64,000 nucleotides of DNA, taken from NCBI GenBank assembly GCA_030323885.1, contig CM059190.1:83258709-83322708 (forward strand), written 5' to 3'. Positions within the stretch are counted from its first letter, which is position 1; each line of letters starts with the position of its first letter. Source of the DNA: Branchipolynoe longqiensis. Lineage: Eukaryota > Annelida > Polychaeta > Phyllodocida > Polynoidae. Both the position numbers and the translations under genes were made by a program. This document shows positions 1 through 64,000 of this stretch, piece by piece. A model generated the notes under the pieces. It was not told the origin of the DNA, did not search any database, and saw only the letters and a program-made list of their open reading frames with translations.

Positions 1-190
1 CCCCTGCTCCCCTGCTCTCCTGTTCCGGTCTTCACATTGTTCCCCACTCCCCACCCCCACTTCTTCCCTCCGCCCTCCTCAGTCTCCCCTCCACCTTACC
101 CCTGCGCCACTTCACCCCCAGCCCTCCTGCTCTGTTCCCCTTTCTGTCCTTCCCCTCCTCCCCATCAACCCATCTCACTTGTACCATCCA
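1..190. repeat. Pyrimidine-rich low-complexity tract
   Basis: The plus strand is almost entirely C and T, in runs of CCCC, CCTCC and CCAC. The open frames here, rich in P, S and H on plus and in G and R on minus, follow from this composition and are not taken as genes. From 191 to 585 the sequence turns AT-rich and I see nothing recognisable. Confidence 0.8.
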
Positions 191-585
191 ACACCGAGCC
201 ACACATGTCTCATAATTTCGCTTATTTGAAATCAATCCCACGCACTCGAGCTATTATTATACATGCCTACATAATATATCAAATATCCTGCCTTTCAAAT
301 ATAATATGATGTAAAATTCAGCATTTGAGTTCTTTTGGGACACGATTTACTAAGGAATGTCATATATACACTATGTAATTCAATATATGAATTTATGGGA
401 AATCTAATGATGTTATACGACACATTTATGTTATATATATGAGTCATTAATTTAATAAAATCACAACTATTCTACACCGAAATACATTTGTATTACTGTG
501 CCTAAAAATGACACAATATTATATTTATATTGAGAACCATAGGAGAACTGTAAATAGAAACTGCATCCCACTCGTTAAATTATTT

Positions 586-778
586 GTTGGGGTTTTAGGT
601 CCTACCAACATCTAAGGTCAAATCCTGACGGGCACCGACTTGTGACAGTGTGCGCTCATGGCGACTTTATAGTGCTGCCTCACCGGGAGATTGGGCCAAT
701 GACCGACCCTAAGTCCCACTCACTCACATTATCCTGACACCGAGCTAATCAATCCTTGCCCTATCCTAGTAATGCTGA
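586..778 (-). mobile_element. tRNA-SINE, 3' part (inverted)
   Basis: Reverse-complement 3' body of the tRNA-derived SINE that recurs through the window. It shows the diagnostic blocks cctaccaacatctaaggtca, gacttgtgacagtg and cactcacattatcctgacac. It stops at the body and lacks the tRNA-like head. It lies head to head with the plus-strand copy that begins at about 784, so the two could fold into a hairpin. Confidence 0.8.
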
Positions 779-783
779 GTGAT

Positions 784-1091
784 CGGGCGCGGTGTACCGA
801 ATCGGACGGGAGTTTGGTTCCCGTTGAGTGAAACCCATGACTTATAACATTGATACGTGTCGTTTCCTGGCCTAGCACTCGGCATTAACAGGATAGGGCA
901 AGTACTGGTTAGCTCAGCGTCAGGATCATGTGGCTGGATGGGATATCGGGTCATGGTGCCAGTGCCATGATTTCCCTGTGGGGCAGCACTATAAAAGTCG
1001 CCATGAGTGTGCACTGTCACAAGTTGGTACCCGTCCTGATATGACCTTAGATGTTGCCAGGATGTAAAACTCCAACAACCAATCAACCAAT
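784..1091 (+). mobile_element. tRNA-SINE, subfamily B
   Basis: Starts with cgggcgcggtg and a decayed A-box, then the SINE body (cctagcactcggcattaa, tataaaagtcgccatgag). It ends in the subfamily B tail aaaactccaacaaccaatc. The 158-aa minus-strand open frame across it is incidental. Confidence 0.8.
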
Positions 1092-1353
1092 GCACCCGTC
1101 CTCCTCTCGTGACCCAATCATTAGAAAAGGCTTGGTGAATATGGCAGAGTGGATTCCTTTCAGACTGGTGGCGGGTTTTACAGTAAGAACATGGCCCAGC
1201 CTGACAAGAACACGCTAATGAAGTGATCCCACTCTGAAGCACCTACTGTTATTAGGAATCCGCCTGACAATTGATAGCTTTGAAATAACCAACCTCGTGA
1301 AGACAAACAACCGGGCTCCTCCAACTACTGCGATTGTAGTCCAAATACACTGA

Positions 1354-2098
1354 CCAGGGGCCATATGCATGGAGCAGTGTTAGCGGCGTGTGGTGTTATC
1401 GCTCTAACACAGGGTAGCTAACACCGGTTATCGGCGGCGTCGAGAACTATGTCAAGCCGTATGCATGGGCGCCTAAACGGTGACTGTTAGCTAAATGTGA
1501 ATGTATTTATAGATTTGGGAAATCCCTCTGCGTTTGTAGCCATATATTAGGCTCAAATCTATTGAATGCGATCATATTTAACAGAATTACATACGCAATA
1601 AGTGACATTTGATCAATTTAACCCTAAAGTCGAAGCGTTATTAAGGCTACCGCCGCATTGGCGGCGATATTAATCGTTATATTTTCGAATCGACGAAAGT
1701 AATGTAAACAAATCGCCGCCGCCGCCGCCAGTATGGAACACGACGTCGATGCGGCGGCGGCGGCGATTTGTTTACATTACGTTCGTCGATTCGAAAATAT
1801 AACTATTAATATCGCCGCCAATGCGGCGGTATCCTTAATAACGCTTCGAATTTAGGGTTAAATTGGTAAAATTTCACTTATTGTGTATGTAATTCTGTTA
1901 AATATGATAGCATTGAATAGATTTGATAACTAACACCGCCTGTAAACCAGCTATTTTCTGGTTTAGCTTAACCTAGTTTAATCTTGTGGTGTTAGGCCTC
2001 ACACTGCTCCATGCATACCGACTTTTCGGCGCTAAACCAGAAATCCCGTCTAAACGCGTTTTGGCTCTCTAACACTGCTTCATGCATATGGCCCCTGG
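1354..2098. mobile_element. GC-rich foldback element FB-1
   Basis: Large imperfect palindrome. The outer ends are ccaggggccatatgcatgga and its complement at 2079-2098. Inner arms include atatcgccgccaatgcggcg at 1810-1829, mirrored at about 1652-1671. The axis lies near 1737, inside an array of gcc/ggc triplets on both sides (1712-1728 and 1751-1769). Next to it are matched blocks for aatcgccgcc, tgtttacat, cgaatcgacg, aatttagggtt and ttctgttaaatatgat. No open frame exists. A second member is at 16945-17639. Non-autonomous DNA element; superfamily unknown. Confidence 0.85.
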
Positions 2099-2330
2099 GC
2101 CCATATGCATCAACCATTGTTAGCTTTTCCTGGTGATAGGAGCTATCCCCAAAATAGCTATCGCGATGATGGCGGTGTGTTTCAAATGGTATGCATGAAT
2201 GCGAAAACTGGTGGGGATAGCTATCAATGTGGCTATTTATTTCCTCTCACCCATAGATAACAGAATTTAATATTAGCAGTGAATAATCGACCTGTGCTTG
2301 GGATGGTGGGGGGGGGGGGGAGGATACATG
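2097..2330. mobile_element. Foldback-related fragment
   Basis: Abuts FB-1 and starts with the same type of end (gggcccatatgcat). It carries internal matches agctatccccaaaatagcta and tggggatagctatcaatgtg. The far end is unclear; a run of 13 G lies at about 2307-2320. Probably a decayed relative of FB-1. Confidence 0.45.
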
Positions 2331-2452
2331 ATGCATTGACTTGATTCCGTGATTTATTGTCCCGATTCATCGGGAATTAGCCAAATAAATCATTTTAAAA
2401 TATTCGACAGTGTTCTTAGACTAGGACACTTCTTGGAAGTAATTTTTAAATA

Positions 2453-2797
2453 CCAGACGGGATGGCCGAATGAGTTGAGTGTCCGTCTCCCGTTTTGGTA
2501 GATCGTGGGGTTTGAACCCACGTGTTCGAACCCTGGTCGAGCCAAACCAATGACTTAAATATTTATACTTGTCACTTCCTAGCCAGGTGCTCAGCATTAT
2601 TAGGATAGAACAACGACTGATTGGTTCAGTGTCAAGATAATGTGACTGAGTGGGATATCAGGTCATGGTGCTGGTGGGCTGTTGTCCCAGTGGGGCAGCA
2701 CTATAAAGTCGCCATGAGTGCGCATGGTCACAAGTCGGTACCCGTCCTGATATGACCTTAGGAGTTGCCAGGATGTACAACAACAACAAACAAACAT
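2453..2797 (+). mobile_element. tRNA-SINE, subfamily A
   Basis: Starts ccagacgggatggccgaatg, an A-box of tRNA-Leu/Ser type, followed by a B-box-like gttcgaaccctgg. The shared body (cttcctagccaggtgctcag, gactgagtgggatatcaggt, agtcgccatgagtgcgca) follows, and it ends in an aacaacaacaaacaaac tail. The class is mobilised in trans by a LINE and transcribed by Pol III from the internal boxes (family knowledge). Confidence 0.9.
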
Positions 2798-3277
2798 CAA
2801 TCTCTACAAATAAGCATTTCAATAAACTGCTGTAAATGGCATTGTTCTCTGGTATATGTTTCTATTACTGTTCGATAATTTATATCCTGTGTCAATGTCA
2901 GTGTTGACAGTGATGGCACATATAGTAGTAAGCAAGCCATGTTCTACCGTGTAATATAGTATGGCAATGCGGCACGCCTTCAGGCCTGGCCGACTAATCA
3001 CAGAGGACGTGGAATGAGAGAAAGAAACGTACGCTAATAGAGCACACATGGCCATGTCTGAAGAGAATAGCGATCCAACTAAGTGTGTTTCTGTAATTTA
3101 TGCAGAAGGGTATTATCAACAGTATATCTAGTTATGCATTGAATGGCGCTGGTGCCGTGTGAAATCATTAGAATATAGTGCAATGTAGAAATAAATTCTT
3201 ATATATATTTCTTTTTTTGGGGGGGTAGATGAATTTTATTCATATATATCTTATATCACACTGCAAGTGCACTAAGA
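2798..3277. other. No recognised feature
   Basis: AT-rich spacer with no convincing gene. The 78-aa minus-strand frame at 2819-3055 has no recognisable motif. Confidence 0.6.
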
Positions 3278-3617
3278 GACCAGACGGGATGGCCAAATGA
3301 GTTAGAACGTCCATCTCCCGTGTTGGTAGACCATGGGATTGTGCGTTCGAGCCCTGGTCGAGTCAAACCAATGACTTAAACATTGATACTTTTCACTTCC
3401 TAGCCAGGCGCTCAGCATTAATAGGATAGGGCAAGGACTGGTTGGCTCAGTGTCAGGATAATGTGACTGAGTGGGATATCAGGTCATGGTGCTGGTGGCA
3501 TGGTCTCCCCGTGGGGCAGCACTATAAAGTCGCCATGAGTGCGCACTGTCACAAGTCGGTACCCGTCCTGATATTACCTTGGATGATGCTAGGATGTAAA
3601 ATAACAACAAACAACAT
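3278..3617 (+). mobile_element. tRNA-SINE, subfamily A
   Basis: Full-length copy: gaccagacgggatggcc head, gttcgagccctggtcgag B-box region, the standard body and an aacaacaaacaac tail. The 60-aa frame inside it is a by-product of the repeat. Confidence 0.9.
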
Positions 3618-3767
3618 GCACTAAGATACCCTAGAATTAAGTTTATTTAACAGCCTTCAGGATGAGTTGTGCTAAGGGTGGATTCGTAGGAATAATTCGT
3701 GGGAATATCAGCTTCACCTAGATACATTATAAATCTACACAACAAAATAGATTTATGAAGGAACTAA

Positions 3768-3915
3768 CGGACGCGATAGCCAAATCAATAAGAGCGCATG
3801 CTTCCTGTGCGAAAGGTTGGGAGTTTGAAAACCAAGTCGAGTCAATCCAGTGATTGACATAGGTTATAACTGTTGTTACCTAGCCTAGAACTTGGTATTA
3901 CTAGGATAGTAATTG
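3768..3915 (+). mobile_element. Degenerate tRNA-SINE head
   Basis: ggacgcgatagccaaatcaa, then gaaaaccaagtcgagtcaat and ttacctagcctagaacttgg match the SINE head and early body with many changes. The rest of the body is missing. Confidence 0.6.
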
Positions 3916-4027
3916 GCATTACTAGGATAATAATTACTGGACTAAGAAAGGCATTACTGGACTAAGAAAGGCACCCACAGGTTTATTCCAATCACAGAAG
4001 ACTTACTTTACATTGATATGGTTAAAT

Positions 4028-4258
4028 GAGAACATTTACCTTCAACATATATACACTGGTTAAGTAACAATACCTTGTCTGAGTATGGTATTTTCCTATA
4101 AAAAAAGATATTTAAAATTTGACGTGTGGAGCTAGGATGTGATTCACGGCATTTACTTTACATAAATATGGCTAAATCAGAGCATTTAACTACAGCATAT
4201 ACACTGGATAAATAACACTATTTCAGTTGAGTATGGTATTTTCCTGTAAATAAAGTCA
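4028..4258 (+). repeat. Direct duplication, ~75-bp units
   Basis: The block gagtatggtattttcctata with its upstream catatatacactggttaag at about 4035-4103 recurs at about 4182-4250 as gagtatggtattttcctgta. The copies are ~150 bp apart. No gene is visible from 3916 to 4486 beyond this. Confidence 0.6.
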
Positions 4259-4486
4259 AATTAATTTGCTTGAGTGGGGTGTAAGAGCGCTCATTCGCTG
4301 TCATTGCTGGGGGCACAGTGCGCACAGTAAAGCTCACCCCCACCCTCCCACAAGAGTGACAGCCAGTCACAATCCTTAATCACTCCCACTCCTTCTGGCT
4401 GAATTCTCCTCCCATCAGCCTATCACAAGCCGCGTCACACAACCACTCTTCCTCAGCCAATCACAAGTCACCTCACACACACACCC

Positions 4487-4910
4487 CTCGGTGGCTGAAT
4501 CGGTAGAGCATGGGCCTCACGTGTGGCAGATCAGGAGTTTGGTTCCCGGTCGAGTCAAACCAATGACTTATAAAACTGATACTTGTTGCTTCATAGCCTG
4601 GTACTCGACATGAATAGGATAGGGCAAGAACTGGTTAGCACAGTGTCAGGATAATGTGAATGAGTGGGATATGATTTCATGGTGCCAGTGGCATGATTTC
4701 CCAATGGAGCAGCACTATAATGTTGCAATGCAAAAAAAAAAGAGTGAAGTTTGTTTTATTGAGTGACGCCTCTAGAGCAAATTGATTTTTATCATTGGCT
4801 ATTGGACGTCAACTATAAAGTCGTAATGAGTGCGTCCTGTCACAAGGCGATACCCATCCTGATATGTCCTTAGATGTTGCCAGGACATAAAACTCCAACA
4901 AACAACCAAC
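4487..4910 (+). mobile_element. tRNA-SINE B carrying an insertion
   Basis: Head cggtggctgaatcggtagag and B-box-like ggttcccggtcgag, then the body to about 4726. A ~90-bp stretch beginning with a run of A follows. The body resumes at about 4811 (actataaagtcgtaatgag) and ends in aaactccaacaaacaacc. The actataa-type sequence stands on both sides of the insert, as a target duplication would. Confidence 0.7.
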
Positions 4911-5173
4911 CTCACACACCCACACTTCATCCATCACGAACCTACCGGTCAGTTTACGCCGCGCTGCCGACCTGACACACTCCTCATCTCTTGTCAGCCA
5001 TCCGCACCTGCGACTGATTAGGTGAAACAATAAACACCAAGTCAGACAAGTAATTGAAAACTAGGCCTGTACCTGACATATCATATTACATATAACTGAT
5101 GCTTAAAAATATGCATGCGTTAGAGTAGCACTCTTTGTCTGTTTTCATCTCATGTTGTGCATCGTGTTCATTA

Positions 5174-5796
5174 AAGCCCCAGTCACACCTACCCGGATCA
5201 GGGGCCGGACGAGCCCCGGACCGTGATCCGGCGTGGTCCGTGGCGATCCGGCGTGATCCGTGTCTCATCTGTGGCTGGTCCTTGGTGATCCTTGGTGATC
5301 CTTGGTGATCCGTGGCTGGTCCGGCCTCATCCGGGGTCTGCCCCGGATGTTTTAAAATGTTTAAAACATCCAGTGTGGTCTGCGGCATTTTGCGATCTAG
5401 GCTCAATCCGGCATCATCCGGTATGATCCGGGGGTAATCCGGGGGTGGTCCAGGTAGTCCGGGGGTGGACTGGGAGTTGTCCATGTCGCGTCCGGCCCAG
5501 TCCGGGGCTGTTTCCCTCCGGATGAGCCATGTTTTAGCCATGGTTTAACCTGGACCAGCCCCGGACTTCCCCGGACTAGCCCCGACATAGCCACGGACCA
5601 CTCCCGGACTGCCCGGATAAGACCCGGACATGCCAAATAACCACGGATTAACCACGAATCGCCACAGATGACCACATATTACTCACGGACTACCCCAGGA
5701 TGATTCCCGCATTTCAGGCTATCATCCGGGGGTTGTCCGGGGCTAATGCAGGTAGTCGGGGCATTGTCTGGGGCTCATCCGGGGTGATCTGGGCTT
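5174..5796. mobile_element. Word-repeat MITE (keyword ccgga/gatccgg)
   Basis: Begins just after tta with aagccccagtcacacctacc, the terminus shared with elements at 26197, 54470 and 55229. The interior is a dense run of variants of tgatccggcg, ggtccgtgg and ccccggac on both strands, plus a ttttaaaatgtttaaaac core at about 5350. The right end is blurred where it meets the NADAR-like frame. The minus-strand frames of 151 and 90 aa inside it come from the repeated words. Confidence 0.65.
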
Positions 5797-6219
5797 GCCC
5801 CACTAAGTAATTTCTTCAAAAACAAAGCAGGCACTAAGACATTCTCCAGTGTGGAGCAATACTATTACTCAGTAATGGTGGGCTTTCATGAAGACTATGA
5901 CATACAATGACTGATCGAGCACACTGAAAACCCCTACACCAGCAAAGCAATCTCCAAGAAGATCTGGAGATCAGATGAATGGAATCGCCAGAATGAAGCA
6001 GTCCTTGAGGATATAATAAAGGCCAAATTTGAGCAGAACCCAAACTTAAAGGACAAACTGATGAGGTATATGGATGATGTTTTCAGAGAGTGTACTAAAT
6101 GCCCATTCTGAGGCTCAGGCAGGTACCTCGAGCAGGCTAGTGAAGGAAAAGTAGAACTACCTGGATACAAGAATAGAATGGGAGGCATAATAAAAATGAT
6201 TACAGACTCTTACAAGTAA
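5797..6219 (+). pseudogene. NADAR-domain (YbiA-like) ORF, broken by two stops
   Basis: One frame runs 141 codons with only two in-frame stops, TGA at 5908 and TGA at 6109. Reading it gives landmarks of the NADAR fold in order: LSNFF at the start, SVEQYYYS, then SKAISKKIWRSDEWNRQNEA, IIKAKFEQNPNLKDKLM, a PF-stop-GSGRYLEQ block where a conserved Trp of a WG motif would sit (TGG to TGA), and LPGYKNRMGGIIKMI before the final TAA. NADAR proteins hydrolyse N-glycosidic bonds in riboflavin-pathway intermediates and ADP-ribosyl derivatives (family knowledge). The upstream part of the gene is absent or was displaced by the MITE that abuts it. A dead LINE follows 0.6 kb downstream on the same strand, so this could be part of a retrotransposon rather than a host gene. 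Confidence 0.65.
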
Positions 6220-6800
6220 TGCCTGGTGTTTCATGCAAACTTGATTAAACTGATAAAAGAATAAAGGGGGGGAAACAAAAACCAACAAAACAAAACGAAC
6301 AAACAAAAATACATTTTAAAGGAAGTCGCTAGATAACACACATTCAGTGGTACATTAAGGTACCCCAAAGCACTGTGCAAAATATATTATTTTTAAAAGA
6401 ACCAAATAATGTTCATCTAAAAGTAGAAACATAAAGTTATAACCTAAAAGATATAATGAATATACAAACTCACACATATAAATTAGAATAGGATGACTAC
6501 AACAGAAAAAATAACTCATCATTGAATAATGTATGGTATCTGGGGGTGTGTATAACATAATTATACCAAATTAACACCGTGATGATATCCAAGGTGGCCC
6601 TCATCATAGAACCACCCCACCTGTCCATAGACAGATTGGGGGGGGTGTGAAATCCTAGGGACTGTACAGCTGACACACCATACACTTGTGACTTAAAAAC
6701 GGCACAGCGACTGAAGTGTCATATGGTAAAATTCTCTATTCAGGTGACTGGTAATAAAGAACACTAACCTAGCCTGAGCACTAAACAAATAACAAACCAT
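6220..6800. other. AT-rich spacer before LINE
   Basis: Contains a purine-rich aaggggggg stretch at 6265 and A-rich runs (aacaaaacaaaacgaac). No frame with recognisable domains. It may be the untranslated leader of the LINE downstream or a remnant of an ORF1. Confidence 0.5.
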
Positions 6801-9800
6801 GTGAAAGAAACAACAACAAAATACATAAAGAACAAAAGAAAGAAACAAATAAAGAAAGAAAATATAATAATGAGTCTGTTAGCAAGTATCGAAAACAGAC
6901 TAGGCAGGGGGTTGCACATAGCACACTTAAACTGTCAAAGTCTCACCAGCAAAATTGACTTAATTAAGCTACACATAAAGTATGATAAATTTGATGTATT
7001 AACCTTATCAGAAATGTGCCTCAGAAAAAATCACAAGAAGCAGGCATACAACCTGAAGGGGTATGAACTATTCAGATTAGACTGAAAATCTACAGGAGAG
7101 GATGGAAATGTCAAATGAGGAGGGGGTGTGGCCATATATGTAAATAGCAAGCACTAGGTTATAGAAAACAAACTGAGTGAATACAACACATCAACCGATG
7201 ACATACAAATTATGTGGGTACTAATTCAAAACAGCAAACAAATCAACATAGCGGTAGCCTCAGTATATAGGCCACCAAGGGGTAATGTAAATAAATTTAT
7301 AGACCACCTAGAAGAGGCCATTGAAAATATCACAAGAAACAATAATATAGATGTTTTTATCCTGGGAGATATGAATATAGACTATAGTAAAACTAATAAG
7401 GATCAAGAACAAATGAAATCATTAGTAAAGCAAATGGGCCTACACCAACTGATAGAAGAAAAGACAAGACTGGCAGACACCAGCTCTATTCTAGACCTAA
7501 TTTTGACAAACAGGGTACATATAAAGAAAAAGGGCACTAGACCATGGGGGATAAGTGACCATGAATTAGTCTATGCAACTAGAGAAAAAATCACAGTGAA
7601 GCACAAGATCGAAGTAAAATTAAGTAGGTCCTACAAAGCCTATGATGTCTTTGAATTCACACAGCAGATGCAGGAAACAGATTGGGAAAATGTAATGGAC
7701 TCTAAGGACCCAAATCAGAAATGGGAAAATGTTTTAGGTAGGATTCAAGAATTAATGGACAAAATGTGTCCAATTAAGACAATCAAGATGAGGGACAAGC
7801 AGGACCCATGGATAGGTGAGGAAATAATAGATAGTATCAAATTGAAGAGGAAACTTGGAAAGAAGGCTAGACTCACACATACGATAGATGACATCAACAA
7901 CTACAAAACTGTGAAAAGAAAAACCCTAAGGCTAGTCAGGCAGGCAAAGACCACTTACATTGAAGAACAAGATAATAAATCATGTAATGACTCCAAGAAG
8001 TTCTGGAAAAATGTAGATATGGCATAATCGGGAGATAAGGAGAAAAGCAAAATAGTGCTAACAGATGGAGAAGGGAACACCATATCAAATGAGAGAGCAC
8101 CAGATAGATTAAATAAACACTTCACAGAGATAGGAGCGAAGTTAGCAGAACAATTCAGAGGAAGCTGGGAATACACAGGTGATGCAGTTGAAAATAGTAC
8201 AGATACAGCAAGAGTAAGAGAGAATGAAGTGATTAGACTAGCTAAGAGAATAGATCTAGGAAAGTCATCAGGAATACAAAACCTACAAGCCAGAATAATT
8301 AAAGATGCTATGTTAGCCATACCAAATATTGTATGTGACATAATCAATAATTCATTTGAGATGGGTATTTTTCCCATGGCCTGGAAACAGGATACAGTGG
8401 TACCATCACACAAGGGTGGAGACAAAAGGGACATGGGCAACTACCATCCCATATCACTCCTACCTCTACCAGGCAAGCTGATAGAGAAATTAATGTACAA
8501 ACACATCATGCAACATCTAGATAGTGAGAAAATACTAAATGACAAACAGGGAGGGTTCAGAAAGGGATTCTCCACAACAAAAACTATATCCAATCTAACA
8601 AATGACATACTGAGATGTATGAATGAAGGTGAACAGACAACTGCCACATTCATATATTTTAGCAAGGCATTCGATAACTGAATCAGGACATACTGATAAA
8701 AAGGCTAGAAAGAGTAGGAATAAGAATAAGAACACTAGACTGGATGAGGAATAACATCAGTGAGAGAAGTCAGAGAACAAAAGCAAAATATCAGAAAGTA
8801 TACAGGTAACCTGTGGAGTCCCTCAAGGTTCAGTATTAGGCCCACTCCTCTTCATCATTTACATCAATGATCTGGAGAAGCCCTTAGAGGATATCAAATT
8901 CCAACTATATGCTAATGACACCATGATATATACAACAAGCAAGAGCAGAAAAGAGAACAGAGATAAGCTAAATGAGAAACTAGTAGCTTTAGATAATTGG
9001 TGTAACTCCAACAAGATTTCCATAAACCACAAGAAGTCGAAGGTCCTAGTGTTTGGCAGTGGGAAAATCAACTAATGCAATGAGGAGCCAATAAGTTTGG
9101 GAGGAAAAGTTCTTGATTATCAGACCAACTACAGATATCTAGGGATGAATAATGATACGAAATTAAACTACAATGATAACATGAAAGAAATTATCAAGAA
9201 GGCAAACCACAAAATCTGGATATTAGCGAATACCAGAAAATACCTAACTATAAATATGGCTATTCAAATTTATAAAGGAATGATACTACCATACTTGGAC
9301 TATGGTGATGTAATATATATGGGGGGTAACAAAAATATGTTGGATAAACTACAAAGACTACAAAATAGAGCACTTAAGATATGTCTGAAGGTGGAACATA
9401 GACACCCAACTGATGATCTCCATGGGAAAGCAAGTGTCAACACACTAAATGACTGGAGAAAAGCACATCTCAAAATAGCAGCATTCAGGGAGACAAGGAA
9501 GCCTGGGAGGGTGCAGATAACAAAACAGGCCACAAGAGGTAGTGATGGCCCCAGACTGATAATAAACAGAGCCAAAAACAGATCATATGAGAGGAGTACC
9601 GAGTACGTGAAGGCAAGGGAATGGAATACACTGGGAGTAGAGGAAAGAAGTAAAGGGACAATAGAAACATCATCATGCTGTCGGTCGCGATGCGACAAAG
9701 ACTGCTTTCAATACTTGACTGTTTCTCTCCATTTAGCTCTCTGCTGTGAGAGTGATGTCCATGAGTAGAATAGAAACATATAAAAATGTAATCAAAAGAG

Positions 9801-9895
9801 AGCTAAATGTACTGCTAGACTAATGACAACAATAAATCAAACGAATTAAAAAAGAAAAAGAAAGATAGATAAATAAATAAATAGAAAATACACTG
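6801..9895 (+). pseudogene. CR1/L2-like LINE, decayed (endonuclease + reverse transcriptase)
   Basis: Non-LTR retrotransposon ORF2. The endonuclease starts near 6870 (HIAHLNCQSLTSKIDLIK, then LTLSEMCL) and continues with ASVYRPPRGN, FILGDMNIDYS and the ISDHELV motif. The reverse transcriptase follows: GIFPMAWKQDTVVPSHKGGD, NYHPISLLPLPGKLIEKLMY, FIYFSKAFDN, then GVPQGSVLGPLLFIIYINDL and YANDTMIY. The C-terminal part has LPYLDYGDVIYMGG and LQRLQNRALKICLK. The usual catalytic YADD is YAND here. In-frame stops occur at 7083, about 7116, 7156, 8025 and 8679, with frameshifts near 8679 and before 8812. No RNase H is visible. An A-rich tail with (aaat)n closes it near 9890. Long dead. Confidence 0.85.
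9671..9768 (+). mobile_element. 98-bp retroposed insert with 11-bp target duplication
   Basis: The LINE C-terminus is interrupted by catcatgctgtcggtcgcga and 78 further bases. The 11-mer aatagaaacat stands directly before (9660-9670) and after (9769-9779). Removing the insert rejoins the LINE frame to a plausible C-terminal end, reading ETYKNVIKRELNVLLD and then a stop. The first ~55 bases match the insert at 20337. No known RNA gene recognised. Confidence 0.75.
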
Positions 9896-10640
9896 ATAAT
9901 TCAAGCAAAGTCTTAGAGCATATAGATGCTAGGTATGATACATACAAAATGTAAACCTTAAACTTAAAATCAAAACCTAATGACCACTAACACAGCAAGG
10001 TGAAGACATTCAGAGAAATTAACTATCGGTAACCAAACAATTATCTGATTGTAGAACGAACAAACTCACAGAGGTTTGGGGGATGTGGGAGAATGCTTAC
10101 AAAGAGAGAAAGAATGCATGCAGTCGTTAGCTACACAACAACTGAAAGTGAAGTGGAGTCACACGACTATTACTGTCTAGCGGCAAAAACAAGTCATTAG
10201 ACTTAACCGTTATGGGCAGCATAAAAACACCCATCACAAATATATATATAGTTTATTATTGTACCGATTATTCTGTGTTCTGACTCCTCCACACCATTTG
10301 GGACCTGTGGCGCCACCATCGGACACCCCCGCCCCCAAAGGGCGCGGGAAACCTCACTCACACCGGAGGATATATGTGCATACGTGTGCATGTCTGTGGT
10401 TGCGTATATCAGTGGTGCTGAGCGATAATGGGAGTTTACCTGAAGGCTATACTTACCATCCTACTGGCGGTCTAATTGGCAGGTACCCCCCCCCCCACCG
10501 CTCTCCCACACAAAACACCCTTCACCCCTCACCCCATCCGCCACCATTCCACCTATCGAGTTTCTGTAATGATTATGAAATTCAGTGAGCGATAATTACG
10601 GACACTGCTGGCTGTTGACAGTCGACCGGCTGCCTAGAGT
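9896..10640. other. No recognised gene
   Basis: Includes a short (ta)n run at 10240-10250 and a run of 12 C at about 10486-10497. The 109-aa frame at 10259-10588 is Pro/His-rich, follows base composition and has no domain motif. Confidence 0.6.
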
Positions 10641-10659
10641 TAACCTATTTATTGAATTT

Positions 10660-10965
10660 ATGCGCATGGCTTTGTAAGGCTGTGTATCCGTAGACTGTTC
10701 CCTTGTGGCTTGCTCCCTTTTTCCGTGTTTGATTGTGACCTTGTGATGCGCCACACAGGCAATGAACAAGTTCATTCTCTATGTTCCCAGTCAGTATGTC
10801 ACATATGACGTGCACAAGGCCTGTGTCCAACCTATGTGAATGGCCACTAATCAAAACGCAGGTTCATTGTCTGTGTAGCGCATCATCAGGTCACAAGCGA
10901 ACACGAAACAAGGGAACATGTCACAAGGGAACAGTCTATGGATACACCGCCTACACGTGCCGACA
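10660..10965. mobile_element. Inverted-repeat element, ~100-bp arms
   Basis: gtgtatccgtagactgttcc at 10682-10701 is mirrored by ggaacagtctatggatacac at 10926-10945. Further matched blocks surround ttgtgacc and gatgcgc. The loop is about 85 bp (10775-10860). No frame, and no clear target duplication. Probably a non-autonomous DNA element. Confidence 0.7.
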
Positions 10966-10967
10966 CC

Positions 10968-11050
10968 ATGACTCGATATCCTACTCAGTCTCATTATTCT
11001 GATACTGAGTAATCCAGTTCTTGCCCTATCCTATTAATACCAAGTGTTCC
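10968..11050 (-). mobile_element. tRNA-SINE body fragment
   Basis: gatatcctactcagtctcat and cttgccctatcctattaata are the inverted SINE body. Neither end is present. Confidence 0.65.
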
Positions 11051-11284
11051 CTCCCTCCGTCCCCTCCCTCAGCCTTCTACCTCTGCCCCAGACACTGCCC
11101 TTCCTGGCGGGTGTCGATAGACACCCCTCTCTCCGGAGAAGACGGGAGTATCGGGTATGTGACAGCGATTAGATCTCTAGCACACTAATCAGTCCGGGTG
11201 TAATCGAGGTGCTGCCCCCTGGTTGTATGGTAAAACTCGTCTGTACGCTACTCTCGTCGTCTTCACGCGATAGCGACCGTCTAG

Positions 11285-13405
11285 CGCCTCCAGCCCGGTG
11301 TAACGGTATAAAACAACCCGCTGTAAATACTGCCCCTGTAACCAGACCGTCTCTACTGTGTCCAGCCCGGTGTAACGGTATAAAAAAGCCTGCTGTAAAT
11401 ACTGCCCCTGTAACCAGACCGTCTCTCCTGTGTCCAGCCCGGTGTAACGGTATAAATCAACCCGCTGTAAATACTGCCCCTGTAACCGGACCGTCTCCTG
11501 TGTTCAGCCCGGTGTAACGGTATAAAACAGCCCGCTCTAAATACTGCCCCTGTAACCACACCGTCTCCTGTGTTCAGCTTGTTGTAACGGTATAAAACAG
11601 CCCGCTGTAAATACTGTCCCTTGTAACCAGACTTCTTGTGCGTCCAACCCGGTGTAACAGTATATAACAGCCCGCTGTAAATACTGCCAGCTGTAACCAG
11701 ACTGTCTTCTGCGTTCAGCCCGGTGTAGCGGTATAAAACAGCCCGCTGTAAATACTGCCCCAGTCACCAGACAGTCTCCTGCGTTCAGCCCAGTGTAACG
11801 GTATAAAACAGCCCGCTGTAAATACTGCCCCTGTAACCAGACCGTCTCTCCTGTGTCCAGCCCGGTGTAACGGTATAAAACAGCCCGCTGTAAATACTGT
11901 CCCTTGTAACCAGACTTCTTGTGCGTCCAACCCGGTGTAACAGTATATAACAGCCCGCTGTAAATACTGTCAGCTGTAACCAGACTGTCTTCTGCATTCA
12001 GCCCGGTGTAGCGGTATAAAACAACCCGCTGTAAATACTTCACCTGTAACCAGACCACCTCCTGTGTCCAGTGTGGTATGAACTGTATAAAACAGCCCAC
12101 TGTAGATACCGTGTGTGCGTTCAGCCCGGTGTAACAGGATAAAACAGCCCGCTGTAAATACTATCCCTTGTAACCAGACTTCTAGTGCATCCGAGCCGGT
12201 GTAACAGTATAAAACAGCACGGTGTGAATACTGTCCCTGTAACCAGACTGTCTCCTGCGTTCAGCCGGTGTAACGGTATACAACAGCCCACTATAAATAC
12301 TGCCACCTGTACCCAGACCGTCTCCTGCGTTCGGCTCGGTGTAACGGAATAAAGTAGATACTGCCCAAGTCACCAGACAGTCTCCTGCGTTCAGCCCAGT
12401 GTAACGGTATAAAACAGCCCGCTGTAAATACTGCCCCTGTAACCAGACAGTCTCTACTGTGTCCAGCCCGGTGTAACGGTATAAAACAGCCCGCTGTAAA
12501 TACTGCCCCTGTAACCAGACCGTCTCTCCTCTGTCCAGCCCGGTGTAACGGTATAAAACAGCCTGCTGTAAATACTGCCCCTGTAACCAGACAGTCTCTA
12601 CTGTGTCCAGTCCGGTGTAACGGTATAAAACAGCCCGCTGTAAATACTGCCCCTGTAACCAGACCGTCTCTCCTGTGTCCAGCCCGGTGTAATGGTATAA
12701 AACAGCCCGCTGTAAATACTGTCCCTTGTAACCAGACTTCTTGTGCGTCCAACCCGGTGTAACAGTATATAACAGCCCGCTGTAAATACTGTCAGCTGTA
12801 ACCAGACTGTCTTCTGCGTTCAGCCCGGTGTAGCGGTATAAAACAACCCGCTGTGAATACTTCCCCTGTAACCAGACCACCTCCTGTGTCCAGCGTGGTA
12901 TAAACTGTATAAAACAGCCCACTGTAAATACCGTGTGTGCGTTCAGCCCGGTGTAACAAGATAAAACAGCCCGCTGTAAATACTGTCCCTTGTAACCAGA
13001 CTTCTAGTGCGTCCGAGCCGGTGTAACAGTATAAAACAGCATGCTGTGAATACTGTCCCTGTAACCAGACTGTCTCCTGCGTTCAGCCCGGTGTAACGGT
13101 ATACAACAGCCCACTGTAAATAACCAGACCGTCTCCTGCGTTCAGCTCGGTGTAACAGGATAAAACAGCCTGCTGTAAATACTGCCCCTGTACCCAGACC
13201 GTCTCCTGTGATCAGCCCGGTGTAACGGAATAAAACAGCCCACTGTAAATACTGCCCCAGTAACTAGACCGTCTCCTGCGTTCAACCCAGTGTAACGGTA
13301 TAAAACAGCCCGCTGTAAATACTCTCTCTCTAACCTGACTGTCTCCAGCGTTCAGCCAGGTATAACAATATAAAACAGCCCGCTGTGAATACTGCCCCTT
13401 GTACC
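11285..13405. repeat. 72-bp satellite array with higher-order structure
   Basis: About 29 tandem units of ~71-73 bp with core gtgtaacggtataaaacagc, ccgctgtaaatactg and ctgtaaccagaccgtctcc. Successive unit starts at 11297, 11369 and 11441 give the period. Variant units with cagacttcttgtgcgtccaa at 11628, 11911 and 12733 show that a block of several units has been duplicated (offset 822 bp). As 72 is divisible by 3, several minus-strand frames stay open (up to 246 aa, 24-residue repeats). They are open in more than one frame, so they are read as by-products and not as a gene. Confidence 0.9.
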
Positions 13406-13447
13406 TATAGTATTGGTCTATTAAGATACCGCGCCCATTAAGATACT

Positions 13448-13530
13448 GCTGTATGGTATCCCACTCAGCCGCATCACTCTGACACCGAGCAACCCTTGCC
13501 CTTTCCTTCTAACCCCCAGTGACTGGCGAG
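13448..13530 (-). mobile_element. tRNA-SINE body fragment
   Basis: ggtatcccactcagccgcat and cgagcaacccttgccctttc match the inverted SINE body. It sits right at the edge of the 72-bp satellite. Confidence 0.6.
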
Positions 13531-14538
13531 GAAGAAACCAACCACCATTCATATTATATGTGACATATAATATATTATGTCAATATTATTAAAGCTACAG
13601 TGTTTCAACCTAGTCCATAATTCCATAATGTACTATGATGTACTTTTTGAAGATTATCTTCTCTCTGTATAAATATATATTTTAAAGTGCATTATGGTCA
13701 GCTGGACAAGAGTCTGAGTCGGCGGGATGCAGAGAATGACCGACTATCAGTATATCGATTCAGTTTGGTATGTGAGGATCGATATCAGAAGAACACCGAC
13801 CAGAAACATTAGGAGGCATTCATAATTTATATACACGCAATAAATGATATAGTACATATATATGCTGTAAAATAAGTATTATAAGAGTATAATTACCCGT
13901 TAAATGATTATCATTTAATGGTGCCTCTGGTTGCACCTTATCTGGACACCTCACAACTATTGACACTTAAAAACTCAGGCGAATGAACAGGCCTGGTGCT
14001 GCCACCTGGCCTATTCAGCTGTCACGACTCAGCCTCTTGCCTCTTGCCTGTACCACTTGCTTAAAAAATCCATATGCCTGAAATACCTCCGACGATACCA
14101 CAGTCGGGTATCGAACCTGGAGGACACAGAAAGCAGGTAGGCGCGAGTAGGTTGATTGCACCAGGGGTAGGTGAAAGGGGGAGATGGGCCTGGTACGTAA
14201 TCAAGTGAATGGCAGCAATGTGAGAATGGCAGCAATGTGAGATGTACCTCCGCTGTTGCCATGGTGTCGCCGTTGTTTGCACCCACCCACCTCTACAGTA
14301 TTAACAAGCTGGCTCCAAAACACATGAGTTAGCATTTCAGGAATCGTCTTGACAACGCAGTCGATAAGGTGCCACGGCTGCGGCACACCATTATGACTGT
14401 CATACAGCGAGAGTTGATTATCACAGAGCTCGATTAGATCGACACATTTAGAGCAGCTGTAAGAACAGAATCTCTCGCTCTCTCTCTGCTACAATATCTC
14501 TTTCTCTCTCGGTCTCTCTTTCTCTATCTATACATATA
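13531..14538. other. No recognised gene
   Basis: AT-rich to 13930, then mixed sequence. A 16-bp direct repeat tggcagcaatgtgaga stands at about 14210 and 14226. A (ct)n tract runs 14470-14527. The 73- and 85-aa minus-strand frames show no motif. Confidence 0.6.
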
Positions 14539-14718
14539 CAGTAAAACCTCTCTAAATCGACCGACTTTAAATGGTCCATTTAGGGACGTGGTCGGCTTAG
14601 GGAGTTTTTCACCTCGTTACAATGGTATTGTATGGAGGATCGTTTTGGACCCAAATAAAGCGATCGATACAGGGGAGTGGTCGATATGTGGAGGTGGTCG
14701 GTTAGGGAGGTTATACTG
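14539..14718. mobile_element. TA-flanked MITE (cagtaaaacctc family)
   Basis: Terminal inverted repeats cagtaaaacctctctaaatc and, at the right end, gggaggttatactg, with a TA on each side (14537-14538, 14719-14720). The interior shares gtccatttaggga, aaataaagcgatcgata and gtggtcgat with copies at 22672, 50428, 52215 and 58392. TA duplication and short inverted ends fit a Tc1/mariner or pogo-type non-autonomous element. Confidence 0.9.
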
Positions 14719-14735
14719 TATATTAAAATCACCGG

Positions 14736-14938
14736 ACGCAGTGGCCGAATCGCTAGAGCGAGAGGCTTGCTGTGTGGAAGGTCGGGAGTTCCAATCCTAT
14801 CCGAGTCAAATCAATGACATATAAAATGTATGCGTATCTTGGTGCTCGGCATTAATAGAATAGGGTAGGGACTGCTTAGCACAGTAGCAGGATAATGTGA
14901 TTGAGTGGGATATCAGGTTATGGTGCCCTATTCTAGCA
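14736..14938 (+). mobile_element. tRNA-SINE B, 3'-truncated
   Basis: Head ccggacgcagtggccgaatc, then tcgggagttccaatcctatc at the B-box and body to tgggatatcaggttatggtg. It is cut where LINE sequence begins. Confidence 0.8.
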
Positions 14939-14943
14939 ACGGA

Positions 14944-15740
14944 AATTTTTTAAATGAACCAACTGACAACGGATGGGTATGACATCCACCTGTGCTGGGT
15001 GCCTGGCCATGCCGGCATACAAGGAAATGAACGAGCTGATCGGGCTGCGAAGAAGGCCCTGAACTGTGATCTTGAACCGTGTCTGATCCCTCACTCTGAT
15101 CTGAAACCACTAATAGCCACCCACATAAAATCCAAATGGCAACATGAGTGGGATGAAAACATTAATAAACTTAGAGAAATTGAACCATCTGTGGGAAGGC
15201 CACCACAGACTCATGCGGGGGGGTCGGCAGGACCAAGTGGTCCTTAGCCGCTGCCATATTGGCCACTCGTGGCTTACACATGCTTTTCTGCTCAAGGGGG
15301 AACCTCCCCCTGAATGTATTGGGTGTCAGTCCCCGCTGACACTCAAACACATTTGACTAAGTTGCGTTGATTTGTTGGCCCTGTGCCAACAGTTCTACAC
15401 TGCAGACAGTATGCGTGACCTTTTTACTAAGGTAAAACAGGAAAACATTTTAGCCTTTTTGAGGGCAGCTGGACTGTACCACCTCATATAGTTTACTAAA
15501 TAGATTCTATCAATTATTAATCAAACTTTTCTTTTTCAATGGGAATTTGTTTCCCTTGACCACAAATATTTGATTGTGAGCTTTCTAATTTAATGAGTGT
15601 CTTTTGGCACATAATTGATTTGTCTGCTTTTAAATGTAAAAGCGAACGTTTGAACAAAAAACAAACATTTCTCGCCGTGAATATGGCCTATGCTGCCGAC
15701 ACGGCGTAAAGCAACCACCAATCAATCAATCAATCAATCA
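14944..15740 (+). mobile_element. I/Nimb-like LINE, 3' end with RNase H
   Basis: A 5'-truncated non-LTR element. The frame from 14954 reads the RNase H C-terminal motif (LCWVPGHAGIQGNERAD), and a Cys/His block follows in another frame at 15250-15356 (CHIGHSWLTHAFLLKGE, CIGCQSPLTLKH), so a frameshift lies near 15200. The 3' end has ggcctatgctgccgacacgg and (caat)n at 15719-15740, the usual tail of I-clade LINEs in marine invertebrates. A related 3' end is at 30230-30784. Confidence 0.85.
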
Positions 15741-15779
15741 TCCTGATATGACCGTAGATGTTGCTAGGGCATAAAGTAA
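15741..15779 (+). mobile_element. SINE tail, left half, split by TRIM
   Basis: tcctgatatgaccgtagatg and ttgctagggcataaag are the SINE 3' end. The tail continues at 16283 (gtaacaacaaacaatc), so the 503-bp element between interrupts it. Confidence 0.75.
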
Positions 15780-16282
15780 TGTAGTAGTCTGCACTGACCG
15801 CTCAGGCAAGTAACCAAATAGACAGGTAGGCGTGGGTAGTGTGGTGATATCAGGGAGCCTAGGTGGTGTAATGGTTAGCACACTGGCCTGGTATGCAAAG
15901 AGATGTGGGTTCGAGTCCCACTCTAGGCACAATATTTCCCATTTTCATCACCCCTGTGACACTGGTTGCCATGATCATGATCCTGTACAAGCTATGCACT
16001 GTATGGTTTTTTAACCTACCCTGTGTGTGTATGTGTTAGTGCATTGCCTGTATGTATGTAATTGTAAGCATTAAAAGACTTACAATTCTAGGGGGACAAG
16101 TGTAGTTGTCTGCACTGACCGCTCAGGCAAGTAACCACATAGACATGTACGTGTGGGTAGTGTGGTGATATCAGGGAGCCTAGGTGGTGTAATGGTTAGC
16201 ACACTGGCCCGGTATGCAAAGAGATGTGGGTTCGAGTCCCGCTCTAGGCACAATATTTCCCATTTTCATCACCCCCATGACA
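15780..16282 (+). mobile_element. TRIM-like element with tRNA-like sequence in its LTRs (copy 1)
   Basis: Two direct repeats of exactly 182 bp (15780-15961 and 16101-16282), each TG...CA, flank a 139-bp interior. The 4-bp gtaa stands on both sides (15776-15779 and 16283-16286). The interior starts with c then tggttgccatgatc, a possible primer-binding site, and ends with agggggacaag, a polypurine tract directly before the 3' repeat. Each repeat holds a 73-nt tRNA-like unit. The repeats differ at about nine positions. There is no coding capacity. The ~60-aa frames over the repeats are by-products. A tandem SINE duplication is the alternative, but TG/CA ends, target duplication and purine tract favour an LTR-type element. 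Confidence 0.8.
15857..15929 (+). promoter_or_regulatory. tRNA-like unit with Pol III A and B boxes (5' LTR)
   Basis: gcctagg pairs with tctaggc as a 7-bp acceptor stem with a trailing A. gtgt/acac form the D stem, and gtggg/cccac form the T stem around ttcgagt. A-box tggtgtaatgg (15864) and B-box ggttcgagtcc (15908) match consensus. The D-arm looks like tRNA-Gln. The anticodon stem is badly paired, so this is tRNA-derived and not a working tRNA gene. The same unit is in the 3' repeat at about 16178-16250. Confidence 0.75.
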
Positions 16283-16446
16283 GTAACAACAAACAATCTA
16301 TATTAAATTCTGACCCATCGGTGCCGGTCAGGATGCGATGAGTGCACTCGACGCTGAGAGAAATTGTTTGCATGTGCTTACAGTGCGACAACAAAGAGCT
16401 ACGCCCGTGCTGTACCTACTCCTCCTTCCACGAGCTGAGGACTGGA

Positions 16447-16790
16447 TGGTTGGTTGGTTGTTGGAGTTTTACGTCCTGGCAACATCTAAGGTCATATCAG
16501 GACAGCTACCGACTTGTTGCAGTGTGCACTCATGGTGACTTTATAGTCCTGCCGCACTGGGAAATCAGTTTGCCAGGACCAGGACCCAATATCCCACTCA
16601 GTCACATTATCCTGACACTGAGCTAACCAGTCCTTGCCCTATCCTTTTAATGCCGAGCGCCAGGCTAGGAAGCGACAAGTATCAATTTTATAAGTCATTG
16701 ATTTGACTCGACCGGGGACCGAACTCCCGAACTCCCGATGTCCTGCACGCGAGGCCCACACTCTACTGATTCGCCGACCACGCCCGGGCA
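16447..16790 (-). mobile_element. tRNA-SINE, subfamily B
   Basis: Full-length inverted copy. It opens with ggttggttgttggagtttta (complement of the tail), runs through gactttatagtcctgccgca and ends with ttcgccgaccacgcccggg, the complement of the gggcg..ggccga head. Confidence 0.9.
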
Positions 16791-16944
16791 GACGACTGGA
16801 AAGGGCAACTTTACAAACTGTGAGGTAGAAAGGGCATTGTAGCGATACGTCCAGGTAGCATAGATTCTTCCGTGGATTCAAGGCAACGTGGACGTACTCT
16901 TCTATCATCGCATAATCAATGGTTTGCGCACTGTATATCGACTA

Positions 16945-17639
16945 CAGGGCCCATATGTATGAGCCAATTTTTAACCGTACCAGGGTTAAAGGCGGGTCCC
17001 GGGTTAGCTCACCCCGGTGTTCCAAATGTGTCACGGGGGATGTATGTGACCAAAGCACGCCCGAGTTAGCTAACGTTTCAGCGGCGATTTGCTTACTTTA
17101 CATTCGTCGATTTGACACTATTAATATCGCCGCCAATGCGGCGGCAGCGTTAATAACGGTTCGAATTTAGGGTTAAATTGATAAAATTTCACTTATTGCG
17201 TATGTAATTCTGTTAAATATGATCGCATTGAATAGATTTGGGCGTAAAACATTGCCGCTGGCATTATGCCATTATGGATATCGACGTCGCGGCGGCGGCG
17301 GCGATTTGGTTACTTTACATTCGTCGATTTGACACTATTAATATCACCACCAATGCGGCGGTAGCCTTAATAACGGTTCGAATTTAGGGTTAAATTGATA
17401 AAATTTCACTTATTGCGTATGTAATTCTGTTAAATATGATCGCATTGAATAGATTTGGGCATAATCGGTGCCTAACCCCACCTTTAACCCTGGTTTCGCT
17501 TGGGGTTAGTGCAGGTGACTTTAAACTTGCCGAGTTAGTTTAACCCCGACACATACATACGCAGTTTTTGTCGCTAACCCGCTAAACTCGCCGAAAACCA
17601 GCTTCGCAGCTCTAACCCGGACACATACATATAGGCCCA
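16945..17639. mobile_element. Foldback element FB-1, rearranged copy
   Basis: Ends cagggcccatatgtatg and catacatataggcccag are inverted. The interior differs from the copy at 1354: the same arm occurs twice in direct orientation (about 17080-17239 and 17292-17461), each with cattcgtcgatttgacacta, atgcggcgg, aatttagggttaaattgata and ttctgttaaatatgatcgca. A duplication or arm conversion has replaced one inverted arm. Confidence 0.8.
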
Positions 17640-17860
17640 GGTGATCCGCTGATTGATAAATGGTTGTGGTGTTAAGGTGGGTGAAGTGGTCTGTTTAGTA
17701 GTGAGGTGGCAGTGCGAGCACTATGGCCCGGATGTCGATATTACATGGTTGTGGTGGGTGTGGCAGGATGGTGGTGAGACTTCCGGTGTAACTAGGAAGG
17801 AGGGGGCTCTAATACAAATATATGCTGGCTATTTATAGAACTGGATGGCTTTCCCCCGGA

Positions 17861-18366
17861 CCGGTGTCGCAGTTTCAGCGCCCGGTCAGTTTCCACGGCC
17901 CGTATAGACTCAAACTCAAGGCTTTGTCAATGGTCGTGAGCAATCTTCATACAGAAAATACAGCAAAAGTGAAATATCTCTAAAACTACACCACCTATTA
18001 ACAAATCGCTTGGTACACATATAGAAAACATCTTTACCAAAAAGACTGTATTAAATTTATAAGGTTAGGGTTCTTGATTTGTATTAATTTTGAATAAAAC
18101 TAAGGTTTTGCACTGCATGTACCGTCAAACTCAAGGCATTGTCAATGGTCGCTAGAAATCTTCATACAGAAAATACAGGAAAAGTGATATATTTCTAAAA
18201 CCACACCACCTAGAAACAAATCGCTTTGTACACATGTAGAAAACATATTTACCAAAAACATTATATTAAATTTATAAGGTTAGTGACGATGATGTTAGAT
18301 TTTGACAAATGCGCATGAAACTGACCGGGCGCTGAAACTGACCGGGCGCTGAAACTGCGACACCGG
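17861..18366. mobile_element. MITE with 30-bp inverted ends and duplicated interior
   Basis: ccggtgtcgcagtttcagcg at 17861 is mirrored by cgctgaaactgcgacaccgg at 18347-18366. The right end also repeats aaactgaccgggcgctg twice. Inside, a ~195-bp unit occurs twice (about 17910-18105 and 18130-18285; key block ttcatacagaaaatacag and acaaatcgct). A single copy of that unit stands alone at 58880-59115. Confidence 0.8.
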
Positions 18367-18639
18367 GACTGTTTATCGCCTGGAACAGAGGGTCCGTGAA
18401 TAAATTCTAATATCTAGTGTAATATCAAAATATATTGGACATTTAAGAGGGGATCATTGCGGTTTAGAATCATCTTGTATTGCACATAAAAGATCAAGTT
18501 GGTGGATGTAAATAGTTCATTAATTCCTGCTGTCAATAATGTTGGGCGTGGTTTAAAAAAAGTCTGCTCCAACAAATGGAGTAAATAACAGGGAATTGTC
18601 ACCGTGGACAATTGGTGTTCCTCATTCCACTGCTCATTG

Positions 18640-18765
18640 CCCTTATCCTAGCAATGCTGTAAGCTAGGATAGATCGTGACAGGTATGAATCTTTAAAAGT
18701 CATTGGTTTGATTCGAAAAGGGTTCGAACCAGGAGGTTCGAATCCCACGACATGCCAAAACAATT
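18640..18765 (-). mobile_element. tRNA-SINE head fragment
   Basis: ccttatcctagcaatgctgt, aagtcattggtttgattcg and gggttcgaaccaggaggttc give the inverted body start and B-box. Confidence 0.6.
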
Positions 18766-18904
18766 TTTGCTTTCAGATGAGCTAGACCATACTGACATGA
18801 ATGTGTAGCTCCCGGTTTGCCACCAGGTGGCGTTACCCTTGGAAAAAAACATGATGGTCTGTGGCTTGGTCCTTTTTTTTCATAGCTCCCTTGTCTACTT
18901 CGTC

Positions 18905-19045
18905 CTTGGAGTTTTACATCATATCAACAACTAAGGTCATATTATGACAGGTACTGACTTGTGACAGTGTACACTCGTGGCAACTTTATAATGCTGCCCA
19001 ACTTGGAGACCAAACCACTGGCACCATAACCTAATATCCCACAAT
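18905..19045 (-). mobile_element. tRNA-SINE 3' fragment
   Basis: ttggagttttacatcatatc and tgacttgtgacagtgtacac are the inverted SINE 3' end. From 19046 to 19389 a degenerate pair of ~90-bp blocks is seen (cacacaatagacatttttca, cacacaattagctatcttcc), and no gene. Confidence 0.65.
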
Positions 19046-19389
19046 ATTGAAAACAATCTAGAAGAAGAAAAAAAGACATCGTTCTACTATACCCACACAC
19101 AATAGACATTTTTCAGTGAGAATGTTGCACAGTGAGCTGCAGTCCACAACATAAAATATTCCCATTTCAATCAGAGGTCCGCCTTGTAATGGAAATCTGT
19201 TGTTTCGCACAGAAAATGCTGCACAGTAAGCTGTCCCCCACACAATTAGCTATCTTCCACTGCCGTCAGAGGACAAATGTAATTCACAGCTTCACAGTCT
19301 GACTTTGTTGGTAAAAGATTTATCTACACAAAGCTGATGATGAAAAGAGTATGCAGCGTCGTATTCCTTGCAATTTTCTGTCCCGATTC

Positions 19390-20336
19390 TGAAGTCAAAT
19401 AATACAAAGACACACAGTCATAAATAACATTGTGTCATGTTGATTGCAATTTGCTGCTCAGATTATGTAGTCACATAATACAAAGACACACAGTTATAAA
19501 TAACATTGCGTTATGTTGACTGCAATTTGCTGTCTAGATTCTGTAGTCACATAATACAAAGACACACAGTCATAAATAACATTGTGTCATGTTGATTACA
19601 ATTTGCTGTCTAGATTCTATGGTCACATAATACAAAGACACACAGTCATAAATAACATTGTGTCATGTTGATTACAATTTGCTGTCTAGATTCTATAGTC
19701 ACATAATACAAAGACACACAGTCATAAATAACATTGTGTCTAATGTACATTGAGTTGCAATTTGCTGCTGTTCTAGATTCTATAGTCACATAATACAAAG
19801 ACACACAGTCATAAATAACATTGTGTTATGTTGATTACAATTTGCTGTCTAGATTCTATGGTCACATAATACAAAGACACACAGTCATAAATAACATTGT
19901 GTCATGTTGATTACAATTTGCTGTCTAGATTCTATGGTCACATAATACAAAGACACACAGTCATAAATAACATTGTGTCATGTTGATTGCAATTTGCTGT
20001 CTAGATTCTATGTAGTCACATAATACAAAGACACACAGTTATAAATAACATTGCGTTATGTTGACTGCAATTTGCTGTCTAGATTCTGTAGTCACATAAT
20101 ACAAAGACACACAGTCATAAATAACATTGTGTCATGTTGATTACAATTTGCTGTCTAGATTCTATAGTCACATAATACAAAGACACACAGTCATAAATAA
20201 CATTGTGTCATGTTGATTACAATTTGCTGTCTAGATTCTATGGTCACATAATACAAAGACACAGTCATAGAAACCGTAGGGTCATGTTACTTGCAATCTG
20301 CTGTTCAGATTCTTTAGTCTCTATCACAAAGACACA
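19390..20336. repeat. 76-bp satellite array, part 1
   Basis: About 12 units of ~76 bp with core tttgctgtctagattctat, gtcacataatacaaagacac and acagtcataaataacattgt. Unit starts near 19440 and 19516 give the period. The array resumes at 20743 and at 21608 after two insertions. Confidence 0.9.
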
Positions 20337-20742
20337 TCATCATCATCATGCTGTCGGTCACGATGCGACAAAGACTGCTTTGATTACTTGACTGCTGCTC
20401 TTGTGCGGTTGTACATTTCATGAAAGCTGCCTGCAAAAGTGTTGAAGTGCTGCTGGCTTTTGCAAGTTACCAGCAGCACTCTCTCGAGAAGCAAATAGAG
20501 GTTTCACACCGGCAAGAACATGTCAAGGCAGGCGCAAAACTATTTGTCCCTGCAGTGGCTGGTCGGGAGATGTTGGGAGTTCCATACATCAACTGCCCTT
20601 AATGCTGCCACAGTGACATGGTTTTCTGTTTAGGGTTTGCTCCCTTAGCCTTCAGTTCTGTCAAGAACCTGTACCACAAGGCAATGGTTTACAACTCTGC
20701 AGGGCAGGGGTGTCAAACTCCCTGAGGTATTGCAATACCCGC
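20337..20742 (+). mobile_element. 406-bp insert related to the 98-bp insert
   Basis: Begins tcatcatcatcatgctgtcg, then gtcacgatgcgacaaagact as in the insert at 9671. The 14-mer atcacaaagacaca flanks it (20323-20336, 20743-20756), though array units could supply this by themselves. Near the right end, caggggtgtcaaactccctg resembles a hAT-type terminus. The 60-aa frame at 20420 has no motif. Confidence 0.55.
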
Positions 20743-21050
20743 ATCACAAAGACACACAGTCATAGATACCATTGTGTCATGTTGCTTGCAATCTACTGTC
20801 CAGATTCTGTTGTTGCTATCAGTATCACAAAGACACACAGTCATAGATACCACAGGGCCATGTTGTTTGCAATTTTCTCTCAAGATTCTGTAGTCTCTAT
20901 CACAAAGATATGCAGTCATAGATACCACAGGGCCATGTTGTTTGCAATCTTCTCTCAAAATTCTGTAGTCTCTATCACAAAGATACGCAGTCATAGAAAC
21001 CATACTGTCATGTTGCTTGCAATTTGTTGTTTAGATTCTGTGGTCTCTAT
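20743..21050. repeat. 76-bp satellite array, part 2
   Basis: Four diverged units with cacaaagacacacagtcatag, tgttgcttgcaat and cagattctgt. They differ from part 1 by tagataccat in place of taaataacat. Confidence 0.85.
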
Positions 21051-21607
21051 AGCCGTGTTTACACGGGCAATTGTAAAGCGAATTAGACAAAGCGATTTAT
21101 ATGAAGCGAAGTAGTGGTGCGTTTACACGCACCGAGTTTGAAGGCGGAAATTGATATCTGCGCATGAGCAAGTCCAGACTACTGACCAGCGCCAGTTTGG
21201 GTTTGTCGACGTCACCATGAGAGAGTGTGGGTTCGATCTAGATATGTATGGACTGAATCGTATTGATTTGGAACGGTCAAAACTTCTGCTGGGCAGTGAA
21301 ACCCTAAAAATAAATTATGAAAAAAATATCTGTGCACAGCTAGCGGTTTCATAGACCAAATTATATAATATGCGCTTTTGATCGACCGGAAAATCAACAA
21401 ACTCAGGTCTCGACTGTGCATGTGTGTGAGGTGGTTAAGCTAGTTCACTTTCTATAAACCACCTCGCGAGGTGGTTTACATAAAGTGAATCATATGAATC
21501 GAATCAGCCCTAATCCGCTTCAGTGGTGCGTTTACACGGCGAATGTGAGGCGAACTAGGCAAGGCGCGTTATATGAACCGACTTAACTCGCCCGTGTAAA
21601 CACGGCT
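21051..21607. mobile_element. Foldback element FB-2 (agccgtgttyacac ends)
   Basis: Ends agccgtgtttacacgggc and gcccgtgtaaacacggct are perfect inverted repeats, with TAT on each side (21048-21050 and 21608-21610). The interior repeats gcgtttacac and cgaa/gaatc words. A unique-looking middle contains ggaacggtcaaaacttctgc, shared with the copy at 60706. Inserted in the 76-bp array. Confidence 0.85.
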
Positions 21608-21960
21608 TATCATGAAGAGACATAGTCATAGAAACCATAGGGGCATGTTCCTTGCAATTTGCTGTCTAGATTCTGTAGTCTCTATCACAAAGATATGCAG
21701 TCATAGAAACCACAGGGTCATGTTCCTTGCAATTTGCTGTCCAGATTCTGTAGTCTCTATCATGAAGACACATAGTCATAGAAACCATAGGGTCTGTAGT
21801 CATATAATACAAAGATATGCAGTCATAGAAACCAGACTGTCATGTTACTTGAAAGTTGCTGTCCAGATTATGTAGTTTCTATCAGTATCGCAATGACACA
21901 CAGTCATAGAGATCATAGTGTCATGTTGCTTGCAATCAGCTGTCCAGATTCTGTAGTATG
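21608..21960. repeat. 76-bp satellite array, part 3
   Basis: About four units (agtcatagaaaccatagggg, cttgcaatttgctgtctaga) resume after FB-2 and decay at their right end. From 21961 to 22170 there is mixed sequence with a lone MITE-like end cagtaagacctccc at 22016. Confidence 0.8.
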
Positions 21961-22170
21961 TAACATAAACCCCTGGTTCTGGTTTAATCAACACATTTCA
22001 TAGTAAGCTACATACAGTAAGACCTCCCTCACCGACCACCTCTCCCATCCTCCCCCTCCTCCCCTCTCCTCGTCCCATGCGGGCGGGGTGCTATTTCTGA
22101 GTGGATATGACGTTTAAATCTGAAGCCTCGTTCTGGAATAACGGTCCGGGTTTTGGCTCCCAGCCTCATG

Positions 22171-22516
22171 TTTGTTTTTTGTTTGTTGTTGTTTTACATC
22201 CTAGCAACATCTAAGGTCATATCAGGATGGGTACTGACTTGTGACAGTGCGCACTCATGGCGACTTTGTAGTGCTGCCCCACTAGAAGACCAGGCCGCCA
22301 GCACCATGACCTGATATCCCACTCAATCACATTATCCTGACACTGAGCCAACCAGCCCTTGCCCTATCCTAATAATGCCGAGCGGCAGGCTAGGAAGCAA
22401 CAAGTATCAATTTTTAAGTCATTGGTTTGACTTGACCAGGGTTCGAACCCGCGACCCCACGATCTACCAACACGGGAGACAGACGATCTAACTCATTCGG
22501 CCATCCCGTCTGGTCC
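22171..22516 (-). mobile_element. tRNA-SINE, subfamily A
   Basis: Full inverted copy: tttgtttgttgttgttttac tail complement, body, then ctaactcattcggccatccc and gtctggtcc head complement. Confidence 0.9.
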
Positions 22517-22671
22517 AGCCTCATGTTGTCGGCGACATGTGTGAATGCGGACTGAAGTCTCCTGTTTGAAGTGTATATCACGATGGCTGCACAAACATTA
22601 CTAATGTCAGCCTGTAGTGGAGACTAATTAACTCTGCAGCACCTGCTGTGCAAGTCACACGAGATTTTCTA

Positions 22672-22849
22672 CAGTAAAACCTCTCTAAATCGACCGACCA
22701 TTGGACCGACTTTAGGTGATCCATTTAGGGAGGTGGGAGGTTTACGGGGTTACAATATGGTTACAATGGTATTGTTGGGGCCCATATAAAGCGTTGGACA
22801 TAGGGGAGTGGTCGATCTGGGGAGGTGGTCGGTTAGAGAGGTTTTACTG
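22672..22849. mobile_element. TA-flanked MITE (cagtaaaacctc family)
   Basis: Left end cagtaaaacctctctaaatc, right end ttagagaggttttactg, TA at 22670-22671 and 22850-22851. The interior shares tccatttagggaggtgg and gtggtcgatctgggg with the other copies. Confidence 0.9.
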
Positions 22850-23154
22850 TATATTGATAGATGCCCCCTGTGTATTAGTATTACCCTCCCTCACCCTCAT
22901 AGACCGTATTTAAAAATATTAAAAAAATTGTTTATTTTGCAGGAAGGAATTGACTGCCCGGGGCTGCTATCGAAATCTGGTCGCTGGCATTCTCCACGTC
23001 TGAACCAACCAAAGCACCCCTTGATGTCACCGCAGATTTTGTCAGTCCACCACCGGCCGAGTCAACTCTGACACTTCATAGGATAGTACTTGGACCCTCC
23101 TCTCACGTCTGGCACATTGACGTGTGTTCTCCAGCAGAAACTTAAGAAGATTCT

Positions 23155-23285
23155 TCTTTCCTTGTTTCTATTTCCCCCTTCTTTTTTTTCTATTTTCCTT
23201 TTTTTCACTTTTTTTCCCTTTTTCCCTTTTTTCCCCTGTTTTTCCCTTTTTTCCTTTTTTTTCCTTTTCCCTTTTATTTTTCGAA
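23155..23285. repeat. T/C-rich low-complexity tract
   Basis: Runs of ttttttcc and cccttttt. The K/R-rich minus-strand and F-rich plus-strand frames here are by-products. Upstream (22850-23154) nothing is recognised. Confidence 0.8.
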
Positions 23286-23424
23286 TAAGGCAATTGACAT
23301 ACAACCAATCGAATCCAGCCACTAGGTAGAGTGGAAATGTGATCAACCTTTTATTGGTTCTCTTTTGTTTAGTATTCTCTTTTGTTTTTAGAACTAAACT
23401 ATATAAATCTATATATGCTTTATC

Positions 23425-23575
23425 AGAATTATACGAGAATAAAAACCTGGAGTTCCATACTCGCTCCTCACCTCCACATGCCAGTAATCGGGTGATGGAG
23501 CCTGGGACTAGTCAGCTACTGCTCTAACCTACTCAACCTCAGCTCTGACGGTGGCGCCACTGCTCACCTCTTCTC
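23425..23575 (+). repeat. Dispersed repeat upstream of the GPCR
   Basis: gaattatacgagaataaaaa, tactcgctcctcacctccac, gggtgatggagcctgggact and ctcaacctcagctctgacgg recur at 42760-42905 with few changes. It contains aataaaa and ends in tggcgccac, which resembles the start of a primer-binding site. It could be an LTR end; the left boundary is not defined. Confidence 0.6.
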
Positions 23576-23703
23576 ATTAATCTAATTCACTTACCCCAAA
23601 ATTGACTTATTCATAGAGGGAAGGAAAAACAGCAATAAAGGGCCAACAAAAACAACAATAACAACAACGACAACAACAACAACGACAACTACCAAAAGTA
23701 GTC

Positions 23704-25005
23704 ATGGGGCTGTCGGACTTGGACCAGTCCTACTTGGAACTGCTCCACCAGGCGATTAACTCGATCGACAGCAACGACACCATCGACTTCCGGAAGCCGT
23801 ACATCAAGGTGTCGCTGCGCTATGTGTACCCGCTCTTTATCTTCCTGCACGCATGCGTCATGCTGTTCGGGCTGTTCGGCAACCTGGCCATGTTGGTGGT
23901 GGTGGTGCGCGGCCACCTATACGACAACCCGCTCTTCTTCTTCATGGCCAACCTTGCGCTGTCCGACATGATCAAGAGCGCCATTGTCCTGCCTATAACG
24001 CTCGCCAACCTCCTTCTGCAGAACTGGGTCTTCGGCAGCTTCCTCTGCTTCTTCCTTCCTATGATGCACTCCTTCCCTATCCACGCCACTATGATGACAT
24101 ACCTGATGATCGCTGTCGACCGGTACCGCTCCATCGTGCACCCGATGAAGAGCCGCCTACCGGCCGGGTTGTGCACTATCGCCGTCTGGGTGGTCGCTGT
24201 CTGTATCGTCCTGCCCTATGCCGTCTACGTCAAGTACATCGACCTGGAGCAGATCATCGGGCCCACTTTCGCAGGACTCGGCATCTGCTTCGTGAACCTT
24301 GAGCGCAACGTTGAAGAGTATATCCGGGCAATCTTCGTCATCCTATACTGCCTTCCTCTCACCACCATCGCCTTTCTCTATGTCAAGGTCTCCGCAGAGC
24401 TGAAGGGCTTCACCGATGGCGGCTCGGGCGGTTCGGATGGCTTCGGTGGTGGTGGCGGTGAGGACATGGTGCAGAACACGAGTGAGGCTTCGTACCACAC
24501 GCGGATTACATGGTCGATGAGCGAGAGTGACAATCGCATCGATCCAGAAGGCGCGAGCAGTGAATCGACAGCCGGCCGACACTACCTGGAGCATCGCTAC
24601 AGCAATGACCAAGAGGAAGAGATCGACTTGCGGAAAGAGAAGCGGACACAGAAGTACATGATCACCATGGTGACGCTGTTCGCCATGTGCTGGTGTCCCA
24701 TCAACATCCTGATTCTTGTCACACACTTCGTCTTTGAGAATGACAACAACTCGGGTCACTTCGACATCACCTATTTGACCTTCACCTTCTTTGGCTACAT
24801 GACGACCTGCATCAACCCAGTGCTCTTCGCCTCCTGGCACATGTCCGACAGCACCAGGGACCGACTGCGAGGCTACTTCCGGTTCTCGAACCGCCGCCAG
24901 AGCACGCAGCACGTCGTTGCTAGGCGGGCAGACGACATTTACGCGGTTCGGCAGCTGACTCTGGCGCCGCCCGAGAACCACGAGAACCACAAGAGTTATG
25001 TATAA
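23704..25005 (+). CDS. Rhodopsin-class (class A) G protein-coupled receptor, intronless, peptide-type
   Basis: 433 codons. Seven hydrophobic segments are visible. TM1 is at about residues 40-64 with GNLAMLVVVV. TM2 has NLALSDMI (Asn-Leu-Ala-x-Ser-Asp). TM3 ends in the DRYRSIVHP form of the DRY motif near residue 140. TM4 is WVVAVCIVLPYAVYV. TM5 has FVILYCLPLTTIAFLYV. TM6 has FAMCWCPINILILVTH (CWxP). TM7 has TTCINPVLFA (NPxxF). Cysteines at the TM3 start (FGSFLCF) and in the second extracellular loop (GLGICF) could form the usual disulphide. The third intracellular loop is long, with a Gly/Ser run (GGSGGSDGFGGGGGEDM). One N-terminal glycosylation site, NDT, is present. The start follows an aacaacaac-rich leader, and catgg gives a fair Kozak G. 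The ligand is not predictable from what I see. Codon third positions are GC-rich, unlike the surroundings. Confidence 0.9.
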   Translation: MGLSDLDQSYLELLHQAINSIDSNDTIDFRKPYIKVSLRYVYPLFIFLHACVMLFGLFGNLAMLVVVVRGHLYDNPLFFFMANLALSDMIKSAIVLPITLANLLLQNWVFGSFLCFFLPMMHSFPIHATMMTYLMIAVDRYRSIVHPMKSRLPAGLCTIAVWVVAVCIVLPYAVYVKYIDLEQIIGPTFAGLGICFVNLERNVEEYIRAIFVILYCLPLTTIAFLYVKVSAELKGFTDGGSGGSDGFGGGGGEDMVQNTSEASYHTRITWSMSESDNRIDPEGASSESTAGRHYLEHRYSNDQEEEIDLRKEKRTQKYMITMVTLFAMCWCPINILILVTHFVFENDNNSGHFDITYLTFTFFGYMTTCINPVLFASWHMSDSTRDRLRGYFRFSNRRQSTQHVVARRADDIYAVRQLTLAPPENHENHKSYV

Positions 25006-25440
25006 CCAAATCCTGTGTCTGCTTCTAGCATCAACAACTTTAACAACCGCAATTATAATCATAACAAAACGGAAGATGAAACCAGTAGGTGCTTTTTGAG
25101 CATGGATGTCTAACCGCGCATGCGCGTGGTAAGGCATCGCTTCTGCGAAGGAGACCCGCTAAGAAGCAGACAATGTTGGTTGTTTTTTGGGGAGGCATGG
25201 GGGGGGGGGGGGATCCTGCTTGAATAGTTCCAAAGGCGTTCGCGTGGGAGTGTCACCGGTGATCCGTCAGTTCTGGGTAAGTCTTGAAATTGGACACTGC
25301 ACAATAGAATTAGAAGTCTGGCGCTTGTTTCGGCGCATGGTGGGCTAAGTCGGGAGGTGGGCAAGCACAGTGTAAACACAGGATATCTGCTGCGCCTCCA
25401 ACTGTTCCGAATTGGGCCCCGCAGCTTTTAAAGGGGGTCT
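25006..25440. other. 3' flank of the GPCR
   Basis: Presumed 3' untranslated sequence and spacer. A run of 14 G is at about 25199-25212. I see no AATAAA close to the stop. The minus-strand frames here mostly mirror the GPCR or have no motif. Confidence 0.5.
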
Positions 25441-25442
25441 AC

Positions 25443-25772
25443 CGGGCGCGGTGGCCGAATCGGTAGAGCACAGGCCTCCCATGTGGGAGATCGGGAGTTC
25501 GATTCCCGGTCGAGGCAAACCATGACTTAACAAATTTATACGTTTTGCTTCCTAGCTTGGCACTCAGCATTAATAGAATAGGGCAAGGACTGGTTAGCAC
25601 AGTGTCAGGATAATGCGACTGAGTGGGTTATCGGGTCATGGTGATGGCGGCTTGATTTCCCAGCGGGGGACCACTATAAAGTCGCCATGAGTGCGCACTG
25701 TCACAAGTCGGTACCCCTCCTGATATGAACTTAGATGTTGCCAGGATGTAAAACTCCAACAACCAACCAACT
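25443..25772 (+). mobile_element. tRNA-SINE, subfamily B (near-complete)
   Basis: Best B copy: cgggcgcggtggccgaatcg (A-box), gggagttcgattcccggtcg (B-box ggttcgattcc type), body, and tail aaactccaacaaccaacc. Followed at once by an A copy in the same direction. Confidence 0.92.
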
Positions 25773-25798
25773 TTCGAGGCATCTCTTCATGCAGGGGA

Positions 25799-26132
25799 CC
25801 AGACGGGATGGCCGAATGAGTTAGAGCGTCCGTCTCCCGTGCTGGTAGATTGAGGGGTCGTGGGTTCGAACCCTGGTCGAGTCAAACCAATGACTTTAAA
25901 ATTGATACTTGTCGCTTCCTAGCCTGGCGCTCGGCATTATTAGGACAGGGCAAGGACTGGTGTGCTGAGTGTCAGGATAATGTGACTGAGTGGGATATCG
26001 GATCATGGTGCCAGTGGCCTGGTTTCCCAGTGGGACAGCACTATAAAGTTGCCATGAGTGCGCACTGTCACAAGTCGGTACCCGTCCGGATATGACCTTA
26101 GATGTTGCTAGGACATAAAACAACAACAAACA
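25799..26132 (+). mobile_element. tRNA-SINE, subfamily A (near-complete)
   Basis: ccagacgggatggccgaatg, then tcgtgggttcgaaccctggt, body, and acaacaacaaacaaacaaac tail. Useful as a reference copy for the subfamily. Confidence 0.92.
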
Positions 26133-26196
26133 AACAAACTTCATGCAGGGACTGGTTTTTTCTATACACAACACACTGCAGTCAAGTCACTGGTTA

Positions 26197-26915
26197 AGGG
26201 GCTGTCCTATTAGGGTTTTTTGCGGGAGCGTATGGCGGCGTAGGCGCGTTACGTCATATACGTCGGCATACGCTGTATACGCTACTCATATGCTATGCAT
26301 ACGCTACTCATACGCTACTCATACGCCGCCAGATGCCGCCAGATGCCGCCAGATGCCGGCTTATGAGGCATACGCCGCCATACGCTTTCATAAATCCGTC
26401 CGTCCACATTTTTTTGTGCATGCTCAAAAAATCTCGACCTATGAGAGCGTATGGCCCATACGCTACTCATACGCCAACATACGCTCCTCATACGCCGCCA
26501 TACGCTCCTCGTACGCTAGGGGTACGCCGGCATAGGTTTTTCATACGCTCAACTTGTGTCACCGGCGTATCTCTAGCGTATCTCTAGCGTATGTAGCGTA
26601 CGCATAACCTATGAGTTACGTATGGGAGCGTACTCCTAGCGTATGCACAGCATATGCACGCTACTCATACGCGCATACGCTAGGCATACGCTACTCATAC
26701 GCTACTCGTACGCTCCACATGCCAATCAAAACTGTCAAAAAATGTCACAGCACGCTCCCACACGCTCCTCATACGCTCCTCATACGCTCCTCATAGGTTC
26801 CACATACGCTCAAAACCAGCCAAAATGTCACCAAATGTCATCATAGGCCGGCACGCGCAGGACCTACGTAGGTTTTCAATACGCTCCCGCCATACGCCGT
26901 AATGTGACAGTGCCT
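26197..26915. mobile_element. Word-repeat MITE (keyword catacgc)
   Basis: Ends aggggctgtcctattaggg and, inverted, ccgtaatgtgacagtgcct, flanked by TTA (26194-26196 and 26916-26918). Next to the ends, gcgggagcgtatggcggcgt is mirrored at 26883-26900. The interior is a near-continuous series of catacgctcct, tacgccgcca and their complements, on both strands. The open frames (130, 84 and 67 aa, Y/A/T-rich) come from the repeated words. Confidence 0.8.
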
Positions 26916-27129
26916 TTAGCGATTAAATCCGTGCACACTGACTCTCCGTTGAAACCAGGAAGTCTGCCTTATTGAGACAATTCTTAATGACGAACATAGC
27001 TACATAGACGCAATGATAGCAGTCATCATTGCTACAGAACTAGCTGTCCCTTATGTTTATTGAAGATATTGGTGAGGGAATGCGTGATTTTATGGTGGTC
27101 TTAAGTCTGATATCAAAATAGGACAGATT

Positions 27130-27240
27130 TCGATTTGTGGCAATGCCCATTCCTGGTGACTTCATAGTACTGCCCCATTAAAGTACCATGCTGCCAGAAT
27201 CATATGATATCCCGCTGAGTCACATTGTAATAATACCACG
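27130..27240 (-). mobile_element. tRNA-SINE body fragment
   Basis: ggtgacttcatagtactgcc and gatatcccgctgagtcacat are the inverted body, diverged. Confidence 0.6.
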
Positions 27241-27867
27241 TTAGTCAGGCTCCACCCACCAAGGTTTCCGGCAGAAAAAGAGATTATCCTTTAAAAAAGA
27301 TTATCCCAACAATTTGAGGATATAGAGTCATATCCTTAGACAATTTAATTGTACAGAATTTGAGCCATTTTGCACCTGCTCATCGAAGTCCAAATATCAG
27401 CCTGAATGGAACATGAGAGTGACACATGGTTAAGTGAAACTGACCAACTTAGGCACATATCCTATCATGTTCTGACCGCTCGAGAGGTATTGTGTAGATT
27501 CCAATGCACGGTCAGTAATGTAGATAAAGACGGATACAGCATATAGGGTCACAAGAGATCTGCTTATTTAATTATATTCGCATAATACATTATATGCTAT
27601 CAATAATTTCAGTTGAGTGTGCTTGAAAAGGAGTAGGTTCGTCTGTTTCCCGAGGGTGTCACTGTTGTGGAGTGTGGAGAGTCGCCTAGTGTTGTCACCA
27701 GAAAGTCTAAATAATCTAGTCTTGTATATTGTATGTATGAAGCAAATATGTAGATGAACTATATATATATATAATATAATTTTTGTCAATATGAAAGATA
27801 TGTATGTATATTTATATGTATATATACGTTTATATGTATATGTATGCATATACATGTATATTTATAT
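27241..27867. other. AT-rich, no gene
   Basis: Short (ta)n and tatatgtata runs from 27760 to 27860. The 95-aa Tyr/Thr/Ile-rich minus-strand frame follows from them. Confidence 0.6.
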
Positions 27868-28310
27868 ACTAGCTTTAACCTGTGCTGGGCATGGGTTAAA
27901 AAGCAAGGCTCTGCATTAATCCCTGGACCAATATTATGTTGAACTATCATTATATATATATATATTCACGGTCTCTAACTATATTCAGAGACCATGTATA
28001 TATCTACATTCTCACCTATATTACTGACTCATCCTGTTTCAGTATAGTGCTGCCATCTGGTGGAATGTATCTGTACCATTAGGTGGTACATCATATCGGT
28101 GGCACTATCTAATGACAGAGTTAACAACACTCGCGGTCATGTGACTCAAAATGGATGCCACTCTGGTCAAAGTGACCAAAGTTAGCAAAAACCATCAAAA
28201 TTAATATGAAACGTGTATGGTGGGCACAAAACACATGCTATTACCAACCTACACATGGCGAAGCATCAGTGGAGTACAACACCTAATCAAAAACAATGTG
28301 TTTGCTGTGA
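27868..28310 (+). mobile_element. Dispersed repeat R450 (copy 1)
   Basis: Opens with agctttaacctgtgctgggc. Blocks tatattcagagacc, gtgctgccatctggtggaat, atcggtggcactatctaatg, aaaatggatgccactctggt and gcatcagtggagta recur in inverted orientation at 55960-56430. Two copies 28 kb apart mark a mobile repeat. No coding capacity. Class unknown. Confidence 0.75.
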
Positions 28311-29019
28311 GATGGTGCCACTGCATGGTTATTTCAGATTTTCCTATATGAAGGCACTGAGTGGCGAGTCTTATTGTACATTGTCCTTGAACATACCTAT
28401 TTAGAGTATCCAATGGTGGCATCGGTCACCAGGGAGGTGCGTTTCATTTGTACTGAGAGAACTGCACACACATCACGGCCTTTATGTTAGAAGCGTAAAC
28501 AGTGGTGAGAGGAGGAGACCCAACCAGCTCTTACATGATCACTGGGTCAACTGAACAAGCCCTTTATTGAGCATACATTTCCACAGTAATTCTCCCATTA
28601 TTTGCACTACTGATCTGGCATGATTCAAACATCGACAGAAGTATAGTAAATTCCAAACATACTTCAAACGCTTTAAGTAAATCTGTGCGAAACATAAATC
28701 AGGTTTGTGATTATGTCTGAATACGAAACTACTCCTACCTCTGATTTACCCTGAGAATGGCTCACTGGGTCATTTCCAACAGTTGCTCTTGCCAAACAAG
28801 TGTGCGCTGATTGGGTCTTCCTCATTGCTGTGCTTGTTATATGTATGCTTTACGCTTCGAGGTGTTCAGGAACCGGATGTGTGTTGAAAATCAGAAATTA
28901 TGTAAATATGAAATTACGGCAAGGCTGGCGCATAGCTTCCTAGTGAGATAATGAAATGTGCAGATGGAAAATAATATTCTCATAATTTATTTTCATCTTA
29001 TTTTGGTTAATGATATATA
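28311..29019. other. No recognised feature
   Basis: Mixed-composition sequence without motif-bearing frames or clear repeats. Confidence 0.5.
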
Positions 29020-29332
29020 TTTTTTTTTTTTCTTGAAGATTTATACTGCCTATTATGGATAAGTCTGAATAGACTTGTTTTCACCATTAGACAGTTTGTT
29101 GATAGAAAGCCCGAGCCTACACTTTTACCGACCCAAGGGATTTTTAATCTCCCACACCACATAGACATGTATGAGAGCAACTGGGCATTGATGACGCTGT
29201 AAGTTATACACAGTGGTGGAAATCCGAATTGGCAGAGGTGGGGACATGGGGAATCAAACCACCGACCTTCAGAATAGGAGACCGACCTAGAAAAAAGTCA
29301 AACACTCTAACCACTCCGCCACAGAGAACACC
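29020..29332 (-). mobile_element. tRNA-SINE D with poly(A) tail
   Basis: On the minus strand it starts with ctctgtggcggagtggttag (A-box tggcggagtgg) and has a B-box ggtttgattcc. The body follows (gggagattaaaaatcccttg, gtgaaaacaagtctattcag), and it ends in an A-run, seen as a T-run at 29020-29031. A second copy is at 52783-53083. Distinct from subfamilies A and B, which have caac-type tails. Confidence 0.8.
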
Positions 29333-29411
29333 AAGCGAATAAGTTTGTGATTTTTACAGTGTGGAGGGCGCTGATCATGGGCCACACCATGCTGCAGTTA
29401 GTTACATAATG

Positions 29412-29757
29412 GGTCGGTTGGTCATTGGAGTTACGTCCTGGCAACATCTATGGTCATATCAGGACAGGTACCGACTTGTGACAGTGCACACTCATGGTAA
29501 CTTTATAGTGCTGCCCCTCTGGGAGACCAGGCCATCAGCACCATGACCTGATATCCCACTCAGTCACATTATCCTGACACTAAGCCAACCAGTCCTTGCC
29601 CTATCTTAATAATGTCGAGTGCCTGGCTATGAAATGACAAGTATAAATTTTTAAGTCATTGGTTTGACTCGACCATGGTTCGAATCCATGATTTCGAATC
29701 CCATGCTCTACCAAAACGGGAGACGGACGCTCAACTCATTCGGCTATTCGGTCTGGT
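29412..29757 (-). mobile_element. tRNA-SINE, subfamily A
   Basis: Inverted copy from ttggagttacgtcctggcaa to ctcattcggctattcggtctg. Confidence 0.88.
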
Positions 29758-29883
29758 TACATATATAAGGGAGAATGGTGTAATGTGGGATGCAGGCTAA
29801 TATCATACAGCGCAATATCCAGACTATCTGCTACCACCTTCAAAGATGCGCATTGAAAAACACCTACAACATCATGCTGGTTG

Positions 29884-30222
29884 GACCAGACGGGATGGCC
29901 AAATGAGTTAGAGCGTCCATCTCCCGTGTTGGTAGATCATGGGGTCGTGGCTTCGAACCCTGGTCAAGTCAAACCAATGACTTAAAAATGTATACTTGTC
30001 GCTTCCTAGCCTGGCGCTCGGCATTATTAGGATAGGATAAGGACTGGTTGGCTCAGTGTCAGGATAATGTGACTGAGTGGGATATCAGGTCATGGGTTTC
30101 GGTGGCCTGGTTTCCCAGTGGAACAGCACTATGAAGTCACCATGAGTGCGCACTGTCACAAGTCGGTACCCATCCTGATATGACCTTAGATGGTGGTAGG
30201 ACATAAAACAACAACAAACAAT
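29884..30222 (+). mobile_element. tRNA-SINE, subfamily A
   Basis: accagacgggatggccaaat head, cttcgaaccctggtcaagtc, body, acaacaacaaacaatc tail. LINE sequence follows at once. Confidence 0.9.
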
Positions 30223-30229
30223 CTACAAC

Positions 30230-30784
30230 ATCATGCTGGTTGTTGGCCGGGCCAAGTGCTCCTCACTGGATGCCGCATTGGCCACTCTTGGCTGACTCAT
30301 GCATTTTTACTCGAGGGAGAACCACCCCTTGAGTGCATTCAGTGCATTCAGTGTCAGTGCCCACTAATACTCAAATGCGTTCTGCTTGAATGCGTCAATA
30401 CTATTTTAATGTAAATACTATGTGAGACCTATTTACCAAATGTAGAACACAAGCAAATCATAGAGTTCCTAACAACAATTGAGCTATTTTAGTGCTAAAA
30501 CCAGAATTAGTGGAGGTGATAATATCAACTTCTGTAGGGCCCTAATTCTGGTTATTTTTTGTGGGTTAGATTTTGCTGTTAGTTGATACACGTCTACCCA
30601 TCCCAAATTGCATCAGAGATGGTCTTGCTATTATTTGACATGAATCTAACCATTTCGGAATTTTGTATAAATTTCACGATAGACATGTGAATGTAACTGA
30701 CAAAACTGACAGAGCTCTTTTCTGTGAATATGAATGACCCTTGTTGTCAACGTGGCACTAAACCGTCATCAATCAATCAATCAA
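30230..30784 (+). mobile_element. I/Nimb-like LINE 3' end
   Basis: CRIGHSWLTHAFLLEGE and the following Cys-rich stretch match the C-terminal part of the element at 14944. The 3' untranslated part ends ttgtcaacgtggcactaaac and (caat)n at 30769-30784. Strongly 5'-truncated. Confidence 0.8.
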
Positions 30785-31496
30785 ACCTTCTGTAATTCAA
30801 TGAGCGTTTTCATGATTCACAGGTGTACAGATGATTACTTTTTTTAGTTGGCCTGACATTTCTTTTTATATGCCATTGGGTAATTAAAATTAAAATTATA
30901 ATTGATTCAAATGTGGTGTGATTCTACATATATACGGTGCCCTATATCACACCATTATACCATAGCAGAATCTGAGATACAGAAACAGAGGTGTGACAAT
31001 GAAAAATAAGGAATATCCCTGTGACTCCACGGAAATTGTTGACTATTAATAAGTGCATTTTGCAGTATCTGTGTCATTGGTGCTGTTCTTAGACATGGAA
31101 TTGTAAATATAATAAAAATTGACAGACATTTTATTTAGCGACATGAGCTACTAAAAGTCCATACGCTCAGGTTAATTGAACCAAGGAATCTGGGTTCGAA
31201 TCCTGAGGTGCAGTTAAAGCATTCTTTCAGCAGTATCTATAATTATATATTATATCTATATGTTGGTAAATATGTATTCTTCTAGAGAATATTGTGTCGG
31301 TGAAAGAGAGAGTGTGTGTAGTGACATGGCTACATACAGGTGGCGCTAGGCGTGCATAGATGGTGGATTCTAGGTGGCTGGGTGAGAATTACAATAAACC
31401 GGTTAGAGTACCATTGTTATTTATATTCACCTAACAGGATATATAGCATATAATATATATGTGATACATATCCTACTATGTGGAAAATAAGGAGGG
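30785..31496. other. No recognised gene
   Basis: AT-rich. Nothing with motifs. A short cctgaggtgcag near 31201 after gggttcgaatcc at 31191-31202 recalls a tRNA B-box, but no A-box precedes it. Confidence 0.5.
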
Positions 31497-31722
31497 GGGA
31501 ATGGACAGAGCAGTGGGGGCGAAGGAATGGAGAGGAATTTAAGGGGTGATAGGGAGGGAACTGGGAAGGTGGAGAGAGCATGCTCGAGAGTGGAGGAGGT
31601 TGGGAGAGGGAGAGGGAGGGTGTTGAATAGGGAGGAGGGAGGTAATGTGAATGAGAGTGGTGGCGAAAATGGAGAGGGCATGAGGAGGGGGAGGACGATG
31701 AGACCAGTGAAATACTGAGAGA
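31497..31722. repeat. Purine-rich (GGA)n-like tract
   Basis: ggagg, gaggga and agaggg dominate. The 63-aa and 84-aa frames on the two strands follow from it. Confidence 0.7.
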
Positions 31723-32025
31723 AAAATATATAAATATAAATAAAAATATAAATAAAAATATTAAAAAGATTATAAATAAAAATATAAATATAAATAAAAA
31801 TATAAATAAAAATGTGTATTATAATTAATTATAATAATATAAATAACGTAGCGTATACCAAGGTTTAATTATTGTCTATTATTGTTGTTTCTACTGTATT
31901 ACATGTATTAGGAGTGCGCAAATGGAGCGCCACCTGTACAGTGCCAGAATCAACTTCACTCCTGGTACAATTTTCTATAATAAAAATATAAATAAAAATA
32001 TAAATAAAAATATAAATAAAAACTG
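31723..32025. repeat. Split (ataaaaat)n microsatellite
   Basis: aaatataaataaaaat-type repeats at 31723-31815 and again at 31978-32023, separated by ~160 bp of other sequence. Probably one array interrupted by an insertion. Confidence 0.7.
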
Positions 32026-32189
32026 CTCGCCCAAACCTCATTTGTGTGATTAAAATGACGATCACCAACTTTTTATTTTTATTTGGCCTTACTTCGAATT
32101 GATCCTAAATATATATGAGACACTCATGGACCCATAAAGCATTTATTGCAGTTTGATGTTCTTGTCACGTGATGCCAATTTTCTCGAAA

Positions 32190-32552
32190 ATGGCTAAGCT
32201 GCATCTAGGTTCAGAATGTGGGTGTATGTGGACCAAAATTTCTAAGCTGCATCTATGTTCAGAATGTGGGTGTATGTGCACCAAAATGGCTAAGCTGCAT
32301 CTATGTTCAGAATGTGGGTCTATGTGCACCAAAATGGCTAAGCTGCATCTATGTTCAGAATGTGGGTGTATGTGCACCAAAATGGCTAAGCTGCATCTAT
32401 GTTCAGAATGTGGGTGTATGTGCACCAAAATGGCTAAGCTGCATCTATGTTCAGAATGTGGGTGTATGTGCACCACAATGTCTAAGCTGCATCTATGTTC
32501 AGAATGTGGGTGTATGTGCACCAAATTGGCTAGCTTAGACATTGTGGTGCAC
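32190..32552. repeat. 48-bp minisatellite, 7 units, inverted end
   Basis: Unit atggctaagctgcatctatg, ttcagaatgtgggtgtatgt, gcaccaaa. The period of 48 keeps frames open on both strands (143, 106 and 129 aa). At the right end agcttagacattgtggtgca (32533-32552) is the complement of tgcaccacaatgtctaagct in the last unit, so the array closes with a hairpin. Not interpreted as a gene. Confidence 0.85.
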
Positions 32553-32555
32553 AAG

Positions 32556-33236
32556 TTATCTATTTATAATAGTCCTGATGTAAAGACTAGGTCTCCATAA
32601 AGTAAAGTTGAATCCTTCCTCCAATTAATAGATTTACCACCTGTTGTGGTCACCAGTATGTAAAGTCGATGGCTCGAATCTGTGGTTGTGTAGGCAGGCT
32701 ATAGTGAAATCAATACAGACAAAGAGAAAGGAAGAGTATAAAGTGTGAAAGAAGAGAGAGAGTCAAGCCCTCTGATTTATTATTTATATGGTCCATGGGT
32801 TCAATGTAGAGCATCACCCCACTCCTTTCCCCCCAATGGGAAACAAGCATTCTTGGCTCTACAAATAGGGATCCAGCATTCCTGGTCCCCATGGTTACCA
32901 GTGATCTTCCCACCACCACCAAGCTGTGTGGCTCCCCTGGCTACCGCCTGCCTTGAGCCTGAGTGTGGTGATCCTGACTAGCAGAGGGGGGAGGGGGTAG
33001 GCTCTGAGTGCCCCTTACACACAGTCCTGCCAGCACCACTATGTCTATTTACCAATCAATCAGGCACCACCAGCACCTACATATACACATACAGGCGCCT
33101 GGTCACGTATACCGTATTAGTAATAGAACATTTGCATTCCCCCACCAATGCTTTAAATCGGAATATTTTACACTGACATGACTGTACATGTTGCCAGGAC
33201 GTAAAACCCCAACAAAGAAACAACAAAAGGTTATTT
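32556..33236. other. No recognised gene; one SINE scrap
   Basis: gactgtacatgttgccagga at 33180-33200 is a SINE 3' scrap. The 78-aa frame at 32745-32981 has no recognisable motif. Confidence 0.5.
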
Positions 33237-33671
33237 TTAAGTTGCATAGTCCGATAAAAACATCAAATTTTCACAACCTAAACAATTACCTATATTTGGT
33301 CCTCTACATTAAACTTAGATACCGGTGCACATACTAAAGCATCAAATTTTCAAAATCAAAACAATTATGTAGATTTGATTCTACATATCTAACTTAGATA
33401 CTGGTGCACTTATTAAGTATTTGTTGCCAGATAGAAGGGAACACTGAGTCAGTTTAATAGAACCTGTTACTGCAGAAGCCTATGGTATCAGAGTTTTGGC
33501 GTGCTTGCCAAAATTATTTTTGCATGTTTGAATTTCAAATATCTCAAAAGGTAGCCATTTCAATTAAAAGTTACTTCAAACTAAAGTAAGGTAGATTATA
33601 ATGATCAATTTGATATATTTATCTCAGAAAAATGTCAGAAACTCAAAACCATCGGACTATGCAACTTTAAG
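33237..33671. mobile_element. TTAA MITE M1 (internally duplicated)
   Basis: Starts ttaagttgcatagtccgat and ends atcggactatgcaacttta, an inverted pair. The family interior is present (tagaagggaacactgagtca, ctcagaaaaatgtcagaaac). A second catcaaattttcaaaatc at about 33340 shows a small internal duplication. A partial copy follows to 33925. Confidence 0.85.
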
Positions 33672-33925
33672 CATATGCTGCCTCATAGAAGGGAATTCTG
33701 AGCCAATTTAATAGAACGTTTCTGCTGAAGCCTATTGGGTCAGAGTTTTGGCATGTGCTTGCCAAAATTTAATTTAGATTGTTTGCACTTCAGATATCTC
33801 CAAAGTTAGCCAATTAAAATAAAAGTTATTTCAAACTAAAGTAAAGTAGTCTATGAAAATTAATTTAATATATTTATCTCAGAAAAGTGACAGAAACTCA
33901 AAACCATCAGACTACACAACTTTAA
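33672..33925. mobile_element. TTAA MITE M1, partial
   Basis: Resumes at the internal tgctgcctcatagaaggga block and ends ccatcagactacacaacttt. The 5' half is missing, so two M1 copies share or overlap an end. Confidence 0.75.
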
Positions 33926-35417
33926 GCTAATGTAATTGAACAATGCGAACACGGATAAATGGTATATATTTTGACTTTTTAATGAACAGAAAATGGCAAT
34001 TGTACATGCTTGAGAATAATGAGAGAAGGCCCCGAGATCCTTTAACCCTATAGTTCTAGTCTCTTATTGTGGGGTGGGCGGGATGGCAGAGTAAAGAAGG
34101 TCCGCCGCCAAATCGTAGTTGCAGAGTTTTCAGTTTTGCGCGCCTTATATAGCGGCTGGCCAGGCCCGAAACATCACGACTACGTCCAGTTTTCGTAACT
34201 GCATAGTAGATTTCGGCTGCTGAACTTGTATCTAATCTACATATGGAAATCCGCCAGCTCTCGCCTGTGGTTACTCGGCATAGTTACAAAAGACCCGCTA
34301 GGCGGGGTAAAGTCAATCTATATATCTAATGTTAAGGTTCAAGTACAGGTGGCGCCAGCGGCCGTTGAATAGGTATCCAACTCCGCATTGTTTGATTACC
34401 CATGTTGCGAGCAACATCGATAATGTAGATTATAATGGTTAACTTATTATATTTATCTTATAATATGACAGAATCTCAAAATGACCAGAATGTGCAACTT
34501 TAACTGGTGGAGTAATGACTGGGTGATGTGTCAGAGAATAAAGGAACACAACTATTCTATTAAATGTGCCAAGTACACACATGTTGATGAATTAAAATCC
34601 TGCACTGAGAAGTGTTCCTTTTGAAAGATGTCTCGCGGACATAAATGTCGTCTGCGTTCTTCAGTTTTCAGTCACAAATAAAATTATGTTCGGTGGTAAA
34701 ACACTTCATCTTACTCTGAGTCTGAGTGAACCGCTTTGTTGGCAGACGACATTTCGCCCATTCTAAAGCGAACGCGTAAAGAAATCTACTTACTGCTGAT
34801 TGGAATAATTGTGAATTAGGCTAAAAGGTTGCTGTGTATTTGATTATCTGTTGCTACCCGTTGTCGTTAACCCTTTTGTTGGAGTATTTAATTCTATTGT
34901 TATCCACATGGCAAAATGTTGCCATCGAAAATATATTTGAATAAAGTATTTATTACAAAATGCATTTATGTTTTGTTTTGTTTCTATTTATTATGATATC
35001 TTGGATGTGGGGAATTAACTCTCATCACATCTTTGATAAGCAGTCTGAAAAGCAGAAGTCGATTTATATGTCGAATAAAATAAGTCACATAAATAATTCA
35101 CAGTGAAGAATATGGTTCGGGATTCCCCTTTGCAGATTTAAGCCAATTTAAACAAGAAAGGGAGTTATTTAATAGATCTATGTTCAATACACAGAGCAGA
35201 AATATTTAATTTTGCTGAAGTGTTCGAGTAATTTTATTGCTCTTAGTAATAACACGTAATCTGTGCAAAGGCATTGATTTGCTGGCTGGAATGACAAACA
35301 TCGATACACATTAAATGGAAGTTATAACAATGTAAAGTTATAAGACAATACAGAGCAAGGAATGGATTTGAATTAAATAAAGAATGAGAAGCAAAGTATA
35401 TGGCGTGCACGGCACAG
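33926..35417. other. Mostly unassigned; M1 remnant at 34420-34505
   Basis: 34420-34505 (gattataatggttaacttat, cagaatgtgcaacttta) is the right end of an M1 copy. The GC-richer stretch 34060-34400 has no open frame. 34506-35417 is AT-rich with no motif. Confidence 0.5.
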
Positions 35418-35555
35418 GGGAATTTATAGTGTTGCCCCACTGGGAGACTAAGCCGCCGGCACCACGATGTAATATCCCACTCACTCACATTATTCTGACA
35501 CTGAGTTAACCAGTCCTTCTTCTATCCTATTAAAGCTGAGGGTCAGGCTAGATAG
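35418..35555 (-). mobile_element. tRNA-SINE B, 3' half, split by TRIM
   Basis: tttatagtgttgccccactg through gtcaggctagatag. The rest of the same SINE lies at 36071-36172 (cgacaagtattaattgtata to gattcggccaccgcg). Joining the two halves across one copy of atag restores the usual SINE order. Confidence 0.85.
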
Positions 35556-36070
35556 TGTCATGGGGGTGGTGAAAATGGGAAATATTGCGCCTAGAGCGGG
35601 ACTCGAACCCACATCTCTTTGCATTCTGGGCCAGTGTGCTAAACATTACACCACCTAGGCTCCCTGATATCAACTCACTACCCATGCCTACCTGTCTATG
35701 CGGCTCCTTGCCTGAGAGGTGAGTGCAGACTACTACACTCGTCCCCCTGGAATTGCAAGTCTTTTAAATGATCATTTAATGCTTACAATTACATAAATAC
35801 AGGCAATGCACTTACACATACATAAACAGGGTAGGTTCAACAACAATACCGCATGTATCTTGTACAGGATCATGGTCACGGCAACCAGTGTCATGGGGGT
35901 GATGAAAATGGGAAATATTGTGCCTAGAGCGGGACTCGAATCCACATCTCTTTGCATTCCGGGCCAGTGTGCTAACCATTACACCACCTAGGCTCCCTGA
36001 TATCAACACACTACCCACGCCTACCTGTCTATGTGGATACTTGCCTGAGAGGTCAGTGCAGACTACGACA
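35556..36070 (-). mobile_element. TRIM-like element with tRNA-like LTRs (copy 2)
   Basis: Minus-strand copy of the element at 15780. The 5' repeat is 35889-36070 and the 3' repeat is 35556-35737, each 182 bp. The interior is 151 bp. The 4-bp atag stands on both sides (35552-35555, 36071-36074). Read on the minus strand, the interior starts with ctggttgcc and ends with agggggacgag before the 3' repeat. Each repeat keeps A-box tggtgtaatg and B-box gattcgagtcc or ggttcgagtcc. The interior carries a 12-bp difference from copy 1 (aatgatcattta), so the two copies are separate insertions and not a segmental duplication. Confidence 0.82.
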
Positions 36071-36172
36071 ATAGCGACAAGTATTAATTGTATAAGTCAT
36101 TGGTTTGACTCGACCGAGAATCGAACTCTCGATCTCCCGCACGATTACCGATTCGGCCACCGCGTTCGGTCG
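36071..36172 (-). mobile_element. tRNA-SINE B, 5' half, split by TRIM
   Basis: Continuation of the SINE at 35418-35555: aagtcattggtttgactcga, then ctctcgatctcccgcacgat and the inverted head. Confidence 0.85.
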
Positions 36173-36457
36173 TATGTCGATAGTTACTGGAGGAAGGAGT
36201 AGGTGGTAGAATTTGTTTAGAGGTGATATAGTGTGGTATAGTGGTGTGGTGGTAGTGGTGGGTTGTAGGGTGGGCCTTCCAAGTTGAAGTGATGTAAGTA
36301 AGTTGATAATGATTGATTAAATACTTCAGTAGGATCCAACTAGAAGCACTGAGACAGTACGCAGCGGCCTGTATAAAGAGTGCATCATTATCAAATATTC
36401 TAGTATTTTGGATCTAAAGTAACAATTAAAATATTCATGAATTGTGTGCAGCTTTAA

Positions 36458-36516
36458 GCTAAGATTCCTTATATGCGGTATGCGGTATGTGGCAAGCGGC
36501 ATGCGAATGTGAATGT
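36458..36516. mobile_element. TTAA MITE M2, left arm
   Basis: After TTAA (36454-36457) comes gctaagattccttatatgcg and gtatgcggtatg. The inverted counterpart gcataccgtataaggaatct ends at 41712 before TTAA. The gypsy element sits inside this MITE. Confidence 0.75.
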
Positions 36517-36650
36517 TGTGATGTATGTAACCGCCCGACAAACCCGAAACCGAAACCCACAGTTGGCCGGCGGCACGGGCTGCGCGTGCCGAATAAAGCA
36601 TTATGAAACCAGACGTCGTTGAGTAGAGTCGGTTCTTAATCGCCATCACA
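36517..36650 (+). repeat. Gypsy element 5' LTR
   Basis: 134 bp, tgtgatgtatgtaaccgccc to aatcgccatcaca. It contains gaataaagc (poly-A signal type). The 5-bp aatgt precedes it. Directly after it is tggtgtcag (36651), matching the 3' end of animal tRNA-Leu as a primer-binding site. Confidence 0.92.
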
Positions 36651-36678
36651 TGGTGTCAGACGCGAACCTGCAAACACT

Positions 36679-37494
36679 ATGGCACTGTCAGGGCTGAAGC
36701 CCCTAGGACATCTAAATCTAGATAGGAATCTAGCGACCAGTTGGAGGAGTTGGTATCATGCATATAACATATATGCTACGGCCGCTGGAGTGCTAACAAG
36801 AAGTGAAAAGGTACAGTGTTGTGTATTTCTACATGTGGCGGGTCCAGAAGCTCAGAAGATACATCAATCCATGACGTTCAGTGCAGGCGACACGGATAAA
36901 ATCGCACCCTTGAGAGACGCGTTCAGGAAGTACTGCGAGGGGAAAACCAACATAACAGTAACAAGATACAACTTCAACTCCTATAACCAAGGTCAGGAGT
37001 CAATGGACGCCTACATCAGGGAAGTACGGCACAAAGTACGGCAGTGTCAATACGGGGATCTAGAGGATTCAATGATGTCCGATAGACTGGTGAGCGGTGT
37101 GAAATGTAACACACTGCGGGACAGGCTACTGCAAACGCCAAAGTTGACGTTAGAACTCTGCGAAGACATGTGTCGGATGAGCGAACACAAAGGAAAGCAG
37201 TTAACAAGAAGCAGCGATACAGAATACGACATGGACTTCGTACGGCAATACGACGTGAAAAAACAGCCAACAAGACAGTATCAAAATCCTCAACAGCAGC
37301 ATCTCAACACAGCCAGAACAGACCGAGAGACAACCGGCGCGAGTGCAGGAGTGCGCACCGAGTGCTCGTGGTGCGGGTATTCGCACAAAAACGACAGAGA
37401 CTCGTGCCCAGCGAAAGGCAAGGCATGCGTAATATGCAAGAAGATAGGGCACTTTGCGCGCGTGTGTCGCGATAAAACGACAACAATAAATTAA
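36679..37494 (+). CDS. gag: Gypsy retrotransposon Gag
   Basis: 271 aa. The N-terminal two thirds is a capsid-like region (LNLDRNLATSWRSWYHAYNI, DAFRKYCEGKTNITVTRYNF, QGQESMDAYIREVRHKVRQC). The C-terminus has two zinc-knuckle-like groups, CSWCGYSHKNDRDSC and CVICKKIGHFARVC. It is in the same reading frame as Pol, from which a TAA at 37492 separates it, so either stop read-through or a mutation divides the polyprotein. It packages element RNA in cytoplasmic particles (family knowledge). Confidence 0.88.
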   Translation: MALSGLKPLGHLNLDRNLATSWRSWYHAYNIYATAAGVLTRSEKVQCCVFLHVAGPEAQKIHQSMTFSAGDTDKIAPLRDAFRKYCEGKTNITVTRYNFNSYNQGQESMDAYIREVRHKVRQCQYGDLEDSMMSDRLVSGVKCNTLRDRLLQTPKLTLELCEDMCRMSEHKGKQLTRSSDTEYDMDFVRQYDVKKQPTRQYQNPQQQHLNTARTDRETTGASAGVRTECSWCGYSHKNDRDSCPAKGKACVICKKIGHFARVCRDKTTTIN

Positions 37495-40400
37495 ATAGTA
37501 TTAGACGAGCATGACAGCACAGATGTAGACGACTTTGTGCGACAGGACGACGACTTGTTCATCGGAGCGATGTCCACGGATGGACAGGATTCAACCAACA
37601 TGTGGTTTGCAGACATCACGATAGGGCAACAGCACATCAACTTCAAACTGGACACAGGCTCTGAAGCTAATATCATCCCGATCGGCGTCTTCACGAAAAT
37701 AAAAGGCGCTCAACTCACAAACCAGCGATGCCGATTGGTCACATACTCAGGACAGAAGATTGTGCCCACGGGAGAAACATCGCTACAGATCAGAGGACAA
37801 TGGTTACGATTCCAGGTGGTCGAAAAAGGATGTGCGATTCTGGGAAAGAAGGCGTGTGTCCGGTTGCGGATCCTTTCCCGGATTGATGTGGTAGGTACAC
37901 AAGACGAGGCTAACGGCTGCCAAGCGCAACAAATGGTAAAAACATTTAAAGATGTATTCACTGGACTAGGCACGATCAAAGTCGATGCAAAAATACATGT
38001 TGACGAGAAATTCGAACCTGTAATAGACCCCCCCAGACGAATACCGCATGCCATAGAAAATAAAGTAAGGGGGGAACTGGACAGAATGATTGTATTGGGG
38101 GTGATTGTACAAGAAACGGGACCGACACCGTGGGTCAATTCGATTACAATAGTAAAAAAAGGTGACAAGATCAGAGTATGCCTAGACCCAACAAAATTGA
38201 ACAAGGCCATAAAAAGGGGACCGTACCCTACAAGAACAGTCGAAGAGGTAATATCAAAATTAGAAGGGGCCAAATACTTCTCAGTAATAGACGCAAAGAG
38301 TGGCTACTGGCAGATACAATTAGACACCAACAGCTCAAAGTTATGCACATTCAACACTCCCTTGGTCGGGTATAGATACACGAGACTGCCGTTTGGCATA
38401 AAAACGGCAGGGGACATATTCATTCATGAAATGAACAAGATACTAGAAGGCTTAAAGGGTGTCAATGTAATAACAGATGATATTTTAGTGTACGGTAAGA
38501 CTGTAAACGAACACAATGAAAATCTCAGAGCTGTTCTTGAACGGGCCAGAGAAGTAAACCTGAGACTAAATCCCGACAAATCAACCATATGCAAAACAAG
38601 CGTAGACTACGTAGGTCATGTAATATCGGGCCATGGTATTAAACCAAACGAAGAAAGAGTACAAGCCATTAACGACATGCCAACGCCGACAAGTAAACAA
38701 GCTGTACAATGATTCCTGGGAATGGTAGCGTACGTAGGAAAGTTCCTACCTAATCTAGCAGAAATGACAAAACCACTAAGAATTCTAACAAACAAAGAAA
38801 CTGCATGGCACTGGCAAGCAGAGCAAGAAAAAGCATTCAATAAGTTAAAACACATGATAACGCATGCGCCAGTACTCAGGTTCTATGATGTATCAAAAAC
38901 AATAACCCTACAGGTAGATGCATCGAAATCGGGGTTAGGAGCTGCACTGCTCCAAGAAGGGCGCCCGATCGCAATGGCGTCAAAAGGTTTAGACGATACG
39001 CAAACCAGCTATGCTGTCATAGAAAAAGAACTATTGGCCATCTGCTTTGGATGTAAAAAATTCCACGAGTACATTTTCGGCAAAAAGGTATGCATGGAAA
39101 CTGATCACAAGCCGTTAGTATCTATTGTAAGCAAACCATTGCATCAATTGTCTGCAAGAATGCAACGCATGAGAATGCGTTTACAAAACTATGACCTAGA
39201 ACTTGTACATATAAAAGGAACTGAAATGTTTGTTGCAGATGCGCTGTCACGAGACTACAGCGACACAACAGGGCCGGAACAACTATTTGACAAAGAAATA
39301 AGCATAGCAGCTATAGAGGTGATGCAAGAGACATTAACAGACATTGCAAATGCAACACAAACAGACACGGTTCTAAAAGAGGTAACACAATTGGTAGAGA
39401 ACGGATGGGACAATGACAAAAAGCGCATACCGAAATGTGCAACACCCTACCACGCGTTCAGGCATGAAATAACGATATATGACGGTATGTTACTAAAAGG
39501 AAACAGAATCATAATACCAAAACAAATGCAAAATAAAGTTTTAGAAACACTGCACAAGACACACCAAGGCATAATAAAAAGCAAGAGACTAGCACGGGAA
39601 CATGTATTCTGGCCGGGGATGCAGATGCAACTGGAAGACAGAGTAGAAAGGTGTACGACATGCCAACAATACAGAAATAAACTACACAAAGAGCCAATGA
39701 AATCCCACGAAATAACATGCAGGCCATTCCACAAAGTAGGGGTAGACTTATTCCAGGTAGATGGAAAGGACTACATGTTGCTAGAAGATTACTTCTCAAA
39801 ATTCCCAGAGGTAGTAGAACTAACAAATACCTCAAGCGAGGCAATAATATCACAATTAAAACAGATATTTGGTAGGAACGGCATCCCATCAATAATAGTC
39901 TTGAACAACGGACCACAATTCTCAAGTAGGGAATACAAAAACTTCGCCGAAGAATATGGGTTTACAACAACCTTTTCTAGCCCCATGCTCCCACAAAGCA
40001 ACGGGCAAGTAGAGCGCCACGTACAGACAATAGAAAACATGATCAAAAAGGCACGAGATGAAAAGAAAGACTTCAACCTGTTTCTACTGAACTATAGAAA
40101 CACACCGTTACCCGAATTAGAAGCGTCACCCGCACAACTCTTAATGAGCCGTAGGTTAAGGTCTAAATTACCGACAATACCAAAACAACTAAAACCGCAA
40201 GTAAAAATAATTACAAAAGAACAGATAGCAAACATTCAGAGCAAACAAAAGGAAAATTTTGACCGACACGCAGGCAAACAACACAGACAAATAAACACAG
40301 GCCAACATGTCAGATATGTTACATGCAAAGGAAAATGGGAGAAGGGTGTAGTAACAAAAACAAGCAATAACAACGGGAGGGAATATGATATAAGAAACAC

Positions 40401-40596
40401 AAACGACAAAGTGTTAAAACGCAATCGAAAGCACATATTCCCAACGAAGCAAAACCCTGAATACAACCAAGCCCAAACTGCAACATCCGTAAACGCAAAA
40501 CAGAATCTAACGCAGGGCCGCAACAATGGCCAAATAATCTATATAACAAGATATGGCCGAACAAGCAAACCCGTAGATAGATTTGGTCACCAATAA
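37495..40596 (+). pseudogene. pol: Gypsy retrotransposon Pol (protease, RT, RNase H, integrase), broken
   Basis: The frame continues from Gag. Protease: LDTGSEANIIP near 37650. Reverse transcriptase: VCLDPTKLNKAIKR, FSVIDAKSGYWQIQLD, RLPFGIKTAGDIF and VITDDILVYG. TGA at 38710 cuts the frame in the RT connection (AVQ-stop-FLGMVAYVGKFLP). RNase H: LQVDASKSGLGAALLQEG, YAVIEKELLAI, TDHKPLV, ADALSRDY. Integrase: H-x3-H and CTTC of the zinc finger, VDLFQVDGKDYMLLEDYFSK, then LNNGPQF where the family has a catalytic Asp (SDNGPQF), and PQSNGQVERHVQT with the catalytic Glu. The stops and the lost Asp mean this copy cannot be active. No envelope frame follows; 40597-41210 is non-coding. Confidence 0.92.
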
Positions 40597-41210
40597 AGAA
40601 CGATAGATAAGGCAGAACACCAATAAAACTGACAAATGCGGATAATGGACGAAGAACTTAAAGAGTATCACATACAATTAACGCATGTATCGTACTCAAG
40701 ATAACGGTACACGCTTGAGGGCCAAAGTGCAGGAAACAAGAAAGGGTCACAAACTGTTCAAGCAAACTTGTATTAGCATGAAATAAAATTGTAGCATTAC
40801 ATGTCGCATGAAAACGCATATAGTCTTAGATGAGTACTAAGTACAGGACGCAGGATCGAACAGGGGAATTCAATCATGCGCATGTGTAAAGGTATACATA
40901 TAGATATCTGTAGCAAAATGAGTCGAATGCGACACATAGAACTTATCTACTATATAACTAAAGTAAAATAAAATAAAATAAAAGGGGAGATGGGATCGTC
41001 ATGCAAGGCACAGTAAGCCACAAATGCGAACGAATTACCCATAAGACAAAAACCCTAAAAGCAAGCACAAGGTTGGGGTCGGCACAGCGGAGTGCGGTAA
41101 ATGTAAACGGATGAACGGCACAGCTGAGGTGCCACCACTATAAAAGCATGCTTGGCAATATTAAGTCAAATCTGCACAGGTACAATGTTGTTTGATTATA
41201 AAAAGGGAGA
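40597..41210 (+). other. Gypsy 3' untranslated region and polypurine tract
   Basis: No open frame of note. The last bases aaaaagggaga (41200-41210) directly before the 3' LTR are the polypurine tract. Confidence 0.85.
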
Positions 41211-41344
41211 TGTAATGTATGTAACCGCCCGACAAACCCGAAACCGAAACCCACATTTGGCCGGCGGCACGGGCTGCGCGTGCCGAATAAAGCATTATGA
41301 AACCAGATGTCGTTGAGTAGAGTCGGTTCTTAATCGCCATAACA
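41211..41344 (+). repeat. Gypsy element 3' LTR
   Basis: 134 bp, identical in length to the 5' LTR, with four differences (about 3%). Followed by aatgt (41345-41349), the same 5-mer that precedes the 5' LTR, so the element boundaries are certain. Confidence 0.93.
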
Positions 41345-41349
41345 AATGT

Positions 41350-41712
41350 GGCATATGCGGAATAGATATATGCCATCCCCCAATAGCCGATGTTTACTGC
41401 TGGGATATGGTTAAACCAAAAAAAAAATTTTAAATGTTACCCATGACATTTTTGGAGGTTTTTCCTCCAAATTTGTGAAGGAAGATCAAAGTTACTATTG
41501 TTTTCTATGCCAAACGCAGCAGTATTCACATTCACATTCGCACCGATCGGTCCATGGGTCGATCCATTTGCCACATTCGCATTCGCATTCGCATTCGCAT
41601 TCCCGTTCATATTTGCATTCGGACGTATGGAAGCACCACTATTCATTTACATGCTTTTCGATTTTTGCCGCATTCGCATTCGCATGCCGCATACCGTATA
41701 AGGAATCTTAGC
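41350..41712. mobile_element. TTAA MITE M2, right part
   Basis: Contains repeats of cattcgcattcgcattcg and ends gcataccgtataaggaatct + tagc before TTAA (41713-41716). Together with 36458-36516 it forms a ~420-bp element split by the gypsy insertion. The His/Ser/Arg-rich frames here derive from the cattcg hexamers. Confidence 0.75.
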
Positions 41713-42064
41713 TTAAAGTTGCATAGTCCGATAGTTTTGAGTTTCTGTCATTTTCTGAGATAAAGACATTAGATTGATTGTTATAATGTAGCTTACTTTA
41801 GTTTGAAGTAACTTTGATTTTTGCAAATGGCTAACTTTTGAGATATTTGAAGTGTGAACATGCAAAATTAATTTTGGCAAACATACCAAAACTCCATAGG
41901 TTTCTGCAGTAACAGGTTCCGTTAAATGTCCTCAGTATTCCCTTCTATGTGGCAACAAATGTTTGATAAGTACACCATTATCTAAATTAGATATGTAGAA
42001 CTAAATCAAGATAATTTCTTTTGTTGTGAAAAGTTGATGTTCTCATCGGATTATGGAACTTTAA
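41713..42064. mobile_element. TTAA MITE M1
   Basis: ttaaagttgcatagtccgat at the left, catcggattatggaacttta at the right. The interior has ttactttagtttgaagtaac, ggtttctgcagtaacaggtt and tattcccttctatgtggcaac. The TTAA at its left end is shared with M2. Confidence 0.88.
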
Positions 42065-42101
42065 TTAGTCTTCAGAGGAGAATTTCTAGGTGGGGAAAAC
42101 C

Positions 42102-42518
42102 TAGATAAAAGATTCACCCTGTACTTCCAGTACAGGGGTGAACGATAACGTAGTCTAAATACGGGCGAAAATACCTTTAGTATGGAACAGGAAGTAGAAT
42201 GCCTGGCACCAGTGTCAAATGGTAACTTATATCAGCACAGAGTTGCTGAAATGGGAGAGAATGCAAAAAGACAAGATGGCGGCCAGAGAACGCCGCCGAT
42301 TTCACTTTTAAATTGCATTAAAGTATATGTTTTATTATATTTTCCAACTCAAAGTAGCGGGTAAATATGAAGACATACATAAAGAATATATTGTGCTTCT
42401 TAAATTAAGAATTTACTAGCTCAGTTAATTTCCCCAGCATGTCGTAATTCTTAGCCAGCTTTTCTAATGGGTTGGTTTTCACCCCTGTATTGTAAGTACG
42501 GGGTGAATCTTTTATCTA
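42102..42518. mobile_element. MULE-type MITE with 9-bp target duplication
   Basis: Ends tagataaaagattcaccctg and gggtgaatcttttatcta. Subterminal inverted blocks (acttccagtacaggggtgaa, ttcacccctgtattgtaagt) extend the inverted repeats to ~40 bp. gggaaaacc (42093-42101 and 42519-42527) is an exact 9-bp duplication, the size made by Mutator-like transposases. The interior includes caagatggcggcc. A second copy is at 48601. Confidence 0.88.
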
Positions 42519-42546
42519 GGGAAAACCATGTTTCAATTGTATTCTC

Positions 42547-42600
42547 TCTCTTTCTGTGAATATGGCTGACAAGGCACAACACAACAATCAATCAATTTAT
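42547..42600 (+). mobile_element. I-like LINE tail scrap
   Basis: tgtgaatatggctgacaagg and caacaatcaatcaatt match the 3' end of the LINEs at 15740 and 30784. Confidence 0.6.
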
Positions 42601-42744
42601 CTCTCTTTCTATATATATATTATGTATATATATATATATATGTGTATGGAAAACTTGTATATTAGGTATAGGATTAATAAAGAATAAAATTGAAAATACC
42701 TACACACTACCTGCACCCACCATTCATTGTGTACCTCATTAAAT

Positions 42745-42905
42745 TATATGCTGTATAAGAATTATACGAGTATAATAACCTGGAATTCCCTACTCGCTCC
42801 TTAGCTCCACCCCCAGTAATCGTGTGATGGAGCCTGGGGCTGGTCATGTACTGCTCCAACCTAATCAACCTCAGCTCCGACGGTGGTGCCACCTCCTGCC
42901 ACCTC
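42745..42905 (+). repeat. Dispersed repeat, second copy of 23425-23575
   Basis: gaattatacgagtataataa, ttccctactcgctccttagc, cctaatcaacctcagctccg, acggtggtgccacc. No gene in 42906-43329. Confidence 0.6.
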
Positions 42906-43329
42906 CCGCCTCTGCTCATAACCTCATTCACTGTTCCGCCGAAATGTTCTTATATATGGGTATAATAAACACATTAAATATTAAATAGCGTGAACAACAC
43001 ATTCTCTATGACGGAATCCATTGCAATGCCCAGTATCCTGCCCATTCTGATAAAACTGATATCAGACTGGCCAAGATAATATCACATTTTGTGGATCTCT
43101 TAGCTTGGTTGGGTTATATGTTCAAATACAGTTAAATATCAGGTTCTACTGATCAAAATAGCTACGGTTCGAAAGCTAAAGTCATTAAATAAACTCTGCC
43201 CCATCCTAATAAAGGGGTTTGAGTCCAGAGGAGCCTTTGGAATGCGGATCGACCTCGGATACACCTAGGTGATCAATATTCATCCGGAGCTGCTCGGGGA
43301 CCTCAAGCTCCATATCGGTCAATAACTGC

Positions 43330-43797
43330 TTAAAGTTGCATAGTCCGATGGTTTTGAGTTTCTCTCGTTTTTCTGAGAGAAATATATTAAACTGATTCTT
43401 ATAATCTATTTATTTTAGTTCGAAGTAATTTATTTTAAATTGATAATTTTGGAGACATTTGAAGTTCAAACTTGCCAAATTAATTTGGTCAAACACGCCA
43501 AAAACTCTGACACCATAGGCTTCAGCAGTAGAAGGTTCTAGTCAATAAACTCACGATTACCTTGTAATGTGGCAACAAAATAAAATAGTTCATAAACACC
43601 ACAATTGCAAAGGCCGGAAGACCAGCGCCTTGATGGTGGAAAAAAAAGATATTATTCAACTGGAATACAAAATTTGAACAAAAAGAAAAGAAAATCAGTC
43701 CGTCAGTATCTAAGTTAAATTCATAGGATCAAATCTAGATAAATGTTTCTGTTTTTTGTTTACAATTTAATGCTTTTATCGGACTATGCCGCTTTAA
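43330..43797. mobile_element. TTAA MITE M1
   Basis: ttaaagttgcatagtccgat left end, ttatcggactatgccgcttt right end. It carries an extra ~100 bp near 43600-43700 (aaggccggaagaccagcgcc) not seen in other copies. It lies 29 bp past the stop codon of the bHLH-PAS gene, so it may be part of that gene's 3' untranslated region. Confidence 0.85.
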
Positions 43798-43825
43798 ATA
43801 TTACTTGACTTTCATGTGCGAATTG

Positions 43826-45256
43826 CTAGCCGGAAATATCCTTCAAATAATCCAGGAAGCTGGCAATATTCGGTAGGTCGTTTTCCCCCATAGGTCGCTG
43901 CCAGTCTTGCCTGACCTGCTCACCCTCCTCGACCCCAAAGCCCGCAGCGACATCTGCGGGAGAAGGCGGCCGGAAGCAGCTCGCCCCCGCCGCCGTCCAC
44001 GCCTGCGCACTGCAGCTCTGGTACAGACAGGGCGTCCACCAGGACGCGGCCTTGACCTCTGCGACCGCTTCCTGTCGGGACCCGCCGGGCCGGGCGTGGG
44101 CAGGGTGCCGGGAGACTGCGGCTGTGGCTGCTGGCCGGCCCTGCTCGCTGCCCGCGCAGGTTTCCGACGTTCGGCTTACGTTCAACGCTGTGTGGTCACA
44201 CGTGGTGGTGACGTCACGAGGGTCACCCTCTAACAAGGACCTGTAATTAGCGGTGTTGTCGCCGAGCGGTGGATTTATTAGGTCAGACCAAAATTGCGGA
44301 GAATGATCACTAAGAAATTGTCGCTTTTGCTGGTGTTGTTGTTGTTGTTGTTGGCCAAATTGAGACTGGTGTTGGTGTTGGTGTTGTTGTTGTTGTTGTT
44401 GTTGTTGTTGATATTCAGAGTGGTGAGATAATGCACCAGCGTTCAATCGCAGCTCCTTGCAACCATGGTGATTCCACACACCCACGTCTGAGCATGAATT
44501 TGGCGGGAATGAAGCTTCGCACTCTCCATTGTCGTCTGCCGACCATTGCTGCATATCAGGCTGACACCACTGCCTTTGAGTTTGAGCATGCGCAGCGGGA
44601 AAGGTGTCGCGAGAACAGGGGTAAGTAGCATCACCTCCCCGGCAGGACGCCGGGCCCCAGCCGGGCGGCCTCGACCCGGGAACCGGCGACGGCTCCGTGA
44701 ACGCCGTGATCTGACCCCGGAAGAAAAGCGTAGTCGGGGCAGCTGCTTCACCGGAAACTCCAACACCATTCACCCGCATCAGGTAGTGTCGTGGGGAAGG
44801 CACAGGTGGCGCCACCTGATCGGGGGGATCTTTGCAGTTCCCGGCGAATAATCGCCCCGGCTGAGGTCGCCCAGACGCGGCCCAGGCCCAGTGAGAGTCC
44901 GCGGTCTTAACGGTGGCGCCACCGTGCGGGCCGCAACCCACTGGGTCCGGCGGCGGGGTGTTCGGTTGTGACGTCACGGAGGTGGCGGTGAAGAGGAGGC
45001 GCGGGCGTTTTGCCGGGCTTGTGACGTCAGCGTCGTCCTCCTGCTGGTCCCTAGCGTTGTAACGGTGTGGGAGGCTGGTGGTGGGGAACACTGGCGAGTG
45101 GCACTCGTTGGCTGAGTGCCAGGTGGACGGGCATGACGTGGCAGTTGTGTGCGCACTGACTCTGACGTCATTAGTGACGTATCCTGACGATGCAGTTGCA
45201 TGGGGACAGACGCTTCCCGAAATGCATTTCGGGCAGTTGTTGGCAGGGAAACTCGG
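43826..45256 (-). CDS. bHLH-PAS transcription factor, last exon (polyQ C-terminal region)
   Basis: Terminal coding exon of the minus-strand gene. An acceptor ttttcatttcag precedes 45256. The frame is then open for 476 codons to a TAG/TAA-type stop at 43826. The sequence is low-complexity: a basic SPAKRPR segment that could aid nuclear import, Pro/Gly-rich stretches, Gln runs with His and Ser (44339-44409), and an acidic-hydrophobic C-terminus (ENDLPNIASFLDYLKDISG) of the kind used for transactivation. GC-rich and high in CpG, unlike its flanks. Linkage to the PAS exons rests on strand, phase and the known layout of such factors (PAS-B followed by a long Gln-rich tail). Four perfect tgacgtca palindromes lie in it. 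Confidence 0.7.
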   Translation of the reverse strand, partial: PSFPANNCPKCISGSVCPHATASSGYVTNDVRVSAHTTATSCPSTWHSANECHSPVFPTTSLPHRYNARDQQEDDADVTSPAKRPRLLFTATSVTSQPNTPPPDPVGCGPHGGATVKTADSHWAWAASGRPQPGRLFAGNCKDPPDQVAPPVPSPRHYLMRVNGVGVSGEAAAPTTLFFRGQITAFTEPSPVPGSRPPGWGPASCRGGDATYPCSRDTFPAAHAQTQRQWCQPDMQQWSADDNGECEASFPPNSCSDVGVWNHHGCKELRLNAGALSHHSEYQQQQQQQQQHQHQHQSQFGQQQQQQHQQKRQFLSDHSPQFWSDLINPPLGDNTANYRSLLEGDPRDVTTTCDHTALNVSRTSETCAGSEQGRPAATAAVSRHPAHARPGGSRQEAVAEVKAASWWTPCLYQSCSAQAWTAAGASCFRPPSPADVAAGFGVEEGEQVRQDWQRPMGENDLPNIASFLDYLKDISG

Positions 45257-45299
45257 CTGAAATGAAAAGGCTTTTAAAAAAAATCATATTCTGTTTATT

Positions 45300-45605
45300 T
45301 GGTGAGGATTTTCATCCTAGCAACATCTGAGGTAATATCAGGACTGGTTCTGAATTGTGACAGTGCACACTCATGGTGACTTTAGAGGGCTGCCCCACTG
45401 GGAAATCAAGCCACTGGCACTAGGTGGGGTATTGGGTCCTAGTGCCAGTTTCACGCCATACATTTATCGTTACAGAACTGACCATTCATTGCCATATCCT
45501 AGTAATGCCAAGCGCCAGACTAGATAGTGACAAGTATAAATGTGTGTAAGTCATTGGCTTATATCGGCTGGGACTCGAATCCCCCAACCTTCTACATTGG
45601 AAGCC
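45300..45605 (-). mobile_element. tRNA-SINE, diverged
   Basis: ttttcatcctagcaacatct, ttgtgacagtgcacactcat, gccatatcctagtaatgcca and gggactcgaatcccccaacc follow the inverted SINE order. A ~50-bp stretch in the middle repeats ggcactaggtgg and is out of register. Confidence 0.75.
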
Positions 45606-45784
45606 AGCACTCCTTAATTATGTGAAAGATAATTACATTCCACAACAGATTACATATTTAGAAATCCAGTACTGTGTACTCAGCACTACCACCACCATCT
45701 TGTGGACCGGACTGGGAACTAGTGGTAGTGACCCGGGAACCAGCAGAGATCTGGCCAGCATATAAGTTATGTCATATAAGTAGA

Positions 45785-46112
45785 ACCAGACGGGGTGGCC
45801 GAATGAGCAGAGTGTCCGTCTCCTGTTTTGCGAGATTGGGGGATCCGAACCCAGTGGATCGTGGGTTCGAACCCTGGTCGAGTCAAACCAATGACTTAAA
45901 AATTGATACTTGTCACTTCCTAGCCAGGCGCTCAGCATTATTATGATAGGCAAGGACTGGTTGCTCAGTGTCAGATAATGCATGAGTGGGATATTAGTCA
46001 TGTGTGGGCCCATTTCCCAGTGGGCAGTACTATAAAGTTGCCATGATGCGCACTGTCAAATCAGTAACCTCTGAATGACCTAGAGTTGCAGGACAAAACA
46101 ACAACAAACAAA
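45785..46112 (+). mobile_element. tRNA-SINE A, diverged
   Basis: ccagacggggtggccgaatg, then gtgggttcgaaccctggtcg, body with many single-base deletions, tail acaacaacaaacaaacaac. Confidence 0.85.
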
Positions 46113-46115
46113 CAA

Positions 46116-46699
46116 CAAAAATGTAAGTATATAGGACTCCAAGTTGGCGTATACGGTGTCGCACGCAGATTGACTCATTTAACCGTTTAAAAGCCTGAAT
46201 CTCCACTAATTCTGCTTGGTTTGAAATAAAAATTATATCAAATTAAAGCTTGTTCTTTTGCCTCTTAGGGTCTCTGATTTTTAATCATCATTATGAAAGA
46301 AATCACAGTCAATGGGCACTTGTTGGCGGGTACCATCAGCAGCTCTGAGCATGCTTGCCGATTTTGTTTTCATCCAGTCTGAGCTACTCCCTTCCCTAAA
46401 CTTGATGGCTTGGTGAGTACATTGACCTGAGCTAAAAATAACCACCAATAAAAGATAGAGAAGAATCTAGGCTTCATTAGCATATCAAGCATGAGTGTTT
46501 CTGAGTGGGAAATTTGATTGAACTGAAGGAGTGAAAACTTTAAGACATTAATCCTCATTGAAAATTGATCAGGATCGTTTTGAAAATTATATCATCAGAA
46601 AGCTTAAGTCTTCCTCTACCTAACCAGAACAATATTTGGTTGAGATTTATATCATACGCATCAAGCATGGTCTGAGAAGTGACTGCTGCAAGAATTTGG
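46116..46699. other. Intronic spacer, no feature recognised
   Basis: Between the last exon and the next one upstream of the bHLH-PAS gene. No motif-bearing frame. Confidence 0.5.
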
Positions 46700-47027
46700 C
46701 TATTGTCAGCTCGCGATGCTTAAGTGAATGTTGTCTTTCTTTCTCTCTCTCATCAGTTAGAAAATGGTGTCATCATGTAGAGCTTTTAATTCTGGTTATT
46801 TTGGTATAAAGAGTGCAGTGATCGGACAATTAGAATTGGAGTTATGCTATTTTTCTTAATTTTATTGTCAGCTTGCGATGCCTAAAATTGAATATTGTCT
46901 TTCTTTCTCTGATCAGTTAGAAAATGATGTCATCATGTAGAGCTTTTGATTCTGGTTATTTTGGTATAAAGATTGCTGTGATAGGACAATTAGAATGGGA
47001 GTTAATGCTATTTTTCTATATTTTACT
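46700..47027. repeat. Tandem duplication, ~163-bp unit, two copies
   Basis: ttgtctttctttctctctct, catcagttagaaaatggtgt, catcatgtagagcttttaat and ggtataaagagtgcagtgat at 46735-46822 recur at 46895-46985. From 47028 to 47567 there is AT-rich intron with a (taatata)n-like stretch at 47450-47500. Confidence 0.75.
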
Positions 47028-47567
47028 GAATTTGTTATTGGTGGTTGCTGGAAATTAAGGAATTTAGCAAGTTTGACATGAATTTCAGAAAGAATACTAA
47101 CAGTGATGGTCTGTAAAAAATTGAGCTTCTTATTGTATTATAGAGAATGAGATTCTTTAATATTGGACAGATCATATGCAAAATAGCTTCCAGGTGGGAC
47201 CCTAAAATCCAAGATTTGGCTAATTGGAAATGTGCACAAATCGGGGCAAAAAAATCAATTTTAAACACTCATAACTTTGCAGCTATTCAATCAATCTAAA
47301 TGATTTTTATATCATTGAGATCCAATTTAAAAGATCTGTACATATATATAAGATGTAATACTGACCTGTTGAAAATAGAAATCACTTTGGAGTACCTAGT
47401 AGTAAGGCCCATGGGGGTGCACATATGTAAGACTCACATGTCATCGTGTAATAATAATAATATAATACTAATAGTACTAATAATATAATATAATAGTAAG
47501 GATAATTTTGACAATTTAAAAATATCTCAGAATAACTTCAAAGTGAACAATTTTCATCAATGGCATG

Positions 47568-47925
47568 CTTGTTTGTTGTGGTTTTATATCCTAGTAACAT
47601 TTAAGGTAATATCAGGACGAGTCCTGACTTGTGACTCATGCCAATTTATAGTGTTGCCTCACTTGTTGACCAGGCCACTGGCACCATGACTTGATATCCC
47701 ACTCAGTAATAGTATCCTGATACCGAGCTAACCAGTACCTTCCCTATCCTATTATTAAGGTTGCAACAAGTATCAATTTTGTAAGTCATGTCCGTCCTGA
47801 TATGACCTTAGCTGTTGCCAGGACCTAAAGCTCCAACAACCAACCAACTAACATAAGTCATTAGTTTGGTTTGAACCCCAGACCTTCCACACAAGAAGCC
47901 AGATGTGTAACCACCTAACTGCTAA
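47568..47925 (-). mobile_element. tRNA-SINE B with a SINE tail inserted in it
   Basis: Inverted SINE from gtggttttatatcctagtaa to ccttccacacaagaagccag. At 47790 the order breaks and a plus-strand SINE 3' end is embedded until 47853. The 8-mer taagtcat flanks it. Confidence 0.8.
47790..47853 (+). mobile_element. 64-bp 5'-truncated SINE insertion
   Basis: gtccgtcctgatatgacctt, agctgttgccaggacctaaa, ctccaacaaccaaccaacta: only the 3' end of subfamily B, flanked by taagtcat (47782-47789 and 47854-47861). It has the form of a LINE-driven insertion aborted early. Confidence 0.75.
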
Positions 47926-48249
47926 ATTAATTCATTAAACAATGTTATAGGTAGGTATTATACCTTTAAATAAATCAGTTTAGTTATACGATTTGGAACA
48001 GTGAATATTGCGCAACCACTCAGTGGTCACTACGTACGTGGAACTGCTGGGTGGTGACCTCCTGAATGATGCAGCGTCGCCTAGTGATTGCCTCCTGTTG
48101 GATGTAAGTGCTGTCTTCTTCCCTGGTGGATATTTGAGGAACCATCGATTAATGTACACTATACTGTATGTATGACGCGACTCCATACATAGTCTGATCT
48201 TTTGACCCTTAAATATCCGGTCAGCTTATTTTAGCAGGAGTTCTTTACA

Positions 48250-48590
48250 GTTTGTTTGTTTTGTTGTTGTTTTTGCCGTTAGCAACATCTAAGGTCATAT
48301 GAAGACGGGTGCTGACTTGTGACAGTGCACACTCATTGCGACTTTATAGTGCTGCCCCACTGGGAAATCATGTTGCTGGCACCATGACCTGATATCCCAC
48401 CCAGTCACATTATCCAGACACTGAGCTAACCAGTCCTTGCCCTATCCTATTAATGTCGAGTGCCAGGCTAGGAAGTGTCACGTATCAATTATACAAGTCA
48501 TTGATATGACTCAATCGGGAACCGAACTCCCGATCTCCCGCACGCGAGGCCCGCGCTCTACCGATTCAGCCACTGCGCCCGCTGTGTTCT
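48250..48590 (-). mobile_element. tRNA-SINE, subfamily B
   Basis: Inverted copy from tttgttttgttgttgttttt and cgttagcaacatctaaggtc to tctaccgattcagccactgc. The tail is A-type while the head is B-type, so it may be a hybrid. Confidence 0.85.
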
Positions 48591-48600
48591 CTACATGAGC

Positions 48601-49009
48601 TAGATAAAAGATTCACCCGGTACTTGTAGTACACAGGTGAAGACCAGCCTTATATAAATACGGGCGAAAATAGCGTTAGTATGGAACAACAAGTAGAATG
48701 CCTGGCACCAGTGTCAAATGGTTACTTATATCAGTACAGAGTTGGTGAATGAGAGAGAGAATGCAAAAAGACAAGATGGCGGCCGCAGAACGCCGTCGAT
48801 TTCACTTTTAAATCTGATTAAACTAGATATTATATTATATTTTTCAACTCAAAGGTAGTGGGCTATCAATAAGACGTATGTAAAGAATAAATGTTGCTTC
48901 TTAGATTGTGAAATTAGGCTCTCAAATCATTGACCCATTTTTTCGACAGCTTTTACATAGGGTTGGTTTGCACCCTTACTGCAGCAGTACGGGGTGAATC
49001 TTGTATCTA
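48601..49009. mobile_element. MULE-type MITE, second copy
   Basis: tagataaaagattcacccgg and ggggtgaatcttgtatcta ends, with tacatgagc (48592-48600) and tacatgaac (49010-49018) as a 9-bp duplication with one change. The interior matches 42102-42518, including acaagatggcggccgc. Confidence 0.87.
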
Positions 49010-49030
49010 TACATGAACATGTGCTACATC

Positions 49031-49385
49031 TAAAAGTTGCAGTCTTAATGTTTCAAATGCTCGTCATATTTTTTTAGATAAATATATTGGGTTTATCATT
49101 ACAATTTACCTTACTTTAATTTGAAGTAACTTTTATTATAAATGACTAACTTTGGAGATATTTGAAGTGAAAATAAGCAAATGTAAATTAGGCACACACA
49201 ATGAAATGCTGGACACCATAGGCTTCATCAGTAACAGGTTCTATTAAATTGACTTAGTATTCCCTTCTATGCAGCAACAAATGTTTAATAAGGGCACCTT
49301 ATCTAAGTTGGATGTGTACGATCACATTTAGGTAAATGATTTCATTTCACAATTGTTGTTTCCATCAGACTATACAGCTTTGACA
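49031..49385. mobile_element. TTAA MITE M1, diverged
   Basis: aaaagttgcagtcttaatg left, catcagactatacagcttt right. The interior has cataggcttcatcagtaaca and cccttctatgcagcaacaaa. Confidence 0.8.
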
Positions 49386-49453
49386 AAATATTTAAATGTT
49401 AGAAAAACATACTGTATAAAAACAGCTTTGGCACAGTATAATGGTCTGGGAAT

Positions 49454-49769
49454 TTAAAGCTGCATAGTCCGATGAAAACATCAAATTTTCTAAATCAAAA
49501 CAATTAGCTAGATTTCATTCTACATATCTAATTTAGATACTGATGCACTTATTAAGCCTATGTCACCACATCGAAGGGAATACTGAGCCAAACCTATTAC
49601 TGCAGAAGCTAATGGTGTCAAAAGTTGTGGCATGCTTGCCAACATTAATTTAGTATATTTGCAGTTCAAATATTTCAAAAGTTAGCCATTTAAAACATAA
49701 GTAAGTTAGATTTGATTGATCAATCTAACATATTTATCTCAGAAAATGACAGAAACTTTGCAACTTTAA
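49454..49769. mobile_element. TTAA MITE M1, inverted orientation
   Basis: ttaaagctgcatagtccgat, then aaaacatcaaattttctaaa, running in the opposite sense to 49031. It ends gaaactttgcaactttaa, with the aaccatcggactatgc part lost. Confidence 0.82.
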
Positions 49770-49871
49770 GTTATCTGGGCTGAATGTTTAGGAGCCCAAT
49801 TTGGGATGTCATGCAAGGAAGGGATACATAGAACTACATAGATGATAAAGAATATAAAAAAAGATCCACAA

Positions 49872-50191
49872 TTACAAAGTTGCATAATCCGATGGTTTTG
49901 AATTTCTGTATTTTTTCTGAGATAAATTTATTAGATCGATCACTAGTATCTACTTTACATTAGTTCAAAGTTACTTTTAATTGAAATGATCAACTTTTGA
50001 GATATTTTGAGGGCAAACATGGACAATTAGTTTTGGCAAGCTTGCTAAAACTCTGACAGCTTTTATTAAATTGACTCAGTATTGCCTTCTGCGCAGAAAC
50101 AAATGCTTAATAAGTGCATCAGTATCTAAGTTAGATATGTCAAATCAAATCTAGATAAAATTTGATATTTCATCAGACTATGCAGCTTTAA
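49872..50191. mobile_element. TTAA MITE M1
   Basis: acaaagttgcataatccgat left, catcagactatgcagctttaa right. Three M1 copies thus stand in a row within 1.2 kb of intron, the last ending 60 bp from the exon at 50252. Confidence 0.82.
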
Positions 50192-50251
50192 TCTGCAAGA
50201 TAAAACGCCGATCAAATAGCATCTTCACAAGCTGAACAGCTACTGACTCAC

Positions 50252-50393
50252 CTCACAGGGCAGTGCGTGAAGACGAAGGAACACTTCTTGGAGTTCTTGA
50301 GGACAACCTTCCCTCGCGTGTGAAGCCACAGCCACTGTCCACCCTTCGTCTGAACCCGGAAGTACATGGTCTGGATCTCCTCAGTGTGGATCA
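50252..50393 (-). CDS. bHLH-PAS transcription factor, PAS-B C-terminal exon
   Basis: On the minus strand gtgacgtcag precedes the exon, which reads IHTEEIQTMYFRVQTKG, GQWLWLHTRGKVVLKNSKK and CSFVFTHCP. The pattern xxFRxQTKxGxWxWLxTxG is the last beta strands of a PAS-B domain (PAC part). Phase: the first two bases complete a codon with the single T left by the exon at 56470. Two donors are usable. One is after the GAG (gtgagtca, strong), ending at 50252. The other is five bases earlier (gtgagg), ending at 50257. Each matches one acceptor of the last exon in frame. The FTHCPV-type end recalls the NPAS4/dysfusion group; this is a family guess. Confidence 0.8.
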
Positions 50394-50427
50394 CTGACGT
50401 CACAAGATGGCCATTTGTTTATTAGTA

Positions 50428-50625
50428 CAGTAAAACCACTCTAAAGCGACCGACCATGGGGCTGACGTTAAATGGTCCATTTAGGGATGTCGTCGGTTTA
50501 GGGAGTTTTGGTTTTTTATATGATTGCAATTGTATTGTATGGGCGATTGTTTGGGACCAAAATAAAACGATCGATAGGGGGGAGTGGTCGATCTGTGGAG
50601 GTGGTAGGTTAGAGAGGTTTTACTG
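50428..50625. mobile_element. TA-flanked MITE (cagtaaaacctc family)
   Basis: cagtaaaaccactctaaagc left, gagaggttttactg right, TA on both sides. It lies 34 bp upstream, in gene sense, of the PAS-B exon acceptor. Confidence 0.88.
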
Positions 50626-50734
50626 TATTCCAACTGTTTATTAGGTGAATTGCGAAAGTGAAGTTCATGTTACATGAGTAAGACGTTTTGTTTCTCGCGC
50701 CAGTCAAAGTCCTAACTACAAAACCTATGTCTAA

Positions 50735-50820
50735 CTCACAGGTCAAACTCACAGGTCAAACTCACAGATCAAACGCGCAGGGCAAACTCGCAGGTCAAGC
50801 TCACAGATCAAACTCACATT
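50735..50820. repeat. Short tandem repeat, ~15-bp unit
   Basis: ctcacaggtcaaactcacag and variants (aactcacagatcaaacgcgc) repeat about six times. The theme resembles the 13-bp array at 57185. From 50821 to 51859 no feature is recognised; the 101-aa minus-strand frame at 51180-51485 has no motif. Confidence 0.7.
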
Positions 50821-51859
50821 TTCACGGTCGTACAAAGCATACGACAGGGCATAGGGGATGTTAGTGAAGTATGACTTTTATCGTTTAATAAAATGTTCAT
50901 ATTTCTTAACCAACCTTTTTTCTCTTCTTTTGTACATTAGTTGATTAAGCAGGGCAATTTTCACATTTACCTACACACACGATTTCTGAGTATTTTGTAC
51001 ACAGTTCTAGGCCGGAATATGCCAATACCCTAAATAAATCTGGAAAGTAGACTTTTTTCTCTCTATTTTCTTTAAGTACAAAATCTGTTTTCACTGGAGT
51101 ACCCAAATAGTCAATTTGGGATAATCAGGACATGCCTACTTATAATATGATTGTTGTGTATTTTGTACAAAGCTTTAAGTCAGAGCATGCCAAAATGCGA
51201 AACTAAAAGTTTGCATGCCAACCGAATGTGAAAAGTACCCAATTTTGGGGAAAGTACACCTTTATGTTCTTTTATTTTGTGGTCGGGCGGAGGATCGGAC
51301 AGCGGTGGGATATCAACCCATATGAGGTCACTCAACCCACTCGGACTAGAATTACTTATGCCTACTTTATGGTAGTATTCTGTATATGACACAATGAGAG
51401 ACACATAATTGCCCTGAGAGGAGGATCCTACCGTCTCACCTACTACTACCTGGTAACCGTAGACAGATATTAAAAACAGCAACATCAGGAGTAATGTCAG
51501 GTATGCCTGGCACTAGTAATCTGAGAGTATGCCCCCACCCCACCCCACGCCCATAGCAGGTGAATTTGCTACAGGTGAATTTGTCAAATTAATAGTCCCG
51601 ATGACGTCAGTGCAGAGTAATCAAAGCTGGCCGCCGATGATAGGTAGTTAATATAAATTGGAGTAGAGGGGAAATGAACAGATGACAATGGGCAGGAAGA
51701 GACACTGCTGAGTGGGGGGTCGGATACAGTTGCTGAAGTCGGTTGCCATAGAAACACGCCCACACTGGAGCACCCACATTTTATTTCATTTTAGTTGTAG
51801 GCCTACTCTGTAAAATATAATTTGTCGTTGTGTTTTACAGGTAGTCTGTCAATTTCATA

Positions 51860-52050
51860 TTGGGTAATGGTTGGTTGTTGGAGTCTTACGTCCTGGCAAC
51901 ATCTAAGGTCATATCAGGACGGGTACCGACTTGTGATAGTGCACACTCATGGCGACTTTATAGTGCTGCCCTACTGGGAAATCAGGTTTCCAGCACCCTG
52001 ACCCGAAATCCCACTCAGTCACAATATCCTGAGACTGAGCTAACCAGTCT
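51860..52050 (-). mobile_element. tRNA-SINE 3' part
   Basis: gttggagtcttacgtcctgg, ggtaccgacttgtgatagtg and gactgagctaaccagtc are the inverted 3' two thirds. A run of 11 G follows at about 52090-52100. Confidence 0.8.
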
Positions 52051-52214
52051 ATTGGGTAATGCATTATGTAGGCGATGTGTTAGTTTCTGGGGGGGGGGGG
52101 AGGATTTGATTATCCGACTGATTGTAGCTTCAGCTCAAACCTGGTAGTCACGGTTTCATTTCGGCCCAAATGTCGGTTTTTGCACCTGAACTCTTCGTTT
52201 TACATTTGGGACTA

Positions 52215-52375
52215 CAGTAAAACCTCTCTAAATCGACCGAACTTGGGGCCGACTTTAAGTAGTCCATTTAGGGAGTTAGAATATGGTTATAATGGTATTG
52301 TTGGGACCCAAATAAAGCGATCGATATAGGGGAGTGGTCGATCTGTGGAGGTGGTCAGTTAGGGAGGTTTTACTG
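52215..52375. mobile_element. TA-flanked MITE (cagtaaaacctc family)
   Basis: cagtaaaacctctctaaatc left, agggaggttttactg right, TA flanks. Slightly shortened interior. Confidence 0.9.
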
Positions 52376-52434
52376 TATGTGTCTTCTATTAAGTGCCTTT
52401 AAAGATGCATATTCTGATGGTTTTGATTTGCTAT

Positions 52435-52742
52435 TGTATTATGCGGTGGTGGCAGACACTACGCCGCACATCTACGCAGTTAGACTGAACTGCGCTAGGT
52501 GGTGGCAGGCTAGCCACCCGGCAGACCCCGACTGGACTGCCCTCTACTCCGTCAGTTAGCTCATCCCCCACCCACCTATAGAGGCGACATGGGACCTGGC
52601 GAGTTAGGGGGCGGGTCAGTTGACTGTTGATGCCGTGGAGAGCAGAGAGGTTTTGTAATAAACCAGGTTGAAGCGTACTGAAACTAAATCTTGGCGTTCT
52701 TCCGTGAGTGCGTGACAGTGTGGAAGACCGTGGGCCATCACA
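52435..52742 (+). repeat. Solo LTR (308 bp)
   Basis: tgtattatgcggtggtggca to gaccgtgggccatcaca: TG start, CA end, flanked by ctat (52431-52434, 52743-52746), which duplicates M1 sequence. Contains tgtaataaaccagg (poly-A signal type). No second LTR or internal region nearby. It differs from the gypsy LTR at 36517 and the 182-bp TRIM repeats. Orientation is taken from the poly-A signal. Confidence 0.72.
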
Positions 52743-52782
52743 CTATCATTTCCTGAGATTAGCAGAATTAAATTTATCGTTA

Positions 52783-53083
52783 TCTTGAAGATTTATACTG
52801 ACTATCATGGATAAGTCTGAATAGACTTGTTTTCACCATTAGACAGTTTGTCGATAGAAAGCCCGAGCCTACTTTTACCGACCCAAGGGATTTTTAACCT
52901 CCCACACCACGTAGACATGGTATGAGAGCCACTGGCTTTTGATGATGATGTAAGTTATACACAGAGGTGGAAATCCAAATTGGCAGAGGTGGGGGTGTGG
53001 GAAATCGAACCACCAACTCTTAGATTAGGAGTTCGACCTAGAAAAAAAGTCAGACACTCTAACCACTTCGCCACAGAGAACAC
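52783..53083 (-). mobile_element. tRNA-SINE D, second copy
   Basis: cttgaagatttatactgact, tgaatagacttgttttcacc, accgacccaagggattttta, then the inverted B-box and ccacttcgccacagag A-box complement. It lacks the long T-run of copy 1. Confidence 0.8.
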
Positions 53084-53349
53084 TTCAGTTTATTTTAGTT
53101 TGAAGGTAATGAGTTCGAATTGCTCTGATGTTTTACTCGATTTGTTTTTCTTCATCATTATTATTAGACTTCCTTCCACTATATACAAGTTTCTGGTTCA
53201 TAGTGCTGAGAAATTATACATCTCATTGCTCGACTCACACCCAAGCAATTGACCTTGGTCATTATACTCTGACCTCTCCGGTAACCATAGTAATCTCTCT
53301 CCCTCCCATTGCCATTCGCCATCATCCCCCAGCCACCGCCAACACAGGA

Positions 53350-54083
53350 GTAAGCCGATGAAAACATCAAATTTTCAAAAACCAAAGCAATTATCAAAGG
53401 GGCCAGATATAGGTCGCTTAGACACTACCCGTACTCCGACAAATGCTCTCCAAGCATACGTTTGCCAGTTTTCAGTTTATGCAACTACATCTGTGGGGGG
53501 AGAATGCTAACATTGGTTGCTTCTGTTGTGTTTTATTTAGTCCAGCAGCACTGACACTTTTAGACAACCATATAGAGAAATAAATGTTAGAAATTGCAAT
53601 CTAAAATGATAAATATAAAGTTCAAATGTTTATTTATCATAACCAGCTACATTTTGTGTGAACAATTGATTAAATCATGTAGATTAATAGACTTTAAAAG
53701 TTGAATTGAGAGCTTTCTGTGGCTGCCATCTTGATGAACAAACTAAGCAAAGGTATGTTTGGAGAGCTTTTGATGCTGGATTCGTTTGTGTCTGAGTGAG
53801 GTATAGCCGGCGACTTTAAACATTTGTCACCACATAGGAGGGAATAGTGAATTAAATACCGATTTAATAGAGGCTGTTACTGCAGTAGCCTATAGTGTCA
53901 GAGTGTTGACATGTTTGCCAACATTAATTGTTCATGTTTGCACTTCAAATATCTTAAATTTTGCCATTTAAAATAAGAGTTACTTCAAACTAAGGTAAAG
54001 TAGATTATAACGAGCAACCTAATATATATGTATCTCAGAAAATGACAGAAACTCAAAACCGTCGGACTGGGCAACTTTATTGA
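53350..54083. mobile_element. TTAA MITE M1 split by an inverted-repeat insert
   Basis: 53356-53398 (gatgaaaacatcaaattttc) and 53816-54083 (catttgtcaccacataggag to ccgtcggactgggcaacttt) are M1 pieces. Between them ~415 bp has imperfect inverted ends: gctctccaagcatacgtttg near 53447 and its complement caaaggtatgtttggagagc at 53747-53766. The insert interior includes ctgccatcttgatgaac. From 54084 to 54469 no feature is seen. Confidence 0.65.
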
Positions 54084-54469
54084 TAACCTCAACACTCTCT
54101 CTGTATATAATTGGTTATATAAACAGAAACACTACGCAAAGCTGTGCTTGAAGAACATTTTGTCGGAGTACAGTTCCCGTCCCAGTAGCTAAGGCCTCGC
54201 CACTTAAAGTTCATTAAAATGGTAATGTCAGATGCAGTTCCGTGTTGACAGAATCTGATGACCAAGTTGACATATGTGACAGCTAGTTAGTTACCAGGCT
54301 GTCAGGTACAATTCCATTTCCTACCGAAGGTAGAGGAGGGAAAAAGGAAGGTCCAATTTGAGCAAATATCCTGTCTATAACTCAATACTTGTTCTACTAT
54401 CTCTGTGAGTTAATATGACAGTGAGTTCTAATCGTCGTGGAGCAGGTTTAACTAGCAGTCTGGGTAATA

Positions 54470-55156
54470 CCCCTGTCACACTACGACGTAATGAGCTAAC
54501 GTAAGCCTGACGTGATCACATTTGGTCATTACGTTGTCGTACGTTGGGTTACGTTATTATGATGTCATAATGATGTTAGACTGACGTCGAGCTACTTCAT
54601 GTTACGTCGTGTTACGTCGGCGCGCGTCAAGGTTTTGAACCTGTTCAAAACTTTCGACGTGACGCGAACGTAAGGGTTTACGTTCGCCGTACGTTCTGTA
54701 CACGTTCGGTGAACATCAATGACGTTAAACCGACGTTATTAAAATGTTAGTCACTACGTTCAACTACGTTCCACTATGTTGACCCACATTAAACCCAGCG
54801 GAAACATCCACGCGGCGTAATGGGAACGTCAGGATAACATCAGGATAACATCAGGATAACGTCAGGAGAACGTCAGGAGAACATCAGGAGAACGTACGTT
54901 CAACGTACTTCAACGTTTCGCCATCAGGTAACGTAGTTCTGGCGATGGAATAACGTTCATAACGTTCCGTGAACGTAAGGAAGTTGACCTCTCTCATTGA
55001 ATGACGGTATCACTACGCTTTACCGACGTTACGATCTCGTCCACTACGCTGCATCCACGTTCAACTTGTGCCCAAATTTGCATACTACGCCGAGAAGTTC
55101 AACGTTCTTCACGTTCTCCCTACGCTGACGTCATTACGTCATAGTGTGACAGGGCC
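54470..55156. mobile_element. Word-repeat MITE (keyword acgtt/acgta)
   Basis: ccctgtcacactacgacgta at the left is mirrored by tacgtcatagtgtgacaggg at the right, with ATA at 54467-54469 and 55157-55159. The interior is packed with acgtt, tacgtt, gacgtt and aacgtc on both strands, and with gtcaggataacatcaggata runs. A gttttgaacctgttcaaaac hairpin lies at 54631-54650. No coding capacity. Confidence 0.82.
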
Positions 55157-55225
55157 ATAACAAGAGCAAAGGGTATGGAACGCGGGTACCAGATTGGGAC
55201 ATATTATTGAATATTGTGTCGGTGG

Positions 55226-55545
55226 TTAAAGCGGCTGTCACACATCACCGGATTGAGCAACAGAATTTTCTAGTCCGGTGGTGTTCGGGCGTGATAAGTA
55301 TTAAAATGTATTAAAATGTGTCAAAATGTTGCAATATCGGATCAAAGGCCCCCAGACGAACAGACATGAAACGGACATCAAACGGACATGAACGAATAGC
55401 CAACGGACGATAAGCGGACTAAACGAACTCAAACCGGACAAGAACTGTAAACATCAATCCGGCGGCATCCGTTCCAAGTTTTGTCCATGTTCAAAACTTG
55501 TACCGGATCGATATCAACGGATATCAACGGATATGGAATGGATAT
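55226..55545. mobile_element. Word-repeat MITE (keyword aacgga), right end missing
   Basis: tta then aagcggctgtcacacatcac, as in the other members. The interior repeats acggacatgaaacggacatc, aacggacgat and ccgga. A tttgtccatgttcaaaactt core sits at 55480. It runs into gatatatatata without a mirror-image end. Confidence 0.65.
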
Positions 55546-55959
55546 ATATATATAATGCTTGGCGAGTTGTATATATCCAAACTGCTCTCAGAGTCGATGT
55601 TACTCACTCATGTGTGCTATCAATTCTATTCTTGATTTGACATAGGATATCCATGTACATTACGTATGCCCCTATATTTTGTCCTTAGTACCATTCAACA
55701 TGTTTATTGGGCTTCTTATTTTAAATTAGTCTTTTTTTTAATGTTTTATTCAAATTAATTTAATTAGTAAATCCCTTTTGAGCATATTTTCGTAGTCTGA
55801 CTTATGCATGTGAAACACATTCATTTAAATTATTATTATCATCTTCTTTGATGCAGGCTTGTGGTAGCCTATACAAAGCTCGTAGCTCTCAGATCTAGTG
55901 GTATGCAGCCTCGAAACACCATTAGGGGATTATCTATATATAATACCAAATGGTGGTTA
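55546..55959. other. AT-rich intronic spacer
   Basis: Nothing recognised. Confidence 0.5.
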
Positions 55960-56430
55960 AGTTTTAGGGGCGTCCTGATCACTACTCCTCTGCCAATGCA
56001 TATCATCATACTCCACTGATGCTTTGTCATGTATGGGTTATTAATAGCATGTTTTTGTGTGCCTACCATACACATTTCATATTAATTTTTATGGTTTTTA
56101 CTCAATTTGGTCACTTCCACCAGAGTGGCATCCATTTTCAGTCACGTAACCACAAGTGTTGTTAACTCCATCATTAGATAGTGCCACCGATATGGTTTAC
56201 CGCATAGTGTGGATGTACAGACAAACAGATGGATTCCACGTACAGATGGATTCCACCAGTTGGCAGCACTATGTTGAAACGGGACCATGCATGGGTCTGG
56301 AATATAGCAGTGAATGTAGATATATACACAGTCTCTGAATATAGTCAGATACCGTGAATACATAATGACACAATATTGGTTGAGGGATTGATGTGGAGCC
56401 AAGCTTTAACCTGTGTGCACCACAGGTTAA
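55960..56430 (-). mobile_element. Dispersed repeat R450 (copy 2)
   Basis: Inverted relative to 27868-28310. It ends at 56400-56437 with agctttaacctgtgtgcacc and its complement, a near-perfect 38-bp palindrome. It stops ~35 bp short of the PAS exon. Confidence 0.75.
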
Positions 56431-56469
56431 AGCTTGGATGTTATATTCACAACATTGACAGTTACTCAC

Positions 56470-56576
56470 AGGCTTTGTGGCAGGAACTGAACACACCCAG
56501 GTCCTCAGGGTGCACGAGGGCGTAGAAAGACTGACCATCCAACTCGTCGACGTCATAGCCTATGACGTCACACGTC
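56470..56576 (-). CDS. bHLH-PAS transcription factor, PAS-B middle exon
   Basis: 107 bp between acceptor cctctgtttcag and donor gtgagtaac. It reads TCDVIGYDVDELDGQSFYAL, VHPEDLGVFSSCHKA. The GY-x-x-x-EL-x-G-x-x-x-Y-x-x-x-HPED signature is the central PAS helix region as in HIF, SIM and NPAS factors. It starts with the third base of the codon begun by AA at the end of the exon at 58151 and leaves one T for the exon at 50393, so both joins keep frame. Its first ~46 bases and the acceptor are repeated upstream as an 80-bp minisatellite. Confidence 0.85.
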
Positions 56577-57028
56577 CTGAAACAGAGGTGGGAGTGTTCT
56601 ATTTGACAGACTGATCATCCAACTCATCGACGTCATAGGATATGAAGGCACACGTCCTGAAAGAGAGATGGGCCTGTTCTATGTGTCAGATTGACCATCC
56701 AACTCGTCGACGTCATAGGATATGACGTCACACGTCCTGAAAGAGAGATGGGCCTGTTCTATGTGTCAGATTGACCCTCCAACTCATCGACATCATAGGA
56801 TATGACGTCACACGTCCTGAAAGAGAGATGGGCATGTTCTATGTGTCAGATTGACCATCCAACTCGTCGACGTCATAGCCTATGACGTCACACATCCTGA
56901 AAGAGAAATGGGTATGTTCTATGTGACAGACTGACCATCCAACTCATCGACTTCACAGCCTATGACGTCACATGTCCAGAAAAAGAGGTGGGTATGTTCT
57001 ATGTGTCAGACTGACCATCCAACTCACT
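56531..57028. repeat. 80-bp minisatellite derived from an exon-intron boundary
   Basis: Six exact-period units (starts at 56531, 56611, 56691, 56771, 56851, 56931) and a partial one at 57011. Each holds tgaccatccaactcgtcgac, tatgacgtcacacgtcctga and agagatgggcctgttctat. In gene sense each is a polypyrimidine tract, an AG acceptor and the start of the PAS exon. Only the unit nearest the exon runs on into full exon sequence. Confidence 0.92.
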
Positions 57029-57184
57029 AGAATATATTTGACCAGATAATGGTTTTCAACAGACTTGAAATAAAGCTGTACAGTCCGATGAAAGCATGGC
57101 ATTATCGATGCCTGTGTTAGATCCAACATATTCAATTTACATGCCAGAGCATTCATTAGTATTAGGTGTGGCGTGGAAGCCAAC

Positions 57185-58030
57185 CTAATAGAAAATGTCA
57201 CACTCACAGCTCACACTCACAGCTCACTCTCACAGCTCACACTCACAGCTCACACTCACAGCTCACACTTACGACTCACATTCACAGCTCAAACTCACGA
57301 CTCACACTCACAGCTCACACTCACAGCTCACACTCACAGCTCACACTCACAGCTTACACTCACAGCTCACACTCACAGCCCACACTCACAGCTCACACTC
57401 ACGACTCACACTCACAGCTCACCCTCACGACTCACACCCACAGCCCACACTCACAGCTCACACTCACAGCTCACACTCACAGCTCACACTCACAGCTCAC
57501 ACTCACAGCTCATACTCACAGCTCACACTCACAGCCCACACTCACAGCCCACACTCACGACTCACACTCACAGCTCACACTCACAGCTCACACTCACAGC
57601 ACACACTCACAGCTCACACTAACAGCACACACTCACAGCACACACTCACAGCTCACACTCACAGCTCACACTCACAGCACACACTCACAGCTCACAGCTC
57701 ACACTCACAGCTCACACTCACGACTCACACTCACAGCCCACACTCACAGCTCACACACACAGCTCACACTCACAGGTCACACTCACATGTCACACTCACG
57801 ACTCACACTCACAGCTCACACTCACAGCTCACAGCTCACACTCACAGCTCACACTCACAGCTCACACTCACAGCCCACACTCACAGCTCACACTCACAGC
57901 TCACACTCACAGCTCACTCTCACGACTCACACTCACAGCCCACACTCACAGCTCACACTCACACTCACAGCTTACACTCACAGCTCACACTCACGACTCA
58001 CACTCACGACTCACACTCACAGCCCACACA
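57185..58030. repeat. 13-bp satellite (ctcacactcacag)n
   Basis: About 65 units of agctcacactcac with variants cgactcac and agcccac. A 13-bp period visits all three frames, which is why three long plus-strand frames (295, 288 and 149 aa, H/S/T/L/Q) stay open together. This is not a protein. Confidence 0.93.
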
Positions 58031-58093
58031 GTACAACAGCATACTCTGCCTGACACTCTAATCAATTACTAATACAGCATACATAACTAACAT

Positions 58094-58118
58094 ACTCATT
58101 CGGCCATCCCGTCTGGTC
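58094..58118 (-). mobile_element. SINE A head scrap
   Basis: actcattcggccatcccgtc + tggtc is the inverted head of subfamily A, only 25 bp, ending 32 bp from the exon. Confidence 0.6.
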
Positions 58119-58150
58119 AATATGTGACAATGAAAATGAAAGTATCTAAC

Positions 58151-58341
58151 TTGACGTCAAGGTGCTTGAAGCGAAGGTCAAGGCCGTGCTTGCTCCAGAA
58201 GCCTGGCGTCTTGGTTCCTCCCCCTGAATCCGCCGTCGTGGCAGTGAAAGGGCGACAGAAGGCGAACACCACGTGGTTTGAGGTGCGCAGTGACCTCACG
58301 ACCCCTGGGAATGACCTCATGTGACCCGAGCATTGCATCTT
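58151..58341 (-). CDS. bHLH-PAS transcription factor, linker/PAS-B first exon
   Basis: Acceptor ttttcctaccag precedes 58341. The exon reads KMQCSGHMRSFPG, LRTSNHVVFAFCRPF, then PGFWSKHGLDLRFKHLDVK and ends in AA before gttagata (donor). FWSKHGLDLRFKHLD is the start of PAS-B (compare the xFxxRHxxDxxFxxxD pattern of HIF/ARNT/NPAS proteins). The upstream part with NHVVFAF fits the end of PAS-A and the linker. The bHLH and most of PAS-A must lie beyond; I found no candidate exon between 58342 and 64000. The strict start could be another AG within the first 60 bases. Confidence 0.75.
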
Positions 58342-58391
58342 CTGGTAGGAAAATGGATGGACAGAGGGGGATAACTTTGAATTTACTAATA

Positions 58392-58578
58392 CAGTAAAAT
58401 CTCTCTAAATACGCCGACCATGGGACCGACTTTAAATAGTCCATTTAGGGAGGTGGTCGGTTTAGGGATTTTTTTTTATAATTACGATGGTATTGTATGG
58501 GCAATCGTTTGGGACCCAGATAAAGCGAATGAGAGAGGGGAATGGTCGATCTGTGGAGGTGGTCGGTTAGAGAGGTGT
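58392..58578. mobile_element. TA-flanked MITE, right end decayed
   Basis: cagtaaaatctctctaaata left. The interior matches the family (gtccatttagggaggtggtc). The right end reads ttagagaggtgtta and lacks actg. Confidence 0.85.
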
Positions 58579-58879
58579 TAGCTATAGACTACATCACGGT
58601 TCTAGCGGCGCGGTGCATTGTGGGATGCATCAGAGCAAAACATACCCCCCAAAAGCACATGGCACATGCTAATACACTGGATGCAGCTATGAAATGTGCT
58701 AGTTTCAGATCATCTCAGCTCTTGTTTGGAACATAGAATACCAGCTAAAAAAATAAAAAATAAAAAATAAAGATATTAATCTTTTATCCAGCAATGCATT
58801 TACATCAATATAATCAGCAGATCTTATGCCATGTGCATTTAGATTTAGAAAGATCTAGGCATTCAGGCTAGTGTTGGAG

Positions 58880-59115
58880 CCATAGCCAGAGTACTCAATG
58901 CATTGTCAATGGCAGTGAGCAATCTCCATACAGAAAAAGTAAAATATTGATAAAACCACACCACCTAGAGACAAACCGCTTGGAACACATATAGAAAACA
59001 TGTTTATCAAAAAGATTATATTAAATTGATATGGTTAGGGTTTTGGATTTCTATTAATTTTGAATAAAACTGGCGTTTTTCACTGCGCGTATAGGCAAAC
59101 TCAATGGCCGTACGA
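58880..59115. repeat. Single copy of the 17861 MITE interior unit
   Basis: tgagcaatctccatacagaa, aaaaccacaccacctagaga, gaacacatatagaaaacatg and aaaactggcgtttttcactg match the ~195-bp unit that is duplicated in 17861-18366. The outer inverted ends are absent here. Confidence 0.75.
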
Positions 59116-59189
59116 CTTTGCTTTGCTCCCAACGCCGTTTTCAGCGCATGCACAGTCGGAACCGTGATCTAGTTTATTGCAATAGCTCA

Positions 59190-59365
59190 ATTTGTTCAGT
59201 TTCAGGATAATGTGACCGAGTGGGATATCGGGTCATGGTGCCCTCCGGCCTGGTCTATAATTTACAAAGGTTGCCATTTTGTGCAGTCTGTCTCATAAAT
59301 CGGTACCCGTCCTGATAATGACCTTGGATGTTGCTAGGATACAGAGCCCCAACAAACAGCTATAC
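59190..59365 (+). mobile_element. tRNA-SINE 3' fragment
   Basis: tcaggataatgtgaccgagt, gggtcatggtgccctccggc, ttggatgttgctaggataca, ccccaacaaaca: the SINE 3' half, diverged. Confidence 0.7.
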
Positions 59366-59394
59366 AATACCAGTTGTAAGTGGGTCATGAGTAT

Positions 59395-59500
59395 GACTGG
59401 AAATGATTGGTTGATTGATTGATTCATTATTTGATTGATTGATTGATTTAATGGTTGATGATGATTTAGTGTCATATCAGCAGCAAAGGCCATATTCATG
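59395..59500 (-). mobile_element. I-like LINE tail, inverted
   Basis: (attg)n at 59407-59450, then gatttagtgtcatatcagca and aaaggccatattcatggcga: the complement of the LINE 3' end seen at 15740 and 30784. Confidence 0.7.
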
Positions 59501-59739
59501 GCGACATCGGAAGTGGAAGAAGCCAGACTTGACCTGCCTTAGTATAGATACCCGCTCCCCATGCCGCTCTAACTACCTGACCCCAGTAGTAAAGGAATAA
59601 GAATAGCAGTCAGACAAGAAACTCTATACCCAGTAATATGTGCATGCCATGTTAAGCCATACAGCAAATTAAATTGGGAATGAAGAATAGCTTCAGAGCA
59701 GCTTAAGAAGGCACGAAGAGGATATTAATTTTGATCTGA

Positions 59740-61465
59740 GATTGCACTAAATGTCTAGCGAATCACTCGAGGTGCAGAGACACACACCAGCGCAGTTGTA
59801 ATTACTAGCAAGCTTTCCATACGCATATTCAGCGCTAAACGGAGCGACCCAACTAGCCACGGTGCAACCCAACCAGCCAGGGTTGAACTCTTTTCAGCTC
59901 GTTTAAACTTGTTTCCCGTACAAAGGCTAGGGGACCAGTTGGAAACTGAGCGATAATAGATGAAAACTCCTATGCCTCTGCCTGAGCAAATGAATGCCAG
60001 GGGACCAGGCTAGACCTCCACAGAGCTAGCAGTGTAGTAAAATATTATTTGACATGTTTATTGTTCAGACATTATCACATATTTATTTATCTTTTACACA
60101 GATTAAATTGTTTGAAGCATATTTGAAATTGATCTACATTGATTTCTGTTTAAATCACACAATATCACTACTTAATGAATGGGAAACTCATCCTGCAAGG
60201 GTATGCTCGATATTACCCAGTGGGAACACATTTTTCATCCTTTCGTCGCTGTGGACCCTTCTCAAGCTTTCTCCAGACAGTGCTGAGAGATCTGCAATGG
60301 CACTAAATGCCTATCGAATCACTAGAGGTACAGACACTCACCAACACAGCTGTAATAGACCACGCCAGTTAAGCTGGAAAGTACCTGACTAGAGTAGTTC
60401 TAGATTCTTCCGACAGATGTCACAAGCTTAACTTGAGGGGTGTAATACGTGAAGAGAGCGGCCGTGAAATTCCAGAAGAAAAGTACAATATAGTAGTCTT
60501 TTTTTAATAGATATATTACAAGGATAACAGCTAGAATTCTGTTGCGATATGAATAACTGAATATAATCAAGCATTTTATTATTTTTTCCGAGCATTCTTT
60601 ACGGAGATATAGCATGTGAAAACAGAGGCAGTCGGAGAATGTACCCGACTAGAATAGTTCCAGATTCTGCCGATAGATGTCACTAGCATTACTGGCAGGG
60701 TCTATAGCCGTGTTCACATGGGAAAAGTTTACGCCGCTTTATACAAGGCGGATAATATGAACCGGACTAGTGTCGCGTTCACACGGGCAGTACTTGGGCC
60801 GGAAATCGATATCAGCGCATGAGCAAGTCCATACTAACTAGCACCAGTTTCGGTTAGTCGACGTCTGCACGAGAGAGTGTGGGTTCAACCTAGATATGTA
60901 TAGACTGAATCATATTGTTTTGGAACGGTCAAAACTTCTGCTGGGCAGTGAAAACCTTAAAATAAATCATGAAAAAAATATCTGTGCACCTCTAGCAGGT
61001 TCATAGACCAAATTATATAATATGCACTTTTGATTGACCGGAAAGTCAACAAACTAAGGTCTCGACTGCGCATGCGTGTGACGTCCTTAATCCGCCTCAA
61101 GTAAGTCAGTTGCGTTCACACGGGCGATATAAGTCGAATCATAAAATTCAGTTCATATAAACCACCTACACAAGTGGTTTATAAAATCCGAATAATATGA
61201 ATCGAATCAGCCCTAATCCGACTTAGCCTCGCGTTCACACGCAAAATGTAACCCGAACTATACAAGTCGATTTTTATGATTCGAATTAACTGCCCTGTGT
61301 GAACAGGGCTTATTATTGGCAAAGTTTCCCCAGACAGTGCTGACAGATCTGCAGTAGCAATAAAATGTCTAGTGAGTCACTGAAGGTACAGAGACACTGA
61401 CCAGCGCAGCTGTAATTACTGGCAAGCATTCCCCAGACAGTGCTGAGAGATCTGTCATTCCTCTA
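59740..61465. repeat. Scattered ~105-bp tandem repeat interrupted by other DNA
   Basis: cactaaatgtctagcgaatc with gcgcagttgtaattactagc (59747), the same block at about 60300-60358, and again at 61365-61428. The linked ccagacagtgctgagagatc occurs at 60271, 61332 and 61433. A second pair, actagagtagttctagattc (60389) and actagaatagttccagattc (60648), also repeats. An old array opened by insertions, FB-2 among them. The 112-aa frame at 60054-60392 has no motif. Confidence 0.6.
60706..61310. mobile_element. Foldback element FB-2 (copy 2)
   Basis: agccgtgttcacatggg and ccctgtgtgaacagggct ends, with TAT at 60703-60705 and 61311-61313. The interior shares ggaacggtcaaaacttctgc, gaatcgaatcagccctaatc and tcgactgcgcatgcg with the copy at 21051. 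Confidence 0.85.
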
Positions 61466-61494
61466 AGCACCCACTAAACCACCGGTGTAGATTG

Positions 61495-61808
61495 CTTGTT
61501 GGAATTGTATGTCCTGGCAACATCTAAGATCATATCAGGACGGGTACTGAATTATGACACTCATGGTGACTTTATAGTGCTGCCCCACCGAGAGACCAGG
61601 TCGCCAATACCACGACCCGATATCCCAGTCACATTATCCTGACACTGAAATAACCAGTCCTTTCCCTATCCTATTAATGCTGAACGCTAAGCTAGGAAGT
61701 GACAAGTATCAATTTTGCATGTCATTGGTTTGACTCGACCGTGAATCGAACTCCCGATCTCCCGCACGAGAAGCCTGTGCTCTACCAATTCGTCCATCGC
61801 TTCCGGAC
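61495..61808 (-). mobile_element. tRNA-SINE, subfamily B
   Basis: ttggaattgtatgtcctggc, tgactttatagtgctgcccc, then cccgatctcccgcacgagaa, ttcgtccatcgcttccgg. Inverted and nearly complete. Confidence 0.87.
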
Positions 61809-62099
61809 CCACCGGTGTAATAATAATAAAATATTTATTTCCACATGATCATTGTACATACAAGTTGATATTTATATCAGTAATGTTTGTAGAACTCATG
61901 GCTAATTTTCCAGATCCACGTGATGTCCTTTGTCTACAGCATTTTTGGGGGAAAACGGCTGATAAGTTGTATCTCTGTTAAGATCAATTGTGCGACTAAC
62001 CTTGTTTTTTAAATCAAGATCTCCGTGACTCTGTGATCAGTCGGAAATAGTCACTTTTGTTCTTTTTGGTATATTAATTGATTAAGCAGGGACAATTTA
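61809..62099. other. No recognised feature
   Basis: AT-rich. aattgattaagcagggacaa at 62085-62104 recurs as tagttgattaagcagggcaa at 50937-50956, so a short unknown repeat lies across the LINE breakpoint. Confidence 0.5.
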
Positions 62100-63960
62100 A
62101 ATCGTGGACTATTTAATCAAATGCCTTCTTGAAATCAAGGAAGACTGCGAATGTAAGATCACCCTTGTCTATGTTTGACAGAAGTTCATCCAGTAGAGAG
62201 GCCAGTGCCCCGGTGGTGGACTTATTTTTCCTGAAGCCGTTTTGCTGGTGGGTCAAATAGTTAGAGGACTCAAGGAATGTCTTAATTTGGTCATGTATTA
62301 TTTGTTCTATGATCTTGCCAGACAGCGGGAGGATCGATATTTGGCCTAGTTCGCTACAGGTTTGTGGTATGTTGACTTTAGGTATGGGCGTCAGTCTGGA
62401 TACTTTCCAGTCATCAGGGAAGATGCCTGTGCTGATTTTAGGTTATATATATGTGTAAATTCTGCACTCAGTGTTGTGATCACACTTTTTATCAAAGTGG
62501 TACTGATGTCCTTCATACCTGATGATTTGTAGATCAATATTTTGTAAGTTCTACCAAGGATTTCTGGATGGTTTCCAGGAGGTCCTTCTTTTCTTTATTT
62601 AGTTCGGCCTGGAAGGTTTTGTGTTGATCATCCTTCTGTTTGAATTTATTGGCTAGTTTCTCACCTGTATCTATGAAATAGTTATTGATTTCCTCTGCTA
62701 ATAATTCATCTGTGATTGTAATCCCAGTCTCTTCATTTGGCTTGTTTTTAGGTTTGATTTGGTTTATTTCATACCAACATTTTCTGGCATTCTGTTTATG
62801 TTTGTCTATCTGGACTTGATAATACCTTGCTTTGGCTTTCCTTACTTCACTCCTAGCCTTTCTGACCATACATTTAGCTATGAATTCATCCCCTGGATCT
62901 TTTGTTTTCTCAAACCTTTGGATAAAGTAATCTCTATCCTTTTGAAGCACTAGTAGTTTGTCATTAAGGTAACCTCCCATGGTGATTCTGGTGGTGATCT
63001 CCATTAGGGGGACAGTGTCCGTCAGCTGCATTAGTGATTGTTGTGTTTAGCATATCCCAACATAGGTTGTCGTCCCTCATATCCAGAAATTCGGTATTGT
63101 TTATTTGCTTGAGTGTGCGAGCCATTTCATTAAAATTGTAGTTCCTATAAGAGCGTCCCCAATGGGTGGTGATTCTTTTGTCATTTCTTATTTTTTTCTT
63201 CATTATTGGTTTGTGGTCGCATATGTTATAGCTAAGGACTCCAGCCTTTGTACAATGTTTGATTTTGGTAAGTGCCAGGTCTATTGGTTTGTTAGTGGTT
63301 TTAGTTACCCTGGTTGGCTGCTGGATCATTTGTTTCAACTCATGTTCAGCTGCAAATTGCTTTATTATCCCTCCCATCATAAGCCCCTTACTATTATATT
63401 CTTCATTGAAGTCGCCAATGAGGAGTATCTCATATTTATCGATATTGGCTATATTATTCAAGGAGTTACTTATTTGCCCAATTCCTTCATTTAGGTTGCC
63501 ATTTGGGGGTCTATATACGTTGCCGATGAGTATTAGTTTTGTATGGGGCCTGGTGACTACAGCCCACTGCAGCTCAATATTGTTATTTGATAGGTTATTC
63601 TCAGAATGTTTACCTGCATCAACATGGAGATCTTGCTTAAAGTAAATACCTAGTCCACCACCCAGTTTGGTCTGACCACTAAGTTGCTTTGTTTTTCTAT
63701 CAGCCCTTATAAATCGGTAACCTGGTATAGTTGTGAGTCTGTCTTCAACTGTTCTATTGAGTCATGTTTCTGATATAGTGAAGACATCAAAACCAGGCCT
63801 GGGTAGGTCGGCTCTTAGCTGGTTGATCTTATGTGTGAGGCTACGTACGTTTAGGTGGCCAATCTTGAGTCCTGGCAGGCCCTTCAGATTTGTTAAAGGA
63901 AGTGTGCCCAGATGACATGGTCCCAAGGGCCCTAGGCCACCATCAGTCTGCCCCCTTCCC
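62100..63960 (-). pseudogene. LINE (endonuclease + start of reverse transcriptase), decayed, runs off the right edge
   Basis: Read on the minus strand. Endonuclease: KIGHLNVRSLTHKINQL, FTISET-stop where SETWL is usual (TGA at 63762-63764), GNVYRPPNGN, EILLIGDFNEEYNS, NICDHKPI. Linker: VRKARSEVRKAKARYY. RT start: ISTGIFPDDWKVSRLTPIPK, QISILPLSGKIIEQIIHDQ, NGFRKNKSTTGAL and AVFLDFKKAFD near 62110. The frame shifts near 63000 and near 62530. The RT palm, YADD and the 3' end are missing: sequence after the AFD motif is unrelated. It is a different lineage from the LINE at 6801, with only general similarity. Confidence 0.85.
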
Positions 63961-64000
63961 TGAAAATACGGTCCGTCCTGTCCCCCAAAGAACCGCCCCC

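Follow-up and report, generated by a model that had tools for sequence, protein, structure and literature searches.

Two complete copies of a short element bounded by long terminal repeats (LTRs) are present in the 64,000-nucleotide stretch of Branchipolynoe longqiensis DNA analyzed here (the window). With a probability that we put at roughly 0.87, the element is best explained as a TRIM of the Helenus type, an LTR retrotransposon without coding capacity that has as its promoter a tRNA-derived unit with A and B boxes in each LTR. A first-pass annotation of one copy had already proposed a tRNA-based TRIM of animals, with a unit in each repeat; this remains the best reading, and both copies agree with it in structure and target-site duplication. 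The coordinates are collected in Table 1.

Copy 1 (15780-16282) measures 503 bp. Its LTRs, each of 182 nt, align without gaps at 95% identity, the nine mismatches comprising five transitions and four transversions (K2P 0.051). They begin with TGTAG and end with GACA (TG...CA), and GTAA directly abuts the element on either side. The 139-nt internal region opens with C-TGGTTGCC and closes with AGGGGGACAAG, a purine tract containing one C. There is no credible open reading frame in this copy, the longest ATG-begun frame being 48 amino acids. The first-pass annotation, which had described 182-bp terminal direct repeats with TG...CA ends, a 4-bp gtaa duplication, a candidate primer-binding site separated by one base from the 5′ repeat, a purine tract abutting the 3′ repeat, and an element without an ORF, was thus borne out on all of these points.

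The LTR was also compared by BLAST with the 64-kb window, accepting E values up to 1e-3. At this sensitivity the search returned four LTRs, which make up two complete copies, with no solo LTRs and no lone units. The second copy (36070..35556, minus strand), absent from the first-pass annotation, spans 515 bp, has LTRs of 182 and 182 nt, and is flanked by a CTAT duplication. Its 151-nt internal region is related to that of copy 1, and the longest ATG-begun frame in the copy is 61 amino acids. The 12 extra nucleotides sit in a small hairpin directly before the purine tract, and in both copies the flanking arms remain paired when the fold is predicted. Distances of 0.051 and 0.069 (K2P) within the elements, and of 0.063 between the two 5′ LTRs, indicate that the insertions are not recent.

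Table 1. Features of the two TRIM copies, in window coordinates
Feature	Position	Strand	Remark
Target-site duplication GTAA, left of copy 1	15776..15779	+	read directly
Copy 1 5′ LTR, 182 nt	15780..15961	+	repeat pair
tRNA-like unit, copy 1 5′ LTR, A and B boxes	15857..15929	+	RF00005, 55.7 bits; anticodon stem 3/5
TTTT, candidate weak Pol III terminator	15942..15945	+	12 nt past unit; putative terminator function
Internal region of copy 1, without credible ORF	15962..16100	+	139 nt
Candidate primer-binding site TGGTTGCCATGAT, copy 1	15963..15975	+	10/13 to tRNA-His 3′ complement, one bulged base; weak
TTTTTT, copy 1 only	16007..16012	+	would probably stop Pol III early
Purine tract AGGGGGACAAG, adjoins copy 1 3′ LTR	16090..16100	+	one C in tract
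Copy 1 3′ LTR, 182 nt	16101..16282	+	repeat pair
tRNA-like unit, copy 1 3′ LTR	16178..16250	+	RF00005, 48.5 bits
TTTT, candidate 3′ end of element RNA	16263..16266	+	putative function
Target-site duplication GTAA, right of copy 1	16283..16286	+	read directly
Copy 2 target-site duplication CTAT, 3′ flank	35552..35555	-	read directly
Copy 2 3′ LTR, 182 nt	35556..35737	-	BLAST match
tRNA-like unit, copy 2 3′ LTR	35588..35660	-	RF00005, 43.3 bits
Purine tract AGGGGGACGAG, copy 2	35738..35748	-	one C in tract
Copy 2 internal region, 151 nt, without TTTTTT	35738..35888	-	12 nt longer than copy 1
Candidate primer-binding site TGGTTGCCGTGAC, copy 2	35875..35887	-	12/13 to tRNA-His 3′ complement, one bulged base (extra T)
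Copy 2 5′ LTR, 182 nt	35889..36070	-	BLAST match
tRNA-like unit, copy 2 5′ LTR	35921..35993	-	RF00005, 42.5 bits
Copy 2 target-site duplication CTAT, 5′ flank	36071..36074	-	read directly

The element is an LTR element and not a tandem SINE. At the composition of the window two random 4-mers agree with a probability of 0.0045, and the chance of two such matches at set borders is about 2e-5. For an empty-site check, the flanks of each copy were joined, minus one duplication, and matched to other members of the repeat family into which it is inserted. Each copy interrupts a dispersed repeat family, other members of which continue across the insertion point, the case for copy 1 being thin. The joined flanks of copy 2 find their best match at 16737-16534 (204 nt, 80.9%, gapless), which spans about 69 nt to the left and 135 nt to the right of the site; many further members match, and four chosen members agree, without gaps, at 32, 28, 29, and 31 of the 40 positions that surround the site. 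For copy 1 the best match, at 30171-30225, is 49/55 and gapless, and over a dozen further members match, but to the right of the site these matches extend only 10-14 nt; lying near the end of a short repeat piece, copy 1 provides the weaker of the two unfilled sites. Relative to the unfilled paralogous sites, the insertions amount to 503+4 and 515+4 nt. The LTR columns at which the four sequences divide two and two (21, 65, and 113) all group by element, none by position and none crosswise, which is understandable if both LTRs were copied from one template; the columns are only three, and they are unanimous.

The interrupted family is a dispersed repeat of approximately 300 bp, represented by 31 BLAST pieces (e.g., 16440-16790, 22179-22499, 48253-48567, and 61492-61764) that make up 9.0% of the window, and both TRIM copies landed in its sequence. 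On the minus strand, a sequence resembling a B box near 36119-36129 suggests that this repeat is perhaps a tRNA-headed SINE.

The Rfam tRNA model (RF00005) scores above its gathering threshold of 29 bits in all four LTRs and is covered in full by the copy 1 units, where the covariance-model check of the 73-nt unit called for by the first-pass annotation gave 55.7 and 48.5 bits. The window's four gathering matches are all to tRNA, none being to a 5S family. The 73-nt fold with a 7-bp acceptor stem, D stem, and T stem was recovered in the copy 1 units with 7/7, 4/4, and 5/5 pairs, respectively; over the four units the acceptor (7/7) and D (4/4) stems are complete throughout, and the T stem has 5/5 pairs in three units and 4/5 in the fourth. 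The anticodon stem, which lay outside the earlier claims, has 3/5 pairs in every unit. The anticodon positions read GGT, GGT, GGA, and AGA, so that no isotype has been kept. ARAGORN reports Thr(GGT) in both copy 1 units and Ser(AGA) in one copy 2 unit, and all three of its tRNA calls in the window fall in the two TRIM copies. A functional tRNA gene was rejected on the strength of the anticodon stem (3/5 in 4/4 units) and the anticodon, which is not kept; to judge from its sequence, the unit is a promoter-like tRNA derivative and not a tRNA gene.

The good A and B boxes ascribed to the repeats were found as an A-box..B-box pattern in 4/4 LTRs, compared with 40 of approximately 20,000 random 182-bp stretches from either strand of the rest of the window; the pattern is a simple one, written after the units had been seen, and the random stretches overlap. 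Copy 2 carries one box change per LTR, GATTC in one B box and ATGTT in one A box. The unit is not clearly more conserved than its surroundings, with 7/73 variable columns versus 17/109 in the LTR outside it (Fisher p 0.27).

The primer comparison covered human tRNA-His, tRNA-Lys, and tRNA-Gly together with the element's own unit, the letters of the human tRNA-His 3′ end being those given in a primer table (PMC12217144). The copy 2 candidate, TGGTTGCCGTGAC, starts one base from the LTR, and its score of 12/13 is unique among the 2112 TGG sites of the window; that of copy 1 (10/13) is equaled by 49 of the 2112. The bulged base was allowed for after the primer site had been seen, and the control TGG sites were scored alike. 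Priming by the element's own tRNA unit was rejected, as its 3′ complement reaches 9/13 in both copies, below the 10 and 12 obtained with tRNA-His. On these matches tRNA-His is a good guess for the primer, and it is among the primers of some bivalve Helenus families (PMC10886601). The purine tract at the 3′ LTR of copy 2, AGGGGGACGAG, resembles that of copy 1 in holding one C.

In the transcription model that we favor, Pol III would initiate immediately upstream of the tRNA-like unit of the 5′ LTR, pass the TTTT of that LTR, and end at the matching TTTT of the 3′ LTR. All four LTRs have the tetranucleotide at position 163, 12 nt beyond the unit, and neither TATAA nor AATAAA is present on the element strand in any of them. 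The TTTT of the 5′ LTR would have to be read through, which a weak terminator may allow, and should reduce the full-length transcript. Copy 1 has an internal TTTTTT that is absent from copy 2, and is thus probably a poor template. The element RNA would be about 420-430 nt long, with an R of about 96 nt at both ends that holds the tRNA-like unit, a U3 of about 70 nt, and a U5 of 16 nt; these lengths are arithmetic (RNA of 417 or 429 nt) from an assumed start at LTR position 71. The minus strand would be primed by a host tRNA, probably tRNA-His, the R repeat would permit strand transfer, and the plus strand would be primed from the purine tract. Capsid, reverse transcriptase, and an integrase with a 4-bp stagger would be supplied by a Gypsy-type element, and the tRNA unit would act as a promoter rather than as a working tRNA. 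The remaining steps would follow the general scheme of LTR retrotransposition, as outlined in PMC10886601.

No autonomous partner was found in the window. The one Gypsy-type LTR retrotransposon seen there (36517-41344, plus strand), in which ORF 37495-38712 matches a Pfam reverse transcriptase domain, has very short LTRs of 134 nt that are 97% alike. It was rejected as the partner on account of its LTR length, its duplication of 5 bp (AATGT, as judged by eye), and its different primer site, which begins TGGTGTCAG and which we take to be that of tRNA-Leu.

Other explanations were weighed against this one. A tRNA-derived SINE, present as a chance head-to-tail pair and moved by a LINE, would account for a tRNA-like unit bearing A and B boxes, and the other short dispersed repeat family, with its 9.0% of the window, may itself be tRNA-headed. 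Both copies, however, are built alike from two repeats with precise borders and are flanked by 4-bp duplications (2/2), 77 nt of repeat precede the unit, which in a SINE would stand at the 5′ end, the primer-site candidate and the purine tract stand in the places proper to an LTR element, and no A-rich tail is seen. A dimer moreover predicts that left repeats resemble left repeats, whereas the LTR columns, only three in number, group by element. We consider such an origin very improbable, and the tandem SINE was rejected on the grounds of the LTR borders, the duplications, the empty sites, and the grouping of the LTR columns; tandem SINE monomers without a fixed duplication, the case that the first-pass annotation had set against its own reading, are found at neither of the two window copies. 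Its suggestion that the element blurs the line between SINEs and TRIMs does not extend to mobilization, since the element has LTR-type borders and duplication, and its primer-site candidate and purine tract are placed as in LTR retrotransposons. A segmental duplication involving no mobile element is scarcely credible: two similar copies do lie 20 kb apart within the window, but they are in opposite orientation, with different flanks and different 4-bp duplications, at different places in the host repeat, and unfilled paralogous sites exist. It too was rejected.

More serious, though still unlikely, is a Pol II-driven TRIM whose tRNA unit would be carried along as the remnant of a SINE insertion into an ancestral LTR. 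The lack of significant excess conservation of the unit and the box changes in the copy 2 LTRs are in keeping with it, as is the ATTAAA that each internal region has at position 109, a possible poly(A) signal, though one outside the LTR. On the other side stand the boxes and fold in 4/4 LTRs, the conservation of the boxes across Helenus families (PMC10886601), and the 4/4 LTRs that have neither TATAA nor AATAAA, with which TATA-less Pol II promoters remain compatible. Within the favored reading of a Helenus-type TRIM with a tRNA-derived promoter, we tentatively raise a more specific version, which we consider less probable than not: a Helenus lineage of annelids that may have arisen independently, with a tRNA mimic that would itself set the ends of the R region, so that strand transfer would proceed through the tRNA-like fold. 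The 5′ end of R would then be the Pol III start, and its 3′ end either the TTTT or a product of RNase P/RNase Z processing.

The window also carries a gene for a rhodopsin-family receptor of neuropeptide type in one open frame (23692-25005, plus strand; 7tm_1, E 5.7e-44). A first tree of 45 rows, consisting of the window gene and 44 chosen from 120 listed among the 131 relatives found, placed it with two ENA proteins, at 98/95 in a set of 12 that includes Capitella. A second tree of 24 rows, from which Lingula, Elysia, and 19 further rows were left out, joined the window gene to Capitella at 98/97, Capitella forming a long branch and the annelid Owenia falling outside. Placement with 15 molluscs was rejected (p-AU 0.0069), the values for placement with Lineus and Owenia being 0.021 and 0.012; the constraint groups were chosen after the first tree, and one gene is concerned. 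An annelid host is thus likely rather than certain on this gene. For a glutamine-rich ORF (43826-45283, minus strand) two relatives were found, which do not help to place the phylum; one of them and the receptor's best relative sit on contigs of equal length (1,341,046), a hint of kept linkage in a related genome. LINE-like pieces lie at 7158-9768 (plus strand), with an endonuclease domain (PF14529), and at 62113-63761 (minus strand), the latter judged from its ORF text, the scanned part (62534-63046) having matched no Pfam family. Minisatellites with periods near 70, 76, 48, 80, and 13 bp occur at 11289-13397, 19368-20336, 32187-32532, 56528-57026, and 57198-58029, among 16 array rows.

A tRNA-based animal TRIM is not new: Helenus was named by Kojima in 2024 and is recorded in fungi, plants, and six animal phyla (PMC10886601). 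The comparison with Cassandra made by the first-pass annotation had likewise been drawn there (PMC10886601). Helenus is defined as TRIMs with tRNA-derived sequence in the LTR, similarity to a published family not being required (PMC10886601). By this definition the window element is a Helenus, assigned by its structure: it has tRNA in 4/4 LTRs, lengths of 503 and 515 bp (the seed screen took <1000 bp), 4-bp duplications at 2/2 copies, and a purine tract. It shares with published Helenus a purine tract, the 4-bp duplications seen in animals, and a total length within 311-1263 bp; its candidate primer site would be comparable, tRNA-His being among the bivalve primers, and seven bivalve families are readable as tRNA-Thr (PMC10886601). 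For animal Helenus, 4-bp duplications and Gypsy partners have precedent (PMC10886601). Experimental proof of a functional Pol III promoter in Helenus is, according to Kojima, still lacking (PMC10886601).

Cassandra of plants is similarly a non-coding LTR element with a small-RNA Pol III unit in both LTRs; its unit is 5S rRNA, whereas those of the window are all tRNA (four gathering matches), and 18 bp are described as repeated at its RNA ends (PMC10886601), against the approximately 96 nt proposed here. Ajax of nemerteans is also a TRIM with a Pol III-type unit in the LTR, but the unit is 5S-derived and the duplications are 5-bp (PMC10886601). The biv-TRIM of bivalves (PMC6934838), compared by its description, is an animal TRIM of similar size that differs in having repeats of 202-218 bp and an internal region of 77-80 bp; its abstract and first Results part report no tRNA unit in the repeats (PMC6934838). 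In Kojima's main text the word "terminator" appears once, in connection with Cassandra (PMC10886601). A 25-base exact pattern gave 0 and 0 matches in IMG/VR and GTDB contigs, where an animal element is hardly expected.

The probable annelid host would set the window element apart from published Helenus. The animals of Kojima's Table 1 are Ctenophora, Chordata, Mollusca, Brachiopoda, Nemertea, and Arthropoda (PMC10886601), Annelida being missing, and the main text contains no word beginning with "annelid." This absence may reflect the search, since genomes related to known seeds were the ones examined (PMC10886601). Among the papers listed on annelids and TRIMs or tRNA, titles and abstract openings revealed no tRNA-bearing annelid TRIM, and in the part consulted of an annelid transposon paper (PMC8556966) TRIMs are mentioned once, in the background. 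Among publications since 2024 on Helenus or TRIMp3, by title, only Kojima 2024 and a meeting report concern the element. What is new is limited to the host phylum, probably one not recorded before, and the explicit layout of the R region.

For genome annotation, these data are a caution that tRNA gene predictors call such TRIM units tRNA genes. TRIMs with a putative Pol III promoter are extended to probably one more animal phylum, and two well-bounded insertions are provided, one with a strong and one with a thin unfilled paralogous site. They also offer a concrete layout for how a Helenus-type element would make a transposable RNA.
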